This document shows positions 1 to 64,000 of a stretch of 64,000 nucleotides of DNA, piece after piece. The position numbers and the translations under genes are program-made. Within the stretch, counting starts at the first letter, position 1. The number at the start of each line of letters is the position of its first letter. Origin of the DNA: Peristeroidobacter agariperforans (GTDB lineage: Bacteria; Pseudomonadota; Gammaproteobacteria; Steroidobacterales; Steroidobacteraceae); assembly GCF_004138335.1 (NCBI RefSeq), contig NZ_RYFW01000004.1, positions 310,001 through 374,000 of the forward strand. The letters are read 5' to 3'. Under the pieces are notes generated by a model that worked only from the letters and a program-made list of their open reading frames with translations, had not been told where the DNA came from and did not search any database.

Positions 1-1674
1 GATCGGGCCGCCAGCGCTGATGCGGCCAGTGTTCTTCAGGTGCTCGGGCAAGTTGTCGCTGACGCCCAAAGTCGAGCGCCACGCAATGTTTCCTGTGTTG
101 ACGTCCACGGCGACGAGGCTGCCCCAGGGCGGTTGCTGACAGGGCAGGCGCGTCTCGTGGTTCCAGAAGTAGACGTAACCATCTTTCAATCCCCACGAGC
201 CGTCGGGTCGCTTCGCGAGCTGCTGCGGGCTGGCCAGCTCGTTGATGTTCACGACGAAGTAGCCGAGCCGGGCGTCGAATGCGCCGCCGCCCCAATCGAT
301 ACCGCCGAGACTGCCGGGAAAGCTCGCAACAGCGGAGTCGCCGCGCAGCGGCTGAAAGGCGCGGCTCTCGACAATGTTCTTTTCGCGGATCAATTGCTCG
401 CAGAACGCGCGGTGCTCCGGAGTGAGATTGGCCAGATCCGACATCTTGAATCCCAGGCGCGCGAGCGGCGGCGGCGCAACGGGCATCGGCTGCGTGGGCC
501 AGGGTGTTTCATCCGGAATATCCGTTTCCGTAGGCACCGGCGCTTCTTTGATCTCGTAGATGGGCTGGCCGCTGACGCGGTCGAGCAGAAACAGCATGGC
601 GGTCTTGTTCATGACGGCGATGGCGGGAATCGTCTTGCCATTCTTCTTCACATCCACGAGCGTGGCGGCCGGCAGATCGAGATCCCAGATATCGTGGTGT
701 ACGGTCTGGAAGTGCCAGAGGTATTTGCCCGTGGCCGCCTCAACCGCGACGATGGAATTGCTGAACAGGTTGGCGCCTTTGCGATCGCCGCCCCAGCGGT
801 CGAAAGCGGGTGCGCCCACGGGCAAGTACACGATGCCTCGCTCGGCATCGAGCACCAGCGAAGTCCATACATTCACGCCGGAACGCTTCTTCCAGCTGTC
901 GCCTTCCCAGGTGTCGTGGCCGAATTCACCAGGGCGGGGCACAGTGTGAAACGTCCACACGAGCTCGCCGGTGCGCGCATCCCAAGCACGCACGTCGCCG
1001 GCAGCGCCCAGCGATGGCGTTTCTTGTACGCGTGAGCCGGTGATGACGAGATTCTTATAAGTGAGCGGTGGCGAGCTCATGCCCAAGGAGGCGCGTGGCG
1101 CGCCATTCATGACCTCGGGAGTCTTCATGTCTACAAGCCCGTCCTTACCGAAGCTCGGGATGAGCTTGCCCGTCGCCGCGGACAGCTTGATGAGCTTGCC
1201 GCTGCGCGTGCCGAAGAAGATTGCGGGCTCCGCGTCGGATACCCCCGGCCAGTATTCGACACCGCGAGTCGAGGGCTGATCGTGATTGGGCAATTCGTAC
1301 ACCCAGAGCTCGCGCCCGTTCTCCGGATCCAGTGCGACGACTCGTCCATACGGCGTCGATAGAAACATCCGGCCGTTCACGACCAGGGGCGTCGCCTCGG
1401 AAGGAATGAAGCGGCTGCGACGCACGGGTATTTCGTCGCCGGCGTCGCTCGATGGTGGCAGCGGCGCAGGCGTCGGGGTCGCACTGGGCGGCTTCATGTG
1501 GTACGTCCAGGCGACCTGCAACTTGGAAACATTTGCCGGTGTGATTTGATCGAGCGGCGAGAAGCGCGCGCCGCCCGCATCACGATGATAGGTAGGCCAG
1601 TCCGTCGAGACTGGCGTGCTGGTGCACGCGGTCATCAGGGCGCCAGCGGCGGCGATGACGATCGTTCGCTTCAT
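1..1674 (-). CDS. PQQ-dependent dehydrogenase lipoprotein (partial, runs off left edge)
   Basis: The reading frame starts at an ATG at 1674 and leaves the window at position 1, so only the N-terminal 558 residues are present. The product begins [19 protein letters not shown], a lipoprotein signal with lipobox LMTAC and Cys17, so it should be anchored and face the periplasm. Visible family marks are a tryptophan-docking repeat ([18 protein letters not shown]) and the motif [11 protein letters not shown], typical of PQQ glucose-dehydrogenase-type propellers. Such enzymes oxidise alcohols or sugars in the periplasm and pass electrons to quinone or cytochrome c. The start overlaps the stop of the upstream cupin gene by 4 bases (ATGA), so the two are one operon. 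The substrate cannot be read from the sequence; the locus suggests an alcohol or polyol intermediate. Confidence 0.9.
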
Positions 1675-2588
1675 TGTTGCTTCCGAGGAGGACGAGGCTG
1701 ATTGAGTAGGGCGGTCTTGGCGGCCATGTCGCGCGCGACGCCGACGATCATGAGCTCCAGCGGAGCCGCGCTTTCATTGCTAATGGATTTCAATTGACCA
1801 ACGTCGACCGCAATGGCATCGCCACTGCGAATGCTGGCGCGCTCGGCAGCCACGGTTGCTGTGCCGGACCCGGAGATCACGTAGTAGACCTCGCTCATGT
1901 CCGCCAGGCTCTCAGGCCCGACGCTCGTGCCGGGCGGCAGCAGGAGGTGGTCGACGTAAGACCAGGTGGTGAAGAACACGCTGGGTTCGAGCGCGCGACG
2001 ATAGTGCACGCGGCCTTTACCGCCGTGCATCGCATCGATGGGCTTCAACAGATCGCGATCAAGTCGCATCGAGATGAACTGGGGCACCGGGTCGAGCGAC
2101 GCGCCGACGCGCGCATCGCCGAGATCGAAAGCATCGTAGGTCTTCGAGGCGCCTACATTGATGTTCAACCACTGAATGGGTCGATCGGTGGGGTTGTAGA
2201 TCGCGTGCGAGTGGCCCTGTCGATTGGGCGCGCCGGCGGGACCTTTAATAAGAGAGGTTCGTCCGTCGATCGTGAACTCGGCCTCGCCATCGAGGATGAC
2301 GAACATCTCTTCGCAGTAGTTGTGAAAGTGCTGGCCGATGCCGCTGCGCGGCTGGATCACTCCGCGATGGAGAAAAATGAAGTTGGTGGCGAGCGCGTCA
2401 GTCCCGAGCAGCACGCCGAAATCCATCGACCCGGCGCCGCCGTGTACACCCGTCAGGGAGCGAAAGGTGGTCGGATCTGTGTGCGCGATCCGCCGCTCCA
2501 GCGACGTGCTGGTCGCGGGCTGCGGTGTATCGGCCGCGAAGGTCGCGGCGGATACGAGCAACGATGCAATGAAGGCCCGGCTGGTCAC
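1671..2588 (-). CDS. exported bicupin domain protein
   Basis: The protein has 305 residues with a GTG start at 2588, preceded by a strong GAGGGGGA ribosome site. Residues 1–19 ([13 protein letters not shown]) look like a signal peptide. The first cupin carries the metal-type pattern [19 protein letters not shown] (HxH…E). The second cupin ([17 protein letters not shown]) has lost both histidines, so probably only one metal site works. It is translationally coupled to the PQQ dehydrogenase downstream. Bicupins include oxalate decarboxylases and ring-cleavage dioxygenases, but the match here is only to the fold. It may isomerise or cleave the same periplasmic substrate that the PQQ enzyme oxidises; this is inference. 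Confidence 0.8.
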
Positions 2589-2640
2589 GCGCTCTTCCCC
2601 CTCGCTACGAATCTACGTCCGCAGCGTTGTTGTCCCATAC

Positions 2641-2665
2641 CATATCCGATAGCATATACGATATG
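2641..2665. promoter_or_regulatory. candidate GntR operator A, divergent cupin / MFS control region
   Basis: The stretch opens with CATATC and closes with GATATG. Its core, 2650–2663 (TAGCATATACGATA), matches the perfect palindrome TATCATATATGATA at 8821–8834 in 12 of 14 positions. It lies between the divergent GTG of the cupin gene and the ATG of the MFS gene at 2663, overlapping that ATG, so bound repressor would block MFS expression. Confidence 0.65.
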
Positions 2666-3982
2666 ACGGCCACAGCAACAAAAGTCCGACAACTGGTCCG
2701 GCCGACTGTGGTGCCGGTGCGCTTCTTACTGGTGTTCGTGCTGTTTCTTCTCAGCACGGTCGCCTTTCTGGACCGGACCAACATTTCCATTGCCGGTGTC
2801 GCGCTTGCGCAGGAGTACGGCCTGAGCCAGGTTCAACTGGGCTGGGTGTTCAGTGCGTTCCTGATCGGTTATGCGGGATTTCAGATTCCCGCGGGTTGGC
2901 TCGCGGTGCGCCTGGGGCCAAGGAACATCCTGACCCTCGGAGTCCTGTGGTGGGGCGTGTTCACGGCGCTGACTGCGATTGTTTCACCCACCGCGGGTCA
3001 CGCCTTGCTTGCGCTCATTCTGGTGCGCTTCGGCTTGGGCGTTGGCGAATCGGTCGTTTATCCCGCCGCCAACCAGTTCGTGGCTCGTTGGATCCCGGTG
3101 CAGGAGCGCGGCAAGGCCAATGGTTGGATTTTTGCCGGTGTTGGCGCGGGCGCGGGCCTCACACCTCCGATCTTGAATGCGATCATCGAATCATATGGCT
3201 GGCGCGCGTCCTTCTGGTTCTGCGCCATCATCGGATGTATCGCAGGGCTGCTCTGGTATGTCGCCGCTCGCGACCGTCCTGAGGAACATCCGCGCGTTTC
3301 CGATGCGGAGCTCGAGCAGATTCGAGCGGGCATCGACGCCGCCGGCCCGACGGCGCGACCGCCGATTCCCTGGCGGCGTATTTTCGCCAACCGTGATGTG
3401 TGGGCGCTCACGATCAGCTACTTCACGTTCGGCTACGTGGTGTGGATTTTTTTCAGCTGGTTCTTTATCTATCTGGCCGAAGCGCGCGGGTTGAACCTCA
3501 AGACCAGTGCGCTCTACAGCATGTTGCCCTTCATCGCCATGACGATCTGCTGTCTGCTGGGTGGCGTGATCAACGATGCTTTGGTCAAACGCCATGGCTT
3601 GCGATGGGGCCGGTGCGGTTTGCCGGTGGTTGCGTTGCTGTTGACCGCGATATTTTTGGCCTTGGGGTCGATGGCCGATAGTGCCGGCGTAGCGACCGTG
3701 ATCCTGGCCGGCGGCGCCGGCGCCATCTATCTCTCGCAGAGCGCATACTGGTCGGTGACTGCAGACTTTGCCGGGCCGCATGCCGGAGTGGTGGCTGGCG
3801 TGATGAACATGGGATGTCAGGTGGGCGGGGCCATCACCGCATCGCTGACGCCTTGGATCGCCGCCGGGCTCGGATGGAAATCTGCCTTCTTCGTGGCAGC
3901 GGCGCTCGCCGTGATCGGCGCCTTTGCGTGGCTGCTGGTCGATCCGACGCGGCGCCTTGACGAACATCGCTTAGTGACATGA
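2663..3982 (+). CDS. MFS transporter, anion:cation symporter type
   Basis: The product has 439 residues from the ATG at 2663 (MTATATKV). A TTG 36 bases upstream would add 12 residues but has no ribosome site. No Shine–Dalgarno precedes 2663 either, so translation may be leaderless. Twelve hydrophobic segments are expected. The N-terminal segment FLDRTNISIAGVALAQEYGL and the GWLAVRLGPRN loop are typical of the ACS family, which imports organic anions such as hexuronates, galactonate and aromatic acids with protons. The gene is followed after 7 bases by a CoA-transferase and is probably the importer for that pathway. It shares a control region, including operator A, with the divergent cupin/PQQ operon. 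Confidence 0.88.
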   Translation: MTATATKVRQLVRPTVVPVRFLLVFVLFLLSTVAFLDRTNISIAGVALAQEYGLSQVQLGWVFSAFLIGYAGFQIPAGWLAVRLGPRNILTLGVLWWGVFTALTAIVSPTAGHALLALILVRFGLGVGESVVYPAANQFVARWIPVQERGKANGWIFAGVGAGAGLTPPILNAIIESYGWRASFWFCAIIGCIAGLLWYVAARDRPEEHPRVSDAELEQIRAGIDAAGPTARPPIPWRRIFANRDVWALTISYFTFGYVVWIFFSWFFIYLAEARGLNLKTSALYSMLPFIAMTICCLLGGVINDALVKRHGLRWGRCGLPVVALLLTAIFLALGSMADSAGVATVILAGGAGAIYLSQSAYWSVTADFAGPHAGVVAGVMNMGCQVGGAITASLTPWIAAGLGWKSAFFVAAALAVIGAFAWLLVDPTRRLDEHRLVT

Positions 3983-3989
3983 GACGGAC

Positions 3990-5207
3990 GTGAATACATC
4001 GACTCAGAACGAGAAGGCGGGCCTGCCCCTGGCGGGGATCCGCGTGCTGGATATCACGCAAGTGATGGCGGGGCCCTTCTGCTGCATGTTGTTGGGGGAC
4101 ATGGGGGCCGATGTCATCAAGATCGAGCCGCCAAAGGTGGGCGATTCCACGCGTCACTCGATGGGATTTCGTTTGAAAGGCGAGGACAGCCCGGGCTTTC
4201 TCGCGCTCAATCGCAACAAGCGAAGTATCGCTCTGGATCTGAAGAATCCCGCGGATCGTGACGTGCTGTACGCGCTCGTCAAGACCGCAGACGTGCTCGT
4301 TGAGAATGCGCGCCCGGGCGTCGCAGCTCGTCTCGGCATGGGTTACGAAACGCTGTCGGCACTGAATCCGCGGCTGGTGTACGCGAGCATTTCGGGATTC
4401 GGTCAGACGGGTCCGTGGGCGCAACGTCCTGGATTCGACTTGATTGCGCAAGCGATGTCCGGCGCATTGAGCGCCACCGGATTGCCCGGCTCCGAGCCGG
4501 TCAAGAACGGTATTCCAGTGGCAGATCTTGGCGCGGGCTTGTTTGCTACCTACGGCATTCTGAGTGCGCTCATGGGCAGAGAAAAATCCGGCCGCGGCCA
4601 GTTCATCGACGCCTCGCTGCTGGAAGCCGCGCTGGGATTGTCCGTGTGGGAGACCACCGAATTCTGGGGCACCGGCAAATCCCCGCAACCGATCGGCAGT
4701 GCGAATCGCATGTCCGCGCCGTATCAAGCCGTGCAGGCCTCCGATGGCTACTTCGTCATCGGTGCGGCCAATCAGAAGCTCTGGCTCACTTTCCTCGAGG
4801 TGGTGCAGCGGCCGGAGCTGAGCTCGGATGCGCGATTTGTCACCAATGCCTTGCGAGTCACCAACCGCATCGACTTGATCGAGGAGTTGCGGCCGACGCT
4901 GGCGCGACGCACGGTGCACGAATGGGTCGAATCGCTGTTGGCTGCCGGCGTGCCGGCGGGCCCGATCTACAACTACGAACAGGCTCTCGCGAGCGACCAC
5001 GTGGCTGCGCGCGAGATGGTCATGAATATTCCACACCCGGTCGAAGGCTCGTTCCGCGCGCTGGGGTTCCCGGTCAAAATGCGCGGCACCCCGCAGCAGG
5101 TGCGCCATGCGCCACCGTTGCTCGACCAGCATGGCGATGAGATTCGTCGCGAGCTGATCGAGAAGGGCCTGCTGCAGTCTTCCGGGCAAGAGGCAGTCGC
5201 GCGATGA
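3990..5207 (+). CDS. CaiB/BaiF family CoA-transferase (class III)
   Basis: The gene encodes 405 residues from a GTG start with GAGACGG just upstream. The N-terminus (GIRVLDITQVMAGPFCCMLL, then DVIKIEPP) is the standard opening of class III CoA-transferases. The Asp in GIPVADLGAG (about residue 179) sits where the family has its CoA-ester-forming catalytic aspartate. Family length is about 400, so the gene is complete. It would move CoA from a donor thioester to a carboxylic-acid substrate, activating it for the crotonase encoded next, whose ATG overlaps this stop by 4 bases. The acid may be what the upstream MFS protein imports. Donor and acceptor are unknown. Confidence 0.9.
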   Translation: MNTSTQNEKAGLPLAGIRVLDITQVMAGPFCCMLLGDMGADVIKIEPPKVGDSTRHSMGFRLKGEDSPGFLALNRNKRSIALDLKNPADRDVLYALVKTADVLVENARPGVAARLGMGYETLSALNPRLVYASISGFGQTGPWAQRPGFDLIAQAMSGALSATGLPGSEPVKNGIPVADLGAGLFATYGILSALMGREKSGRGQFIDASLLEAALGLSVWETTEFWGTGKSPQPIGSANRMSAPYQAVQASDGYFVIGAANQKLWLTFLEVVQRPELSSDARFVTNALRVTNRIDLIEELRPTLARRTVHEWVESLLAAGVPAGPIYNYEQALASDHVAAREMVMNIPHPVEGSFRALGFPVKMRGTPQQVRHAPPLLDQHGDEIRRELIEKGLLQSSGQEAVAR

Positions 5208-5986
5208 GTGAAGCCAGGCTGGTCTACGAAAAACGCGACGCCGTCGCTCGGATCTCGTTCGACAATCCGACGGCGCACAACGCATTGACGCATCAGATGT
5301 GGTGCGACCTGCGCGATGTTTGCAAGCAGATTGCGCAAGATCCAAGCATTCGCGCCGTGACCTTCCGCGGCGTCGGTGGCAAGGCGTTCATCTCCGGTAC
5401 GGATATCAGTGGCTTCGTCGGATTCACCTCGGGGCGCGACGGCATCGAATACGAACGACACATCGATGAGTGCATGGCTGCGGTCGACGCGCTGCCGGTG
5501 ACCACCATCGCGATCATCGAAGGCTGGGCCGTAGGCGGCGGGTTGAACATCTTCAGCGCTGCCGACATTCGCATTGCCACTCCCGATGCGCGCTTTGCTT
5601 CGCCGCTGGGGCGCACCATCGGCAACTGTCTGTCGATGAGCAGCTGCGCCCGCATCGCTGGCGCGATCGGCATCACCATGGCCAAGCGAATGTTGTTGCT
5701 AGGAGAAGTGATCTCCGCTCAGGAAATGATGAGCAGGGGAGTGCTGTACAACCTGGTCGATGCCGGCGGGCTGGATGCCGCCGTGGAGGCGGTTTGTCAG
5801 CGTGCGGTTTCGAATGCGCCCCTGACGACTCGCGCCAGCAAGGAGATGATTCGTCGACTGACCGCCGCGAACCTGCCGAACATCGATGATCTGATCGAGC
5901 AGGTGTACGGCAGCGAAGACTTCAAGCGCGGCGTACAGAACTTCGTCGCGAAGAACAAAGGTGTGCCGCAATGGAGCGGCAAGTGA
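5204..5986 (+). CDS. enoyl-CoA hydratase/isomerase (crotonase) family protein, non-canonical active site
   Basis: The protein has 260 residues and is coupled to the CoA-transferase by an ATGA overlap. The crotonase fold is clear: oxyanion-hole segments GGKAFISGTDISGF and GWAVGGGLNIFSAADIRIA, then a C-terminal helical region ending FVAKNKGVPQWSGK. Hydratases carry two catalytic glutamates, one after the GGG motif and one in FGQPE. Here these positions read GGGLN and FASPL, so both appear replaced (Asn and Leu). A simple hydratase is therefore unlikely; an isomerase, hydrolase or C–C lyase variant acting on the CoA-ester made by the neighbour is more plausible. It is the last gene of the MFS–CoA-transferase–crotonase operon. 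Confidence 0.85.
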   Translation: MSEARLVYEKRDAVARISFDNPTAHNALTHQMWCDLRDVCKQIAQDPSIRAVTFRGVGGKAFISGTDISGFVGFTSGRDGIEYERHIDECMAAVDALPVTTIAIIEGWAVGGGLNIFSAADIRIATPDARFASPLGRTIGNCLSMSSCARIAGAIGITMAKRMLLLGEVISAQEMMSRGVLYNLVDAGGLDAAVEAVCQRAVSNAPLTTRASKEMIRRLTAANLPNIDDLIEQVYGSEDFKRGVQNFVAKNKGVPQWSGK

Positions 5987-5996
5987 GAGTACTGGA

Positions 5997-6019
5997 TGGC
6001 GGCCCTCATGAGGCCGCCA
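5997..6019. terminator. bidirectional hairpin between convergent genes
   Basis: TGGCGGCC (5997–6004) pairs perfectly with GGCCGCCA (6012–6019) around a 7-base loop, CTCATGA. It lies between the stop of the crotonase gene and the convergent stop of the aldehyde dehydrogenase gene. There is no strong T-run on either side, so it may act as a weak or factor-assisted terminator. Confidence 0.5.
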
Positions 6020-6033
6020 ACGTCAGTTTGTAA

Positions 6034-7518
6034 TCACCACTCGACGGCGATGTACTTGGCTTCGGTGAACTCACGAATGCCGTGATGTGAGCCTTCGCGT
6101 CCGAGGCCGCTCTGTTTCACGCCGCCGAAGGGAGCGGCCGCGTCCGACACCAGGCCGCGGTTGAGCGCGATCATGCCGCTCTCGAGCCGCTCGGCGATGC
6201 GCAGCCCGGTCTTTAGATCTCCCGTGTAGAGATACGCAACCAGCCCGTACTCGGTGTCATTCGCAAGCGCGATCGCTTCATCAATCGAATCGAAGGGCAT
6301 GAGTACGGCGACCGGGCCGAAGATCTCCTGTTTGAGGATCTCCGAACCTGCAGGAACGTCGCTCAACACGGTTGGCGGATAAAAGAATCCTGGCCGTGAC
6401 GGCGTGGCGCCGCCCAACAGCACGCGTGCGCCTCGCTTCACAGCGTCCGCGACCAGCGACTCGATCTTGGCCACCGCCGCCTGATTGATGAGTGCGCCGC
6501 AGCCGCTGTCTGGCGAGCAGCCATCGCCGAGCTTGACGGCTGCCATCTTGGCCACCAGCTGCTTGCTGAATTCTTCGTAGACGCCGCGCTGGACATAGAA
6601 ACGATTCGCCGCGGTACAGGCTTCGCCGCCGTTACGCATTTTCGCGATCATCGCGCCTGCGATGGCGTCTGCAATGTTGGCATCGTTCAGCACCAGAAAC
6701 GGCGCGTTGCCGCCCAGTTCCATGGAGCAGTTGACGATGGTGTCGGCGGCTTCGCGCAGCAGGAGCCGGCCCACTTCGGTGGATCCCGTAAAGGAAAGTT
6801 TCCGAATCCTGCCCTCGTGCAGCAGGGCTTTCACCACCGCCGCCGGCTCGCTGGTCGTGATCACGTTCACCACGCCCGGCGGAATGCCGGCGTCCAACAT
6901 GATCTGGGCAACGGCGTACGCGGTGAGCGGTGTTTCTTCTGCGGGCTTGAGGATACAAGTGCAGCCCGCGGCGAGCGCCGGCGCGATCTTGCGAGTGGCC
7001 ATCGCAGCTGGAAAGTTCCAAGGAGTGATCAACAGCGAGATGCCGATCGGCTGATACATCACCACGATCCGGTTGGCGCCGCTGGGTGCGGTGCTGATTT
7101 CGCCTTCCAGGCGCACGGCTTCTTCGGCGTACCACCGGAAGAACTCCGCGGCGTACAGCACTTCGCTCTTTGCATCCGCGAGCGCCTTGCCGTTTTCGAG
7201 CGAGATCAGTTGAGCCAGCCATTCGCTATTGGCGACCATCCGTTCGAAACACGAGCGCAACAACTCGGCGCGCTTTCTCGGTGGCGTCGCGGCCCAGGCG
7301 GGCGCAGCTCGCGACGCGGCTTCGATCGATTCGATTCCATCCTTGATCGTGGCATCCGCGACCGAAGCGAGCACTTCGCCGGTCGAGGGATTGATGACAT
7401 CGATGCGCTGGCCTTCAGCGCCACCGCGCCAGCGATCGCCAATCAACAGATCCGTGGGAATCGCGCGTCCCGGCTGGGCAGAAGAGGAGGGCAGTAGATA
7501 GTTGTTCGTGGATTTCAT
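6034..7518 (-). CDS. NAD(P)-dependent aldehyde dehydrogenase, succinate-semialdehyde-dehydrogenase-like
   Basis: The gene encodes 494 residues, full length for the ALDH superfamily. The glycine motif FTGSTEVGR, the general-base glutamate in MELGGNAPF and the nucleophile cysteine in NGGEACTAANRF are all present. The last pattern is closest to the GabD-type subgroup. It starts 17 bases after the Fe-alcohol dehydrogenase stop, so the pair should convert an alcohol to an aldehyde and then to an acid in the cytoplasm. The pair reads from the control region carrying the perfect operator palindrome at 8821. The subgroup assignment to succinate semialdehyde is by resemblance only. Confidence 0.9.
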   Translation of the reverse strand: MKSTNNYLLPSSSAQPGRAIPTDLLIGDRWRGGAEGQRIDVINPSTGEVLASVADATIKDGIESIEAASRAAPAWAATPPRKRAELLRSCFERMVANSEWLAQLISLENGKALADAKSEVLYAAEFFRWYAEEAVRLEGEISTAPSGANRIVVMYQPIGISLLITPWNFPAAMATRKIAPALAAGCTCILKPAEETPLTAYAVAQIMLDAGIPPGVVNVITTSEPAAVVKALLHEGRIRKLSFTGSTEVGRLLLREAADTIVNCSMELGGNAPFLVLNDANIADAIAGAMIAKMRNGGEACTAANRFYVQRGVYEEFSKQLVAKMAAVKLGDGCSPDSGCGALINQAAVAKIESLVADAVKRGARVLLGGATPSRPGFFYPPTVLSDVPAGSEILKQEIFGPVAVLMPFDSIDEAIALANDTEYGLVAYLYTGDLKTGLRIAERLESGMIALNRGLVSDAAAPFGGVKQSGLGREGSHHGIREFTEAKYIAVEW

Positions 7519-7535
7519 GGCAGGAGAGTTCGGGA

Positions 7536-8765
7536 TCAGGCGTGGCGAAGTGCGGCTCGATCGCCGGAATAGGCGGCGGCGGTGATGGCCTGCATCGCTG
7601 GCAAATCCAGCGGTCGGGGATTGTTTTTAACCAGGCGCTGAATCGAAATGGCGCTTTCTGCCGTCCATTGCTGCTTGTCAGCCGCGAGCCCGAGATCCTT
7701 CAACGTGCGCGGAATGCCGACGGACGCGAGCAGTCGCGCCACTTCATCGATGAGGATGTGCGACAGATCATCATCGGTGCTGCTGGCAACGCCCAGCCCC
7801 AGCATGCGAGCGATTTGCGCAAAGCTGTCGACGCAAGCGGGACGATTGAACTCCATCACATACGGCAACAAAGACGCTACGCCATCGCCATGTGCCGTGT
7901 GCGTGGCATTTCCGACGGGATACTGAATTGCATGTGCGGCGGCGGTTCCTGCCGTTCCAAATGCGCAGCCCGCGGCAAGCGCTCCCATCATGAGGTTCTC
8001 GCGCGCCTGCAGATCTTTGCCATTGATAAAGGCGGGGTAGAGGCTCTTCCAGATCGAAGCGATCGCCAGCAGAGCGAAATGATCCGAGAGCGCGTTCTTG
8101 CCGACGAACACGTGCTGCAGGGTCAGGTCGGCGCTTACAGGCCGCGCCAAGGCGGTAAAGGACTCGATCGCGTGCGTGAGTGCGTCGCCGCCCGAGCATG
8201 CCGTCAGCGCCGGAGGACAACTCAACGTCAGCTCCGGATCGCACACCGCCACTTGCGGAATGAGATACGGGCTCGCGATACCGATCTTTGTTCCTTTGGC
8301 CGTGTCTGCCACCACCGATACCGGTGTCACTTCCGATCCAGTGCCGGATGTCGTCGGTACCGCGATCAGCGGGATGACCGGGCCGGGCACTTTGTATTCG
8401 CCGTAGTACGCAGACGGCTCACCGCCGTGAGTGAGCAGTACCGACACAGCTTTGGCCATGTCCATGCAGCTGCCGCCGCCGATGCCGATGACTACTTCGG
8501 GCGTAAAGCTCGCCGCCGTGCGCAGACAATCCATGATGGATTCGGTCGGCAAGTCCGGCAGTGTGCGGTCGTACACGAGTGTCGTCGAGCCGAGTCGCTC
8601 GAGACCGGTCACGAGTGCTTCGAGCTCACGGTCGGCGCCGAGTCTCGGGTCGGTGCAGATCAACACGCGCCGGCCAAACTGCCGCGCCACCGCCGGCAGC
8701 GCCTGACGTTGGCCGGAACCGAATAACACGGATCTAGGCAGCCGCATGGCGCCAAATAGGCTCAT
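7536..8765 (-). CDS. iron-containing alcohol dehydrogenase
   Basis: From the ATG at 8765 (MSLFGAMRLPRSVLFGSGQR) the product has 409 residues. An ATG at 8816 would add 17 residues but sits only a few bases from the operator palindrome and has a poorly spaced AGG. The nucleotide loop GIGGGSCMDMAK and the metal-binding region GGDALTHAIESF plus HAIQYPVGNATHTAHGDGVA identify a group III metal-dependent ADH; the Asp and His ligands are in place. It is NAD(P)-linked and cytoplasmic. With the adjoining aldehyde dehydrogenase it should oxidise a short or medium alcohol, or work in reverse as a lactaldehyde/maleylacetate-type reductase. It is the first gene of a two-gene operon divergent from gntR. Confidence 0.88.
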   Translation of the reverse strand: MSLFGAMRLPRSVLFGSGQRQALPAVARQFGRRVLICTDPRLGADRELEALVTGLERLGSTTLVYDRTLPDLPTESIMDCLRTAASFTPEVVIGIGGGSCMDMAKAVSVLLTHGGEPSAYYGEYKVPGPVIPLIAVPTTSGTGSEVTPVSVVADTAKGTKIGIASPYLIPQVAVCDPELTLSCPPALTACSGGDALTHAIESFTALARPVSADLTLQHVFVGKNALSDHFALLAIASIWKSLYPAFINGKDLQARENLMMGALAAGCAFGTAGTAAAHAIQYPVGNATHTAHGDGVASLLPYVMEFNRPACVDSFAQIARMLGLGVASSTDDDLSHILIDEVARLLASVGIPRTLKDLGLAADKQQWTAESAISIQRLVKNNPRPLDLPAMQAITAAAYSGDRAALRHA

Positions 8766-8820
8766 AAAGGTCTCTACTGTGGTGGCCGGCGACAGTACCG
8801 TCCCGCTACTGAGCATCCTA

Positions 8821-8834
8821 TATCATATATGATA
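8821..8834. promoter_or_regulatory. candidate GntR operator B (perfect 14-bp palindrome)
   Basis: TATCATATATGATA is its own reverse complement. It lies in the divergent control region between the Fe-ADH gene (minus) and the gntR gene (plus), where an autoregulating FCD-type GntR repressor would bind. Very similar sites occur at 2650–2663 and, on the minus strand, at 9731–9744. Confidence 0.72.
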
Positions 8835-8903
8835 GAATTGCTACGCACGGTGAACGACAATGCACCCCACACCGTTGGCCAATGACGTGCATTGCCAAAT
8901 CTT

Positions 8904-9620
8904 ATGAGCATCGATTCCAAGAACCCCCGAGTAGCGCCGGTCGCGGCTGCGCCGGAGAACCCGCGTCAGATCAAACGGGCGTCCGGTTTCGTCGAGGATG
9001 CGTACAGCCGCATTCGCGAAGACATCATGTCGCTGAAGATTCCACCCAACACCCGCATCTCGGTGGATAGCATGGCGCGCGAGTTCGGCATCTCGCAGAC
9101 GCCGATTCGCGAAGCGCTCAGCATGCTCGAGGCCAACGGTCTGGTGACCAAGCAGCGCTTCATCGGCTATTGCACGGCGCCGACGCTCAATCGCAAGCAA
9201 TTCGAGGAACTGTTCGAGATCCGGCTGCTCCTGGAGCCTTATGCCGCGCGATGTGCGGCCGAGCGCATGAGCGATAGAGCGTTGATCGATCTGTGCGGAC
9301 TGGCGCTCGAGATGAATCCCGATCAGGCCGCGCAATCGCGCACTCTTTACGACCAGTTCGCCGATCAGGATGCAGAGTTTCACGAACAGATTGCCCGCGG
9401 CAGCAATAACAACCTGATCGTGGAGTCGCTCAGCCGGTTGCACATTCATTTGCACATCTTCCGGCTGCGCTTTCATCGCGAGGTGACCAACGAAGCGGTC
9501 GCCGAGCACACGCAGGTGACCAAAGCTCTGCAGCAGCGCGATCCCGATCTGGCTGAAGCCGCCATGCGCACCCACCTCGAGAAGTCCTATCAACGCCTCG
9601 TGAAATTCACGCGCGAATAG
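8904..9620 (+). CDS. GntR family transcriptional regulator, FadR/FCD subfamily
   Basis: The product has 238 residues from the ATG at 8904; a TTG at 8892 would add four. The N-terminal winged helix (SVDSMAREFGISQTPIREAL, then MLEANGLVT) is the classic GntR reader head. The C-terminal all-helical FCD domain keeps the metal/ligand pocket pattern: DAEFHEQIARG, then EHTQV, then HLEKS. FCD regulators usually repress catabolic operons and release DNA on binding an organic acid. The gene is divergent from the Fe-ADH/ALDH operon and separated from it by operator B. Operators A and C suggest that it also controls the MFS–CoA-transferase and amidohydrolase operons. Confidence 0.92.
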   Translation: MSIDSKNPRVAPVAAAPENPRQIKRASGFVEDAYSRIREDIMSLKIPPNTRISVDSMAREFGISQTPIREALSMLEANGLVTKQRFIGYCTAPTLNRKQFEELFEIRLLLEPYAARCAAERMSDRALIDLCGLALEMNPDQAAQSRTLYDQFADQDAEFHEQIARGSNNNLIVESLSRLHIHLHIFRLRFHREVTNEAVAEHTQVTKALQQRDPDLAEAAMRTHLEKSYQRLVKFTRE

Positions 9621-9658
9621 CGACGCCCCGCCCGCAATCCCCCGCCCCAGTTCACGCC

Positions 9659-9678
9659 TCTGGAGCACCGGCTCCAGA
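9659..9678 (+). terminator. hairpin after gntR
   Basis: TCTGGAGC (9659–9666) and GCTCCAGA (9671–9678) pair perfectly around ACCG and are followed by TTTG. It follows the gntR stop by about 40 bases. The T-run is short, so termination may be partial. Confidence 0.5.
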
Positions 9679-9730
9679 TTTGATACCGATACCATTTGAC
9701 TTTTCGGGCGTGCCGCCGCAATCATGCCGA

Positions 9731-9746
9731 TATGATATAGGATATA
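9731..9746. promoter_or_regulatory. candidate GntR operator C, upstream of the amidohydrolase operon
   Basis: Read on the minus strand, the 14-base core at 9731–9744 is TATCCTATATCATA, matching operator B in 12 of 14 positions; the flanking bases CCTATATC are also shared with operator B. It lies 48 bases before the GTG start of the amidohydrolase at 9794. Confidence 0.62.
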
Positions 9747-9793
9747 GGCTGCCCAACGCGCCGCAATGAGCGCCGGGTGCTGGAGGGGGAAGA

Positions 9794-11185
9794 GTGCAGT
9801 TAGTAGTCCGTGTCGTCGCTGCGTTGCTCGGTTTGGCGGCGCTGTCCGTGGCACAGGCCGCGACGACAGTGCTCACGAACTTCACTCTTATAGATGGGAC
9901 GGGCCGGGCTCCGGCTGCCGACTCAGCATTGATTTTCGAGAACGGCCGCATCTCGTGGGTGGGCTCGCAGAAGAGCCTGAAACTACCCAGTGGCGCGACC
10001 GTAGTGAATCTGGCCGGGAAGTTCGTCACGCCCGGGCTCATCGATAACCACGTGCACGTCGGACTGGTTCACGACCTCGCACAAGACATCAATTTCTACT
10101 CTCGCGAGTTGGTGCAGCAGCAACTGCGCATCTATGCAGCCTACGGAGTCACTGCCGTTCAAGTGCTGGGCACGGACACGGATGTGATATTCGGCATTCG
10201 CGCGGACCAACGCAAAGCGCAGTCCGACATGGCGCGTGTGTACACGTCCGGACAGGGACTGATGTTCAAAAGTTCTTACGGCGGCGTCGCCGGACTGAAC
10301 AAACCCGTTGCAAATCCGGCCGAGGCGCGCCGAGCCGTCGATGAGCAAGTAGCGAAAGGCGTCGACTTCATCAAATTGTGGGTCGACGACGAGTTCGGCG
10401 ATCTGCCCTCACGCATGCCGGCCGACATCAGCAAGGCCATCATCGATCAGGCGCACAAGCACGGCCTGCGCGCGATCGCTCATATCTTCTATCTGGAAAA
10501 CGCCAGGACACTGGCGTCGCAAGGTGTCGATGGCTTCGCGCACAGCGTACGTGACTTGCCCGTGGACCAGGCGCTGCTGGATGAAATGAAGCGGAAAGAC
10601 ATCGCCCAGATGGCCGCGACGCTCAGCCGCGAAGCGTCGTTCACTTATACGAAGTTGCCATTTCTCGACGATCCCTTCTTCAATCGCTCGATCACACCGG
10701 CCGCGCTGGCGACACTGAAGAGTCCGGAGCGACAGCAAAAGCTCGCCGCTGGCAAACACTTCAGCCAGTACCAGGGCGTCCTCGACACGGCATTGGCAAA
10801 CACTCGTCGCGAGATCCAAGCCGGCGTGCGCTACGGAGTCGGCAGCGATAGCGGGCCGTCCGGGCGTTTCTCCGGACATTTCCTGCACTGGGAGCTGCAG
10901 TTGATGGTGCAAGCGGGATTGTCGCCGCTACAGGCTCTGACAGCGGCCACCAGCACGAACGCGAAGCTGATCGGCGCAAAAGATCTAGGCACGATCGAAC
11001 CGGGCAAGAGCGCCGATCTGCTGGTGCTCGATGCGGACCCAGTCGCGGACATTCGGAACACCAGAACGATTCACTCCGTGTACGTGGCAGGCATGTCAGT
11101 TCCCACCATCTGGTCGGTCTGCACGGGTCGTGCTGCAAAGGAGTGTAAGGGCGGATCGAGCGGTGGTGAACATGGCGAACGGTGA
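9794..11185 (+). CDS. secreted metal-dependent amidohydrolase
   Basis: The gene encodes 463 residues from a GTG start with a strong GGAGGGGGA site. A signal peptide (VVAALLGLAALSVAQA) precedes the mature protein. The amidohydrolase barrel is recognisable from the first metal pair in LIDNHVHVGL (His86, His88), a Lys in DFIKLWVDDEF suited to be the bridging lysine, a His in RAIAHIFYLE and the Asp in GVGSDSGPSG. The C-terminal GTIEPGKSADLLVLDADP is characteristic. It should hydrolyse an amide, lactone or cyclic C–N or C–O bond in the periplasm. It is first in an operon with an MFS importer and a periplasmic dehydrogenase, so it may process the growth substrate before uptake. Confidence 0.88.
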   Translation: MQLVVRVVAALLGLAALSVAQAATTVLTNFTLIDGTGRAPAADSALIFENGRISWVGSQKSLKLPSGATVVNLAGKFVTPGLIDNHVHVGLVHDLAQDINFYSRELVQQQLRIYAAYGVTAVQVLGTDTDVIFGIRADQRKAQSDMARVYTSGQGLMFKSSYGGVAGLNKPVANPAEARRAVDEQVAKGVDFIKLWVDDEFGDLPSRMPADISKAIIDQAHKHGLRAIAHIFYLENARTLASQGVDGFAHSVRDLPVDQALLDEMKRKDIAQMAATLSREASFTYTKLPFLDDPFFNRSITPAALATLKSPERQQKLAAGKHFSQYQGVLDTALANTRREIQAGVRYGVGSDSGPSGRFSGHFLHWELQLMVQAGLSPLQALTAATSTNAKLIGAKDLGTIEPGKSADLLVLDADPVADIRNTRTIHSVYVAGMSVPTIWSVCTGRAAKECKGGSSGGEHGER

Positions 11186-12500
11186 TGCTGCAATCGTAAA
11201 GCCGATTGCCGCGGCCTTGGATCAAGCCGCGGTGATCGCGCCGACGCGCGTGCGCCACACAGTGCTGTGGCTCACTGTCGCTGCCTACATGATCACTTAC
11301 ATCGATCGAGTGGTGATCTCGGCGGCCGTGCCCTCGATCCAGGAAGAGTTCGGCTTCTCCATCGTCACGATGGGATGGATTCTCGGCGCCTATCAATTGT
11401 CGTATGCGCTGTTTCAAATTCCGGGCGGTTGGCTGGGAGACCGCTTCGGGCCGCGACGTGCGCTTCCCGCGATTGTCGCGTGGTGGTCCGCGTTCACCGC
11501 GGCTACGGCGCTGACGTGGTCGGCGACTTCCATGATCGTCTGCCGATTTCTGTTTGGAATGGGAGAGGCGGGCGCCTTTCCGATCGCGACCCGATCGCTG
11601 TCGCGTTGGATGCTGCCCTCGGAGCGGGGTTTTGCACAAGGCATTACGCACGCGGGCTCACGTCTCGGTGGCGCGCTCACGCCGATCGTCGTCGTCTTCA
11701 TCATCGCTCACTACGGCTGGCGTGCGCCATTCTATATTTTCGCGGTGCTCGGCTTGTTGTGGGCCGGGATCTGGTACTGGTTCTATCGGGATTCCCCGAA
11801 CGAACACCACATGGTCAACGCCGCAGAGCGCGAGCTGATCGCCAGTGCGTTGGGTAACACAGCCAATCGATCGAAGGTGGTGCCGTGGCGGCGGATTTTG
11901 CGCAGCCCGCAGATGTGGCTGCTGTCGGCCATGTATTTCTGTTACGGCTACGACATTGGCATCTTTCTCACCTGGTTTCCGAAGTATCTGCACGCCGAGC
12001 GCCAGTTCGAGCTCCAGCAGATGGGCATCTACGCAAGTCTGCCGCTGCTCGCCGGTGTTGCCGGCGATATCTGCGGTGGCTGGTTCTCTGATCTGGCGCT
12101 GAAGCGTACGGGCAATCTCAAGTTCGCGCGTCGCGTCGTTGCCATCCCGGGATTCTTGATCGCCGCCGTCACCATTCCGCTCGCCTGTCTCGCCAGCGAT
12201 CCGCTCGTCAGCGTCGGATACTTCGCGCTCGCGGTGTTCGGTATCGAGCTGACCGTCGGCGTTTCCTGGGCGGTGACGCTGGATATCGGCGGAGTGTACG
12301 CAGGCTCGGTGTCGGCGGTGATGAATACCTTCGGCAATCTGGGCGCTGCTATCGCCGCGGCGATGACGGGTTACATCGTGACCGCGAGCGGCTGGACAAC
12401 TGCGTTCCTTGTTCTCGCAGGTTACGCGCTGGTGGCCGCCATATTGTTCACGCGCATCGATGCATCGAAACGCGTCTATGAGGACGCTGCTGTGTCCTAG
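11172..12500 (+). CDS. MFS transporter, anion:cation symporter type (second)
   Basis: From the ATG at 11172 (MANGDAAIVKP) the product has 442 residues. The start lies inside the last codons of the amidohydrolase gene (14-base overlap). A longer version from 11031 would overlap that gene by 155 bases and is unlikely. ITYIDRVVISAAVPSIQEEF and GGWLGDRFGPRRA are typical ACS-family signatures, and the membrane topology should be 12 helices. It resembles the MFS protein at 2663 but is clearly a distinct paralogue. A second importer in the same regulon may carry the product of the secreted amidohydrolase or dehydrogenase. Confidence 0.87.
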   Translation: MANGDAAIVKPIAAALDQAAVIAPTRVRHTVLWLTVAAYMITYIDRVVISAAVPSIQEEFGFSIVTMGWILGAYQLSYALFQIPGGWLGDRFGPRRALPAIVAWWSAFTAATALTWSATSMIVCRFLFGMGEAGAFPIATRSLSRWMLPSERGFAQGITHAGSRLGGALTPIVVVFIIAHYGWRAPFYIFAVLGLLWAGIWYWFYRDSPNEHHMVNAAERELIASALGNTANRSKVVPWRRILRSPQMWLLSAMYFCYGYDIGIFLTWFPKYLHAERQFELQQMGIYASLPLLAGVAGDICGGWFSDLALKRTGNLKFARRVVAIPGFLIAAVTIPLACLASDPLVSVGYFALAVFGIELTVGVSWAVTLDIGGVYAGSVSAVMNTFGNLGAAIAAAMTGYIVTASGWTTAFLVLAGYALVAAILFTRIDASKRVYEDAAVS

Positions 12501-12524
12501 AGCGCAGTGGTGTCGATCGGGGGG

Positions 12525-13268
12525 ATGATGACTGACGAAAACAATGCCGAGCCGAAGACTGTGAATCGGCGCGCATGGCTGAAACTCCTCGGCGCGGGTG
12601 CAGCTACCGGCGCGCTGCCGATCGGTGGCGCAGCCGCCGAAGGCGCCATGCATCATCCGGCGCCGAAGGCTGCAAGCCCCGCCGATGAGCCGGTGCCCGT
12701 CTACGAGTTCCTCAATGGCGATGAAGCCGCGTTCGTAGAAGCTGCCGTTGATACGTTGATTCCACCCGACGACGTTGGGCCCGGGGCTTTGGAGTTGGGC
12801 GTCGCGGTGTTCATCGATCGGCAATTGAACTCCGGCTACGGCCGTGGCGATCGCATGTACCTGCAGGGACCGTTCATCGAAGGAACGCCGCAGCAGGGCT
12901 ATCAGCTGCGCATGACGCCGAGCGAGCTGATTCGCAACGGGATTCTCGATGTCAACGCTCACGTCCGCGACCAATACAAGCGCACGTTCGATGCGCTTGG
13001 CGAAGCGGATCGCGTTGCCGTCCTGACGCAGCTGGAGAAGCGCGAGATTCAATTGCCGACCGTGCCCACCGCGATCTTCTTCAATCTGCTGTATGACCTC
13101 ACCATGCAGGGCTACTTCGCCGATCCGCTTCACGGCGGCAACAAAGGCAAGGCGTCGTGGAAGATGATCGGCTTCCCGGGCATCGGCTCCATGTACGCCG
13201 ACAAGATCGAGGCATATCGCAACAAGAAGTACATGAGCGAGCCCATGAGCATTCAGGACCTGTTGTGA
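12525..13268 (+). CDS. gluconate 2-dehydrogenase subunit 3 family protein (Tat-exported)
   Basis: The product has about 247 residues from the ATG pair at 12525/12528. A GTG at 12507 would add six residues but lacks a ribosome site, while a G-run precedes the ATGs. NRRAWLKLLGAGAATGALPI is a twin-arginine signal. The mature part (FLNGDEAAFVEAAVDTLIPPDD … FADPLHGGNKGKASWKMIGFPG) matches the small subunit of membrane-bound gluconate/sorbitol-type dehydrogenases. Its role there is to accompany the FAD subunit through the Tat route. The flavoprotein gene follows 2 bases after the stop and cytochrome c comes next, giving the usual three-part set. Confidence 0.88.
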   Translation: MMTDENNAEPKTVNRRAWLKLLGAGAATGALPIGGAAAEGAMHHPAPKAASPADEPVPVYEFLNGDEAAFVEAAVDTLIPPDDVGPGALELGVAVFIDRQLNSGYGRGDRMYLQGPFIEGTPQQGYQLRMTPSELIRNGILDVNAHVRDQYKRTFDALGEADRVAVLTQLEKREIQLPTVPTAIFFNLLYDLTMQGYFADPLHGGNKGKASWKMIGFPGIGSMYADKIEAYRNKKYMSEPMSIQDLL

Positions 13269-13270
13269 CG

Positions 13271-15040
13271 ATGGCCACGAAACTGAAACCAGTCGATATC
13301 GCAATCGTCGGCCTGGGATGGGCCGGCGGCATCGTCGCCAAGGAGCTTGCTGCCACGGGCCTGAAGATAGTCGCATTCGAGCGTGGCGGACCGCGCGCGA
13401 CCAATCCCGATTTCATGGCGCCGCAGGTTCACGATGAGCTGCGCTATTCGCGCCGCCACGAGCTGATTCAGAATCTGCGCAAGGAAACATTGACCTTCCG
13501 CAACGACCCGTCGCAGCTGGCGTTGCCGATGCGACAGCTGGGCTCGTTCCTGCCGGGCGAGGGTGTCGGTGGCGCGGGCACACACTGGTCGGGCTTGCAC
13601 TGGCGCTGGACGGAGTGGGAGCACAAGATGTACTCGGGCACCGTGGCAAAGCACGGCAAGAGCATCATTCCAGCCGACATGAATTTGCAGGACTGGCCGA
13701 TCGACTACCACGAGCTCGAGCCGTACTACGACAAGTTCGAGAAAGTCTGCGGCACGTCGGGCAAAGCCGGCAACCTGCAAGGCAAGAAGATCGACGGTGG
13801 AAACATCTTCGAAGCGCCGCGCGCGAACGAGTTTCCGAATCCGCCGCTGACTCAATCGCACAACATGGTCTTGTTCGAAAAGGCCGCGCGCAACCTGGGT
13901 TATCACCCCTTCCCAGTGCCTGCATCCAATGCGTCGCGTCCGTATGTGAACCCGGACGGTGTCGCGCTCGGTCAGTGTCACTACTGCGGCTTCTGCACCG
14001 CCTATGGCTGCGAGGCCAATGCGAAGGCCAGTCCTCACTTCACCGTGATCCCGCTCGCTCACAAGAACCCGAACTTCGAAGCGCGCACCAACAGCTACGT
14101 GATGAAGGTGAACCTCGACTCAAGGCGCAAGCGCGCCGTGAGCGTCACATACCTGGATGCGGGCGGCCGCGAGTTCGAGCAGCCGGCAGACCTGGTGATC
14201 CTGGCAGCGTACGTGTTCGGCAACGTGCACTTGATGCTCCACTCACAAATCGGCAAGCCGTTCGATTTCAAGCGCAACAGCGGTGTCGTCGGCCGAAGCT
14301 ATGCTTATCAATCGATGGGCGGTGTGGCCGCGTTGTTTCCCAAGGACACATACTTCAATCCGTTCATGGGCTCGGGCGCGCTCGGCACCTGGATCGATGA
14401 CTTCAACAGCGACAATCCTGATTTCGCGAAGCTGGGATTCATCGGTGGGGGTGGGATCAGCAGCGGCAGCAACAGCGGGGCGCCGATCGGGCGACATCCC
14501 ACTGCGCCAGGGTCGCCGCGCTGGGGCAAAGGGTGGAAGAAGGCGGTCGTCGAGACGTATCACCGGATGACTGCGGTAGGCAATCAAGGCTCGGTGATGT
14601 CCTATCGGCAGAACTATCTGGACCTCGACCCGACCTATACCGATTCTTTCGGCCGCCCGATGCTGCGACTCACGTTCGACTGGCAGGAAAACGAGTTCCG
14701 GCAAATGGAGTTCGCGCGCGGCATCTGTGCAAACATCGCCAAAGAGATGGGAGCCGAACAGGTATTGAGCCGACGCGATCGCGGACGCTATTCGATCGTG
14801 CCGTACCAGACGACGCACAACACGGGTGGAACCGTGTTTGGCGACGATCCGCGGACCAGCGCCTTGAACAAGCACCTGCAGAGCTGGGATGTTTCCAACG
14901 TGTTCGTGGTGGGCTCCAGCGTGTTTCCACAGAACGCCGGACGCAATCCGACCGGGCCGGTCGGCGCGTTGGCGTATAGACTCGCCGATACGTTGAAGGA
15001 TCAGTATCTGAAACGGCCGGAGCGCCTGGTGACTGTTTGA
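13271..15040 (+). CDS. GMC oxidoreductase, flavoprotein subunit of periplasmic dehydrogenase
   Basis: The protein has 589 residues from the ATG at 13271, placed 2 bases after the preceding stop; an upstream start would overlap that gene by over 100 bases. The FAD-binding GLGWAGGIVAKELAATGL is at the N-terminus, then GVGGAGTHWSG, a cysteine cluster HYCGFCTAYGC and the C-terminal GMC block SVFPQNAGRNPTGPVGALAY. The cysteine cluster and the neighbours place it with gluconate 2-dehydrogenase-like enzymes. It has no signal of its own and probably rides with the Tat-bearing subunit 3. It should oxidise a hydroxyl group of a sugar acid or polyol and pass electrons to the cytochrome c encoded next. 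Confidence 0.9.
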   Translation: MATKLKPVDIAIVGLGWAGGIVAKELAATGLKIVAFERGGPRATNPDFMAPQVHDELRYSRRHELIQNLRKETLTFRNDPSQLALPMRQLGSFLPGEGVGGAGTHWSGLHWRWTEWEHKMYSGTVAKHGKSIIPADMNLQDWPIDYHELEPYYDKFEKVCGTSGKAGNLQGKKIDGGNIFEAPRANEFPNPPLTQSHNMVLFEKAARNLGYHPFPVPASNASRPYVNPDGVALGQCHYCGFCTAYGCEANAKASPHFTVIPLAHKNPNFEARTNSYVMKVNLDSRRKRAVSVTYLDAGGREFEQPADLVILAAYVFGNVHLMLHSQIGKPFDFKRNSGVVGRSYAYQSMGGVAALFPKDTYFNPFMGSGALGTWIDDFNSDNPDFAKLGFIGGGGISSGSNSGAPIGRHPTAPGSPRWGKGWKKAVVETYHRMTAVGNQGSVMSYRQNYLDLDPTYTDSFGRPMLRLTFDWQENEFRQMEFARGICANIAKEMGAEQVLSRRDRGRYSIVPYQTTHNTGGTVFGDDPRTSALNKHLQSWDVSNVFVVGSSVFPQNAGRNPTGPVGALAYRLADTLKDQYLKRPERLVTV

Positions 15041-15052
15041 GAGAGGATCAAG

Positions 15053-15427
15053 GTGAAACGAATCCCGATCGCCGGCCTGCTTGCGCTGGCATTGATGTCT
15101 TCAGCACGGGCCGACGGTGATGCCGCGGCGGGTGCGACGGTGTTTGCGCAATGCTCGGCGTGTCACGCCGTGGGCGCAGGCGCTCAGAACAGTGTCGGGC
15201 CGGTACTGAACGGCGTCGTTGGTCGGCCTGCAGGCACTTATCCGAGCTATCGCTACTCCTCAGCGATGAGGAAGTCCGGCCTCACGTGGGACGAGCCCAC
15301 GCTCGTGCAGTATCTGAAAGGACCGGAAAAGCTCGTGCCGGGCAGCAAGATGGTATTCCCGGGGCTGGCGAACGATGCGGATCTCGTCAACCTGATTGCG
15401 TATCTCAAGCAGCAGAAGGCGGAGTGA
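15053..15427 (+). CDS. periplasmic class I cytochrome c
   Basis: The product has 124 residues with a GTG start and GAGAGGA upstream. A signal peptide (LLALALMSSARA) is followed by a single haem site CSACH (Cys34, Cys37, His38) and a likely Met ligand in GSKMVFPG. The C-terminus ANDADLVNLIAYLKQQ is a typical class I ending. It is the electron acceptor of the GMC/subunit-3 dehydrogenase in the same operon. Its 3′ end overlaps the convergent IclR gene by 23 bases, leaving no room for an intergenic terminator. Confidence 0.92.
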   Translation: MKRIPIAGLLALALMSSARADGDAAAGATVFAQCSACHAVGAGAQNSVGPVLNGVVGRPAGTYPSYRYSSAMRKSGLTWDEPTLVQYLKGPEKLVPGSKMVFPGLANDADLVNLIAYLKQQKAE

Positions 15428-16178
15428 GCTTTGCCGAAATCTCATCGGCGGCGCTTCGGATTGCAGTGATGGTTTCTTTGATTGGCAGCGCCTTGGGAGT
15501 TTCGATGTAAGGGCAGGTCAACGCGGCCGCAACCCTGTCGATCGACATGACCGGTGCTGAGAGGTCGACGATGTGGCGAGTGACGTCGCTGTCTGCGCGT
15601 ACGTGCTTTTTGGTCCGAGCAGCAGCGGCCCGCTCTTCGAAACCTTTCCACACCTTGCTGCTCACGGTGGCAGCAAGACGTTTGCGCCATTCCGTCCGAA
15701 TGTTTGGAGGTTGAAATGCATAGAGCACCAATCCCGACGTAGACGCAACCAAGGGCCGGCGGTTGCCGACTCGCACTGAATAGCCTTCATTGCCCGGCGC
15801 TTCGATGCGCGCAATGACGACCATCTGCTCATCGCTTGCTACTGCAAGGTGGCACGATTGGCCGATCGTGCGCGCTAACTTTCTCATCTCGGGCAGTGCG
15901 TGTTCGAGCAGGCTCTTTGCCGGCGCACGTGCGAGCCCGAGAGCGAACAACTTGTCCGTGAGCTCGAGCCCTTCAGCGGTCTCGGCGGGAGCGATGTAAC
16001 CACGACGTATCAACGCTTCGATCATCCGGAACACCTCGCCCACGGAGCGGCCGAGCTCGGTGGCCATTTGTGACATGGTCAGCGGTTCGCCGCGCGCGGC
16101 CAGCAGTTCGAGAATGTCCAGGCCTTTTTCGAGCGCGGGAGCACTGTATTTGCGCTGTTTGGTTTCGTGTCGCTTCAT
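15405..16178 (-). CDS. IclR family transcriptional regulator
   Basis: The product has 257 residues from the ATG at 16178 (MKRHETKQRKYSAPALEKGL); a GTG at 16205 would add nine. The winged helix (LDILELLAARGEPLTMSQMA, then ELGRSVGEVFRMIEALIRRG) and the IclR effector domain (RNLARTIGQSCHLAVASDEQ-type region, VGNRRPLVASTSGLVLYAF) are clear. IclR proteins sense small acids or sugars. It is divergent from the TonB-receptor gene that opens the polysaccharide locus and is the best local candidate to control it. It converges on, and overlaps, the cytochrome c gene of the other locus. Confidence 0.9.
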   Translation of the reverse strand: MKRHETKQRKYSAPALEKGLDILELLAARGEPLTMSQMATELGRSVGEVFRMIEALIRRGYIAPAETAEGLELTDKLFALGLARAPAKSLLEHALPEMRKLARTIGQSCHLAVASDEQMVVIARIEAPGNEGYSVRVGNRRPLVASTSGLVLYAFQPPNIRTEWRKRLAATVSSKVWKGFEERAAAARTKKHVRADSDVTRHIVDLSAPVMSIDRVAAALTCPYIETPKALPIKETITAIRSAADEISAKLTPPSAA

Positions 16179-16674
16179 GCCTCCATTATAAATCCTCGCT
16201 GCCACCGGTTACCTGGAATTAAAACAGTGCGTTATCGGGGCAAGTCGAGTGCGATTCGACAAATTTGCTGTATTTCAGTAATGAAGTAGATTGTATTTGT
16301 GAAAGAGTGTATCGTCGCCTGAGATCGTTACACGCACGCCCGGAATCTTCGATGCCGGGCGATAGTGAGCGCGACAATATTTCTTTCGAGGTATCGCCTT
16401 GCGCATCGGGTTTCTTTGCGCGAGAGAGCAGACGACAGATTTTTCTTCTGGAGCACACTCATCCACGATGAGTGAAGTTGTGAGCGCCCGGAGTGCCGCT
16501 CGATGATTTTCGATCAATCGACGACGCGCGCGTGCACGCATTTGGATGGATCTGATCGTTCGAGAAGGGTTGGCTAAAAGTAATTGTCCGAGTATTGACG
16601 CGATTGGCGTCGCGGTGATAAGTACGCCACAGACCACATCCGATAACAGGATGGGACTTCTAGGGGGAATATCG
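16179..16674. promoter_or_regulatory. divergent intergenic control region, IclR / TonB receptor
   Basis: This 496-base stretch has no credible gene. On the minus strand a TATAAT (plus-strand 16184–16189) lies six bases before the IclR ATG, so a transcript would begin near the start codon and be almost leaderless. On the plus strand a modest promoter, TTGCTG (16265–16270) with a 16-base spacer and TAGATT (16287–16292), would give the TonB-receptor mRNA a leader of about 375 bases. Neither promoter is certain. Confidence 0.35.
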
Positions 16675-19515
16675 ATGCAGTCGTTGACCAGGAACGGCGT
16701 TTTACGCGCCGCAATTTTGTTAGCGCTAGCAAGCTCTGCGCCAGCTGGAGCGCAAGAGGGTTCATCCGCGCCCGCCAATACCAGTGAACTTGAAGAAGTA
16801 GTTGTTACCGGTATCAGGGAATCCCTACAGCGGAACCTGGACATGAAGCGCGAGGCGACCGGCGTCGTCGACGTGATTTCATCGGAGGATATCGGCAAGT
16901 TCCCGGACTCGAACGTCGCGGCCTCTTTGCAACGCGTGCCAGGCGTCTCGATTCAACGCGCAGGCACACGAGGCGAGCCGACTGGCATCACGGTGCGTGG
17001 CTTCGGCGGCGACTTCAACGAAACACTGTACGACGGTCGACGCATTTCGACCGCGGCTGGCGGGCGTTCGGTTGACTTCAGCACGGTCGGCGCCGACTTC
17101 GTTGGGGCGCTGGCCGTAATGAAGACGCCGGATATCACGCTGTCCTCCAGTTCGATCGGCGCCACCGTCAATGTGATGTTCCCGAAGCCCTTCGATGCGC
17201 CCGGTCCGCGTTTTGTCACGAGCGCCTCCGGCTCGATGCAGGATGAGGCCGGTGACATCAAGCCCACGGCGGGCGTGTTGTTCAGCAACACCTTCGCGAA
17301 CGACACGTTCGGCGTCCTGGCCGACGTGATCTATACGGAGCGCAGCACCGACACCAACAGGGTGTTCGTTTCCGGTTGGGAAGGCGGCAGGTTCGCGGAG
17401 TGCCAGCGGACTTCCTTTTGCCCTCCAGGGGCGCTGGCCAACAGGACCATCGTGGGTTGGTGGCAGCAGCAATACGGCGCCGAACAGTCGCAGGTGAACG
17501 ATGAGCGCATCGACGGCCGCATCGCCTTCCAGTGGCGCCCGTCGGATCGCATGTTGCTCACCGTCGACGACAACTATTCGCGCCAGAAGCTGGTCACCGA
17601 GACGTACGGCTTCGCTCTCTGGTTCAACCGGGACGATCTGCGCAACGTCCAGTTCGACGGCAATGGCACGGTGATCGACTTCATCCAGCCGGGCACGCCG
17701 ATGGATCTGAACGCCGGCATCACGGATCAAGTGCGCGAGACCAATCAGATCGGCATCAACCTGAAGCTGGACGCCTCCGACAACCTGTCGTTCGACTTCG
17801 ATGCCTCGTATGCCAAGAGCGAGCAGAATCCGGACGGCGAGGGCGTGGACAATGCCGACATCGGCTATGGCGGCGCTCTGGGTACCGCGTTGGGCGTGCG
17901 CGTGACCGGCGATAGCAGCGACGCCTTTCCGCAGTTGACCACCTATGGTCCGGCCGGCGATCAATCGCGCTATCTCGATCCTTCGGTGATCGGCTCACAC
18001 GTGCTGGTGCGCCAGCAGCAAGAAAACACCGATGAGCTCAAGCAGGCGCGCATCACGGCGACCTGGAAGCAGGATGGCCTGCAACTCGACGCGGGCACGT
18101 CTTTTGTGGACGACAACTTCCAGCTGCAGCAGAGCAATACGTTCACCAACAACTTCTGGCAGGCGTATTCAGGCTACGGTGCGCCCTCGGGGCGCAGCTC
18201 TGGCGTGATCGTGCCGACCGATCTGTATCGAGGCACCATCGGCACCGGCGGCTTCATCCCAGGGTTCGCGGGCGCGGGCGCGTTGCCGTCGCAACTGCTC
18301 GTGTACGATCCTCGCGGCTTGTACTCGTATCTCCAGGGACTGGGCAATCCGCAGGCGCAGAACATCCCGGGCTTCAACTACGGGTGCTGCAGCTATACGG
18401 GTTCGCTCGATCTCGCGCTCGATCCCGGCAGCGTTCAAGACATCACCGAGGAGACCTGGGCGACATTCGTGCGCGCAAAGTTCGATGTCGACCTGGCCGG
18501 TCGGCCGTTCCACTTCAGCGCGGGCGTGCGTAACGAGCGCACTCACGTCGAGTCCTCGGGCGTCGGTCGCCTGCCTGTCCTTTTGACGCAGAGCGCGGCG
18601 GATCCCACGTTGCTGTCGACGACGTACTCGGACTCGCAGCCGATCACGACCAAGAGCAAATATTCCTATTTGCTGCCGAGCCTCGACATGAAACTGGAGA
18701 TCACGCCCGAAGTTCACGCCCGCTTCGGCGCCTCCCGCACCTTGACCAGGCCTGCGATCAACTTCCTGAATCCGGTGTTGAACGTAGGTGCGCTACCGCG
18801 AGTGGGGGCCCTGACCGCCAACGGCGGCAACCCGGCACTGAAGCCGTATCTGTCGGATAACTTCGACCTCGCGGTCGAGTGGTATTACCAGCAGAACTCG
18901 TATGCGTCGGCGAACTACTTCATCAAGGATGTGACGAACTTCATCGTGCAGGGCACGCAGCGCCAGACCATCAATGGCGTGATCGATCCCACGACCGGCC
19001 AGGCGGCGGTCTACACGGTCTCGCAGCGGGTCAACGGGCCCGATGCCACCGTGGACGGATTCGAGTTCGCGTGGCAACACGTGTTCGGCGACACGGGGTT
19101 CGGCTTCAATGCCAACGTCACGCTGGTGGACACCGACAAGCCCTTTAACCGCAACGACATCTCGCAGAGCGGCTTCGCGGTGACCGGTCTCGCCGATTCC
19201 GCGAACCTGGTCGCGTTCTATGACAAGAACGGCTTCGAGGTGCGCGTCGCCGGCAACTGGCGAGACGAATACCTGTTGCAGTTCGGTCAGAACCAGAACA
19301 ACAGCGAGTTCGGCGCCGAGCCGACGTTCGTCAACTCGAGTCTGCAGATCGATGTGAGCACCAGCTATCAGTTCACCGAGCAGCTCAACGTGTTCTTCGA
19401 GGCGCTGAACGTCACGAACGAGACGATGAGCACGCACGGCCGCTTCGATAACCAGTTGCTCGACGTGTTTGCCTACGGTCGGCGCTACGCCTTGGGCGCA
19501 CGCTTCCGGATGTGA
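16675..19515 (+). CDS. TonB-dependent receptor (polysaccharide locus, first)
   Basis: From the ATG at 16675, preceded by AGGGGGA at good spacing, the product has 946 residues; a start at 16546 would add a 43-residue non-signal extension. A signal peptide ends around APAGAQ. The plug domain begins ELEEVVVTGIRESLQRNLDM (a TonB-box-like region, then plug), with DVISSEDIGKFPDSNVAASL and RVPGVSIQR. The barrel ends in ALGARFRM. The layout matches the IPD/FPD-plug receptors that import oligosaccharides across the outer membrane in Xanthomonas and Caulobacter relatives. The neighbouring xylan/arabinan enzymes suggest the ligand is an arabinoxylan fragment; this is inference. Confidence 0.92.
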   Translation: MQSLTRNGVLRAAILLALASSAPAGAQEGSSAPANTSELEEVVVTGIRESLQRNLDMKREATGVVDVISSEDIGKFPDSNVAASLQRVPGVSIQRAGTRGEPTGITVRGFGGDFNETLYDGRRISTAAGGRSVDFSTVGADFVGALAVMKTPDITLSSSSIGATVNVMFPKPFDAPGPRFVTSASGSMQDEAGDIKPTAGVLFSNTFANDTFGVLADVIYTERSTDTNRVFVSGWEGGRFAECQRTSFCPPGALANRTIVGWWQQQYGAEQSQVNDERIDGRIAFQWRPSDRMLLTVDDNYSRQKLVTETYGFALWFNRDDLRNVQFDGNGTVIDFIQPGTPMDLNAGITDQVRETNQIGINLKLDASDNLSFDFDASYAKSEQNPDGEGVDNADIGYGGALGTALGVRVTGDSSDAFPQLTTYGPAGDQSRYLDPSVIGSHVLVRQQQENTDELKQARITATWKQDGLQLDAGTSFVDDNFQLQQSNTFTNNFWQAYSGYGAPSGRSSGVIVPTDLYRGTIGTGGFIPGFAGAGALPSQLLVYDPRGLYSYLQGLGNPQAQNIPGFNYGCCSYTGSLDLALDPGSVQDITEETWATFVRAKFDVDLAGRPFHFSAGVRNERTHVESSGVGRLPVLLTQSAADPTLLSTTYSDSQPITTKSKYSYLLPSLDMKLEITPEVHARFGASRTLTRPAINFLNPVLNVGALPRVGALTANGGNPALKPYLSDNFDLAVEWYYQQNSYASANYFIKDVTNFIVQGTQRQTINGVIDPTTGQAAVYTVSQRVNGPDATVDGFEFAWQHVFGDTGFGFNANVTLVDTDKPFNRNDISQSGFAVTGLADSANLVAFYDKNGFEVRVAGNWRDEYLLQFGQNQNNSEFGAEPTFVNSSLQIDVSTSYQFTEQLNVFFEALNVTNETMSTHGRFDNQLLDVFAYGRRYALGARFRM

Positions 19516-19521
19516 CATGGC

Positions 19522-19571
19522 AAGGGGAGGCGTCGACGATTTATCCCCTTGGCGGCGCTTCCCCCTTTTTT
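19522..19571 (+). terminator. terminator with alternative hairpin between receptor and halogenase genes
   Basis: GGGGAGGCG (19524–19532) can pair with CGCTTCCCC (19556–19564, one G·U), followed by C and six T (19566–19571), a good intrinsic terminator. A competing hairpin, CAAGGGGA (19522–19529) with TCCCCTTG (19544–19551), uses the same 5′ strand. It ends the receptor transcript 39 bases before the halogenase start and may set receptor versus operon levels. Confidence 0.6.
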
Positions 19572-19609
19572 CGATTGTCGAGAGCGGGGCCAGCTTTGAG
19601 CATTAGGCC

Positions 19610-21150
19610 ATGGTGCAAGCAGTCAAGAGAGTTGTGATCGTGGGCGGCGGCACCGCCGGGTGGCTGGCGGCGGGCATCATCGCCGCCAAACATCGCAGCC
19701 GCATTCCTGCGAGCTTCAGTGTCACTTTGGTGGAGTCGCCGAATACACCGATCATCGGCGTGGGCGAAGGTACGTGGCCGACACTTCGAACGACCCTGTC
19801 TCGGATCGGTGTGTCGGAGACGGAGCTGTTCCGTCAGTGTGACGCCGCATTCAAACAAGGCGCGTGGTTCGCGCGCTGGACGACGGGTGAGAAGCACGAT
19901 GGTTATTACCACCCTTTGATGCTTCCGCAGAATTTTTCGCAGATCAATCTCGTACCGCACTGGCTCGCCAAGAACGACGGGCGCAGCTTCTGCGACGCCG
20001 TGTGCCCGCAGGGCCGGATCTGCGACGATGGTCTTGCGCCCAAGACCATCGCAACGGCTGAGTACGAGGCTCTCGCCAATTACTCGTATCACCTCGACGC
20101 CGGCAAGTTCGCGCCATTTCTTCAGAAACACTGTTGTGAAAAACTGGGCGTGCGCCACGTGCTGGCGGATGTGCGGCGCGTGCACCTGTCCGAGAACGGC
20201 GACATTCGCAGTCTCGAGACCGAGCAGGCCGGAGAGATCGAGGGCGACTTGTTCGTCGATTGCACCGGCTTCAAGGCGCTGCTCATTGGCGAGACGCTGG
20301 GCGTTCCGTTCGTGGACTGCAGTGACGTCCTGTTCTGCGATACCGCACTAGCGATACAGGTGCCGCATGCAACGGACACCAGCCCGATCGCATCACACAC
20401 CATTTCAACCGCGCAGTCGGCCGGTTGGATCTGGGACATCGGATTACCCACGCGGCGCGGTGTGGGGCATGTATTTTCCAGCCGCCATATTTCGGTCGAC
20501 GATGCAGAGCGCGAGCTGCGCGACTACATCGGGCCGGCAGGCAAGGACCTGCCCATGCGTCGGATCCCGATTCGCTCCGGTCATCGACAGATCTTCTGGA
20601 AGCGCAACTGCGTGGCCGTAGGATTGTCGGCAGGCTTCCTCGAGCCGTTGGAATCGTCGGCCATCGTGCTGATAGAAATGTCGGCGAAGCTCATTGCCGA
20701 GCAGATGCCGGTGTGTCGTGAAGTGATGGATGTGATCGCAGCCCGCTTCAACAACACGACCGAATATCGCTGGGGCAGGATCATCGATTTTCTGAAGCTC
20801 CACTATGCGCTCACGCAGCGCGATGACAGTGCATTCTGGCGCGACAACCGATTGCCGGAAACGATTCCGGAACGGCTGCAACATCTGATGTTGCTGTGGC
20901 GCTATCAGTCGCCCTGGTATCACGACGAATTCGATCGGATCGAGGAAGTGTTTCCGGCTGCCAGTTACCAGTATGTCTTGTACGGCATGGGATTTCGCAC
21001 CGAGGTCGAGCCGGACATCGTCGCGGGCGCCGCCAACTCCGCAGAGCGTGCGATGCGTGAGAACCTGGCTCAGATCGACAAGCTGCGCGCGGGCTTGCCC
21101 CGGCATCGAGATCTGATCCGGAAGATCGTACAGCACGGTTTGCAGCCGGT

Positions 21151-21154
<4 letters not shown>
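19610..21154 (+). CDS. flavin-dependent tryptophan-halogenase family protein
   Basis: The protein has 514 residues, the usual family length. The FADH2-binding GGGTAGWLAA is at 12–21, the catalytic-type lysine is in FKQGAWF (Lys82), the halogenase signature is WIWDIGLP (about 273–280), and FLEPLESSAI carries the conserved glutamate. All key residues are therefore present. Members chlorinate or brominate aromatic substrates with reduced flavin from a separate reductase. Here, however, the gene sits in a polysaccharide locus next to a TonB receptor and SapC-like and cupin-8 genes, a recurring association whose function is not settled. It overlaps the SapC-like gene by 4 bases. The natural substrate is unknown. 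Confidence 0.9.
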
Positions 21155-23098
<1,944 letters not shown>

Positions 23099-23099
<1 letters not shown>

Positions 23100-24187
23100 T
23101 GAGAGGGATGATGACGACGAATAAAGCTGTTCGCCTGCTGGCTTGGCTGTTGAGCGCTTCGTTTGCCCATATAGCGACGGCGCAGGTGAAGACGGAAGCG
23201 CCGCCGGCGGTCGCCGGCGCCAAACCGGTCACGCTCGAATCGATAAAAATTCACGCGAGCGCAGTCGAAGGCAATCTGGAAGGCAATGCGGTCGAGCGCG
23301 ACGTCCTGGTGTTCTTACCGCCCAGTTATAAAAAAGACCAGGCTCGACGCTATCCCGTCGTATACGCCCTGCACGGATTCTTTGTGGGGGCGGAACAGTG
23401 GTCACACGAGATTCACGCGCCACAGACCATTGAAGGCGCGTTCGCTCGCGGCGCCAACGAGATGATCGTGGTCCTGCCGGACTCGAAGACCCTCCACAAC
23501 GGCTCGATGTATTCGGGTTCGATCACTACCGGCGACTTCGAGAGCTTCATTGCGCACGATGTGGTCTCGTACATCGATGCTCACTATCGCACGATCCCCG
23601 AGCGGCGCAGCCGTGGCCTCGCCGGTCATTCGATGGGTGGGTACGGTGCGACGCGGATCGGAATGAAACATGCCGACGTGTTCGGCAGCCTCTACGTCAT
23701 GAGTCCTTGCTGTCTTTCGCCGCGGTCGGTCGGACCCGCGAATGCGGAAATGAGCAAGCAGCTGGAAGCGGTCAAGAGCCCGGCGGATCTGGCCAAATTG
23801 CCGTTTTACGCGCGTGCCCAGTTAGCAGCCGCGGCGGCCTGGTCGCCGAATCCGAAGAATCCTCCGTTGTTCCTCGATCTTCCTGCTCAGGCAGGGGAGG
23901 CGCAGGCGGATGTCCTGGCGAGGTGGGCGGCCAATGCGCCGCTGGCTTTCATTCATCAATACATCGGCAACATCCGGCGCTACGACGCGATCGCAATCGA
24001 TGTCGGCGATCAGGACGGTTTGCGCACCGACACGGCCAGACTGCACGACGTGCTCGATGCCTATGGGATCAAGCACAGCTTCGAGGTGTATGCGGGTGAC
24101 CACACGAACAAGCTGGGCGATCGATTCCAGAATCACGTCCTGCCGTTCTTCGGCGCCAGCCTGTGCTTCAAGGCCGGATGTCGCTAG
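23099..24187 (+). CDS. secreted esterase, CE1-like (second)
   Basis: The start is taken as the ATG at 23099, which shares a base with the preceding stop (TGATG); ATGs at 23108 and 23111 are alternatives. The product has 362 residues with a signal peptide (LLAWLLSASFAHIATAQ). It has the α/β-hydrolase features YPVVYALHGFFVGAEQW, GHSMGGYGA (Ser178) and a late DHTNK. It has no E-set domain, unlike its upstream neighbour, so it is a distinct family member and not a duplicate. S-formylglutathione-hydrolase-like and feruloyl-esterase-like enzymes share this pattern; the location favours a polysaccharide side-chain esterase. Confidence 0.86.
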
Positions 24188-24214
24188 CTCGGCAGCTCGA
24201 GACGCGACCAGCTC

Positions 24215-25231
24215 ATGGCACTGTCCCCCACAGAGATCGCGGCGAAGGATGTCACGGATCCCACCGCATTCCTGCGTGAGGTTGCGGAGCCTTGTCGGCC
24301 GGTGGTCATACGAGGCCTGGTCAGTTCATGGCCCGCAGTGTCGGCAGCCATCGGCTCGCCAACACAATTAAGAGACTACATGTCGCGCTTCGATGCAGGT
24401 GGCGAAGCGGAGGTCTTCGTTGGCGAGTCGAGCATTGCTGGCAAGTACTACTACAGCGAGGATCTGCGCGGCTTCAACTTCGCGCGCGCTCGAATGCACT
24501 TCACTGATGCGCTCGATCGTATCGTAGCCACTGCGACCGATCCGAACGGCAGCTCGATGTACCTGGGGTCGCTGCCGGTCGAACAGTATCTGCCCGGCTT
24601 TGCGGCTGAGAATCAGCTGTCGGTGTTGAAGACCAACGTCGCTCCTCGCATCTGGCTGGGGCATGCATCGAGTGTTGCGGCTCACTACGACACGATGGAC
24701 AACGTCGCTTGCGTCGTTGCCGGCGCGCGGCGCTTCACTTTGTATGCTCCCGAAGCGATCGATCGTCTATACGTCGGCCCGATCGATCACACGATGGCCG
24801 GCCAACCGGTCAGTCTCGCCGCATCCGCGCCTTTCGATGACGAGCGATATCCGCGCTTTCGCGAAGTCCGTGACCAAGCGCTGGTGGCCGAGTTGCAGCC
24901 GGGCGATGCCATCTATCTCCCCAAGCTGTGGTGGCATCAGGTCGAGGCGACCGGCGCGTTCAACGTGCTGGTGAATTATTGGTGGGATGCATTCAGCGCG
25001 GGACGCGATGCGCCCGCCGTGGCCATGCTGCTGAGTTTGATTTCGATCGCCGAGCGCCCGCCGGCCGAACGCCAGGCATGGAAGGCGTTCTTCGATCATT
25101 TCGTGTTTCGGACTCAGGGGCATCCGTTGGCGCACCTGCCGGCGGATCAGCACGGCGTGCTCGGGTCATTGAAGCCGGACAACTACCAGAAGATCCGCGC
25201 ACGCGTGATGCAGATGTTGCGGAGTGCGTGA
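24215..25231 (+). CDS. cupin-8 / JmjC-like Fe(II) 2-oxoglutarate oxygenase-type protein
   Basis: The gene encodes 338 residues with no signal peptide. The metal triad of a cupin-8/JmjC fold can be read: HYD (His157, Asp159) and a distal His in LPKLWWHQ (His241), with ARRFTLYAPE and LQPGDAIYLP between them. Such proteins hydroxylate proteins or small molecules with 2-oxoglutarate and O2. It belongs to the halogenase/SapC/cupin-8 trio seen beside TonB receptors. The stop is immediately followed by the GH3 gene. Target unknown; because it is cytosolic it more likely acts on an intracellular protein or metabolite than on polymer. Confidence 0.87.
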   Translation: MALSPTEIAAKDVTDPTAFLREVAEPCRPVVIRGLVSSWPAVSAAIGSPTQLRDYMSRFDAGGEAEVFVGESSIAGKYYYSEDLRGFNFARARMHFTDALDRIVATATDPNGSSMYLGSLPVEQYLPGFAAENQLSVLKTNVAPRIWLGHASSVAAHYDTMDNVACVVAGARRFTLYAPEAIDRLYVGPIDHTMAGQPVSLAASAPFDDERYPRFREVRDQALVAELQPGDAIYLPKLWWHQVEATGAFNVLVNYWWDAFSAGRDAPAVAMLLSLISIAERPPAERQAWKAFFDHFVFRTQGHPLAHLPADQHGVLGSLKPDNYQKIRARVMQMLRSA

Positions 25232-25246
25232 ATGAAAGGGAGCAGC

Positions 25247-27931
25247 ATGTCTTTGAGCGATGTTCCAGCCGGCCTTTTGAGTTTATGCCTGGCGTTCGCT
25301 ACCAGTGGTGTCGCGCTGGCGTCCGATGCCGGTGAGGCATCTCTGCGAGCGCGAGCTGACGCGAAAGCAAAAGCATTGGTCGAACAGCTGACGCTGGATG
25401 AGAAGGTCGAGCAACTGCTCAACACAGCGCCGGCAATTCCGCGCCTGAAGATCCCGGCCTATAACTGGTGGACCGAATCGTTGCACGGCGCCATGGGTCC
25501 TGTGCCGACCACGAACTTTCCCGAGCCGATCGGGCTCGCGGCATCGTTCGATGAGGCCATGGTGCACGAGGTTGCCGCTGCGATCAGCGTGGAAGTGCGC
25601 GCGCTGCACGCACTGGGACGCAAGACAGGTCGGCTGGGGCGCATCGGCACCGGCCTCGACACGTGGTCGCCCAATATCAACATCTTCCGCGATCCGCGTT
25701 GGGGACGTGGGCAGGAAACATACGGCGAGGATCCGTTTCTGACGGCGCGTCTCGGTGTGGCGTACGTACGCGGCATGCAAGGCCCGGATCCCGAGCGTCC
25801 CGATGTGGTCGCGTCACCCAAACATTTTGCGGTTCATAGCGGTCCCGAGTCGACGCGTCACGAAGCGAACGTGTTCGTAACGCCGCACGATCTCGAAGAT
25901 ACCTATCTGCCTGCGTTTCGTGCGGCGATCGTCGAAGGCCAGGCAGGCTCGATCATGTGTGCCTACAACCGAGTCAATGGCGAGCCGGCGTGTGTCAGCG
26001 ATCTGTTGTTACAGAATCGCTTGCGCGACGCGTGGAAGTTCGACGGCTACGTCGTCTCCGACTGCGATGCCGTCAAGGACATCAGTGACAACCACAAGTT
26101 TGCGCCCGATGCAGTCGCGGCGGTGGCGGCCGGGCTCAAAGCGGGTGTGGACAACGAGTGCAGCAACGCCACGTTGTTCGACATCGGGGGGCTCGGCGCA
26201 CGTTACAAGCAGGCGTACGAGCGCGGCCTGATCAGCATGCAGGATATCGATCAAGCGCTGATCCGATTGTTCTCCGCGCGTTATCGCAATGGCGATTTGC
26301 CGGGACTCGAGGGGCGGCCACCGATCAATACTCCGCCCACGCGGTTCACTACGCCCGAGCGCGATGCACTTGCACTGAAGAGTGCCGAGAAGAGTCTGGT
26401 GCTGTTGAAGAATGACGGTGTGCTGCCATTGAAAGGCACCGAACGCATCGCCGTCATTGGGCCGCACGCAGATGCGACGCGTGTGCTGCGCGGGAACTAT
26501 TCATCGGCGCTATCCAGTCCTCCGATCTCACTGGTCGATGGTTTGCGTCGCGCCTTGCCAAAGGCAACGGTGACGCTCGTGCCTGGGGCAGCCTCGGTCA
26601 CCGATGGCGATCCGATTCCGACGTCGGCGTTGCGCTCGCCTCGAGGAGAGCCGGGATTGCTGGCGGAGTACTACGACGCCGAGCAGACCATGCCCAAGCG
26701 TTACGCGAGCCATGCGGACTTCGCCCAGCACGCCAGCAAGGTGAGTTTCAAGAGCAAACCGATCGTGTCTCGCGTCGAGCCCGGCATCGCCATGCGCGGC
26801 AACGAGCACGCTCAGCTATCGGACTACTACCGCGTAGTGTGGACCGGCTTCGTCGTGCCCCCGGAGAGCGGTACTTATCGGATGAATCTCGGCGGCCCCA
26901 ATGCGGAGCTCACGTTCGATGGAAAAGTGATCGCGCGTCATCGCAACCAGCCGTGGGGCACGCGCTCCGACATGACGACGCTCGAGTTGGAGAAAGGACG
27001 GCGTTATCCAATCCGCGTCACCGCTGACGCACTCCTGTTGTCCGGCGTCGAAGTGTTGTGGAAACGAATCTCTGCGCAGCCTGAAGCAGACCTCCGTGCT
27101 GCTGCCGCGCAGTCGGATGTGATCGTTGCCGCCGTTGGCCTGAACTCCAATCTCGAAGGAGAGGAGATGAAGGTCGAGCTGGAAGGTTTCGCCGGCGGCG
27201 ATAAAACGTCCATCGATCTGCTCGCCGATCAACGCCGGCTGCTCGAACTGGCGAAATCGTTGGGCAAGCCGCTGATCGTCGTGCTCATGAACGGCAGCAC
27301 GCTCGATCTGTCGTGGCCCAAGGAGCACGCTGCGGCCATCGTCGAAGCCTGGTACCCGGGACAGGCCGGCGGACTTGCCATCGGCAATGTCATTGCCGGC
27401 AAGACGAATCCAGCCGGGCGCTTGCCGCTGACGTTCTATCGCAGTGTCGCCGATCTGCCGCCCTTCGATGACTACGCGATGCAAGGTCGCACGTATCGGT
27501 ACTTCACCGGCACACCCGTCTACCCGTTCGGCTACGGCCTGAGTTATTCGACGTTCGAGTACGGCGCAGTGACTGTGCAGCCGATGGACGGCGCTGCCGA
27601 GCGCGGGCTTCGCGTCAGCACGACGGTTCGTAATACCAGCAAGCGAGCGGGAGAAGAAGTCGCGCAGCTCTATCTGGATCCTCCGGACTTCGAAGGCGCG
27701 CCGCGAGTTGCTCTGCGTGGCGTACAGCGCTTCGCACTCCAGCCAGGCGAGCAGCGGACTATCACATTCGAGCTCACGCCACGCGACCTGAGTTTTGTGA
27801 CGAGGGATGGTGTGCGGCAGATATTCGCGGGCGAGCACCGCGTGAGCATCGGGTCCGGGCAACCGGAATCAGGTGTGCCGGTGCAATCGGAGTCGTTCGC
27901 AACGACGCAGGTCGTTCCCCTCGCGCTCTGA
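25247..27931 (+). CDS. GH3 β-xylosidase/β-glucosidase with inserted PA14 domain
   Basis: From the ATG at 25247, preceded by AAGGGAG, the product has 894 residues; an ATG at 25232 would add five. A signal peptide ends near GVALA. The GH3 N-domain (WWTESLHG, KHFAVHSGPESTRH) carries the nucleophile in GYVVSDCDAV (Asp272). The second domain is interrupted by a PA14 module (about 465–605, LLAEYYDAEQTM … YRVVWTGFVVPPESGTYRM). A fibronectin-III-like end (VRNTSKRAGEEVAQLYLDPP) follows. WWTESLHG and SDCDAV favour the xylosidase-like GH3 branch. It is periplasmic and should trim xylo-oligosaccharides for the same pathway as GH51 and GH43. Confidence 0.92.
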   Translation: MSLSDVPAGLLSLCLAFATSGVALASDAGEASLRARADAKAKALVEQLTLDEKVEQLLNTAPAIPRLKIPAYNWWTESLHGAMGPVPTTNFPEPIGLAASFDEAMVHEVAAAISVEVRALHALGRKTGRLGRIGTGLDTWSPNINIFRDPRWGRGQETYGEDPFLTARLGVAYVRGMQGPDPERPDVVASPKHFAVHSGPESTRHEANVFVTPHDLEDTYLPAFRAAIVEGQAGSIMCAYNRVNGEPACVSDLLLQNRLRDAWKFDGYVVSDCDAVKDISDNHKFAPDAVAAVAAGLKAGVDNECSNATLFDIGGLGARYKQAYERGLISMQDIDQALIRLFSARYRNGDLPGLEGRPPINTPPTRFTTPERDALALKSAEKSLVLLKNDGVLPLKGTERIAVIGPHADATRVLRGNYSSALSSPPISLVDGLRRALPKATVTLVPGAASVTDGDPIPTSALRSPRGEPGLLAEYYDAEQTMPKRYASHADFAQHASKVSFKSKPIVSRVEPGIAMRGNEHAQLSDYYRVVWTGFVVPPESGTYRMNLGGPNAELTFDGKVIARHRNQPWGTRSDMTTLELEKGRRYPIRVTADALLLSGVEVLWKRISAQPEADLRAAAAQSDVIVAAVGLNSNLEGEEMKVELEGFAGGDKTSIDLLADQRRLLELAKSLGKPLIVVLMNGSTLDLSWPKEHAAAIVEAWYPGQAGGLAIGNVIAGKTNPAGRLPLTFYRSVADLPPFDDYAMQGRTYRYFTGTPVYPFGYGLSYSTFEYGAVTVQPMDGAAERGLRVSTTVRNTSKRAGEEVAQLYLDPPDFEGAPRVALRGVQRFALQPGEQRTITFELTPRDLSFVTRDGVRQIFAGEHRVSIGSGQPESGVPVQSESFATTQVVPLAL

Positions 27932-27981
27932 AAGCACCAAGCCGATCCCGCAAGAAAGTTGAAGACGAAGTAGAGGCCACG

Positions 27982-29538
27982 ATGAATCTGAAGTCCGCGC
28001 TCTCAGCGCTCCTGATAGGTGTGACAGCGTCCGTCGGTGTGGCGCATGCGCAGGCAGTCGCGCTGAAAGTCGAAGCCGACAAACCGGGCGCGAAGATCGA
28101 TCGTCAGTTGTTCGGTCAGTTTGCCGAGCATCTGGGGCGCGGCGTTTACGAAGGTGTTTGGGTCGGGCCGGATTCATCCATTCCGAATACACGGGGTATT
28201 CGCAACGACGTAGTTGCGGCGCTGAAAGAGCTGCGCGTGCCCAACGTGCGGTGGCCGGGTGGCTGCTTTGCCGATGAATATCACTGGCGCAATGGCATCG
28301 GTCCGCTGAAGGACCGACCAGCCACGCTCAATCCGAATTGGGGCGGCGTCATCGAGCCGAACAGTTTCGGAACGCATGAGTTCATGGACTTCGTCCAGCA
28401 GATTGGCGCCGAAGCATACATTTCCGTCAACGTCGGCTCGGGCACGCCTCAAGAAGCTGCGGACTGGTTCGAGTACATGACGACCGCGCAGCCGACGGCG
28501 TTGGCGAAGCAGCGCGCGGCGAATGGTCATCCGGAGCCCTACGGCATTTCCTTCATGGGCATCGGCAATGAGAGCTGGGGTTGTGGCGGATCGATGACGC
28601 CGGAGGAATATGCAGCTCAGCTCCGCATCTACGCGCGCTACACACGCAACTACAACGCGGATCATCCAACACTGAAAATCGCCGTCGGTCCGGATTCGGC
28701 CAACACCGGCTACACCGAAGCGGTGATGAAAGCCTGGAAGGAGCGCAACTGGAGCTGGGACATCAACGGACTCTCGCTGCACTACTACACGGTGGGCGCG
28801 GGTTGGCCGCCGAAGTTCGCCGCGACCGGCTTCGGTGTCGAGGAATACGCGACTCTCATCAACTACACGCTGCGGATGAACGAGTTGCTTCGCACCCATG
28901 GCGCGATCATGGACAAGTACGACCCCGAGAAGAAGATTGCGCTGGTCGTGGACGAATGGGGCGCGTGGCTCGCGCCGACGCCGGGCAGCAAGGAAGGCTT
29001 CCTGGAACAGCAGAACAGCGTGCGCGACGCAATCATCGCCGCGCTCAATATCAATATCTTCGCGCGTCACGCCGACCGCGTGCGCATGGCGAACATCGCC
29101 CAGATGGTCAACGTGCTACAGGCCATGATCCTGACGGATCAGGACAAGCTCGTGCTGACGCCGACCTATCACCTCTTTCACATGTATGTCCCTTTCCAGG
29201 ATGCAACGTTTCTTCCGGTGACCTTCGATGCCGGGACGTATGCAAGCGGCGACATCAAGCTGCCGAAGCTCGATGCAATCGCCGCGAAGGGTAAGGACGG
29301 CAAGACCTGGCTGGCCGTCACCAACATCGATCCCACCGGCCCCGCGCAATTGGAGTTGACGACGCGCGCAAAGCGGGCCGTCGGAAAGATCCTTTCGGCG
29401 CCGAAAGTAGACAGTGTGAATACGTTCCAGGCGCCCGCGACTGTCGCGCCGAAGCCGTTCGAATCGAAGTCGAGCGGCAACAAGATCGCGTTGAAGTTGC
29501 CGCCGCACTCGGTCGCCGTGATTGCGCTCGAACAATAG
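27982..29538 (+). CDS. GH51 α-L-arabinofuranosidase
   Basis: The product has 518 residues with a signal peptide (LLIGVTASVGVAHAQA). The GH51 acid/base glutamate is in GIGNESWGCGG (Glu197) and the nucleophile in LVVDEWGAW (Glu325). RWPGGCFADEYHWRNGIGP is also diagnostic. Length matches bacterial GH51 enzymes, although many are cytosolic and this one is exported. It should remove arabinofuranosyl side chains from arabinoxylan or arabinan oligosaccharides. It follows the GH3 gene by 50 bases and is probably in the same transcript. Confidence 0.94.
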   Translation: MNLKSALSALLIGVTASVGVAHAQAVALKVEADKPGAKIDRQLFGQFAEHLGRGVYEGVWVGPDSSIPNTRGIRNDVVAALKELRVPNVRWPGGCFADEYHWRNGIGPLKDRPATLNPNWGGVIEPNSFGTHEFMDFVQQIGAEAYISVNVGSGTPQEAADWFEYMTTAQPTALAKQRAANGHPEPYGISFMGIGNESWGCGGSMTPEEYAAQLRIYARYTRNYNADHPTLKIAVGPDSANTGYTEAVMKAWKERNWSWDINGLSLHYYTVGAGWPPKFAATGFGVEEYATLINYTLRMNELLRTHGAIMDKYDPEKKIALVVDEWGAWLAPTPGSKEGFLEQQNSVRDAIIAALNINIFARHADRVRMANIAQMVNVLQAMILTDQDKLVLTPTYHLFHMYVPFQDATFLPVTFDAGTYASGDIKLPKLDAIAAKGKDGKTWLAVTNIDPTGPAQLELTTRAKRAVGKILSAPKVDSVNTFQAPATVAPKPFESKSSGNKIALKLPPHSVAVIALEQ

Positions 29539-29541
29539 CGG

Positions 29542-29566
29542 TACGCAACTGAAAAGCATACGCAAC
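29542..29566 (+). repeat. short direct repeat upstream of second TonB receptor
   Basis: TACGCAAC occurs at 29542–29549 and again at 29559–29566, 17 bases apart, in the 68-base gap before the second TonB-receptor gene. The spacing could suit a dimeric activator, but there is no further support. Confidence 0.3.
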
Positions 29567-29606
29567 CAAGCTCATAGACCCCGATAACACAAACCGAGAA
29601 GAGACT

Positions 29607-32570
29607 ATGTTTAAAATTTTTTGCAAGGACGGCTCTGGCTCCAGGATGACCTCGACACGCTTGCAGGCGCTGGCCGCTTGCGGGCTACTGCTGCCGCTAG
29701 CGGTGCACGCGCAGGACACGCCATCCGAATCTGAAGCGGCTGAGGAGGGCGGTGGCCTCGAAGAGATTCTCGTCACTGGCACTCGCATCATGTCGAGCGG
29801 GTACAATGCGCCGACACCGACCTCGGTCATCAGCGCTGAGCAGCTCACTGCCAATGCGCAGCCCAATATTTTTACGACGGTCGCGCAGCTGCCCTCGCTG
29901 CAGGGCTCCACGGGCACGCAGACCAACACGTTCAGTACATCCAGCGGCGCCCAGGGCCTGAGCTCGTTCTCGTTACGAGGCTTGGGGGCCATCCGTACGC
30001 TGACGCTACTCGATGGCCAGCGCGTCGTGGGCGCAAACGTGACGGGCGTACCCGACGTCAGTTTGTTCCCTCAGTTGCTGATCGAACGCGTCGACGTGGT
30101 TAACGGCGGCGCATCGTCTTCTTACGGTTCCGACGCGGTGGGCGGCGTGGTCAACTTCGTTACGAACACGCGTTTCGAAGGCGTCAAGGGCAATGTGCAA
30201 GGCGCCGTCACCAACTACGACGACAATGAAACGATCGTCGCGCAGATCGCTGCCGGCAGCAGCTTCTTCGATGGTCGCCTGCATGCCGTGGGCAGCATCG
30301 AGTATCACGATGAAGCAGGTGTGGGCCCAGGTCCGTACGGCATCGGCCTTGCGGGCGGTCGCGACTGGTTTACACAGCGCACGCTGGTGAATCGCAACGT
30401 GCTGAATGACGGTTCGCCGCAATATAACGTCATCGACTACGCCCAGCCTTACAACTACACCAAGTACGGCCTGATCACGTCCGGGCCGCTGCAAGGCACC
30501 GCGTTTGACGAGGCCGGCAACCCGTTCACCTTCCAGTACGGTTCCAACGGAACACCCGCAGGGAATGCAGCGGGCACCGTCAATGGCTGCCTTCCGGGCT
30601 TCTGCGTCGGTGGCGACGTTTCCGGCAACGTCGACTCCGGCCGCACGCTCCAGTCCGATCTGGAGCGCATCAACGGCTACGGCCGGGTCGGCCTCGAATT
30701 CGCGGACGACGACGAGATCTATGTCACGGCCAACCTGGCCCAGGTTCAGACTCACAATCAGCCGATCAACGGCATGAACCGGCCGAATCTCACGATCCAG
30801 TGCAGCAATGCGTTCTTGCCCGCGTCCATCCAGCAGAGGTGCGCGGATGCTGGCATCACCAGTTTTCAGTACGGCACCAGCAACGCAATCCTGCCAAGCA
30901 CGCAGGTCTACACCGACCGCCGTCAGTATCGTTTCGTGTTGGGCGCGATGGGCGGACTGAACGTGCTGGGCGACGAGTGGAACTACAACGGCTACTACGA
31001 GCACGGCATCAACTTCAGCGACATCGATGTGAAGAGCATCATGCTGAACCCCCGGTTCAACCAGGCGATCAACGCGACCGTCTTGGACGGCAATATTGTT
31101 TGCGCGAACGCGGCGGCGCGCGCCAGCGGATGCGTCCCCATCAACATCTTTGGCGGCATGCGGCCTTCGGACGCGGCCTTCAACTACCTCATGCCCGCAA
31201 AGGGCCCGTATCAGCGAACGCGCCAGAACCAGGACGTGGCGAGCTTCAACGTCTCCGGCACGCCGGTCGACCTGTGGGCAGGGCCGCTGGCTCTTGCCTT
31301 CGGTGTCGAGTGGCGAAAGGAAGAATACCGGGTTCGCGCCGACGCCTATGGCAACGGCATCAATACTCAAGCGGGCATCGAAGGTACCCCGTACAACTCG
31401 GATTATCCGGCCGATCCCGTGCTGGGAGACAACGGCAACAACTGGTATGCGGGCAACTACAAGAACGGCGAAGGCGACTACAGCGTCAAGGAAGCCTATG
31501 TGGAGTTCGATCTGCCGCTGTTCGATTCGGAGGGCGCCGGTCGAGCGAACTTGAATGCCGCATCCCGCGTGACCGATTACAGCACCTCGGGGACGATCGA
31601 TGTGTGGAAGGTCGGCGGCACTTGGGACACTCCGCTCGATGGACTGCGCTTGCGCGCAACCACGTCGCGCGATGCGCGTGCGCCGAATCTTTCGGAGCTG
31701 TTCGCAGCGCCGGTCACCACCACGCTGCCGAACTTCCTCGATCCGACCCGTAACGTCAACGTGATCGTGATCCAGAACCAGGTCGGCAATCCCGCCCTCA
31801 CGCCGGAAATCGCTCGCAACACTTCGTTCGGCGTCGTGCTGTCCGAACCGGCCTGGCTGCCGAACTTCAGCGTGTCGGTCGATTATTACAAGATCAAGAT
31901 CGATGACGTCATCTCCAGCCTCAGTGCCAACGACATCGTCAACTACTGTGTCCGGGGCATCCTGCCGCAGACCTGTGGCTCGTTCAGCCTGGACAATTCG
32001 AATGGACCGGGCTTCGTCAACGTCCAGTCGTTCAATTTCGCGTCGATCGAGACCTCGGGCTTCGACATCGAAGCGAGCTATCGCTGGCCGCAGTTGTTCG
32101 GTCTTGCCGGTACGTTCACGGTGCGCGGCCTGGCTACGCACATCCGCGAATATGTCACCGACAACGGTCTGCCGGGCACCGTTCCGGTCGACACCGCCGG
32201 GGTGAATATCGACTCCAAGGCGGATTGGAAAGTGCTCGCCATCCAGAGCTACGACACCGACAAATTCTCGCTCCAGATCCAGGAGCGTTGGATCAGCGAC
32301 GGTGTGTTGGGCAACCAGTACATCGAATGTCAGCCGGGCACCTGCCCGGTCTCGACGGTGGCTCGGCCGACCATCGATAACAATCACGTCGACGGGGCTT
32401 TCTACCTCGACATCGGCGGATCGTACGAAGTGCTGCCGGGCACGACGGCCTACTTCAAGGTCGACAACGTGCTCGACGAAGATCCGGCGCGTGTGACGAT
32501 CTTCAGCAACCCGGCGCTCTATGACGCTCTGGGCCGGGTGTACCGACTCGGCGTGCGTTTCGATCTTTGA
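29607..32570 (+). CDS. TonB-dependent receptor (polysaccharide locus, second)
   Basis: The gene encodes 987 residues from an ATG preceded by GAGAAGAGA. The signal sequence is longer than usual, with the hydrophobic core ALAACGLLLPLAVHAQ. The mature N-terminus GGLEEILVTGTRIMSSGYNA is the TonB-box/plug entry, followed by plug motifs SFSLRGLGAIRTLTLLDG and INGGASSSYGSDAVGGVVNF-like segments. The barrel ends YRLGVRFDL. The plug is of a different subgroup from the receptor at 16.7 kb, so the two probably take different oligosaccharides. A strong terminator follows directly. Confidence 0.92.
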   Translation: MFKIFCKDGSGSRMTSTRLQALAACGLLLPLAVHAQDTPSESEAAEEGGGLEEILVTGTRIMSSGYNAPTPTSVISAEQLTANAQPNIFTTVAQLPSLQGSTGTQTNTFSTSSGAQGLSSFSLRGLGAIRTLTLLDGQRVVGANVTGVPDVSLFPQLLIERVDVVNGGASSSYGSDAVGGVVNFVTNTRFEGVKGNVQGAVTNYDDNETIVAQIAAGSSFFDGRLHAVGSIEYHDEAGVGPGPYGIGLAGGRDWFTQRTLVNRNVLNDGSPQYNVIDYAQPYNYTKYGLITSGPLQGTAFDEAGNPFTFQYGSNGTPAGNAAGTVNGCLPGFCVGGDVSGNVDSGRTLQSDLERINGYGRVGLEFADDDEIYVTANLAQVQTHNQPINGMNRPNLTIQCSNAFLPASIQQRCADAGITSFQYGTSNAILPSTQVYTDRRQYRFVLGAMGGLNVLGDEWNYNGYYEHGINFSDIDVKSIMLNPRFNQAINATVLDGNIVCANAAARASGCVPINIFGGMRPSDAAFNYLMPAKGPYQRTRQNQDVASFNVSGTPVDLWAGPLALAFGVEWRKEEYRVRADAYGNGINTQAGIEGTPYNSDYPADPVLGDNGNNWYAGNYKNGEGDYSVKEAYVEFDLPLFDSEGAGRANLNAASRVTDYSTSGTIDVWKVGGTWDTPLDGLRLRATTSRDARAPNLSELFAAPVTTTLPNFLDPTRNVNVIVIQNQVGNPALTPEIARNTSFGVVLSEPAWLPNFSVSVDYYKIKIDDVISSLSANDIVNYCVRGILPQTCGSFSLDNSNGPGFVNVQSFNFASIETSGFDIEASYRWPQLFGLAGTFTVRGLATHIREYVTDNGLPGTVPVDTAGVNIDSKADWKVLAIQSYDTDKFSLQIQERWISDGVLGNQYIECQPGTCPVSTVARPTIDNNHVDGAFYLDIGGSYEVLPGTTAYFKVDNVLDEDPARVTIFSNPALYDALGRVYRLGVRFDL

Positions 32571-32584
32571 TGCGATTGGGGGAG

Positions 32585-32618
32585 GGCGACCCGGCAGAGC
32601 CGGGTCGCCTTCTTTTTT
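32585..32618 (+). terminator. strong intrinsic terminator after second TonB receptor
   Basis: GGCGACCCGGC (32585–32595) and GCCGGGTCGCC (32599–32609) form an 11-bp perfect stem with loop AGA, followed by TTCTTTTTT. This is the clearest Rho-independent terminator in the window. Confidence 0.92.
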
Positions 32619-32645
32619 GCGGCTCGAGAATTTCAGCGAGAACCC

Positions 32646-33986
32646 ATGAAACTATCGTTACTACAGCTCCTGCCCGCCACTGTTGCAGGACTGTTGCAGG
32701 CGACTGCAGCCTTCGCAACCAATCCTCTGATCATGGATCAGTTCACCGCCGACCCGACCGCGCGCGTGTTCGAGGGCAAGGTCTATGTTTACCCCTCGCA
32801 CGACATCAAGGCGCCGCCCGGCTACACCGGCAAGCCAAACTGGTTCGTCATGGAGGACTATCACGTGTTCTCGTCGGAGAACCTCACGGATTGGGAAGAT
32901 CACGGCGTGATCTTGACGCGCTCGGCGGTCGAATGGGCCAATCAATCTGAATACGCCATGTGGGCGCCGGACAGCGTCTTCAAAGACGGCAAGTATTATT
33001 TCTATTTCCCGGCGATCGCGAAGTCGGGCGGATTCCGGATTGGCGTCGCGATCGCAGACCAACCCCATGGTCCGTTCAAGCCCGAAACCACTCCCATCGA
33101 AGGCGTGCAAGGAATCGATCCGTCGGTGCTCATCGACAAGGATGGCAGCGCTTACCTGTACTACTCTGCGAACAAGATCTTCGCCGCCAAATTGAAGCCG
33201 GACATGCTGCAGATCGAGGGTGAGCCGATAGTCTTCGACAACCTGCCGAAGAAGGGGCTGCAGGAAGGGCCATTCGTGTTCGAACGCAATGGCATCTACT
33301 ACCTCACTTATCCGCACGTGGAGAACAAGACCGAGCGGCTCGAGTATGCGACCAGCACCTCGCCAATGGGGCCGTTCAAATGGGCGGGAGTCATCCTCGA
33401 CGAAGCGCAGAGCGGCTGCTGGACCGTCCATCATTCCATCGTGGATTACCGGGGCCAATGGTATCTGTTCTATCACGATAAAGATCTGTCGCCCGGCTTC
33501 GACAAGAACCGCTCGATCAGGGCCGACAAACTGTTCTTCAACACCGACGGCACGATCCGGAAGGTCATCCCGACGCTCCGCGGTGTCGGACTTGTCGATG
33601 CCAAGAGCGAGATTCACATCGACCGCTACAGTGCGATCAGCGACGCGGGCATCGCGGTTTCGTTCTTGGATGAGGCCAATCCGCACGCAGGGTGGAAGGC
33701 CACTTTCAGCGCCGCAAAATCGTGGGTGAGGTTCAACGAGGTCGACTTCGGGGCGGGGGCGCAGCAATCGATCGAAGTGCGCGCGAAGGCGCCCGCCGGG
33801 GGCGCAATCGAGATTCGCTTGGACAAACAAGATGGACCCCTGCTCGGCCGCATCCAGGTCGGCGAGAAAACCGGCTGGCAAGCTGTGAGTGTCGCAGCGA
33901 AAAGCGTCCCGGCCGGTGTCCACGATCTTTTCGTAACTCGAGTTGGGGGTGAAGCCATCGACGTGGATTGGGTCAGGTTCCGCTGA
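32646..33986 (+). CDS. secreted GH43 glycosidase with C-terminal CBM6-like domain
   Basis: The product has 446 residues with a signal peptide ending around AAFA. A five-bladed GH43 domain fills roughly 28–315. The base Asp is in FTADPTARVF (Asp36), the second Asp in GIDPSVLIDKDG (Asp158) and the acid Glu in LQEGPFVF (Glu207). Residues about 325–446 form a β-sandwich resembling CBM6 (WVRFNEVDFGAGAQQ, GVHDLFV, DVDWVRFR). The family includes β-xylosidases and arabinofuranosidases, which fits GH51 and GH3 nearby. It follows the strong terminator, so it should have its own promoter. Confidence 0.92.
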   Translation: MKLSLLQLLPATVAGLLQATAAFATNPLIMDQFTADPTARVFEGKVYVYPSHDIKAPPGYTGKPNWFVMEDYHVFSSENLTDWEDHGVILTRSAVEWANQSEYAMWAPDSVFKDGKYYFYFPAIAKSGGFRIGVAIADQPHGPFKPETTPIEGVQGIDPSVLIDKDGSAYLYYSANKIFAAKLKPDMLQIEGEPIVFDNLPKKGLQEGPFVFERNGIYYLTYPHVENKTERLEYATSTSPMGPFKWAGVILDEAQSGCWTVHHSIVDYRGQWYLFYHDKDLSPGFDKNRSIRADKLFFNTDGTIRKVIPTLRGVGLVDAKSEIHIDRYSAISDAGIAVSFLDEANPHAGWKATFSAAKSWVRFNEVDFGAGAQQSIEVRAKAPAGGAIEIRLDKQDGPLLGRIQVGEKTGWQAVSVAAKSVPAGVHDLFVTRVGGEAIDVDWVRFR

Positions 33987-34146
33987 GGCTCGACGCTCGA
34001 GCTTCCGGTGCGCTCCCATATTGGCCGCAAGAAACAGAGTGTCCGGCAAAACAAGTCGACCGTACGCTCGCTGTCGCGCACGCAATCGCGCTCAGTGCGG
34101 TCGTGTCGCGACACTCTTGTGAGGCACAACATGCGGAGTCATCCCA

Positions 34147-34725
34147 ATGACCAGATTTTTTTTCCCCGTCCTGGGGCCGGCGTCGATCACTCGTCGGGCG
34201 ATGCTCAAGAACAGCACTGCAGCGGCAGGGGCTGCGCTGGCACTTGCTGCCGCGCCCGCGGTTGGCGCTAAAGGCTCATCCAGGCTCGAGCAGAACAAAG
34301 CCATCGTAGGCCGATGGTTCAGCGAATTCTGGGGCAATCCGTGGAATCCCAAGGTCATCGAAGAGCTGGCTGACCCGCAGATGCTGCTTCAATATTCGTT
34401 ACACGCACCGCGCCGTGGCCGCGATGACATCAGAAATTTCATGGTCGGCTTCCGCGAAGCCTTTCCCGACCTGAACTTCACCGGCACCGCTGATCTGATT
34501 GCTGAAGGTGATTTTGTCGTGGGTCGTTGGATAGGCGGCGGCACGCACACCGGGCCCGCCTTCAGCGATTTTCTCGCCGGTTCGTTGCCTGCTGCGACGG
34601 GCCGCAAGATGCACTTCAGCGGCACGACCGTCCTCAAGGTGGTGAACGGCAGGATCACCGAGGAGGTCGGTCTCGACGACGGTGTTACCGCCCTGACTCA
34701 GCTGGGCATCCTCCGGCGAGCCTGA
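34147..34725 (+). CDS. Tat-exported SnoaL-like protein
   Basis: The product has 192 residues. SITRRAMLKN followed by an alanine-rich hydrophobic stretch (AAAGAALALAAAPAVGA) is a twin-arginine signal. The rest is a SnoaL/NTF2-like domain: IVGRWFSEFWGNPWNPKVIE, FREAFPDLNFTGTADLIAEG and KMHFSGTTVLKVVNGRITEE. SnoaL-like folds occur in cyclases, epoxide hydrolases and many small-molecule-binding proteins. It lies 161 bases after the GH43 gene and closes the polysaccharide run; a direct role there is not shown. Confidence 0.85.
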   Translation: MTRFFFPVLGPASITRRAMLKNSTAAAGAALALAAAPAVGAKGSSRLEQNKAIVGRWFSEFWGNPWNPKVIEELADPQMLLQYSLHAPRRGRDDIRNFMVGFREAFPDLNFTGTADLIAEGDFVVGRWIGGGTHTGPAFSDFLAGSLPAATGRKMHFSGTTVLKVVNGRITEEVGLDDGVTALTQLGILRRA

Positions 34726-35075
34726 CTTGCGATGTTTCTAGAATGAATGCACTCGGCGCAGCACAGGGCTGCGCCGCGCCTTGCGTCAAAGGCACGCTCC
34801 GGCAAGGCCGAGATCTCGCCCGATCATGGAACTTTTTCAGTCGCTAGTCGGTTTAGCCCGATCGCCGAGGGGGTGCGCGAGGATCCGCGTACACCTGACA
34901 AGGCAATCGAGGCAGATGCATTGAACGGCGCAGACCAGCGCAGCCGTTCGACTACAAATAAGACGGGACGATCGAACAGGAGTGCGAGTGACATCGCCGA
35001 CAGTCCTACGCAGGGACTTTCTCGAGCGGACGCGCTGCTTCACTTGATCCGTCGTCGACCGGTTCAGGAGCATTC
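34726..35075. other. intergenic region before the large hybrid kinase
   Basis: This 350-base stretch has no convincing gene. It holds a hairpin, GGCGCAGC (34755–34762) with GCTGCGCC (34768–34775), that may end the SnoaL transcript although no T-run follows. A GGAACTT (34828–34834) followed 13 bases later by TCGGTT (34848–34853) is loosely like an extracytoplasmic-function sigma promoter. Confidence 0.3.
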
Positions 35076-38000
35076 GTGGGTTCATCGTCGCCGTCGCCGG
35101 AGTCTGCAGCCGCAGGCTCGATCTTCGATCATGGAGGTGAGCTGGGACAACTCATGAGCCGGGTGGACTGGGGGGCGACTTCGCTTGGACCGGTCGATGC
35201 CTGGCCGCAGTCGCTGCGCTCCGTCGTGCAAATGATGCTGGCGTCCCGTTTCCAGATGTGGATGGGGTGGGGACCGAAGCTGGCATTTCTCTACAACGAT
35301 GCTTATTGCCCGACGATGGGCGTCAAGCACCCGTGGGGCCTGGGTCGACCCGCGGCTGAAGTCTGGCGGGAGATCTGGCCAGACATCAGCCCGCTGGTCG
35401 AGCAGGTCCTGCAGACCGGCCGCGCGACCTATCACGAAGGAATGTTGTTGCTGCTGGAACGAAGCGGCTTTCGGGAGGAAACCTACCACACGTTTTCCTA
35501 CAGCCCGTTGTTCGACGACGCCGGGGCGATTGCCGGGTTGTTCTGTGCGGTGCTGGAGGAGACCGACCGAGTCATCAACGAGCGTAGATTGGCCACGCTG
35601 CGCAATCTGGCTTCCGCTTCGGCGGGTACAAATTTGGAAGAAGAGCTGTTTCACGCCGTGCAGGCCAAGCTCGGCGAGAATCTCTACGATCTGCCGTTCA
35701 GTGTTTGCTACGTGCTGGACCCAGCGAATTCGCAACTGCGGCGCGTCGCGTGCACAGGCATTAGCGGCGGGCATTTGGCTGCGCCCGACAGTTTTACGTT
35801 CGATCAGGATCTCTGGCCGATCACCGCGACGACCACCTCATCGGCCATCGTAGTCGAGGATCTGGCGCGCTTCGGCGCGCTGCCGACGGGCGCGTGGGAT
35901 AGCCCGCCTCGACAGGCGCTGATCGTGCCCATAGCACAGCACGGGCAAGACAAATTGGCGGCCGGCTTTTTCATTGCCGGCATCAATCCGTATCGTGCGC
36001 TCGATCCGCAGTATCGCGGCTTCATCGAGTTGATTGCGGGGCAGATCGGCGCCGCGCTGGTGAGCGTGCGTGCGTACGAGGACGAACGTAAACGTGCGCG
36101 AGCCCTGGCTGAGATCGATCGCGCCAAGACGGCGTTCTTCTCGAACGTCAGTCACGAATTCAGAACACCTCTGACTCTACTGCTCGGCCCGTTGGAAGAT
36201 CTGTTGAACGCGCACGGGTTGAGCCAGCAGGAAGTCCGCAGTCAGCTGCAGCTCGCTCAACGCAACGGGATCCGATTGCTTCGGCTGGTCAACACGCTGC
36301 TGGACTTTTCCCGGATCGAAGCGGGTCGCGTGCGTGCCAGCTATGAGCCGACCGATCTCGCCGCTTTCACCGCGGAAATCGCTTCCAGCTTTCGTTCGGC
36401 GATCGAGAAAGCGGGGGTTCGGTTGCAGGTGAACTGCGAGCGGCTGGCCCGCCCGGTCTATGTGGACCGGGACATGTGGGAAAAGGTGGTGCTCAACCTG
36501 CTGTCCAACGCCTTTAAATTCACCTTCGAAGGCGAGATTGCGGTTGCCGTGCACAGCTCCAGCGATGAGCGCTCCGCAGAGATCCAAGTGTGCGATACCG
36601 GCATTGGCGTCCCTGCCGAGGAGATCCCGCGCTTGTTCGAGCGATTTTACCGAGTCGCCGGCGCGCGCGGCCGCAGCTACGAGGGCAGCGGCATCGGCCT
36701 GGCGCTGGTACACGAGCTCGTGAGGCTGCAAGGCGGAAGCATCGATGCCCGTAGTGAGCTTGGCCGAGGCACGACGTTCACGATACGCATACCTTTCGGC
36801 GTCGAGCATTTGCCTGCGGATCAGGTGCGTGACTCCAACTCGACGAGTCGGCCGATCAATACGCAGTCGTATCTGGAAGAGGCCATGCGCTGGTTGCCGG
36901 ATTCCGACCCAGGCGCTACTGGCCTCAAATCCAAAGGGCTGACGATCGACGAGGTCGACCAAGCTCGCAGCCCGCTACAAGGAGCGGGTAAGCGCGTGCT
37001 ACTCGCCGATGACAATAGCGATATGCGCGATTACATGCGCCGCCTTCTGACGGGCGAGGGTTACATCGTCGAGGCGGTAGAAAATGGACAGCGTGCGCTC
37101 GAAGCGGCGCGCACGAATGCTCCGGATCTGCTCCTCACCGATGTGATGATGCCGCAGCTCGATGGATTCGGTTTGCTGCGAGCGATTCGACAGGACGTGC
37201 GGCTTGCGGGCATGCCCGTGATCATGCTTTCCGCGCGCGCCGGCGAGGAGGCGAAGGTCGAAGGCCTGGATGCCGGCGCCGACGATTACCTGGTAAAGCC
37301 GTTTGCAGCACGCGAGTTGATCGCTCGAGTGAACTCCAACATTCAGATGGCTGCCGTCAGACGAGCAGCTGCCCGCGCCGTGATGCTGAGCGAGCAGCGC
37401 TTTTTGATGAGCCAGGAGCGCTTGACGCGTGCGCTGTCGACAGGGCGCGTGGCGGTATACGACTGGGACGTGACGAGCGATCGGCTGAGTATTCATGGCG
37501 CCCTGGCGGAGTTCTTTGGCGTTACTCAGGACGAGGCGTTACAGGGCCTGCCGCTGCAGAGCTTCATGGAAGGCATCCATCCTGAGGATCGCGAGCGAGC
37601 TGCGGAGCTGGTGGCAAAAACAGTCGCTACCGGTGCGCCCTTTGAAACCGAATACCGCACCAATGGCGCGGGTGTGGTTCGAACCGTGCTGTCCCGCGGT
37701 CAAATTGACAGCCGCGAGGCGGGGCAACGTTTGTTCTCCGGCGTGCTGATCGATCTTTCGGAACAGAAGGCGGCTGAGGCAGCGCTGCGCGCGCAGACCC
37801 GGGCGTTGCGCGTTCTGAACGACGCTGCGATATCGATTGCCGCCGAGCTGGAGATGGGGCGAGTCGCGCAGACGATCATCGACGCAGCAATGGCGCTTTC
37901 CGGCGCACGGGCCGCGGGCATTGCATATCGCGTCGAGGACGATTCCGGCGTGCCCGCCGTACACTATGCTTATCCGCCAGGTACGCACGATCGTGGTCGG

Positions 38001-39497
38001 ATGCCGCTGCCGCGAAGCGTCCAAGAGCTCGAGCGTAGAAACGACGACTCATCGGACGAGCTACCTGGCTACCTGATGACGCGTATCACATCGCGCGCCG
38101 ACGAGACGCTCGGTTGGATATGCCTCGAATCCGCAATCGGCGGATCCTTCGACAGCGGTGCGCAGGAGCTCATCCAGGGGCTCGCCGCGCAGGCGGCTGT
38201 CGCACTATCCAACGTGAATCTGTTTCAAGCAGCTCAGCGCGAGATACAGCAGCGCGCGCGGGCCGAAGTGCAGTTGCAGGCGCTCAACTCAACGCTCGAA
38301 CAACGTGTCGCCGATGAGGTCGCGCAGCGATCCGATGCCGAGGCTGCCCTCCGGCAAGCACAAAAGATGGAGGCGATAGGTCAACTCACGGGTGGAGTCG
38401 CGCACGATTTCAACAATCTGCTCACTGTGATCATCGGTGGGTTGGATACCATCTCGCGCTCGCGGCCAGGCGACCAAGCCCGTATTCAGCGTGCGACCAA
38501 CCTGGCGCTGCAAGGCGCTCAGCGCGCCGCGAGCCTGACCGGTCGCTTGCTCGCCTTTTCGAGACGGCAGCCACTCGATCCGAAGCCGCTCGATTTGAAC
38601 GTGCTGGTGCGGGACATGACCGATCTGCTTCATCGTACGATCGGCGAGACCATCGAGCTGGAAGGCGTGCTTGCGCCCCGGTTGTGGCGGGTCGAGGCGG
38701 ATCAGAACCAGCTGGAAAGCGCGATCCTGAATCTCGCAGTAAATGCGAGAGACGCCATGCGCGAGGGCGGCAAGCTGACGCTGGAGACCGCGAATACCGC
38801 GCTGGACGAGTCCTATTCGGCGACCGACGCGGAAGTCATTCCCGGCCAATATGTGATGCTGGCGGTGAGCGATACCGGTTGTGGCATGTCAAAGGAAACG
38901 CTCGCGCGGGCGTTCGAGCCGTTCTACACGACCAAGCCCGAAGGCCGTGGCACCGGGCTGGGGCTGAGCATGGTGTATGGCTTTGTGAAGCAGTCGGGCG
39001 GACACGTCACTTTATATAGCGAGCCGGACCAGGGTACGACCGTCAAATTATACTTTCCGCGATACCGGGGTCATGAAGAGCAGATCGTGCCGCAGGCCGA
39101 GCCGCAGATTCCGCAAGCATCGCAGGGGGAGGTCATTCTGGTCGTCGAAGACAATGAGGATGTGCGCACGTACAGCGTCATGATCCTGAGTGACCTCGGC
39201 TATCGTGTATTGGAGGCGCCAGATGCGGACAGCGCATTGGAGGCGCTGCGGAACGCTCCTCGCGTTGACCTGCTGTTTACCGATGTGATTCTTCCCGGAA
39301 AAAATGGCCGGGTGCTCGCCGATGCCGCCCGGCAATTGCGCCCGGAGTTACGAGTGCTGTACACGACCGGCTATTCACGTAACGCAATCGTGCACCATGG
39401 CCGGCTCGATCCAGGAGTGAATCTGATCAGCAAGCCGTTCACGTTCGAGCAACTCGCGGCGCGCGTGCGTGATGTTCTGGATCGAAGTGTTGTTTGA
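35076..39497 (+). CDS. large hybrid sensor histidine kinase with two kinase cores and two receivers
   Basis: The gene encodes 1473 residues from a GTG start with CAGGAG upstream. There is no signal or membrane segment, so it is soluble. Domain order is a PAS-like N-terminus (about 20–165), GAF (170–335), HisKA with SHEFRTPLTLL (His about 359), HATPase (to about 585), receiver 1 (about 645–765, LLTDVMMPQLDG), PAS (790–905), GAF (910–1065), a second HisKA-type core with GGVAHDFNNLLTV (about 1105), HATPase (GCGMSKETLARAFEPF, GTGLGLSMVYGF) and receiver 2 (about 1355–1470, LLFTDVILPGKNG). Two full kinase cores in one chain are unusual and look like a fusion of two hybrid kinases. No output regulator lies next to it. 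Confidence 0.9.
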   Translation: MGSSSPSPESAAAGSIFDHGGELGQLMSRVDWGATSLGPVDAWPQSLRSVVQMMLASRFQMWMGWGPKLAFLYNDAYCPTMGVKHPWGLGRPAAEVWREIWPDISPLVEQVLQTGRATYHEGMLLLLERSGFREETYHTFSYSPLFDDAGAIAGLFCAVLEETDRVINERRLATLRNLASASAGTNLEEELFHAVQAKLGENLYDLPFSVCYVLDPANSQLRRVACTGISGGHLAAPDSFTFDQDLWPITATTTSSAIVVEDLARFGALPTGAWDSPPRQALIVPIAQHGQDKLAAGFFIAGINPYRALDPQYRGFIELIAGQIGAALVSVRAYEDERKRARALAEIDRAKTAFFSNVSHEFRTPLTLLLGPLEDLLNAHGLSQQEVRSQLQLAQRNGIRLLRLVNTLLDFSRIEAGRVRASYEPTDLAAFTAEIASSFRSAIEKAGVRLQVNCERLARPVYVDRDMWEKVVLNLLSNAFKFTFEGEIAVAVHSSSDERSAEIQVCDTGIGVPAEEIPRLFERFYRVAGARGRSYEGSGIGLALVHELVRLQGGSIDARSELGRGTTFTIRIPFGVEHLPADQVRDSNSTSRPINTQSYLEEAMRWLPDSDPGATGLKSKGLTIDEVDQARSPLQGAGKRVLLADDNSDMRDYMRRLLTGEGYIVEAVENGQRALEAARTNAPDLLLTDVMMPQLDGFGLLRAIRQDVRLAGMPVIMLSARAGEEAKVEGLDAGADDYLVKPFAARELIARVNSNIQMAAVRRAAARAVMLSEQRFLMSQERLTRALSTGRVAVYDWDVTSDRLSIHGALAEFFGVTQDEALQGLPLQSFMEGIHPEDRERAAELVAKTVATGAPFETEYRTNGAGVVRTVLSRGQIDSREAGQRLFSGVLIDLSEQKAAEAALRAQTRALRVLNDAAISIAAELEMGRVAQTIIDAAMALSGARAAGIAYRVEDDSGVPAVHYAYPPGTHDRGRMPLPRSVQELERRNDDSSDELPGYLMTRITSRADETLGWICLESAIGGSFDSGAQELIQGLAAQAAVALSNVNLFQAAQREIQQRARAEVQLQALNSTLEQRVADEVAQRSDAEAALRQAQKMEAIGQLTGGVAHDFNNLLTVIIGGLDTISRSRPGDQARIQRATNLALQGAQRAASLTGRLLAFSRRQPLDPKPLDLNVLVRDMTDLLHRTIGETIELEGVLAPRLWRVEADQNQLESAILNLAVNARDAMREGGKLTLETANTALDESYSATDAEVIPGQYVMLAVSDTGCGMSKETLARAFEPFYTTKPEGRGTGLGLSMVYGFVKQSGGHVTLYSEPDQGTTVKLYFPRYRGHEEQIVPQAEPQIPQASQGEVILVVEDNEDVRTYSVMILSDLGYRVLEAPDADSALEALRNAPRVDLLFTDVILPGKNGRVLADAARQLRPELRVLYTTGYSRNAIVHHGRLDPGVNLISKPFTFEQLAARVRDVLDRSVV

Positions 39498-39545
39498 TTC
39501 ATGCGCGCCAGGCATTGGTTCAGTGGGTCGGGAGAACCGCCATGA

Positions 39546-40240
39546 ATGACGGAGGGGTCGGTGCTCAGCTCGCCTAGCTCCGCACCTGTTGCCGACCTGG
39601 CTGGCGCAACAGATCTTGCAAGCCTGATTCGTTCGCGGCCGCCTTCGATTGCGGAATTCCTGACCATCGCGATTCAGCTCGCAGACGCGATTGCCCGCAT
39701 GCACGCTGTCCGGATCGTTCATCGCGACACCCATCCCGGCAACGTTGTCTGGAATTCGCAGGGAGGTCGCAACGCTTTGTGATTTCGCAGTGCCCAGGAC
39801 TTCGTCCACTCGGGTCATGGAACGCCTGGATTCGAGGCGGCTCGAAGGAACGCTTCCCTACATGTCGCCGGAGCAGACCGGCCGCACGAGGCTCGACGGA
39901 TTGGCGAACGGATCTCTACTCGCTGGGCACCGGATACTCAAAGGCATTCTCGGCATGATCACATCGGCCGAGCACGTTTTCTATACGGCCCTGGCTACGG
40001 CCGCGGCAGCGACTTCGTCTGCCAGCGAAGGTTCGTTGTCACTGGATCAATTGCGCACCTTGCACGGCAAGCTGGTCAACTGGGCCGGGCATTGTCCCCC
40101 GAACTTCGCGCACAAGCGACGAGATTGCCGCGCGCGACAAGGCCCAGGCGGCACTCCATGAGCTGAGCAAGACGCTCGAGAAGAGGGGGGCTGAGCGCAC
40201 CGCAGATCGTAATGCGCTATGGCAACTCACGCGCGATCTC
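39546..40240 (+). pseudogene. decayed multi-sensor Ser/Thr–histidine kinase remnant
   Basis: Pieces of one known architecture (Ser/Thr kinase, ATPase, sensor, histidine kinase) lie in different frames. SIAEFLTIAIQLADAIARMH and RIVHRDTHPGNVVWN are a kinase catalytic loop in one frame. LEGTLPYMSPEQTGRTR continues in a second frame after about 39765. WRTDLYSLGT (near 39905) is in a third. AEHVFYTALATAAA and KLVNWAGHCPPNFAHK are the linker normally found after the ATPase domain. The N-lobe and the whole ATPase region are missing. At least three frameshifts or deletions are needed, so this cannot make a working kinase. Confidence 0.8.
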
Positions 40241-41017
40241 ATGCTCCGCTGCACGTTCGACCGCAAGATAACAGCCGTCAATCCGGCTTGGACCGAAATC
40301 CTAGGCTGGCCGGAAAATGAGCTCGTAGGCTGCTCGCTCTTCGACTTTGTCCACCGTGATGATTTGCAACGCACGGCCCAGGGTGCGATGGATCTGGCGG
40401 CAGGCAGAGGCCACGAACGCTTCGACAATCGCTATCGGCATCGCGACGGCAGCTATCGTTGGATCAGCTGGGCGACACGATCGAACGAAGGCGTCATTAC
40501 GGCGACCGGACGGGACGTGACCCGCGAGATCGAGCAGGCGCACCAATTGGGGCAAGGCACCACCGTTTGTATCTATCTGCCCCGTCACCAGGGACCGATA
40601 GCTGATGACGCAACGAGCTCGGAGGTCGCGCTCCAGCCTCGCTCCTACCAAGGCGAGACGGTCCTGGTCGTCGACGACGAGTCGACGATTCGAATGCTGC
40701 TGGCCGATACCCTGGCCGAGCTCGGATATTCGTCGCTCGAAGCGGCCGACAGCGCGAGCGGCCTGAAGATTCTAGAATCGGATGTCCGTGTCGATTTGCT
40801 GATAACCGACGTGGGACTGCCGGGCGGCATGAATGGCCGGCAGATGGCCGATGCGGCTCGCGTGCGCCGTCCGGACCTGAAAGTTCTTTTCATCACGGGT
40901 TATGCGGAGAATGCGGTGCTCCGCACCGGCCATCTGGAGACCGGAATGTCGGTGATGACCAAGCCATTTCCAATCGAGGCAATGGCGGCGCGAATCAGGG
41001 CGCTGATCGAGGAGTAG
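40241..41017 (+). CDS. PAS–receiver protein, truncated hybrid kinase remnant
   Basis: The open frame of 258 residues begins with the PAS domain LRCTFDRKITAVNPAWTEIL, and the same frame is open back to about 40136 (DRNALWQLTRDLM). After GRDVTREIEQAHQ it jumps directly to GQGTTVCIYLPRHQG, the last strand of an HATPase domain, so the HisKA/HATPase core has been deleted. A complete receiver follows (TVLVVDDESTIRMLL, DLLITDVGLPG, MTKPFPIEAMAARIRALIEE) with its Asp. The gene is contiguous with the kinase pseudogene upstream and is probably the tail of the same or an adjoining decayed kinase. It could still yield a PAS–receiver protein, but its function is doubtful. Confidence 0.6.
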   Translation: MLRCTFDRKITAVNPAWTEILGWPENELVGCSLFDFVHRDDLQRTAQGAMDLAAGRGHERFDNRYRHRDGSYRWISWATRSNEGVITATGRDVTREIEQAHQLGQGTTVCIYLPRHQGPIADDATSSEVALQPRSYQGETVLVVDDESTIRMLLADTLAELGYSSLEAADSASGLKILESDVRVDLLITDVGLPGGMNGRQMADAARVRRPDLKVLFITGYAENAVLRTGHLETGMSVMTKPFPIEAMAARIRALIEE

Positions 41018-41061
41018 TGAACGCTTCGGTTCGCCGCCGGCTTTCGGTCGCTGAGTAGCCG

Positions 41062-42648
41062 CTAGCTGTCAAGTGTCTGGCAGATGCGAATGTAAAGCTG
41101 GGCGCGCGTGAACGGCTTGGAGAGCAGCGGAATGTTCATTACTGCGCTGGTCATCGTGGGCGAGGGCATCTGCGCGTAGCCGCTGGTAAATAACAAACGT
41201 ACCTTCGGATATCGCCGCTGTACGGTAGCCGCCAGCTCGCGTCCGTTCAATCCGGGCAGCCCGATGTCCGTAAACAACAGATCGACGCTGCTATTGCTGT
41301 CCAGGATCTTCAGCGCTTCGGAGGCGTCGACTGCTTCGATGACTCGGAAGCCAAAGTCACGCAGCGTGTCGGTGGTAAAGCTCCGGACGGCTTCGCTGTC
41401 TTCGACGACCAGGATGGTTTCTTCGCGAGTTCGAAAGCCTGCATCCGATGGTTGTTTCGCGGCTGGGGATCCCTGGGTATCCTGCAATTGCGGCAGGTAG
41501 ATCTTTACCGTGGTGCCGTGTCCAGGGCGACTATAAAGCTTGATGTGCCCACCCGACTGTTTCACGAAGCCGAAAACCTGGCTCAAGCCGAGGCCCGTGC
41601 CCTGGCCCATGGGCTTCGTGGTGAAGAAGGGATCGAAAGCGCGGTCTATCACTTCCTGCGTCATGCCACTGCCGGTGTCCGTTATGCTAATCAGGGCATA
41701 AACCCCCGGCTTGAGATCAGGCACCAGCCGTACGTCATTGTCACTGATGTGCGCCGTCGCGGTTTCGATCGTGAGCGTGCCGGCCCCCGCCATCGCGTCC
41801 CGTGCGTTCACGGCGAGATTGAGCAGTGCGCTCTCGAGTTGATTGAGATCCACTTCCACCATGCCGACCGTGTCGTCTTCGATACGGCGGACGTTGATGC
41901 TTTCGGGCAAGGTGCGGCGGACCATTTCCGTCCACGCGTGAAGCGATCTGTTGATGTTTACCGGTTTCGGCTTCAGCGGCTGGCGACGCGCGAACGCCAA
42001 TAGTTGCTGCGTGAGGCCGGCCGCTCGCTCGCCGGCTCGCATAGCCTGGTCGACGCAGCGCCGCCAGCGAGTCTGATTGGCGGGAAGGACCTGAGACAGC
42101 GTGTCGAGATTGCCCAGCATCACCGTCAGCAGGTTGTTGAAGTCATGAGCGACACCGCCGGTGAGCTGACCGATCGCCTCCATCTTCTGTGACTGGTGCA
42201 ACTGTTCCTGCATGAGGCGCCGCTCGGTCATGTCTCGCGTCACTTTCGCGAAGCCGATGAGCTCGCCAGCGGGTCCGCGCAATGCGTCGATCAGCACGAT
42301 CGCCCAAAACTTGGTTCCATCCTTGCGGACGCGCCAGCCTTCGCCTTCGAATTTTCCGGTCGCTGCGGCGGTGGCCAATGCTCGAGCGGGCAAGCCGCTG
42401 GCCCGATCGTCCGGGGTATAGAACTCGGTGAAGCTGCGCCCTACGATTTCCTCAGCCGCGTATCCTTTGATCCGCTCGGCGCCTGGATTCCAGGAGACCA
42501 CGACGCCGCTGGGATCGAGCATATAAATCGCGCAGTCACGGATGCCATCGATCAGGCGCGCAACGTGCTGGCCGCTGCTGTCGAGGCTGGCAATCTCCGA
42601 CGTTGAGTTTTCACGCCCGCTGCGGGCGGGACCGCGCTTTCGTGTCAT
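41062..42648 (-). CDS. PAS hybrid histidine kinase with C-terminal receiver
   Basis: The product has 528 residues from the ATG at 42648 (MTRKRGPARSG). A longer start at 42771 would add a 41-residue Arg-rich, non-conserved lead. No ribosome site is obvious at 42648. A PAS domain (DCAIYMLDPSGVVVSWNPGA, then IKGYAAEEIVG) is followed by a HisKA-type core with GGVAHDFNNLLTVML, HATPase (GSGMTQEVIDRAFDPFF, GTGLGLSQVFGFVKQSG) and a receiver (TILVVEDSEAVRSFT, LLFTDIGLPGLNG). It is soluble. Its core is a close relative of the C-terminal half of the 1473-residue kinase. It is convergent with the PAS–receiver gene. Confidence 0.9.
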   Translation of the reverse strand: MTRKRGPARSGRENSTSEIASLDSSGQHVARLIDGIRDCAIYMLDPSGVVVSWNPGAERIKGYAAEEIVGRSFTEFYTPDDRASGLPARALATAAATGKFEGEGWRVRKDGTKFWAIVLIDALRGPAGELIGFAKVTRDMTERRLMQEQLHQSQKMEAIGQLTGGVAHDFNNLLTVMLGNLDTLSQVLPANQTRWRRCVDQAMRAGERAAGLTQQLLAFARRQPLKPKPVNINRSLHAWTEMVRRTLPESINVRRIEDDTVGMVEVDLNQLESALLNLAVNARDAMAGAGTLTIETATAHISDNDVRLVPDLKPGVYALISITDTGSGMTQEVIDRAFDPFFTTKPMGQGTGLGLSQVFGFVKQSGGHIKLYSRPGHGTTVKIYLPQLQDTQGSPAAKQPSDAGFRTREETILVVEDSEAVRSFTTDTLRDFGFRVIEAVDASEALKILDSNSSVDLLFTDIGLPGLNGRELAATVQRRYPKVRLLFTSGYAQMPSPTMTSAVMNIPLLSKPFTRAQLYIRICQTLDS

Positions 42649-42849
42649 TACGTTATTAATTGGGCACCCGTAACCTTGACAAACGGTCGTGCCGCACAAA
42701 AAGTTCCGGCGGATTACGGTGAGAAACTCACGGCGAGCCGGGCAGACACGGGCGCGTCGACGTAGGGGCACATTAGCTTACCCGGGCCAGGTCAGGCGGT
42801 CGGGTCGCTAATCCTCGGAACGGTTCTGACGAGCCGCACTTTAGAGAGC

Positions 42850-44274
42850 GTGGAGCTCGAATCATTAATCGACCGAAAAGCCTTCTTGCGGCGGCTCAGA
42901 CCCTCCGTCCGGTACGGGCTCACCGTGCTCATGGTCCTGGCTTCGTCTCTGCTGCGACATACATTCACGCCTGGATTGCAGACGGGAACGTTTGTCGTGT
43001 TCTTTCCCGCAATCATTCTGGCGTCAATGGTTTTCGACCGTGGGTCGGGCCTGCTTGCGGTTGGGTTGAGCACATTGCTGGTGTGGTACTTCCTTCTGGA
43101 GCCGCAGCACTCGTTTGGTCTGCCTCGCGGCGAAGAATTGTTTCTGCTGGCGCTGTTCGTCGTGGTGGCGCTTTTCACGGCCCTTGCAATCGAAACATTG
43201 CGCTCCGTGACGACAAAGCTCAAGGATATGCACGAGGCGCTCAGAGAGACCGAATCCGAGCTTCGCAGCAACGTAGCGCTGTTGAACAGCATCACCGAGA
43301 CGTTGCCTGACCCGCTGTTCGTGAAGGATCGCGCCGGTCGCTATACTCACGTGAACGCCGCGCTTGCGCGGGTATTTGGCGTTGACAAGTCGCTGGTTAT
43401 CGGTCGACTGGACCGCGACTTCATACCGCAAGAGCAAGCGCTCGTAATCGAGGCGACCGATCAGGACATCATGCGATCCAAGAGATCGTGCCTCATCGAG
43501 GAGCGCGTCACGCCACATCATGAGCGCACCTCTCGCACGTATCTGAGCTCGAGGGCCCCGCTACTTTCAGGTGAAGGCGAAGTTGTGGGGGTCGTCGGAA
43601 TTGCCCACGACATCCAGGATCGCAAGCTCATGGAGAACGAGCTGCGCGCGGCGCTGCAATTGAATGAGGCGCTGCTATTCGATATCAACCATCGTGTGAA
43701 GAATCATCTGCAGTCGCTATCCGGATTGCTGATGATGTCTCGACAGGATGTCAAGGATGTGCAGGCCCAGAATGTCTTGAGTGTTGCCGCGGGCCGATTG
43801 GCCGTCCTGGCACGCGCGTACGATCACCTGCAGCTGCACGAACAGAAAACGAGCGTGAGTGCGAGGAAATTCCTGGAATCGCTGTGCGAGGCGCTGCGGC
43901 AAAGTCTCGTTGGTGAGCGGCCCATCACCCTGACGACCTCGATCGATTCGAGTATCGAGCTCGATTCCCAGCGCGCCGTCTCACTCGGACTGATCGTCAA
44001 TGAGCTTGTTACAAATGCGCTCAAGCACGCTTTTCCGGACCAGCGCTCCGGCGCGGTGACAGTCCGATTGGGCATCAGCTCGGAGGAATATGTCCTCGAG
44101 ATTGCCGACGACGGGGTCGGAGGGGGAGTGCGCAAGGAGGGGAGCGGCACGCGCATCTTGTCTCTGCTGGCCGATCAGCTTGGCGGGCGCCTGGCAGTCG
44201 ACCGGGGTCCGCCTGGCACCCGCGTGTCGCTCTGGTTTTCCGGGCCGTCGGATGGGTCGGCCCTGCGCTGCTGA
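42850..44274 (+). CDS. membrane histidine kinase, DUF4118–PAS–HWE/HisKA_2 type
   Basis: The product has 474 residues from a GTG start. Residues about 20–115 hold membrane helices of the DUF4118 (KdpD-like) type (VFFPAIILASMVF, then LLAVGLSTLLVWYFLLEP). A PAS domain follows (TLPDPLFVKDRAGRYTHVNA). The kinase core is HisKA_2/HWE: INHRVKNHLQSLSGLL with the phospho-acceptor His, LVTNALKHAFPD and GSGTRILSLLADQLGG. HWE kinases commonly feed single-domain or anti-anti-sigma response regulators, but none is adjacent. An AraC regulator follows 75 bases later in the same direction. Confidence 0.88.
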   Translation: MELESLIDRKAFLRRLRPSVRYGLTVLMVLASSLLRHTFTPGLQTGTFVVFFPAIILASMVFDRGSGLLAVGLSTLLVWYFLLEPQHSFGLPRGEELFLLALFVVVALFTALAIETLRSVTTKLKDMHEALRETESELRSNVALLNSITETLPDPLFVKDRAGRYTHVNAALARVFGVDKSLVIGRLDRDFIPQEQALVIEATDQDIMRSKRSCLIEERVTPHHERTSRTYLSSRAPLLSGEGEVVGVVGIAHDIQDRKLMENELRAALQLNEALLFDINHRVKNHLQSLSGLLMMSRQDVKDVQAQNVLSVAAGRLAVLARAYDHLQLHEQKTSVSARKFLESLCEALRQSLVGERPITLTTSIDSSIELDSQRAVSLGLIVNELVTNALKHAFPDQRSGAVTVRLGISSEEYVLEIADDGVGGGVRKEGSGTRILSLLADQLGGRLAVDRGPPGTRVSLWFSGPSDGSALRC

Positions 44275-44348
44275 TAACGGTCTCCTCCTCCGTTTCTGCT
44301 AGTCTCTGGTCAGGTTTAGATAGGTTTTTCCCATTCGAGGACGCGGGC

Positions 44349-45176
44349 GTGGTCACGTCGATTCGAAAGCTAACCGAGCCAACCTTCTGGCGCGATGACG
44401 CGCTTGCATTCGTGGAAGCGCGTTCGATCTACGACGCTCGCAAAGTCTGCTACGGCAAGCACGCGCATGAAACGTTCTCGATTGGCGTGGTCACGAACGG
44501 TCGCTGTACCTATTTGAACGGGAAAACGCGGCAACGCATCGGCGCCGGCACGGTGGTGTTGATGAATCCGGGGGATGCGCACGCCTGTAACCCCGAGCAC
44601 GGCGCGCTCTGGTCCTATCGAATGTTGTACTTCGATGTTTCCTGGCTGACGGGCATTCAGCGGGATCTTGGCAGGAGCAGGAATGATCGGTTCCAGCCAT
44701 TCTTGGATATAGCCTCGGTCGAGCCGGGGCTATACGCCGGGCTGAATCGGCTGTACGACGTGCTCACCGATCACCGCGCGGAATGTCTGGAGAAGCAGAG
44801 CGCAGCAGTGTCATTCATGGCAGAGGTGCAACGGACGCTGAGCCCTGCGCCGGACTCGCCGAGCCATGGGCATCGGGGCCTCGCGCGTGCGGCTGAATTC
44901 ATAAGAGACAACTACGCGCGCTCGATCAGCCTGGCGGAGATCTGTTCCGCGGCAGATCTATCGCCTTCGTATTTAATTCGAGCCTTCAATGACAAGTACG
45001 GACTGACGCCGCATGCGTACGTGACCAACCGCCGCATCGAGTTCAGCCGGGCGCAGCTTCGTCGGGGTCGACCCATAGCAGAAGTAGCGCTCGCGGCCGG
45101 CTTTTCCGATCAGGCCCATCTGCAGCGAAGTTTCAAGAAACTGGTCGCAGCCACGCCGGGTCAGTATCGCGCGTGA
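44349..45176 (+). CDS. AraC family transcriptional regulator
   Basis: The gene encodes 275 residues from a GTG start. An N-terminal cupin sensor (HAHETFSIGVVTNGRCTYLN, VVLMNPGDAHACNP) precedes two helix-turn-helix motifs at about 175–275 (ISLAEICSAADLSPSYLIRA, PIAEVALAAGFSDQAHLQRS). The AraC signature ends SFKKLVAATPGQYR. Proteins of this layout often control amino-acid exporters or small-molecule transport, but no exporter is adjacent. The DUF3291 gene lies 90 bases downstream and could be a target. Confidence 0.9.
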   Translation: MVTSIRKLTEPTFWRDDALAFVEARSIYDARKVCYGKHAHETFSIGVVTNGRCTYLNGKTRQRIGAGTVVLMNPGDAHACNPEHGALWSYRMLYFDVSWLTGIQRDLGRSRNDRFQPFLDIASVEPGLYAGLNRLYDVLTDHRAECLEKQSAAVSFMAEVQRTLSPAPDSPSHGHRGLARAAEFIRDNYARSISLAEICSAADLSPSYLIRAFNDKYGLTPHAYVTNRRIEFSRAQLRRGRPIAEVALAAGFSDQAHLQRSFKKLVAATPGQYRA

Positions 45177-45266
45177 TTTCCGCGCCGGGCGCACAAGGTA
45201 ATTTTCTTCAATACGCGTGGGCCCCTGCCGAATACGCTGCCTCCCGATGCGACGAGGGAGGCCGAG

Positions 45267-45752
45267 ATGCAGTTCCAGCTTGCCGAAATAAATATCGCGA
45301 CATTTCGCGTGCCGATGTCCGATCCCGTGAACGCCGGTTTCATTGCGCAGCTCGATCGTGTCAATGCGTTGGCCGAGTCGGCGCCGGGATTCGTCTGGCG
45401 ACTGACGGGTGAAGGCAACAACGCACTGAATATTCGAGCGTTCGACAATCCAAACATCGCGATCAATATGTCGACGTGGAAGGATGTGGATGTCCTGATG
45501 AGATTCGTGTATCGCAGCGAGGCTCACCGAGAGATCATGCGTCGTCGCAAAGAGTGGTTCGATCGCATGGAGTTTCACCTGGCGTTGTGGTGGGTTCCCG
45601 CAGGACATCGCCCCACCATCGCCGAAGGGAAAGCGCGGCTCGACATGCTGTCGCGAGTCGGGCCGTCGCCGGACGCGTTTCTATTCAATAAGCCCTTTCC
45701 CGCGCCGACTGCGGACGATGGGCTCGAACATGATCGGGTTTTCGCGGACTGA
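45267..45752 (+). CDS. DUF3291 domain protein (dimeric α/β barrel, monooxygenase-like fold)
   Basis: The product has 161 residues with GAGGGAGG upstream of its ATG. LAEINIATFRVPMSDPVNAG, PGFVWRLTGEG, MSTWKDVDVLMRFVYRSEAH and LALWWVPAGHRPTIAEG are characteristic of the DUF3291 family, which is related in fold to antibiotic-biosynthesis monooxygenases. There is no signal peptide. The function is unknown. A perfect 13-bp hairpin ends the gene. Confidence 0.82.
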   Translation: MQFQLAEINIATFRVPMSDPVNAGFIAQLDRVNALAESAPGFVWRLTGEGNNALNIRAFDNPNIAINMSTWKDVDVLMRFVYRSEAHREIMRRRKEWFDRMEFHLALWWVPAGHRPTIAEGKARLDMLSRVGPSPDAFLFNKPFPAPTADDGLEHDRVFAD

Positions 45753-45784
45753 GGCGCCCCATCCCGGTGGCGGATGGGGCGCCT
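45752..45784. terminator. bidirectional hairpin between convergent genes
   Basis: AGGCGCCCCATCC (45752–45764) and GGATGGGGCGCCT (45772–45784) form a perfect 13-bp stem with a 7-base loop. It spans the 39-base gap between the DUF3291 gene and the convergent outer-membrane protein gene. It lacks T-runs. Confidence 0.65.
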
Positions 45785-45791
45785 GCATCGA

Positions 45792-46334
45792 CTAGAAATT
45801 GAATAATCCGCTAATGGTGAGCGATCGCAGGTCGGTACCATCCAATTCGGCGCCTTCGTACTCGGCACGCAGGCCAAAGCTCGGCGTGACGCGAAAGGCA
45901 GCGCCGATTCCGAGCACCCAATCGGTGCCATCGTTTTTCTGGATGAAGCCGAACTGGCCGTCTCGTACGGTATTCTCAGCGTCCCATGCAAGGAAGCCGG
46001 CGCGGGCGAAGCCTTCGAAGCGAGCGCTGATCGGTATGTGCACCAGTGCCGAGCCTTGGATCGCACTGGCATCCGACTCGATCGTCACGCCGGAAATCGT
46101 GTCGTCAGGCTTTCCGGCGAGGTAGCCGATCTCCAGGGAGCCGTATTCATTGAATCGGTAGCCGCCAAGGATTTTGAAGCCAGTGCCAGTCGCTTTGATG
46201 TCTACACCGTCGATGGTGTCTTTCAGCGTGACCTGGCCCACGCCCACTCCGCTATAGAATCCAATGTCAGACTCTGCCATGGCTGGCAGGCACGCGAACG
46301 CCAGAGCGATTCCTGTCGCTACTTTCTTCTGCAT
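45792..46334 (-). CDS. small outer-membrane β-barrel protein
   Basis: From the ATG at 46334, with GGGAGTG upstream, the product has 180 residues; the frame is open to 46433 but that extension is not signal-like. The signal peptide is ATGIALAFACLPAMA. Alternating β-strands run throughout (FYSGVGVGQVTLKD, YRFNEYGSLEIGYLAG, VLGIGAAFRVTPSFGLRAEY), and the last residue is Phe in ISGLFNF, the sorting signal for outer-membrane insertion. This is an OmpA-N/opacity-type eight-strand barrel. Its role is unknown. Confidence 0.83.
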   Translation of the reverse strand: MQKKVATGIALAFACLPAMAESDIGFYSGVGVGQVTLKDTIDGVDIKATGTGFKILGGYRFNEYGSLEIGYLAGKPDDTISGVTIESDASAIQGSALVHIPISARFEGFARAGFLAWDAENTVRDGQFGFIQKNDGTDWVLGIGAAFRVTPSFGLRAEYEGAELDGTDLRSLTISGLFNF

Positions 46335-46820
46335 TTCATCACTCCCAGATAGCCCCGCTCGCAGGGTCATAGTTTTTTTTTGCTGGTCGAGTTGGTTGCC
46401 GAACGCTCCAGTCCCTTTCTTGATGGAACGCACGGCGCGGGACTCTATCAGGAGCGTCGCGCAGCATTCAGCTAAGGGGTAGCCCTAGTTTTGGACGCGC
46501 TGGCAAGGATGCCCGGGCACATCGCACCCCCGGGGGACGGCAACGCCCCCTACAAATCCTTGAAACGGGGCGGAAAAAACCGGCGGGATTCGTGTATATT
46601 GCGCCCCCGCTTTCGACCGTGTGCTTTGACTGGTTCACCGGTATCGCCGGTGCCAGCCTGGGTGCCAGCCACGGGGAATCGATGGGAGTGGAAGGGGTCG
46701 AAAAACGAGTGAGATCAGTAAGTTACTGATTTCGCTAGCGCTCTTGTCGGGATTATCCCGCCAATTCGGCGCGTCGAATCCTTCCGCCCCAGCCAGACGC
46801 ATTTGAAGTCGGAGTGTTGA
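46335..46820. promoter_or_regulatory. intergenic region with candidate structured prs leader
   Basis: This 486-base stretch has no gene. A −10-like TATATT lies at 46595–46600, which would give prs a leader of about 215 bases. Within it are three stem-loops: CACCGG/CCGGTG (46636–46652), the near-perfect palindrome ATCAGTAAGTTACTGAT (46714–46730) and CGGGA/TCCCG (46748–46760). GGTGCCAGCC is repeated at 46649–46658 and 46661–46670. A run of nine T/A bases near 46372–46381 lies upstream of the divergent barrel gene. Confidence 0.35.
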
Positions 46821-47774
46821 ATGGATCGTGCCACGATGGCGGTGTTTACGGGCAACGCCAATCCGCAGCTCGCCCAGGATATCGCGCGTCACCTGATGGT
46901 GCCGCTGGGGCGAGCCGCTGTCAGTCGCTTCAGCGACAGTGAGTGCACGGTCGAGCTGCTGGAAAACGTGCGCGGTCGCGACGTGTTCATCGTGCAGCCG
47001 ACCTGCTCGCCGGCCAACGATCACTTGATGGAATTGCTGGTGATGACCGACGCCTGCCGACGTGCTTCGGCGGCGCGCATCACGGCCGTGATTCCTTATT
47101 TCGGTTACGCCCGCCAGGATCGCCGCCCGCGCGCCATGCGTGTGCCGATCACGGCGAAGCTGGTGGCGAACATGATCGCCAGCGCCGGCGTGAACCGCGT
47201 GCTGACGGTCGACCTGCACGCCGACCAGATCCAGGGATTCTTCGATATCCCGGTGGACAATGTGTATGCCTCGCCGGTGTTGCTCGGCGATGCGTGGAAG
47301 CAGAAGTACGACAACCTGATGGTGGTGTCGCCGGATGTCGGCGGCGTGGTGCGCGCAAGAGCGTTGGCAAAGCGGCTGGACGATGCCGAGCTGGCCATTA
47401 TCGACAAGCGCCGTCCGCGCCCGAACGAGTCCGAAGTGATGAACATCATCGGCGAGGTCGAGGGCAAGACGTGCGTGCTGATCGACGACCTGGTCGACAC
47501 CGCCGGCACGCTGTGCCACGCGGCTGAAGCGTTGAAGGCGAACGGCGCCAAGAAGGTGCTCGCGTACATCACGCACCCGGTGTTGTCGGGCCCGGCGATC
47601 GATCGCATCTCGCAGTCGCAACTGGACGAGCTGGTGGTGACGGACACCATTCCGCTGCGCCCGGATGCGAAGAACTGCAAGAAGATTCGTCAGCTGAGTG
47701 TTGCGGGTCTGCTCGCCGAGACCATGCGGCGTATTCGCGATGAAGAGAGCGTCAGCTCTCTGTACATCGACTGA
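46821..47774 (+). CDS. prs: ribose-phosphate pyrophosphokinase
   Basis: The product has 317 residues, the normal length. It makes PRPP from ribose 5-phosphate and ATP for nucleotide, histidine and tryptophan synthesis. The flexible-loop and active-site segments are [35 protein letters not shown] and [17 protein letters not shown]. The PRPP-binding loop is [20 protein letters not shown] precedes the ATG. It heads the prs–rplY–pth–ychF order typical of gammaproteobacteria; ispE and tRNA-Gln, often upstream elsewhere, are not in this window. Confidence 0.97.
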
Positions 47775-47780
47775 AGTGCT

Positions 47781-47851
47781 CGCGGCGCAAGCCGCGCAAA
47801 AGTGAAGAGGTTTTCGGTTTCTTTGCGAGGCGCAAGCCGAGCAAAAGAAAC
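47781..47851 (+). promoter_or_regulatory. two-hairpin leader of rplY (candidate bL25 autoregulatory element)
   Basis: Hairpin 1: CGCGGC (47781–47786) pairs with GCCGCG (47791–47796), loop GCAA. Hairpin 2: GTTTCTTTGC (47817–47826) pairs with GCAAAAGAAAC (47841–47851, one bulged A). Above it are a symmetric GA/GA internal loop, a GGC/GCC stem and another GCAA tetraloop. The two share an 18-of-19 direct repeat (47784–47802 and 47829–47847). It sits 62 bases before the rplY ATG. bL25 binds an irregular helix of 5S rRNA, so a mimic here is plausible. Confidence 0.55.
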
Positions 47852-47913
47852 ATCCACAGTGGCGGCGTTATTGGTCGCGATACGCCGTTGCTTGTTTCTC
47901 AACTGGAGTAACC

Positions 47914-48639
47914 ATGAAATATTCATTTGACCTCGTCGCCGACTCCCGGCCGAACGAGCAGGGGAAGGGTGCGAGCCGCCGCCTGCGTCGTTCCGGGAAG
48001 GTTCCGGCGATCCTCTACGGTGGCCATCAGGAACCCAAGCAGATCATTCTGGATCACCAGAACCTGCTCACCCTGCTGGTGAACGAGAAGTTCTTCTCGA
48101 CCATTCTGCAGCTGAAGATCGATGGCCAGCCGCAGGCCGCCATCCTCAAGGATGTGCAGCGTCATCCGGCCAAGAACATGATCCTGCACATGGATCTGCA
48201 GCGCGTGCTGGAGAACGAGAACATCCGCATGACCATTCCGCTGCACTTCAAGGGCGCGGCCGGTTCGCCTGGCGTGAAGACGCAGGGCGGCGTGGTGTCG
48301 CACCTGTTGAACGAAGTCGAAGTGCTGTGCTTGCCGAAGGATCTGCCGGAATTCCTGGAGATCGATCTGTCGGAAATGCAGATCAACGAGATCCGTCGTC
48401 TGTCCGACCTGCCCCTGCCGCAAGGCGTCCAGCTGGTCGCGCTCGCGCATGGTCGTGACGAAGCGGTCGTATCCATCCACCATCCGCGTGCCGAAGAGGC
48501 CGAGGCTCCGGCGGCTGCCGCTGCTGCGGCTCCGGCTGCTGGCGCGGCTCCTGCGGCCGGCGCTGCGGCGGCTCCCGCTGCTGGTGGCGACAAGAAGGCG
48601 GCGGCTGCTCCGGCGGCCAAGGCTGCTCCGAAGAAGTAA
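47914..48639 (+). CDS. rplY: 50S ribosomal protein bL25 (Ctc form)
   Basis: The product has 241 residues from an ATG after CTGGAGTAACC. The N-terminal 5S-rRNA-binding domain (ADSRPNEQGKGASRRLRRSG, VPAILYGGHQEPKQI) is followed by the TL5/Ctc β-domain (IPLHFKGAAGSPGVKTQGGV). The last 50 or so residues are almost only Ala, Pro, Gly and Lys, a low-complexity tail absent from short bL25 proteins. It binds 5S rRNA in the large subunit. It lies between prs and pth as in many gammaproteobacteria. Confidence 0.96.
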   Translation: MKYSFDLVADSRPNEQGKGASRRLRRSGKVPAILYGGHQEPKQIILDHQNLLTLLVNEKFFSTILQLKIDGQPQAAILKDVQRHPAKNMILHMDLQRVLENENIRMTIPLHFKGAAGSPGVKTQGGVVSHLLNEVEVLCLPKDLPEFLEIDLSEMQINEIRRLSDLPLPQGVQLVALAHGRDEAVVSIHHPRAEEAEAPAAAAAAAPAAGAAPAAGAAAAPAAGGDKKAAAAPAAKAAPKK

Positions 48640-48652
48640 CGCACTCGCGCAC

Positions 48653-48674
48653 CCAGCCGTGGCAACACGGCTGG
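48653..48674 (+). terminator. stem-loop between rplY and pth
   Basis: CCAGCCGTG (48653–48661) and CACGGCTGG (48666–48674) pair perfectly around a GCAA tetraloop. No T-run follows, so it may be a processing or attenuation hairpin and not a full terminator. It is the third GCAA-capped hairpin within 900 bases. Confidence 0.45.
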
Positions 48675-48753
48675 TGGCGTGAAAGCGATGGCGGGCGCCC
48701 AGTAATATATTGGTGCTGCCTGCCATCGTTGCGTTATTTTCGGTCGCACTGCT

Positions 48754-49335
48754 ATGGCGGGCACCCACCTCAAAATCATCGCCGGCCTCGGCAACCCCGG
48801 GCCGGAGCATCTGCTCACGCGCCACAACGCGGGCTTCTGGTTCGTCGATGCACTGGCGGCCAAGCTTGGCGGCGCGTTTCGCAGTCATGCGAAATTTCAC
48901 GGCGACATCTGTCGTGTGCAGTACTGCGGGCAGGACATCACGCTGCTCAAACCCAGCACGTACATGAATCGCAGCGGCCTCGCGATCCGCGCACTCGCCG
49001 ATTACATCAAAGTCGAGCCAGCCGAAATCCTGGTCGTGCACGATGAATTGGACCTGCCGGTCGGCGACGTGCGCTTCAAGCTCGGCGGCGGCGCGGGCGG
49101 CCACAATGGCCTGCGCGATACGACCACCCACATGGGCCCCGACTATTGGCGTCTGCGCATCGGCGTCGGACACCCCGGCGACAAATCTCAAGTGATCGAC
49201 TACGTGCTGCGTCGTGCGCCGAAGGACGAGGAAGAAAAGATCCTCGCCTCCATCGATCAGGCGCTGCAGGCGTTGCCGAGCTTCCTCGAGCAGGGGCCTG
49301 AGCGCGCCATGAACGGGCTGCACAGCAAGAAGTGA
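48754..49335 (+). CDS. pth: peptidyl-tRNA hydrolase
   Basis: The product has 193 residues, the normal length. It releases tRNA from peptidyl-tRNA dropped by ribosomes. GLGNPGPEHLLTRHNAGFWF carries the catalytic His and conserved Asn, and LKPSTYMNRSG, VHDELDLPVG and GGAGGHNGLRDTTTHMG complete the family set. It sits between rplY and ychF as usual. Confidence 0.97.
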   Translation: MAGTHLKIIAGLGNPGPEHLLTRHNAGFWFVDALAAKLGGAFRSHAKFHGDICRVQYCGQDITLLKPSTYMNRSGLAIRALADYIKVEPAEILVVHDELDLPVGDVRFKLGGGAGGHNGLRDTTTHMGPDYWRLRIGVGHPGDKSQVIDYVLRRAPKDEEEKILASIDQALQALPSFLEQGPERAMNGLHSKK

Positions 49336-49343
49336 TTTAATTT

Positions 49344-50435
49344 ATGGGCATCAAGTGCGGCATCGTTGGACTTCCCAACGTTGGTAAATCGACTCTGTTC
49401 AACGCGCTGACTCGCGCGCAGATCGCGGCGGAGAACTATCCGTTCTGCACGATCGACCCCAACGTCGGCATCGTGCCCGTGCCCGATCCGCGGCTCGACG
49501 TGCTCGCCGGCATCGCGAAGTCCGAGAAGCGCTTGCCCGCTACGGTCGAGTTCGTCGACATCGCGGGCCTCGTCGCGGGCGCGTCGAAGGGCGAAGGCCT
49601 CGGCAACAAATTCCTGTCTCACATTCGCGAGACCGATGCGATTGCGCACGTCGTGCGTTGTTTCGAGAACGACGACATCGTGCACGTCGCGGGCAAGATC
49701 AAGCCGCTGGACGACGTCGAAGTCATCAACACCGAGCTGGCGCTCGCCGATCTCGACACCGTCGAGCGCGGTCTGCAGCGCGCCGAGAAGGCAGCGAAGG
49801 CCGGTGACAAGGACGCGATCAAACAACGCGACCTGATGAAGAAGCTCAAGGACCATCTGGATTCGGGCCAGCCGGCGCGCTCGCTGATCAAGGATCCGGA
49901 AGAGAAGAAGCTGCTGCAGGAGCTGCACCTCATCACCATCAAGCCGCTGATGTACGTCGCGAACGTCGCGGAGAACGGCTTCACCAACAATCCGCATCTC
50001 GACTCGGTGCGTGAGCTCGCCGCTCGCGAGAACTCGGAAGTGGTCGCAGTGTGCGCCGCTATCGAGGCCGAAATCGCGCAGCTCGAAGAAGCGGATCGCG
50101 CCGACTTCCTGAAAGACATCGGTCTCGACGAGCCCGGCCTGAATCGCGTGATCCGAGCGGGCTACAAGCTGCTCGGCCTGCAAACCTATTTCACTGCCGG
50201 CCCCAAGGAAGCTCGTGCCTGGACCGTCCGCGTCGGCGCCACTGCTCCGCAAGCGGCGGGTGTGATTCACACCGACTTCGAAAAAGGCTTCATCCGTGCC
50301 GAAGTCATCGCTTACGACGACTACGTGAATTACAAGGGCGAGCAGGGCGCGAAAGAAGCCGGCAAGCTGCGCCTGGAAGGTAAGGAATACATCGTCCACG
50401 AAGGCGATGTCATGCACTTCCGCTTCAACGTCTGA
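49344..50435 (+). CDS. ychF: redox-regulated ATPase YchF (Obg-like)
   Basis: The product has 363 residues. The P-loop [14 protein letters not shown], the switch region [20 protein letters not shown], a coiled-coil insertion (about 130–200) and the C-terminal TGS domain ([18 protein letters not shown] … [20 protein letters not shown]) are present. YchF binds ATP in preference to GTP and associates with ribosomes. It starts 8 bases after the pth stop. A GC-rich hairpin (50440–50455) lies just past its stop. Confidence 0.97.
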
Positions 50436-50552
50436 GCCTGCGCGCCTCGGCGCGCCACGGTCTGCGTTGACGCAATTGGGCAAGCGCGTTGCATTTTTGA
50501 GGCTTCACCTCCACCTGCTGAATCCATAGCATGGCAGGCGAGAGGTGCAATC

Positions 50553-51428
50553 ATGAAAGTCGGTTTGATCGGCCTGGGATTGATGGGCCACGGCATGGGC
50601 GAGAGCCTGTTGCGTGGCGGACATGAGCTGACGGTTTACAACCGGACAGCGAGCAAAGCCGACGCGCTCGTCGCGAAAGGGGCTCGGCTCGCCAAGTCTC
50701 CTGCAGACGCGTCTCGCGGTGACATAGTCATCACGATGGTTGCGGACGATGCAGCGCTGGAAGAAGTGACCCACGGCGCGCACGGCATCCTGAAGAACCT
50801 CAGTGCCGGCGCAGTGCACGTTTCTGCCAGCACCATCAGCGTCGCGCTGGCCGAGCGCCTCACCGATGAGCACGCCCGGGCAGGGCAACATTTCGTATCC
50901 GCCCCCGTGTTCGGCCGGCCGCAAGTTGCCGCCGCGGGTCAACTCAACATTCTAGCTGCTGGCGCTGCCGATGCGGTCAAGCGCGCGATGCCGGTGCTGG
51001 AATCGATGGCGCAGAAAGTGTGGCCGTTCGGCGAGCGACCGAGCGCTGCGAATCTGGTCAAGCTCAGCGGCAACTTCATGATCTTCGCCGCCGTCGAAGC
51101 GCTCGCCGAAAGCATCGCGTTGTTGCGCAAAGCCGGCGTGGACGAACATGCATTCGTCGACATGATGACCAATACGTTGTTTGCCGCGCCGATCTACAAA
51201 ATCTACGCGCCGTTGATCACGAAGCAGCAGTATCAGCCGCCAGGGTTCGCAGCACCGCTGGGCGCCAAAGACACTCGCCTGGCGCTCGCCGCCGGCGAAA
51301 GTTTGAATGTGCCTTTGCCGCTGGCGAGTTTGGTTCGCGACAAATTCCTCGCGCTGCTAGCGCGGGGCGGCGAGGGCGATGACATTGCCGCGCTGGGAAA
51401 AGTGGCGGCGGAACAGGCGGGGATGTGA
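50553..51428 (+). CDS. NAD(P)-dependent β-hydroxyacid dehydrogenase (3-hydroxyisobutyrate dehydrogenase-like)
   Basis: The product has 291 residues with GAGAGG before the ATG. The nucleotide-binding GLIGLGLMGHGMGESLLRGG and TVYNRT are at the N-terminus. The substrate motif VSAPVFGRPQVAAAGQL (variant of the DAPVSGG box) and NLVKLSGNFMIFAAVEALAE, with the catalytic Lys, follow. The substituted substrate box suggests a GLYR/imine-reductase-like branch and not a classical MmsB. A possible promoter, TTGACG (50467–50472) with a 17-base spacer and TGCATT (50490–50495), lies upstream. Confidence 0.87.
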   Translation: MKVGLIGLGLMGHGMGESLLRGGHELTVYNRTASKADALVAKGARLAKSPADASRGDIVITMVADDAALEEVTHGAHGILKNLSAGAVHVSASTISVALAERLTDEHARAGQHFVSAPVFGRPQVAAAGQLNILAAGAADAVKRAMPVLESMAQKVWPFGERPSAANLVKLSGNFMIFAAVEALAESIALLRKAGVDEHAFVDMMTNTLFAAPIYKIYAPLITKQQYQPPGFAAPLGAKDTRLALAAGESLNVPLPLASLVRDKFLALLARGGEGDDIAALGKVAAEQAGM

Positions 51429-51433
51429 GATCT

Positions 51434-51469
51434 GCTGGTGGCGTGACGAACCTACGTCACGCCACCAGC
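51434..51469. terminator. bidirectional hairpin between convergent genes
   Basis: Positions 51434–51448 (GCTGGTGGCGTGACG) and 51455–51469 form a perfect 15-bp stem with the loop AACCTA. It occupies most of the 52-base gap between two convergent genes. No T-run is present on either side. Confidence 0.65.
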
Positions 51470-51480
51470 CAACGAACAGA

Positions 51481-52065
51481 TCAGAAGTTGAATCGGCCCT
51501 GCGCGCCGAACACGCTGACGTCGCCGCCGACCGTGATCAACACGCCCGCCGAGAACTGCGGGGTGAAGTTATAACGGCCTTCACCGATCAGGTACGTGTC
51601 GCCGTCGATGCCGGCCACGTCCACAGCGATGTGCTCGACACCGCCTTCGACTTCGATCTTCGGTGCGACCAGCGAGCGCAGGCGCACGCCCGCGAACAGG
51701 CCCGTGTCGTCATCGTCGAAGCGACCGGCGTCCACTTCGAAGTGTGCCAGGCCGCCGCGCGCAACGAGGTCGAGGTTCGGGCCGAGCGCCCAGTGGCCGC
51801 CGGCGCCTACCAGGAAGCGTGTGGCATCCACTCCGAAGTCCAGGTCCAGAGCCTGGAATTCTGCCAGTGCGAAAATATTCTGATAGACGGGCAGTGAGCC
51901 GCGCAGCTGGATGCCGTCGCCGTCGACATCGGCGCCGTCAGCGTCGATTTCCGCTTCGGGGAAATGCGCGACGTCGACGTAGCGATAGCTCAGCTGCTCG
52001 GCGGAAGCCGCGAACGGCAGAGCGAGCGCGGCGGCACAGATCAGAGTTTTAGCGTTCATCTTCAT
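51481..52065 (-). CDS. outer-membrane β-barrel protein, acidic
   Basis: The product has 194 residues with a signal peptide (LICAAALALPFAASA). It is strand-rich and strongly acidic (EIDADGADVDGDGIQLRGSL, DAGRFDDDDTGLF) and ends GAQGRFNF, with the terminal Phe of outer-membrane barrels. The Asp-rich loops could bind calcium. It is not recognisably similar to the barrel at 45.8 kb beyond the fold. Function unknown. Confidence 0.8.
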   Translation of the reverse strand: MKMNAKTLICAAALALPFAASAEQLSYRYVDVAHFPEAEIDADGADVDGDGIQLRGSLPVYQNIFALAEFQALDLDFGVDATRFLVGAGGHWALGPNLDLVARGGLAHFEVDAGRFDDDDTGLFAGVRLRSLVAPKIEVEGGVEHIAVDVAGIDGDTYLIGEGRYNFTPQFSAGVLITVGGDVSVFGAQGRFNF

Positions 52066-52213
52066 AATTAAGTTCGTTCACTCTCACGAGGTAGCGCATC
52101 GGTGCGCCGAAGGTATTCTACTGTTCTTGTGGAAGCGTCGCTCGGATTCAGACACTGACGTCGTTACTTGGCGACAAGGCCCGTGGCTGAAATCTAACAA
52201 AGGGGCATTGGTT

Positions 52214-53392
52214 GTGGCGCGATGGTTTTTTGTGATCTCGGTCACAGCGCTTCTGTCGGCTTGCGGTAAAGCGCACGAAACAAATATCGCTGAAAAACTC
52301 GAGCCGCGGTGGACCGCCCAGCAATTGCAGGCGTTTGCAGAATTCAAAACAAATGCATCCGGCCGCGCTGCAGTTGTTGATGACATCGCTCGTACGTTTC
52401 CCGCTGCGTTCAACTACGAAGAGCTGCGCGTCAATGCCAGCGAGGTCGCAACGATTCCGCAAGAAAGACTAGTCGAGCTGCTCGGCCGGCCCTCGGTATC
52501 TTTCTCATTGGTCGATCGTCCCGAATATCTGGGCGCGAGCACACGCCAGCTCGATTTCGATCCGCGCGAGTTGGAGATCCTGCTGTATGACGTCGATTGT
52601 CTCGCGGAGCGTGCGGCTGCGGAGTGCACGCATCTGGAAGCAATCTCGCTTCGGCAGAACGTGCTTCGAATGCGTGTGCTGAGAGGCCGCACGGAGGAGG
52701 CGCGGGCGCTGCTGTCGCCGCCGACCGAGCTGCCGGTGCGTGCGACGCACAGGCGTCTCGTGACCGACATGGTTCGCCCCGGGTGGAGGATATTGCCAGA
52801 GGCTGAGACACGGAAGATTGCGCAACGGTTCGCTCAGGAAACATTAGACGCCGAATTCTACGAGCATGGCGACGTCGTTTACGGCCGCATGCTAGCGCCG
52901 TTCCAGCTCATCAAGACGTCCGACATGGAAGCCGTCTGCATCGCCTCCGCGAGCGATGTCTTCCTGCCATCGATGCAACGGGACGCCGAACTGCGTCGCG
53001 ATGCAAACATTCGCGTCGCCGTGTTCGAGGCGACGGAACAGGCTTGCAGGCAGCGCTACGCCGAAGGCCGGTTCGTGCTGGTGAAGGGGGAGTCGCTGGC
53101 CGCCGCGCAGCTGGTGCGGATCCACGATCTGTTCAACCGCCGGTTCGCCTCGGAGTGCGATGTGCCGGCATGGATGACGCAGCAAGGATTGCTGAGCGCG
53201 ACGGGCGGCGTCTACCGGGTTCTGGTCGCGCCGCCGGTGTCGGGCCGGGACCGCTGGTCGTTCGATGTCACGGTGCAGTTCGCGCTCGACAAAGGGGGCG
53301 AATATTCGGCGCTCATTGGCATCAGCCCCTGGGGGACGCGGCTGAAGGAATGTCGACAGCAGGTGGTGCCGCGGGCGATCAAGAGCGGTTGA
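52214..53392 (+). CDS. uncharacterised lipoprotein
   Basis: From the GTG at 52214, with AAAGGGG about nine bases upstream, the product has 392 residues; the frame is open to 52127 but the extension is charged and not signal-like. ARWFFVISVTALLSACGKAH is a lipoprotein signal with lipobox LSAC. The mature protein has no family I recognise. It has scattered cysteines (YDVDCLAERAAAECTH, EQACRQRYAEG, SECDVP) that could form disulphides and a C-terminal β-rich part (YRVLVAPPVSGRDRWSFDVT). It stands between a divergent barrel gene and kdgD with no clear operon. Confidence 0.7.
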   Translation: MARWFFVISVTALLSACGKAHETNIAEKLEPRWTAQQLQAFAEFKTNASGRAAVVDDIARTFPAAFNYEELRVNASEVATIPQERLVELLGRPSVSFSLVDRPEYLGASTRQLDFDPRELEILLYDVDCLAERAAAECTHLEAISLRQNVLRMRVLRGRTEEARALLSPPTELPVRATHRRLVTDMVRPGWRILPEAETRKIAQRFAQETLDAEFYEHGDVVYGRMLAPFQLIKTSDMEAVCIASASDVFLPSMQRDAELRRDANIRVAVFEATEQACRQRYAEGRFVLVKGESLAAAQLVRIHDLFNRRFASECDVPAWMTQQGLLSATGGVYRVLVAPPVSGRDRWSFDVTVQFALDKGGEYSALIGISPWGTRLKECRQQVVPRAIKSG

Positions 53393-53492
53393 GCATTGAT
53401 CGATAGCACCTTTGGTTTGGACCGGAGCGGTGTGCTACTCGTACGCTAGCGGCACATGGAGCAATTACCGCTTCAGGAACTTGCCGCAACCA

Positions 53493-54449
53493 ATGCCTCT
53501 CACCCCCACGGAAATGGCCGTAAGCCTCGGCCGAGGATTGCTGTCCTTCCCGGTCACGCATTTCGATGCGAACAATCGCTTCGACGTTGAGCCCTATCGC
53601 GCGCACTGCGCCGGGATGATGGAGCACGACCTGGCCGGGCTGTTTGCTGCCGGCGGCACCGGCGAGTTCTTTTCGCTGACGTTCAAAGAAGTCGTCGATG
53701 TGGTGTCCGCGGCCGTGGCGGAGTGCGGGGGGCGATTGCCGGTGATTGCGGGCTGCGGCTATGGGACGGCGATGGCCGTCGAGCTGGCGCAAGCGACGCA
53801 GGCCGCGGGCGCCGATGGCGTGTTGTTGTTGCCGCCGTATCTGGTCAACGGCTCGCAGGAAGGCCTGGCCGCACACATCGGGGCGGTTTGTAAAGCCGTC
53901 TCCATCGGCGTGATCGTCTATAACCGGGACAACGCCATCATCGACGATGTCACATTGGCGCGCCTGTGCGATCGGCATCCCAATCTGGTTGGCTTCAAGG
54001 ACGGCGTCGGCGACATCGAATTGATGACGCGCATCTACACACGCATGGGCAGCCGGCTGACTTACATCGGCGGTCTGCCGACGGCCGAGACCTTTGCCGC
54101 TCCGTATCTGAAAATGGGCGTGACCACGTACTCCTCGGCGATCTTCAATTTCATGCCGGGCTGGGCGTCTTCGTTCTACAAGGCGGTGCGCGCCGAGGAG
54201 CAGGCGAAGGTGCTGGCGGGCTTGCGCGATTTCGTCATGCCGTACATTGCGCTTCGCAATCGAGGCAAGGGTTACGCAGTCGCCATCGTCAAGGCGGGCA
54301 TGCGAGCCATTGGCAAGCCGGCCGGCGCGGTGCGTCCGCCGCTGACCGACTTGAACGAGCGCGAGTTCGAGGAATTGCGCGCCCTCATCGAGCAGGCCGA
54401 GGCGGCCGCACCCACAATTTTCGGAGGGCTACTGGCACGCAGCGCCTGA
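53493..54449 (+). CDS. kdgD: 5-dehydro-4-deoxyglucarate dehydratase
   Basis: From the ATG at 53493 ([10 protein letters not shown]) the product has 318 residues; the frame is open to 53412 but without a ribosome site. It is a DapA-superfamily barrel: [32 protein letters not shown], a Tyr in [10 protein letters not shown] and the Schiff-base Lys in [11 protein letters not shown]. The GEFFSLT box is typical of KdgD and not of DapA. It converts 5-dehydro-4-deoxyglucarate to 2,5-dioxopentanoate in glucarate/galactarate breakdown. The MFS importer and LysR regulator nearby fit this. Confidence 0.9.
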
Positions 54450-54468
54450 GCACGTTATATGTCGGTGC

Positions 54469-55362
54469 ATGTTCGAACTGAGCCAGCTGCGTTGTTTCGT
54501 AGTCACCGCCGAGGAACTGCACTTCGGCCGCGCCGCCGTGCGGCTGAACATGACCCAGCCGCCGCTCAGCCGGCAAATTCAATTGTTGGAGCGGGGGCTC
54601 GGTGTCCAGCTGTTGGAGCGCAGTAGCCGCCAGGTCAAGCTCACTCCGGCCGGCAGCACCTTTCTTCCCGAAGCCCGCCGCATCATCCGCCTGGCTGAAA
54701 CCTCCGCGCTCGCTGCTCGTCGAGTCGCCAAAGGCGATACCGGACGAGTGGCGATCGGCTTCACCGCAGTATCTGGCTACAGCTTCCTGCCGCGCATCGT
54801 GGCTCGTGCGCGCGCGTCGCTACCGCATTTCGAGTTAGAGCTGTTCGAGATGGTGACCTCGGATCAATTCGAGGCACTGATGACCGGTCAGATCGACATC
54901 GCTTTCGTGCGCCCGCCGGTCGAGCAGGCGAGCTTCGAGTCGCGGCTCATTCTCAGAGAGCCGCTGATGGCGGCGTTGCCCGCTGGCGATCCGCGCGCCG
55001 ACAATCCATCGCTGACGCCGAGCGACTTCGACAATCAGCCGCTCATCATGTATTCGCGCATGGGCGCGGGCTATTTCCACAACATGCTCACGCGCTTGTT
55101 CGAAGCGGCGGGCGCGTTACCCGAGTACGTGCAGCACGTGACGCAGATCCATTCGATGTTGGGATTGGTCCGTGCCGGGCTCGCTGCCGCCATCGTGCCG
55201 GCGTCGGCCATCGAGCTGCACATGGACGCGATTCAGTTCCGCAAGTTTGCGACTCAGCCGACGCAGCCGGTCGAGCTGCACATGGTATGGCGTCGTGACA
55301 ACGGCAATCCCGCGCTACAGCCGATGGTGAGTCTGTGCGGAGAGTTCGCCAGCGACGTTTAG
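54469..55362 (+). CDS. LysR family transcriptional regulator
   Basis: The product has 297 residues. The helix-turn-helix (FGRAAVRLNMTQPPLSRQIQ) lies at about 17–36, and the effector domain is of the CbnR/BenM kind (VAIGFTAVSGYSFLPRIVAR). It lies 19 bases after kdgD in the same direction and converges with the Tat-exported protein gene, overlapping it by 4 bases. It probably controls the sugar-acid genes on both sides. Confidence 0.93.
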   Translation: MFELSQLRCFVVTAEELHFGRAAVRLNMTQPPLSRQIQLLERGLGVQLLERSSRQVKLTPAGSTFLPEARRIIRLAETSALAARRVAKGDTGRVAIGFTAVSGYSFLPRIVARARASLPHFELELFEMVTSDQFEALMTGQIDIAFVRPPVEQASFESRLILREPLMAALPAGDPRADNPSLTPSDFDNQPLIMYSRMGAGYFHNMLTRLFEAAGALPEYVQHVTQIHSMLGLVRAGLAAAIVPASAIELHMDAIQFRKFATQPTQPVELHMVWRRDNGNPALQPMVSLCGEFASDV

Positions 55363-57188
55363 CGCGTCCATGGGAACGCCAGCGTCGGCGCATTCACATA
55401 ACGACGCATGCTCAATTGCAGCCGTGCTCCGCAGCCGGGCCGCAGCTCGAGATCGAAAGCGGAATCGCCGATGGCAACGCGTCGTCCATCCAGCGTTGCC
55501 GACTCGATGCGATGTTCCGCGTACGCCCCGCCTTGTACGGTGATCGTGCGCGAGCTGACGGGATTGAGATTCACGAGCGTTACGCTCGTGCGCTCAGCGC
55601 CGAGCTCATCGACCAGTGCCGCGACGTCTGAAGGCAATCCGGCCCGCCGACGCTCTCTGTCGAAATATCGCAACCGACAATGCAACGGCGCACCGCCTTG
55701 ATGCGGCGACGTGCTCGACCAGGGCGGACGCGCGATGTGCAGGCCGCCCTGCGTAAGTTGAAGCAATGCAGTCACCGAAGCGGGATTGAAGTTGATCGCA
55801 TTGTCGGCGAGCCGCGTTTCGGGCGTGCTCGTGTCCGCGTGCATGGCCGCTACTCGTTCCCTGACGCGAGTCAGCGCCTGGCGCTGCGCCTCGATCGGAT
55901 AGGTGGCGTTGCGCCCTTCGAGAAACGCGATCCACGGATGATCGCCTGCCAGCTCCCGGTCGCTGGCGCGCATCGAGACATACCAGATCTCGAATGCGTT
56001 GGTGCGGTAGGGGCCCGGCGCGTAGCTGTACCAGCCTTGCTCGCCATACATGCGCGGCGTGTGCAGCTTACCGTCGATGGTGCGTGCCTGCTGATTGATC
56101 ACTTCATTCTGTCGTCGCCACACTTGCATGTAACGGTCGTCGCCCGTCAGCAGGCTGGCATTCATGAAGGCGACGATGGCGCGCGACACCCGATTGCGAT
56201 CCTCGCGCTCGCCGGTTTGCGGCACGATGGGGCTGAAACCCCAGCCGTACACGCCCCCGTACCATTTTCCTGAGGGTCCACCGACGCGGCCGTCGAGCCC
56301 GACGATGCTGGGCAGGACGCCATTGTTCGCTTCGGCGCGCTCCACCCAGGCGTCCAGATATTCCAGTGCCCAGGTTCGATACTTGCGCTCGCCGCTGAGC
56401 ATGAAAGCATTCAACGCCAGCGTGGTCGAGTGCAGGTTGAGCGGATGGTCGCCGACGATGTCGGTGTAGTCGCGATAGTGCGCGAGCGTCTCTTCATAGT
56501 TGCGCTCGCCATGCTCCATCTTGAACTTGGCAACGTCGAAAGGATCGCCGGCCCAGTCCAGCGCGGTCGCGGGGCGTAGCAGCGGGCCGGCGCTGCCGTT
56601 GAAGACGCTGCGGATGATGCGATGTTTGCGATCGTAGTTCGGCGCGGACGGATCGTCGCCGGTGTAGAACTCGGCGAAGCGACGCGTACGCTCGATGAGC
56701 TTGGGATCCTCGGGGGTCGACAGGCCCATCAGATTGAACGTCGTGAGACCTTCGCTGATGTGTTGCCAATCCATCTGCGGCGGAAACTCGCGGACATACA
56801 TGCCGCGCCGGCCAAGCTCGACTTGCTGGGTCCGGGCACGCGAATACTGTTGCAGATGTCCTTCCCAAGCCTTGCGATACAGCTCGAGAATGCGATCCGA
56901 GCCGCCGAGTGCGTGCAACAGCGCCCAGTCATTCAAATGCTCGATGGCGTCATCGGGGCCATCGTTCGCACCCCAGCGCTCGACGGCGCGCAAGTAACCG
57001 CGCTCGTCGAAATAGCGAGCGTAGAAGGCTTCGCAGGCTTCAGTTTGAACCCGCAGCAGCTCTCGCTGTAGCAATGCCCATTCCGGCGGCGCCATGGGCG
57101 TCGCTATCGTTAAGGCGGGCTTGGTGCTGGCGTTGAGCGGCCACGCCGCGAGGGCGGAGGCACTCGCGACGAAATGACGCCGATTCAC
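55359..57188 (-). CDS. Tat-exported protein of unknown function, probable carbohydrate-active helical barrel
   Basis: The GTG at 57188 overlaps the upstream MFS stop as GTGA, with GGAG five bases before; an upstream start would run deep into the MFS gene. The product has 609 residues and begins NRRHFVASASALAAWPLNAS, a twin-arginine signal. Aromatic-rich helical repeats (DWALLHALGG, WQHISEGLTTFNLMG, YRTWALEYLDAWVERAE, GKWYGGVYGWGFSPI) look like a six-hairpin or α/α-barrel glycosidase or lyase, and a β-rich C-terminus (VTLVNLNPVSSRTITVQG) follows. I cannot assign a family. Coupling to a sugar-acid importer suggests it releases uronate-type monomers. Confidence 0.78.
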   Translation of the reverse strand: MNRRHFVASASALAAWPLNASTKPALTIATPMAPPEWALLQRELLRVQTEACEAFYARYFDERGYLRAVERWGANDGPDDAIEHLNDWALLHALGGSDRILELYRKAWEGHLQQYSRARTQQVELGRRGMYVREFPPQMDWQHISEGLTTFNLMGLSTPEDPKLIERTRRFAEFYTGDDPSAPNYDRKHRIIRSVFNGSAGPLLRPATALDWAGDPFDVAKFKMEHGERNYEETLAHYRDYTDIVGDHPLNLHSTTLALNAFMLSGERKYRTWALEYLDAWVERAEANNGVLPSIVGLDGRVGGPSGKWYGGVYGWGFSPIVPQTGEREDRNRVSRAIVAFMNASLLTGDDRYMQVWRRQNEVINQQARTIDGKLHTPRMYGEQGWYSYAPGPYRTNAFEIWYVSMRASDRELAGDHPWIAFLEGRNATYPIEAQRQALTRVRERVAAMHADTSTPETRLADNAINFNPASVTALLQLTQGGLHIARPPWSSTSPHQGGAPLHCRLRYFDRERRRAGLPSDVAALVDELGAERTSVTLVNLNPVSSRTITVQGGAYAEHRIESATLDGRRVAIGDSAFDLELRPGCGARLQLSMRRYVNAPTLAFPWTR

Positions 57189-58504
57189 TGCAGCTCCAGG
57201 CGCCTGATCGGTCCCACGATGACAAAGTAGGCGAAGATGGTCAGCAGGCAGTGCACGCCGACGAAGATCAGCGCGCTGTCGAACGAACCGGTGGCGGCGA
57301 CCAGATAACCGATCACGATCGGTGTCACGATGCCGGCGCAATTGCCGAACATGTTGAAGACGCCGCCCGTGAGCCCGGCAAACTGGCGAGGTGAGACATC
57401 GGAAATGATCGCCCATCCCAGCGAGGCGATGCCTTTACCGAAGAACGCAAGCGCCATGACCGTGATCACGAGCCATTCCTGCTCGATGTACACGCAGGCG
57501 ATGATGAGTGTCGCCAGGATCATGCCGATCAGCAGAGGCGTCTTGCGCGCGATGGTGAGCGAGCCGGTCCGCTTCAACAGCCAATCGGAGGCATAGCCAC
57601 CGAGCACGCCGCCAATGAAACCGCACATTGCCGGCGCGGCGGCGGCAAAGCCCGCTTCGAGAATATTCAGGCCGCGCTCTTTCACCAGGTAGATCGGGAA
57701 CCAGGTGGCGAAAAAGTACGTGAGCACGTTGATGCAGTACTGGCCCAGATAGATGCCGAGCAGCATGCGATTGGTGAGCAATTTTTCGAGGTTGTCCCAG
57801 CGAAATGCACTGCCCTTGCTGGCATTTGCCTGGTCGAGGGCAACCAGGCCGCCACCGGTCTCGATGTAGTCCAGCTCCGCCTGATTGATGCTCGGATGAC
57901 GCACGGGATCATGGATGAAGCGGACGAAGGCCAGCGCCGCGAGCAGGCCGAGGCCGCCCATCACATAGAACACCGCGCGCCAGCCATAGTTGTGAACCAC
58001 CCAGCCCATGAGCGGCGCGAACGCGACCAGGGAGAAGTACTGCGCCGAATTGAAGATGGCGGAGGCGGTGCCGCGCTCGCTGCTGGGAAACCAGGCCGCG
58101 ACGATTCGCGCATTGCCGGGAAACGACGGCGCTTCGGCCAGGCCGACCAGGAAGCGCAACGCGAACAGCATGGTCACCGCCGACAGCCCGGCGATGAAGC
58201 CCGCGAACCCCTGCAAGAACGTGAACACCGACCAGACCGCGATGGCGCCCGCGTAAATGCGCTTGGTGCCGAATCGATCCAGCAGCGCGCCGCCGGGTAT
58301 CTGGGCCGCCGCATAGGCCCAGGCGAAGGCCGAAAGGATGTAACCGGTGGCAATTGGCGACAGTCCGAGCTCGCGTGCAGCGTCGCTGCCGGCGATCGAG
58401 AACGTCGCGCGATCCGCGTAATTGATCGAGGTGACGATGAAAATGAAGCCGATGATGGAGTAGCGCACCTGCGTGCGCCGCTCGGCGATGGCGGCGATCG
58501 ACAT
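57185..58504 (-). CDS. MFS transporter, sugar-acid (glucarate/galactonate-type) symporter
   Basis: The product has 439 residues with GGGGGA before the ATG. SINYADRATFSIAGSDAARE and GYILSAFAWAYAAAQIPGGA are ACS-family features close to the GudP/DgoT group, and 12 helices are expected. It is the first gene of an operon with the Tat-exported protein. Together with kdgD and the LysR gene this suggests import of glucarate, galactarate or a related acid. Confidence 0.88.
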   Translation of the reverse strand: MSIAAIAERRTQVRYSIIGFIFIVTSINYADRATFSIAGSDAARELGLSPIATGYILSAFAWAYAAAQIPGGALLDRFGTKRIYAGAIAVWSVFTFLQGFAGFIAGLSAVTMLFALRFLVGLAEAPSFPGNARIVAAWFPSSERGTASAIFNSAQYFSLVAFAPLMGWVVHNYGWRAVFYVMGGLGLLAALAFVRFIHDPVRHPSINQAELDYIETGGGLVALDQANASKGSAFRWDNLEKLLTNRMLLGIYLGQYCINVLTYFFATWFPIYLVKERGLNILEAGFAAAAPAMCGFIGGVLGGYASDWLLKRTGSLTIARKTPLLIGMILATLIIACVYIEQEWLVITVMALAFFGKGIASLGWAIISDVSPRQFAGLTGGVFNMFGNCAGIVTPIVIGYLVAATGSFDSALIFVGVHCLLTIFAYFVIVGPIRRLELQ

Positions 58505-58654
58505 TCCCCCGCGTCCCCCTGTCGTAGTGTTTGCCCGATGCTAGGCCGTGGGCGCTGGGGCGTCTAAGTCAAAAACTCTATGGATCGATCCACAGCGAGC
58601 ATAGAAGCGGAACCAGTCGCCCGGCCCGACCCTTCAAGATCCAAGGAGGCCGCC

Positions 58655-59218
58655 ATGCCCAACGCATCTCCCATGGGGCTGCCCGCGCTGGACCCGGACA
58701 CCGGCCTGGTGCGCGTGGTCATCGACACGCCCAAGGGCAGTCGTAACAAATACAAATTCGATCCCCAGCTCGGTGTGCTCAAGCTCAGCCGCATTCTGCC
58801 GGCCGGCATGTCGTTTCCTTATGACTTCGGCTCGATCCCGTCCACCTGCGCCGAGGACGGCGACGCATTGGACGTCCTGGTGCTCACCGAGGCGCCGTTG
58901 TTCCCGGGCTGCCTGGTACACGCTCACTTGATTGGCGTGATCCGGGCGGTTCAGAAAGAGCGCCGCAAGATGATTCGCAACGATCGGCTGCTCGCGACGC
59001 TCGAGACCTCGGTGAACAAGCCGGCGATCACCCAGCTCGATCAGGTCGACGGACAACAGCTGAAGGACATCGAGCATTTCTTCCGCTCGTACAATCAGGC
59101 GCAGGGTCGCGAGTTCAGAATCACGGGACGGGGCGGTGCAAGGCAGGCGCAGAAGATGTTTCGCGATGCCGTCCGCGACTTCAACCGATCCAAGGCGAAG
59201 CAGGCCAAGGGCGCGTGA
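58655..59218 (+). CDS. inorganic pyrophosphatase family protein (family I)
   Basis: The ATG at 58655 follows AAGGAGG at ideal spacing; the frame is open to 58580 but this start is clearly better. The product has 187 residues. RNKYKFDPQLGVLKLSRILP, FPYDFGSIPST and the metal motif EDGDALDVLVL mark a family I pyrophosphatase. The usual Pro in the DxDPxD motif is Ala here. It hydrolyses pyrophosphate in the cytoplasm. The CHAD-domain gene overlaps its stop by 4 bases (GTGA), which points to polyphosphate or pyrophosphate handling. Confidence 0.88.
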   Translation: MPNASPMGLPALDPDTGLVRVVIDTPKGSRNKYKFDPQLGVLKLSRILPAGMSFPYDFGSIPSTCAEDGDALDVLVLTEAPLFPGCLVHAHLIGVIRAVQKERRKMIRNDRLLATLETSVNKPAITQLDQVDGQQLKDIEHFFRSYNQAQGREFRITGRGGARQAQKMFRDAVRDFNRSKAKQAKGA

Positions 59219-60111
59219 CGATGCGCGAGTTGCAGCCCGATGAAGCCGGCCTGTCAGGCGTACGGCGGATTCTGCAAGAGTGGCTGGCCGGAGCCGACGA
59301 GTCGCTGCGTAAGAAAAGAATCACGGACGCGAACATTCATGACGCGCGCAAGCAGCTGAAGAAATCCCGGGCGGCACTCCGATTGTTGCGAGACTCCACT
59401 GGCGAGATCGCATATCGGCGCGCGAACAACGCGCTGCGCGATGCGGCCCGTCCACTGGGCGTGGCTCGCGATAGCAAAGTATTGAGCGCCGCGCTGGACG
59501 ACCTGGTCGAGCGCTACGCTCCGGCAACTCGTGCGCTAGAACTAGACAAGTTTCGGCGGGTGCTGCGTCAGGAAAAAACATCGTCTCGGCAGGCGGTCGG
59601 CATCAGCCTGCTCAACAAGCAGCGCAAGGCATTACGTGAAGTCAAGGCGCGCAGTCAGCGATGGACGATGAAGGGCGGCGACTGGCCGGTCATCGGCGGC
59701 GGCCTGGGGCGCATCTATCGCGGCGGCAAGAAGAAAATGAAAGCGGCCGCGGAATCGCGGGACAACGACGCTCTGCACGACTGGCGCAAGCAGGTGAAAT
59801 ATCTGTGGCATCAGCTGCAGATCCTGCAGCCGGCCTGGCCCGGGCCGCTCAAAGAGCTGGCCGACCAGGCTCACAAACTGGCCGAGCACCTGGGCGAGGA
59901 CCACGATCTGGCCGTATTACGCACCAGAATCAGGTCCCATGTCGATGCTTTCGAGGGCCAGGACCATGATGCACTGATTGCTGTCCTCGATCGGCGCCGC
60001 AAGCGGTTGCAGGACAAAGCATTCAAGCTCGGGAAGAGAATTTTCGAAGAAAAGCCGCGGCGCTTTGTCGACCGCATGGGCCAGTACTGGCAGCTCTGGC
60101 GCAACGAATGA
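59215..60111 (+). CDS. CHAD domain-containing protein
   Basis: The product has 298 residues from a GTG that overlaps the pyrophosphatase stop; an ATG at 59221 is an alternative. The CHAD fold is a helical bundle rich in conserved His, Arg and Lys: NIHDARKQLKKSRAALRLLR near the N-terminus and ALHDWRKQVKYLWHQLQILQ and LGEDHDLAVLR in the second half. CHAD domains bind polyphosphate. No CYTH domain is fused. The coupling to a pyrophosphatase supports a polyphosphate role. Confidence 0.92.
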   Translation: MTMRELQPDEAGLSGVRRILQEWLAGADESLRKKRITDANIHDARKQLKKSRAALRLLRDSTGEIAYRRANNALRDAARPLGVARDSKVLSAALDDLVERYAPATRALELDKFRRVLRQEKTSSRQAVGISLLNKQRKALREVKARSQRWTMKGGDWPVIGGGLGRIYRGGKKKMKAAAESRDNDALHDWRKQVKYLWHQLQILQPAWPGPLKELADQAHKLAEHLGEDHDLAVLRTRIRSHVDAFEGQDHDALIAVLDRRRKRLQDKAFKLGKRIFEEKPRRFVDRMGQYWQLWRNE

Positions 60112-60128
60112 CCTGCCCCAGCAGCAAC

Positions 60129-60186
60129 TGTCATGACCTCATGACAAAGTGGTTCCTCCCTTGTTTCTTATTTAATGACAAGTGGC
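60129..60186. promoter_or_regulatory. inverted and direct repeats upstream of RND efflux operon
   Basis: TGTCATGA (60129–60136) and TCATGACA (60139–60146) form a perfect 8-bp inverted repeat with spacer CC. The right half, ATGACAAAGTGG (60141–60152), recurs as ATGACAAGTGG (60176–60186). This is a likely operator for a TetR- or MarR-type repressor, about 150–200 bases before the adaptor start; no regulator gene is adjacent in the window. Confidence 0.5.
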
Positions 60187-60333
60187 TCTTGGGTCACGAC
60201 CGGTAACCGACACCCTGTCGATTCCTGCTTATCCGGCACGAGTGAGTTTCGCTGCCCCTGATTGGTCCGCTGCCGGGCAAGGAATACCTTGCACACCTCT
60301 CGCAGGATTTGGATGTTCTTAGGGGAACTCGTG

Positions 60334-61479
60334 ATGAAGTCGCGTCAATGGATAGGGTCTTTGCTGCTCGTGGGCGCGGTAATCGTGTCCGGCGTGCTGC
60401 TCAGCGCCTGGAAACGTTCGAGTTTGGCTGAATCGGAAGCAGCGGCGGCCAGTCAGCCGGAGCCGGCGGAATCGGTGGTTACCGCGGTGGCTCGTGAGCA
60501 CGAACATATTCGGACCACAACGTCGATCGGCACCGTGGTCGCCTTGCGTTCCATCACGGTTCGCAACGAATTGCCCGGCACCGTGCGCCAGGTCGCGCTC
60601 GAGCCCGGCAAAATCGTCGAGGCCGGCACTGTACTGGTGGCGCTCGATGTATCGGTAGAAGAGGCAGATCTGCAGGCGCTGCTGGCGCAGGCCGAGCTGG
60701 CCCGCACTCAGTTCGCCCGCATGCAACGCATGAGCCAGCATCGCGCGGCGTCGGAAATGGAAGTGGATAGCGCGCGCGCCGAACAGGAAGTGGTGCAGGC
60801 GCAGGTCGCTCGTATCAAAGCGGTCATCGAGCGCAAGATCATTCGTGCCCCGTTTCGCGCTCGCATCGGCATTTCCGACGTGCATCCCGGTCAGTATCTG
60901 AACGAAGGCACGCTGTTGACGACGCTGCAAGGCGTGGATGACTCCACCTATGTCGACTTCACCGTCGCTCAGCAGGTCGCGGCCGCGCTGCGTCCTGGCA
61001 GCAAGGTGGATGTGTTTGCTTCGGGCGATCCCACCGGCGTGAAGGCCGAGATTCTCGCGATCGACGCGCGAGTCGATCCGACGACGCGCAACGCGGCGGT
61101 GCGCGCCAAGATCAAGAATACGGCGCAGACGCCGGCGCCCGGCGCCTCGGTGCGAGTGCAGGTCGCGGTCGGCGAGCCGCTACTGGCCACTGCCGTCCCC
61201 GCGAGCGCTGTTCGCAAAGGTCCTGCCGGCGATCATGTGTTCGTCGTGGTCGCGGACGAACAGGGCAAGACCCGAGCCCGCCTGCGCGAAGTCGTGGTCG
61301 ATGCGATGGCGGGCGACGACGTGGTCATCACCAAAGGTCTGGAGCCCGGCGAACAAGTCGCGGCGTCCGGCTCGTTCAAACTGCGTGAGGCTGCGTTGGT
61401 CGCGGTGAGCAACAAGCCGGAGTCGGTGGCGCGAAATGCCGGCGAGAGCAAGGCTCAGTCGAACGCCACCAGCATGTAA
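60334..61479 (+). CDS. RND efflux periplasmic adaptor (membrane fusion protein)
   Basis: From the ATG at 60334 (GTG at 60331 is also possible), with AGGGGA upstream, the product has 381 residues. An N-terminal membrane anchor (IGSLLLVGAVIVSGVLLSAW) is followed by the lipoyl-type domain (RNELPGTVRQVALEPGKIVE), a short coiled-coil hairpin (LLAQAELARTQFARMQRMSQ) and β-barrel domains (IIRAPFRARIGISDVHPGQY). It should bridge the inner-membrane pump to an outer-membrane channel. The pump gene follows after 12 bases. Confidence 0.93.
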   Translation: MKSRQWIGSLLLVGAVIVSGVLLSAWKRSSLAESEAAAASQPEPAESVVTAVAREHEHIRTTTSIGTVVALRSITVRNELPGTVRQVALEPGKIVEAGTVLVALDVSVEEADLQALLAQAELARTQFARMQRMSQHRAASEMEVDSARAEQEVVQAQVARIKAVIERKIIRAPFRARIGISDVHPGQYLNEGTLLTTLQGVDDSTYVDFTVAQQVAAALRPGSKVDVFASGDPTGVKAEILAIDARVDPTTRNAAVRAKIKNTAQTPAPGASVRVQVAVGEPLLATAVPASAVRKGPAGDHVFVVVADEQGKTRARLREVVVDAMAGDDVVITKGLEPGEQVAASGSFKLREAALVAVSNKPESVARNAGESKAQSNATSM

Positions 61480-61491
61480 CGGACTATTGCC

Positions 61492-64000
61492 ATGCGCTCA
61501 TCATTTACAGACATATTCATCAAGCACCCGGTTCTCGCGATCGTCGTGAACCTGGTCATCGTGCTGATCGGCGCGCGGGCGCTGTTCAACCTGCCGGTGC
61601 AGCAGTTCCCGAGCGTCGAAAGCTCGTCCGTCATCATCAACACGTTCTACACCGGCGCGAGCGCCGACACGGTGCGTGGATTCCTGACGACACCGATCGA
61701 ACGTGTGGTGTCGCAGATCAGTGGCGTCGATTACGTCGACTCCACGAGTCGGGCCGGCCAGAGCACGGTGACTGTGCACTTGAAGCTGGATCACAACAGC
61801 ACGGATGCCCTGGCTGAAATCACCGCACGCCTGCAGCAGGTTCGTTCCGAATTGCCGGCCGAGGCAGAGCCGCCGGTCGTCGACGTGCAACGCGCCGATC
61901 GTCCGTATGCCACGTTTTATCTCGGCTTCACTTCGCCGGATCGCACCGTCCCTGAGCTAACCGACTGGCTGTCGCGCACTTTGCAGCCGCAGTTGTCGAC
62001 GCTCGCAGGCGTGCAGCGCGTGAGCTACGAAGGCGCGCAGCCGCTGGCGATGCGCGTGTGGATCGATCCGGATCGACTCGCGGCTCGCAACCTTGCGCCA
62101 GGCGACGTGCACGATGCCTTGCGCCGAAACAACTATCTCGCGGCTGTTGGCCAGACCAAGGGCAACCTGGTGCAAATCAACCTGCTGGCCAACACGGATC
62201 TGCGCGCGGTCAAGGAATTCGAGAACCTGATCGTTGCGGACCGCGACGGCGCGATCGTGCGCTTGAGCGATGTCGCGCGCGTTGAGCTGGGCGCCGAAGA
62301 AGCGGCGACGGTGGCCAAGTACAAGAACCAGCAGAGTGTGTATCTCGGCGTGTGGCCGCTGCCTGGGTCCAATGAGATCGAGGTCGAGAAACATCTGCGT
62401 GCGGAGATGGAGCGCATCGAGCCCACGCTGCCGGCGGACATCGAGATGCGGCTGGTGTGGGACGGCACCATGTTCATGCGCAGCGCCCTGGAAGAAATCA
62501 CCAAGACGCTGGGCGAGACTGTGCTGATCGTGGCTCTCGTCGTGTTCCTGTTCATGGGCTCGGTCCGGACCGCGCTGGTGCCGCTGGTCGCGATGCCGGT
62601 GTCGCTGGTGGGCGCGGCCATCGTGATGATGGCGTTCGGTTTCAGCCTGAACCTGCTGACGATTCTCGCGATCGTGCTATCGGTCGGTCTGGTCGTCGAC
62701 GACGCCATCGTCGTGGTGGAGAACGTGGAGCGTCACGTTCGCGAAGGCAAGTCTCGCATCGACGCTGCGCTGGCGGGCGCGCGTGAGCTGGCCGGTCCCG
62801 TCGTTGCGATGACGATTACACTGGCGACCGTGTACGCGCCGATTGCTTTCCAAGGCGGCCTCACGGGTTCGCTGTTCCTGGAGTTTGCCATCACGCTGGC
62901 CGCAGCGGTCGTCGTGTCCGGTGTCGTCGCGCTGACGTTGTCGCCGGTGATGAGCTCGCGCTTCGTGCACGAGCATGGTCATGAGACGAAGTTGACCGTG
63001 CTCGTGAATCGGGGATTCGAAGCGATCCGTCGCGGCTACGAGAAAATGCTCGATGGCGCGCTCGGGATGCGGTGGGGCATCGTTGCAATGGCGGCGCTCG
63101 TCACGCTGGCGGCGTGGCCGCTCTTCATGTACTCGCGTCAGGAGCTGGCGCCGGTCGAGGATCAAAGTCATATCAGCATGTTCTTCGAAGCGTCGCCGGA
63201 TTCGTCGCTGGCGGCGACCGATCGCCATTCGGAGAACGTGGTCAACGCTCTCACCGCCTTTCCCGAAACGGACTTCACGTGGTCGTTGACGTCGGCGTGG
63301 GGCGGTTACGGCGGCATGGTCGCGAAGAACTGGAAGGAGCGGGAGCGCTCGACCGAGGAAATGTTTGGCGAGGTTTATGGCGCCGTGTCGCAAGTGCCGG
63401 GCGTGCGCGTGTATCCCCGCCTCGATCCGCCGTTGCCGACGCCGGGCCAATATGACGTCGAGATGATCATCCAGAACGAGCAGTCCATCGAAGAATTGCT
63501 TGCGACCACGCAGGCAGTGCTCGATGCCGGCATGGCCAGCGGCAAGTTCCTGTATGTCGATACGGATCTGAAGATCGATCTGCCGCAGGCGCGGGTCGTG
63601 CTCGACCGCGAGCGGCTCGCCGATCTGGGGCTGGATCTCGCCGGCGTCGGTCGCGAGCTGGGCACGTTGTTGGGCGGCGCGTACGTGAATCGCTTCAACT
63701 ATTTCGACCGCAGCTACAAGGTGATCCCGCAGATCGGCGACAAGGATCGCGCCACGCTCGATCCGCTGCTCGATCTGAAGATCAAGACGCCGAGCGGCGC
63801 GCTGGTGCCGGTGTCCACGTTCATGCACATCGAATCGGAAACCGGCCCGCGCACGTTGAATCGATTCGCGCAACGTAACTCGTCACGCATCTTCGGTGGC
63901 GTGCAGCCGGGTGTGACCAAGGACGAAGGGTTGCGCGTGCTCGAGGCCGCTGCCAAGAAGGCCGGCGGCGAGAATGTGCTGATCGACTACGCGGGCGAGT
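61492..64000 (+). CDS. RND efflux pump, inner-membrane transporter (partial, runs off right edge)
   Basis: The ATG at 61492 (MRSSFTDIFIKHPVLAIVVN) opens a frame that stays open to the end of the window, giving 836 residues of a roughly 1,020-residue protein. First helix and porter regions are clear (FYTGASADTVRGFLTTPIER). The proton-relay segment VGLVVDDAIVVVENVERHV carries two adjacent Asp in helix 4. The protein is of the HAE1 (MexF/AcrB-like) drug-efflux type. The third component, an outer-membrane channel, is not in the window. Confidence 0.95.
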   Translation, partial: MRSSFTDIFIKHPVLAIVVNLVIVLIGARALFNLPVQQFPSVESSSVIINTFYTGASADTVRGFLTTPIERVVSQISGVDYVDSTSRAGQSTVTVHLKLDHNSTDALAEITARLQQVRSELPAEAEPPVVDVQRADRPYATFYLGFTSPDRTVPELTDWLSRTLQPQLSTLAGVQRVSYEGAQPLAMRVWIDPDRLAARNLAPGDVHDALRRNNYLAAVGQTKGNLVQINLLANTDLRAVKEFENLIVADRDGAIVRLSDVARVELGAEEAATVAKYKNQQSVYLGVWPLPGSNEIEVEKHLRAEMERIEPTLPADIEMRLVWDGTMFMRSALEEITKTLGETVLIVALVVFLFMGSVRTALVPLVAMPVSLVGAAIVMMAFGFSLNLLTILAIVLSVGLVVDDAIVVVENVERHVREGKSRIDAALAGARELAGPVVAMTITLATVYAPIAFQGGLTGSLFLEFAITLAAAVVVSGVVALTLSPVMSSRFVHEHGHETKLTVLVNRGFEAIRRGYEKMLDGALGMRWGIVAMAALVTLAAWPLFMYSRQELAPVEDQSHISMFFEASPDSSLAATDRHSENVVNALTAFPETDFTWSLTSAWGGYGGMVAKNWKERERSTEEMFGEVYGAVSQVPGVRVYPRLDPPLPTPGQYDVEMIIQNEQSIEELLATTQAVLDAGMASGKFLYVDTDLKIDLPQARVVLDRERLADLGLDLAGVGRELGTLLGGAYVNRFNYFDRSYKVIPQIGDKDRATLDPLLDLKIKTPSGALVPVSTFMHIESETGPRTLNRFAQRNSSRIFGGVQPGVTKDEGLRVLEAAAKKAGGENVLIDYAGE

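Follow-up and report, generated by a model that had tools for sequence, protein, structure and literature searches.

A flavin-dependent halogenase gene module linked to one clade of TonB-dependent receptors, and a conserved receptor tryptophan as its candidate target

BrvH, Xcc4156 (6frl, 6y1w), and 2pyx belong to the same family of flavin-dependent halogenases as the enzyme described here. BrvH and Xcc4156 were studied as free-indole brominases. PMC7336383 states that the natural substrates of BrvH and Xcc4156 are not known and describes 2pyx as a halogenase, not further named, from the Joint Center for Structural Genomics. A term search of PMC5945002 found no mention of TonB, SapC, or an operon. 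The RiPP tryptophan (Trp) halogenases ChlH and SrpI are flavin halogenases that act on Trp in peptides, and ChlH chlorinates internal Trp residues in peptides and also in one protein (PMC12518702). RiPP halogenases act on short precursor peptides and are encoded in biosynthetic clusters; unlike the module described here, they do not lie beside genes for outer-membrane receptors. MibH is also a RiPP Trp halogenase.

Other described proteins resemble single parts of the locus. QhpG and GoxB, flavoproteins that act on protein Trp, are distant relatives of the halogenase. The animal enzymes FIH, JMJD7, and JMJD5 matched the cupin-8 protein of the locus and share its iron ligands, but FIH-type enzymes are not known to have a halogenase partner. 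An Fe(II)/2-oxoglutarate dioxygenase gene annotated beside a siderophore receptor gene in locus L127, an arrangement known under the name PiuC/YbiX, likewise couples an oxygenase with a TonB receptor; unlike the module described here, that pair has neither a halogenase nor SapC. The receptor of the locus is a member of the TIGR01782 (TonB-Xanth-Caul) subfamily, in which it was mainly one subclade that had the module and the conserved Trp (W359) considered below.

The window analyzed here is a 64,000-nt stretch of Peristeroidobacter agariperforans DNA (assembly GCF_004138335.1, contig NZ_RYFW01000004.1, positions 310,001-374,000). The halogenase gene lies in an arabinoxylan locus; the features that matter to the argument are listed below in window coordinates.

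16546..19515, + strand: TonB-dependent receptor, TIGR01782 subfamily (longest ORF; TIGR01782 score of 583 bits, cutoff of 310)
17620..17625, + strand: codons of receptor residues W359-F360, candidate modification site (conservation in linked receptors)
19610..21154, + strand: flavin-dependent halogenase, 2pyx-like, 514 aa (PF04820 score of 409 bits; 2pyx match, E of 2.1e-162)
19853..19855, + strand: codon of halogenase residue K82
21151..21837, + strand: SapC-family gene (PF07277 score of 155 bits, cutoff of 28.9; ATGA overlap with the halogenase gene)
21834..23099, + strand: putative esterase 1 (PF00756), signal-peptide-like start (Pfam match, longest ORF)
23027..24187, + strand: putative esterase 2 (PF00756), signal-peptide-like start (Pfam match, longest ORF)
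24215..25231, + strand: cupin-8/FIH-like 2-oxoglutarate oxygenase (PF13621 score of 214 bits; PDB matches to FIH, JMJD7, and JMJD5)
25232..27931, + strand: GH3 (xylosidase-like), sugar locus (profile matches)
27982..29538, + strand: GH51-type alpha-L-arabinofuranosidase, sugar locus (profile matches)
29607-32570: second TonB receptor, following the colinear run of genes listed above
32646-33986: GH43 with CBM6, after the second TonB receptor

The coordinates of both esterase genes are those of the longest ORFs, and the real starts are probably further in; in the case of the receptor, a start at 16675 (an ATG at residue 44 of the longest ORF) also fits. Signal-peptide-like starts were evident, by eye and in a hydropathy scan, in the receptor, both esterases, GH3, and GH51, and the same inspection found no evident signal peptide in the halogenase, SapC, or cupin-8 proteins. 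A promoter scan returned 0 promoter-like sites, and a terminator scan returned 12 terminator-like sites compared to 10.7 expected, which is no signal.

Judged by its sequence, the halogenase is intact and has kept its catalytic residues. Its PF04820 score far exceeded the cutoff of 21 bits, its closest PDB match was 2pyx, and the PDB search also revealed homology to PrnA and RebH. The protein retains the FAD glycine motif, K82 (the presumed catalytic lysine), W273-x-W275-x-I277, E345, and E348. In an alignment of 160 halogenases, none deviated at K82, W273, W275, E345, or E348, and 158 had I277. With these motifs conserved, a degenerate halogenase was ruled out. The same alignment confirmed a first-pass annotation of this DNA, which had listed the lysine, the glutamate, and the WxWxI motif as kept. 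The ATGA coupling that it had described between the halogenase and SapC genes is likewise present. Of the locus mates that it had named, the cupin-8, TonB receptor, two esterase, GH3, and GH51 genes lie between 16675 and 29538, but the GH43 gene lies beyond that range. We also considered whether the enzyme might oxygenate a protein Trp in the manner of QhpG or GoxB, without halogenating. Weak matches to the NCBIfam models for QhpG (NF049967; 25.4 bits) and GoxB (20 bits) point in this direction, but the cutoffs of 240 and 400 are far off, and the halogenase lysine and glutamate are invariant and the WxWxI motif nearly so. Thus, we regard an oxygenase of this kind as very unlikely.

The 7.65-Mb genome of the organism contained nine full-length PF04820 genes, six SapC genes, four cupin-8 genes, and 36 receptor genes above the TIGR01782 cutoff, one of which was scored in two pieces. 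Seven of the nine halogenase genes were in an operon with a TIGR01782 receptor gene, which exceeds what chance would give. An alignment of four of these nine halogenases served as the query for a genome scan, from which the best 80 of 586 relatives were kept. The own-genome copies and these 80 relatives made up the subfamily-A count, in which 77 halogenase genes had room upstream. A receptor gene was directly upstream on the same strand in 76 of the 77; in the sole exception (L092), a second halogenase gene sits between the receptor and the halogenase. A SapC gene was found within 6 kb of all 77 genes, and a cupin-8 gene was found within 7 kb of 55 of them. The position of SapC varied: among the loci of the best 80 of 586 relatives, its gene started within 100 bases downstream of the halogenase gene in 36, was on the opposite strand upstream in 42, and was not seen in 2. 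In a tree of 90 receptors, which included 53 representatives of the 75 linked receptors, the subfamily-A halogenase label required 7 changes compared to 29 in shuffles.

This survey bears out the proposal in the first-pass annotation that the trio recurs beside TonB receptors. That annotation had also called the association known; we found no description of a halogenase-SapC-receptor module in the literature searched. The terms halogenase and SapC were absent from the papers searched on sugar utilization or TonB receptors, and the term halogenase was absent from a 2024 review of TonB transport. Some papers on sugar receptors or uptake in Caulobacter, Xanthomonas, or Shewanella reportedly include these genes among those next to receptors for GlcNAc or xylan. 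Whether the gene association is new is therefore uncertain. Neither receptor modification nor W359 as its candidate site, both set out below, was found described in the literature searched.

The sugar genes around the module were far less constant. In annotated plasmid copies, receptor, halogenase, and SapC genes lay beside xylan genes, beside agar (agarase) and beta-galactoside genes, and beside alpha- and beta-galactoside genes; one further plasmid copy of the module lay beside GH95 and GH31 genes and another beside GH2. Halogenase genes with no annotated SapC adjoined beta-glucosidase, fucosidase and xylosidase, or GH68 genes, and one of the halogenase genes with no annotated SapC also had no annotated receptor; the gene table used for both statements is incomplete. 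No relative of either window esterase was found in 45 of 70 long loci, and a relative of esterase 1 was found in only 1 of the 70. Because the loci serve varied sugars and these 45 lack esterase relatives, ferulate or arabinoxylan is not the common factor, and the constant partner of the halogenase is one receptor clade rather than the sugar enzymes.

These findings bear on the suggestion, made in the first-pass annotation, that the halogenase modifies feruloyl groups. According to this explanation, feruloyl or other phenolic groups freed by the esterases of the locus would be halogenated. Two esterase genes are indeed present, and the closest NCBIfam model of esterase 1 was a bifunctional xylanase/feruloyl esterase (NF041944; 288 bits, below the cutoff of 1200); esterase 2 scored 58 bits against the same model. 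However, the module also occurs beside agarase and galactosidase genes, most long loci have no esterase relatives, and signal peptides are evident in the esterases whereas none is evident in the partner proteins. We concluded that the two esterases belong to the sugar locus, outside the halogenase module. Feruloyl modification or an arabinoxylan-specific role was rejected as the general role, and we consider halogenation of freed phenolic groups extremely unlikely.

The pairing of receptor and module across many sugars suggests that the receptor itself is modified. Tentatively, and with slightly less than an even chance of being right, we read the halogenase, SapC, and cupin-8 proteins as a receptor-modification module. 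As its second role, the first-pass annotation had proposed that residues of the receptor or of another protein are modified, and the receptor part of that idea now has circumstantial support, since the receptor is the constant partner and contains an almost invariant Trp on what is predicted to be its outer side. In the mechanism that we propose, the receptor would be modified in the cytoplasm after synthesis and before Sec export and insertion into the outer membrane. The flavin halogenase would halogenate an aromatic side chain of its cognate TonB receptor, the cupin-8 oxygenase (where its gene is present) would hydroxylate the receptor elsewhere, and SapC, as a common adaptor, would either present the receptor or keep it unfolded. 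Enzymes with no evident signal peptide, one of them FIH-like, encoded beside an exported receptor fit modification of an unfolded receptor before export. The gene module, the intact catalytic residues, the specificity for one receptor clade, and the conserved Trp with its predicted place come directly from the comparisons; we infer the cytoplasmic action, the receptor as substrate, W359 as the site, and SapC as the adaptor, and we assume that a cytoplasmic enzyme would have access to a barrel residue.

Halogenation of free substrates is the commonest PF04820 activity, and the halogenase could act on a small aromatic compound common to the loci, such as indole or another metabolite, that serves in signaling or defense. 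The cell would produce or take up this metabolite while the sugar system is active, and the receptor would be co-regulated only. This explanation does not readily account for the fixed partners that were seen, namely a receptor, SapC, and a cupin resembling protein hydroxylases, and the presence of several halogenase copies beside different receptors in one genome would be odd for a single metabolite. We judge it to be a rather improbable explanation.

If the receptor is the substrate, its conserved aromatic residues are candidate sites. W359 was present in 53 of 53 representative linked receptors; of 25 unlinked receptors (24 from the own genome), 3 had a Trp aligned with it. Among 73 further receptors, which came from 27 of 30 searched genomes, 32 had halogenase and SapC genes nearby; 30 of these had a Trp at the exact column, and the remaining 2 had a Trp within 3 residues of it. 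Overall, 112 linked receptors were compared, three of them repeats; 110 of these (107 of the 109 distinct ones) had W359, as did 18 of 56 unlinked receptors, and the pair W-F occupied positions 359-360 in 102 of the 112. Among linked receptors, the second-ranking Trp was conserved at 89%. The flanks of W359 were divergent: between positions 346 and 370, no column except W359 and F360 exceeded 52%. Two other aromatic residues, W905 and Y781, were weighed as targets and set aside as weaker candidates because they were more variable in linked receptors.

These counts excluded receptors under 750-800 aa, the 13 receptors of the plasmid comparison set, and 29 rows whose linkage was mixed or of another kind (8 with W-F, 6 with W-M, 6 with another W pair, and 9 with no W). 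One W-F receptor (Z_L238) was moved by hand to the mixed rows because no partner gene was present in its 1.5-kb flanks. The plasmids had 11 receptors near a halogenase gene; in 7 of these, W359 was followed by F or M, and 3 of the other 4 had no annotated SapC. In six receptors with one halogenase gene directly downstream and no SapC, a Trp was found in four, one of them as W-F.

An AlphaFold2 (AF2) model of the receptor had a mean pLDDT of 85.4, with the block 351-360 at 95, and the 50 fold matches listed for this model were TonB-dependent receptors by title. In the model, W359 is the last residue of a predicted strand (336-359). Short turns at 333-336, 409-414, 509-512, and 650-653 alternate with longer ones after 359, 427, 531, 674, and 734. 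W359 is on the long-loop side, which in TonB receptors as a rule faces outward, so that it would be extracellular. The model thus predicts that a barrel strand has W359 at its outer end, with the topology derived from loop length. W359 is our leading candidate for the halogenation site, and a changed indole at this position could tune the contact with incoming oligosaccharides or shield the rim. The full proposal, that the module post-translationally halogenates an almost invariant rim Trp across a whole nutrient-receptor clade, is more doubtful than receptor modification as such, and we consider it fairly unlikely.

The link between W359 and the module had exceptions in both directions. Nine clade receptors with no module nearby keep W359, six as W-F or W-Y and three as W-N; the genomes of all nine hold halogenase genes elsewhere because they were reached via halogenase loci. 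Outside the clade, the W-F pair also occurred in L038 and L200_9990, two receptors that are unlinked. Conversely, there was no Trp at the column in two receptors near partner genes (S_L198 and S_L176), in a receptor with SapC and cupin genes downstream (L179_1679), in an own-genome receptor with SapC about 4 kb away (L035), or in a plasmid receptor separated by one gene from the halogenase and SapC genes (N138). W359 is thus a clade marker too. In a phylogeny-controlled test of independent pairs, W359 yielded nine pairs, of which one agreed with the link, none was contrary, and eight showed no difference, which is not significant. When Trp followed by F, Y, M, V, or I was scored, three pairs agreed, none was contrary, and six showed no difference (P of 0.25, with few informative pairs). 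As separators of linked from unlinked receptors, R966, A878, and E664 performed slightly better than W359 (balanced accuracy of 0.84 compared to 0.83 for W359), but they were less constant in linked receptors.

These exceptions raise the possibility that the receptor is the substrate but that W359 is not the site, and that W359-F360 is instead a sugar-stacking or structural feature of the clade. Aromatic residues at sugar channels commonly stack on sugars, and both the presence of W359 in unlinked clade paralogues and the nonsignificant pairs test are in line with such a role. A residue that sets specificity should vary, yet W359 stays the same whether the neighboring genes are for xylan, agar, or galactosides or encode GH95 or GH2. 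We view this alternative as somewhat unlikely. It overlaps with our preferred reading of receptor modification, and the likelihoods stated here do not add up to one.

We also compared whole genomes. The order to which L048 belongs was represented by 118 genomes. In 76 of them the window halogenase had a match at E of 1e-40 or lower; the 42 in which it had none we refer to as halogenase-less. In these 42, a PF04820 search at E of 1e-10 or lower found nothing in 38 and only partial matches, none above 71 bits, in 4. From the 76 halogenase-bearing genomes, 42 were used according to best E value, 23 at 1e-130 or better (close halogenase, SapC type) and 19 at about 1e-55 to 1e-72 (distant halogenase only), and the intermediates were left out. 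A profile of 49 linked receptors, applied at E of 1e-120 or lower, matched in 21 of the 23 close-halogenase genomes, 3 of the 19 distant-halogenase-only genomes, and 4 of the 42 halogenase-less genomes. A class-wide receptor search returned too little to be usable (2 of 149 genomes).

The receptor search listed 48 matches, 30 of which were retrieved with their loci first and 18 afterwards. The 26 receptors fetched first from the 23 close-halogenase genomes comprised 25 with W-F and 1 with W-Y. Across these 23 genomes, W359 was found in 29 of 29 receptors whose 1.5-2 kb flanks contained a gene for halogenase, SapC, or cupin-8 and in 1 of 14 (Z_L238) without one. The last 17 of these receptors were examined after the hypothesis had been formed, and W359 was present in 4 of 4 with partner genes and 0 of 13 without. 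For all 18 receptors retrieved afterwards, which include these 17, the corresponding counts were 4 of 4 and 0 of 14. The receptor frame of L235 is broken by a TAG, and it has no W359 entry. None of nine receptors from halogenase-less or distant-only genomes had W-F; two had F-F in a similar context, and two had W-G in a different loop. Like W359 itself, this genome-level contrast is confounded with ancestry, and the 42 halogenase-less genomes included none that had lost the halogenase but kept a clade receptor.

With one halogenase subfamily tied to one receptor clade and a single candidate residue, the question of the native substrate comes down to one mass-spectrometry experiment. If the proposal is correct, a bacterial surface protein would be halogenated by an enzyme, which might affect sugar specificity and the attack of phages and colicins on the receptors, and the enzyme might offer a Trp-selective protein bromination tool.

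SapC was present in all 19 of the 23 close-halogenase genomes in which it was searched (the SapC survey covered 80 of the 84 grouped genomes). Because it was also found in 23 of the 42 halogenase-less genomes, SapC is not exclusive to the module. The neighbors of stand-alone SapC genes, with gene names assigned by eye, gave no clear lead. The AF2 model of SapC was confident (pLDDT of 95.8, pTM of 0.89), and its fold had no PDB match at E of 0.001 or lower and none among viral predictions, so that assignment of an identity by fold was abandoned. The role of SapC as an adaptor is a guess from gene order.

In the case of the cupin-8 protein, the PF13621 domain match was accompanied by the HxD...H iron ligands, the protein aligned with FIH across the HYD and WWH iron-ligand regions, and FIH, JMJD7, and JMJD5 chains were among its PDB matches. 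FIH and JMJD relatives hydroxylate proteins.

In two of five cyanophages, a halogenase gene was found together with 2-oxoglutarate oxygenase genes adjoining structural or tail-fiber genes. According to annotation, the other three did not have this arrangement, and the parallel is only suggestive.

The arabinoxylan locus contained a second TonB receptor, which belonged to a distant subfamily. This receptor lacked W359, the tryptophan of the first receptor that is a candidate modification site, and its gene had no adjacent halogenase partner. The location of this gene and the genes found beyond the GH43 gene were as follows.

29607-32570, the distant-subfamily TonB receptor described above, after the arabinofuranosidase gene
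34147-34725, SnoaL-like small protein, after the GH43 gene
35076-39497, hybrid histidine kinase of very large size that contains PAS, GAF, and receiver domains, downstream of the GH43 gene
40241-41017, PAS-receiver protein, downstream of the GH43 gene

The halogenase module was arranged in other ways in stretches from other genomes. In L149, L150, L153, L156, L159, L169, L179, and L185, the receptor gene was followed by the SapC and cupin-8 genes, and a halogenase gene of a distant type was located last. A variant with two tandem halogenases, and with SapC and cupin absent within the stretch, was observed in L154, L174, L180, L181, and L184; the receptors of this variant carried W-M (Trp-Met) in place of W-F (Trp-Phe).

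Stand-alone SapC genes were frequent in genomes that lacked the halogenase, and FAD-linked oxidase-like and DEAD-box helicase-like genes, which were named by eye, were located nearby in several of the eight stretches inspected (L244 to L251).

Tryptophan halogenase genes were also found amid 2OG-Fe(II) oxygenase genes in cyanophages Sf-CH11 and Sf-FP1 (L140 and L252), and this group of genes adjoined structural or tail-fibre genes. The phage halogenases and oxygenases might modify virion proteins.
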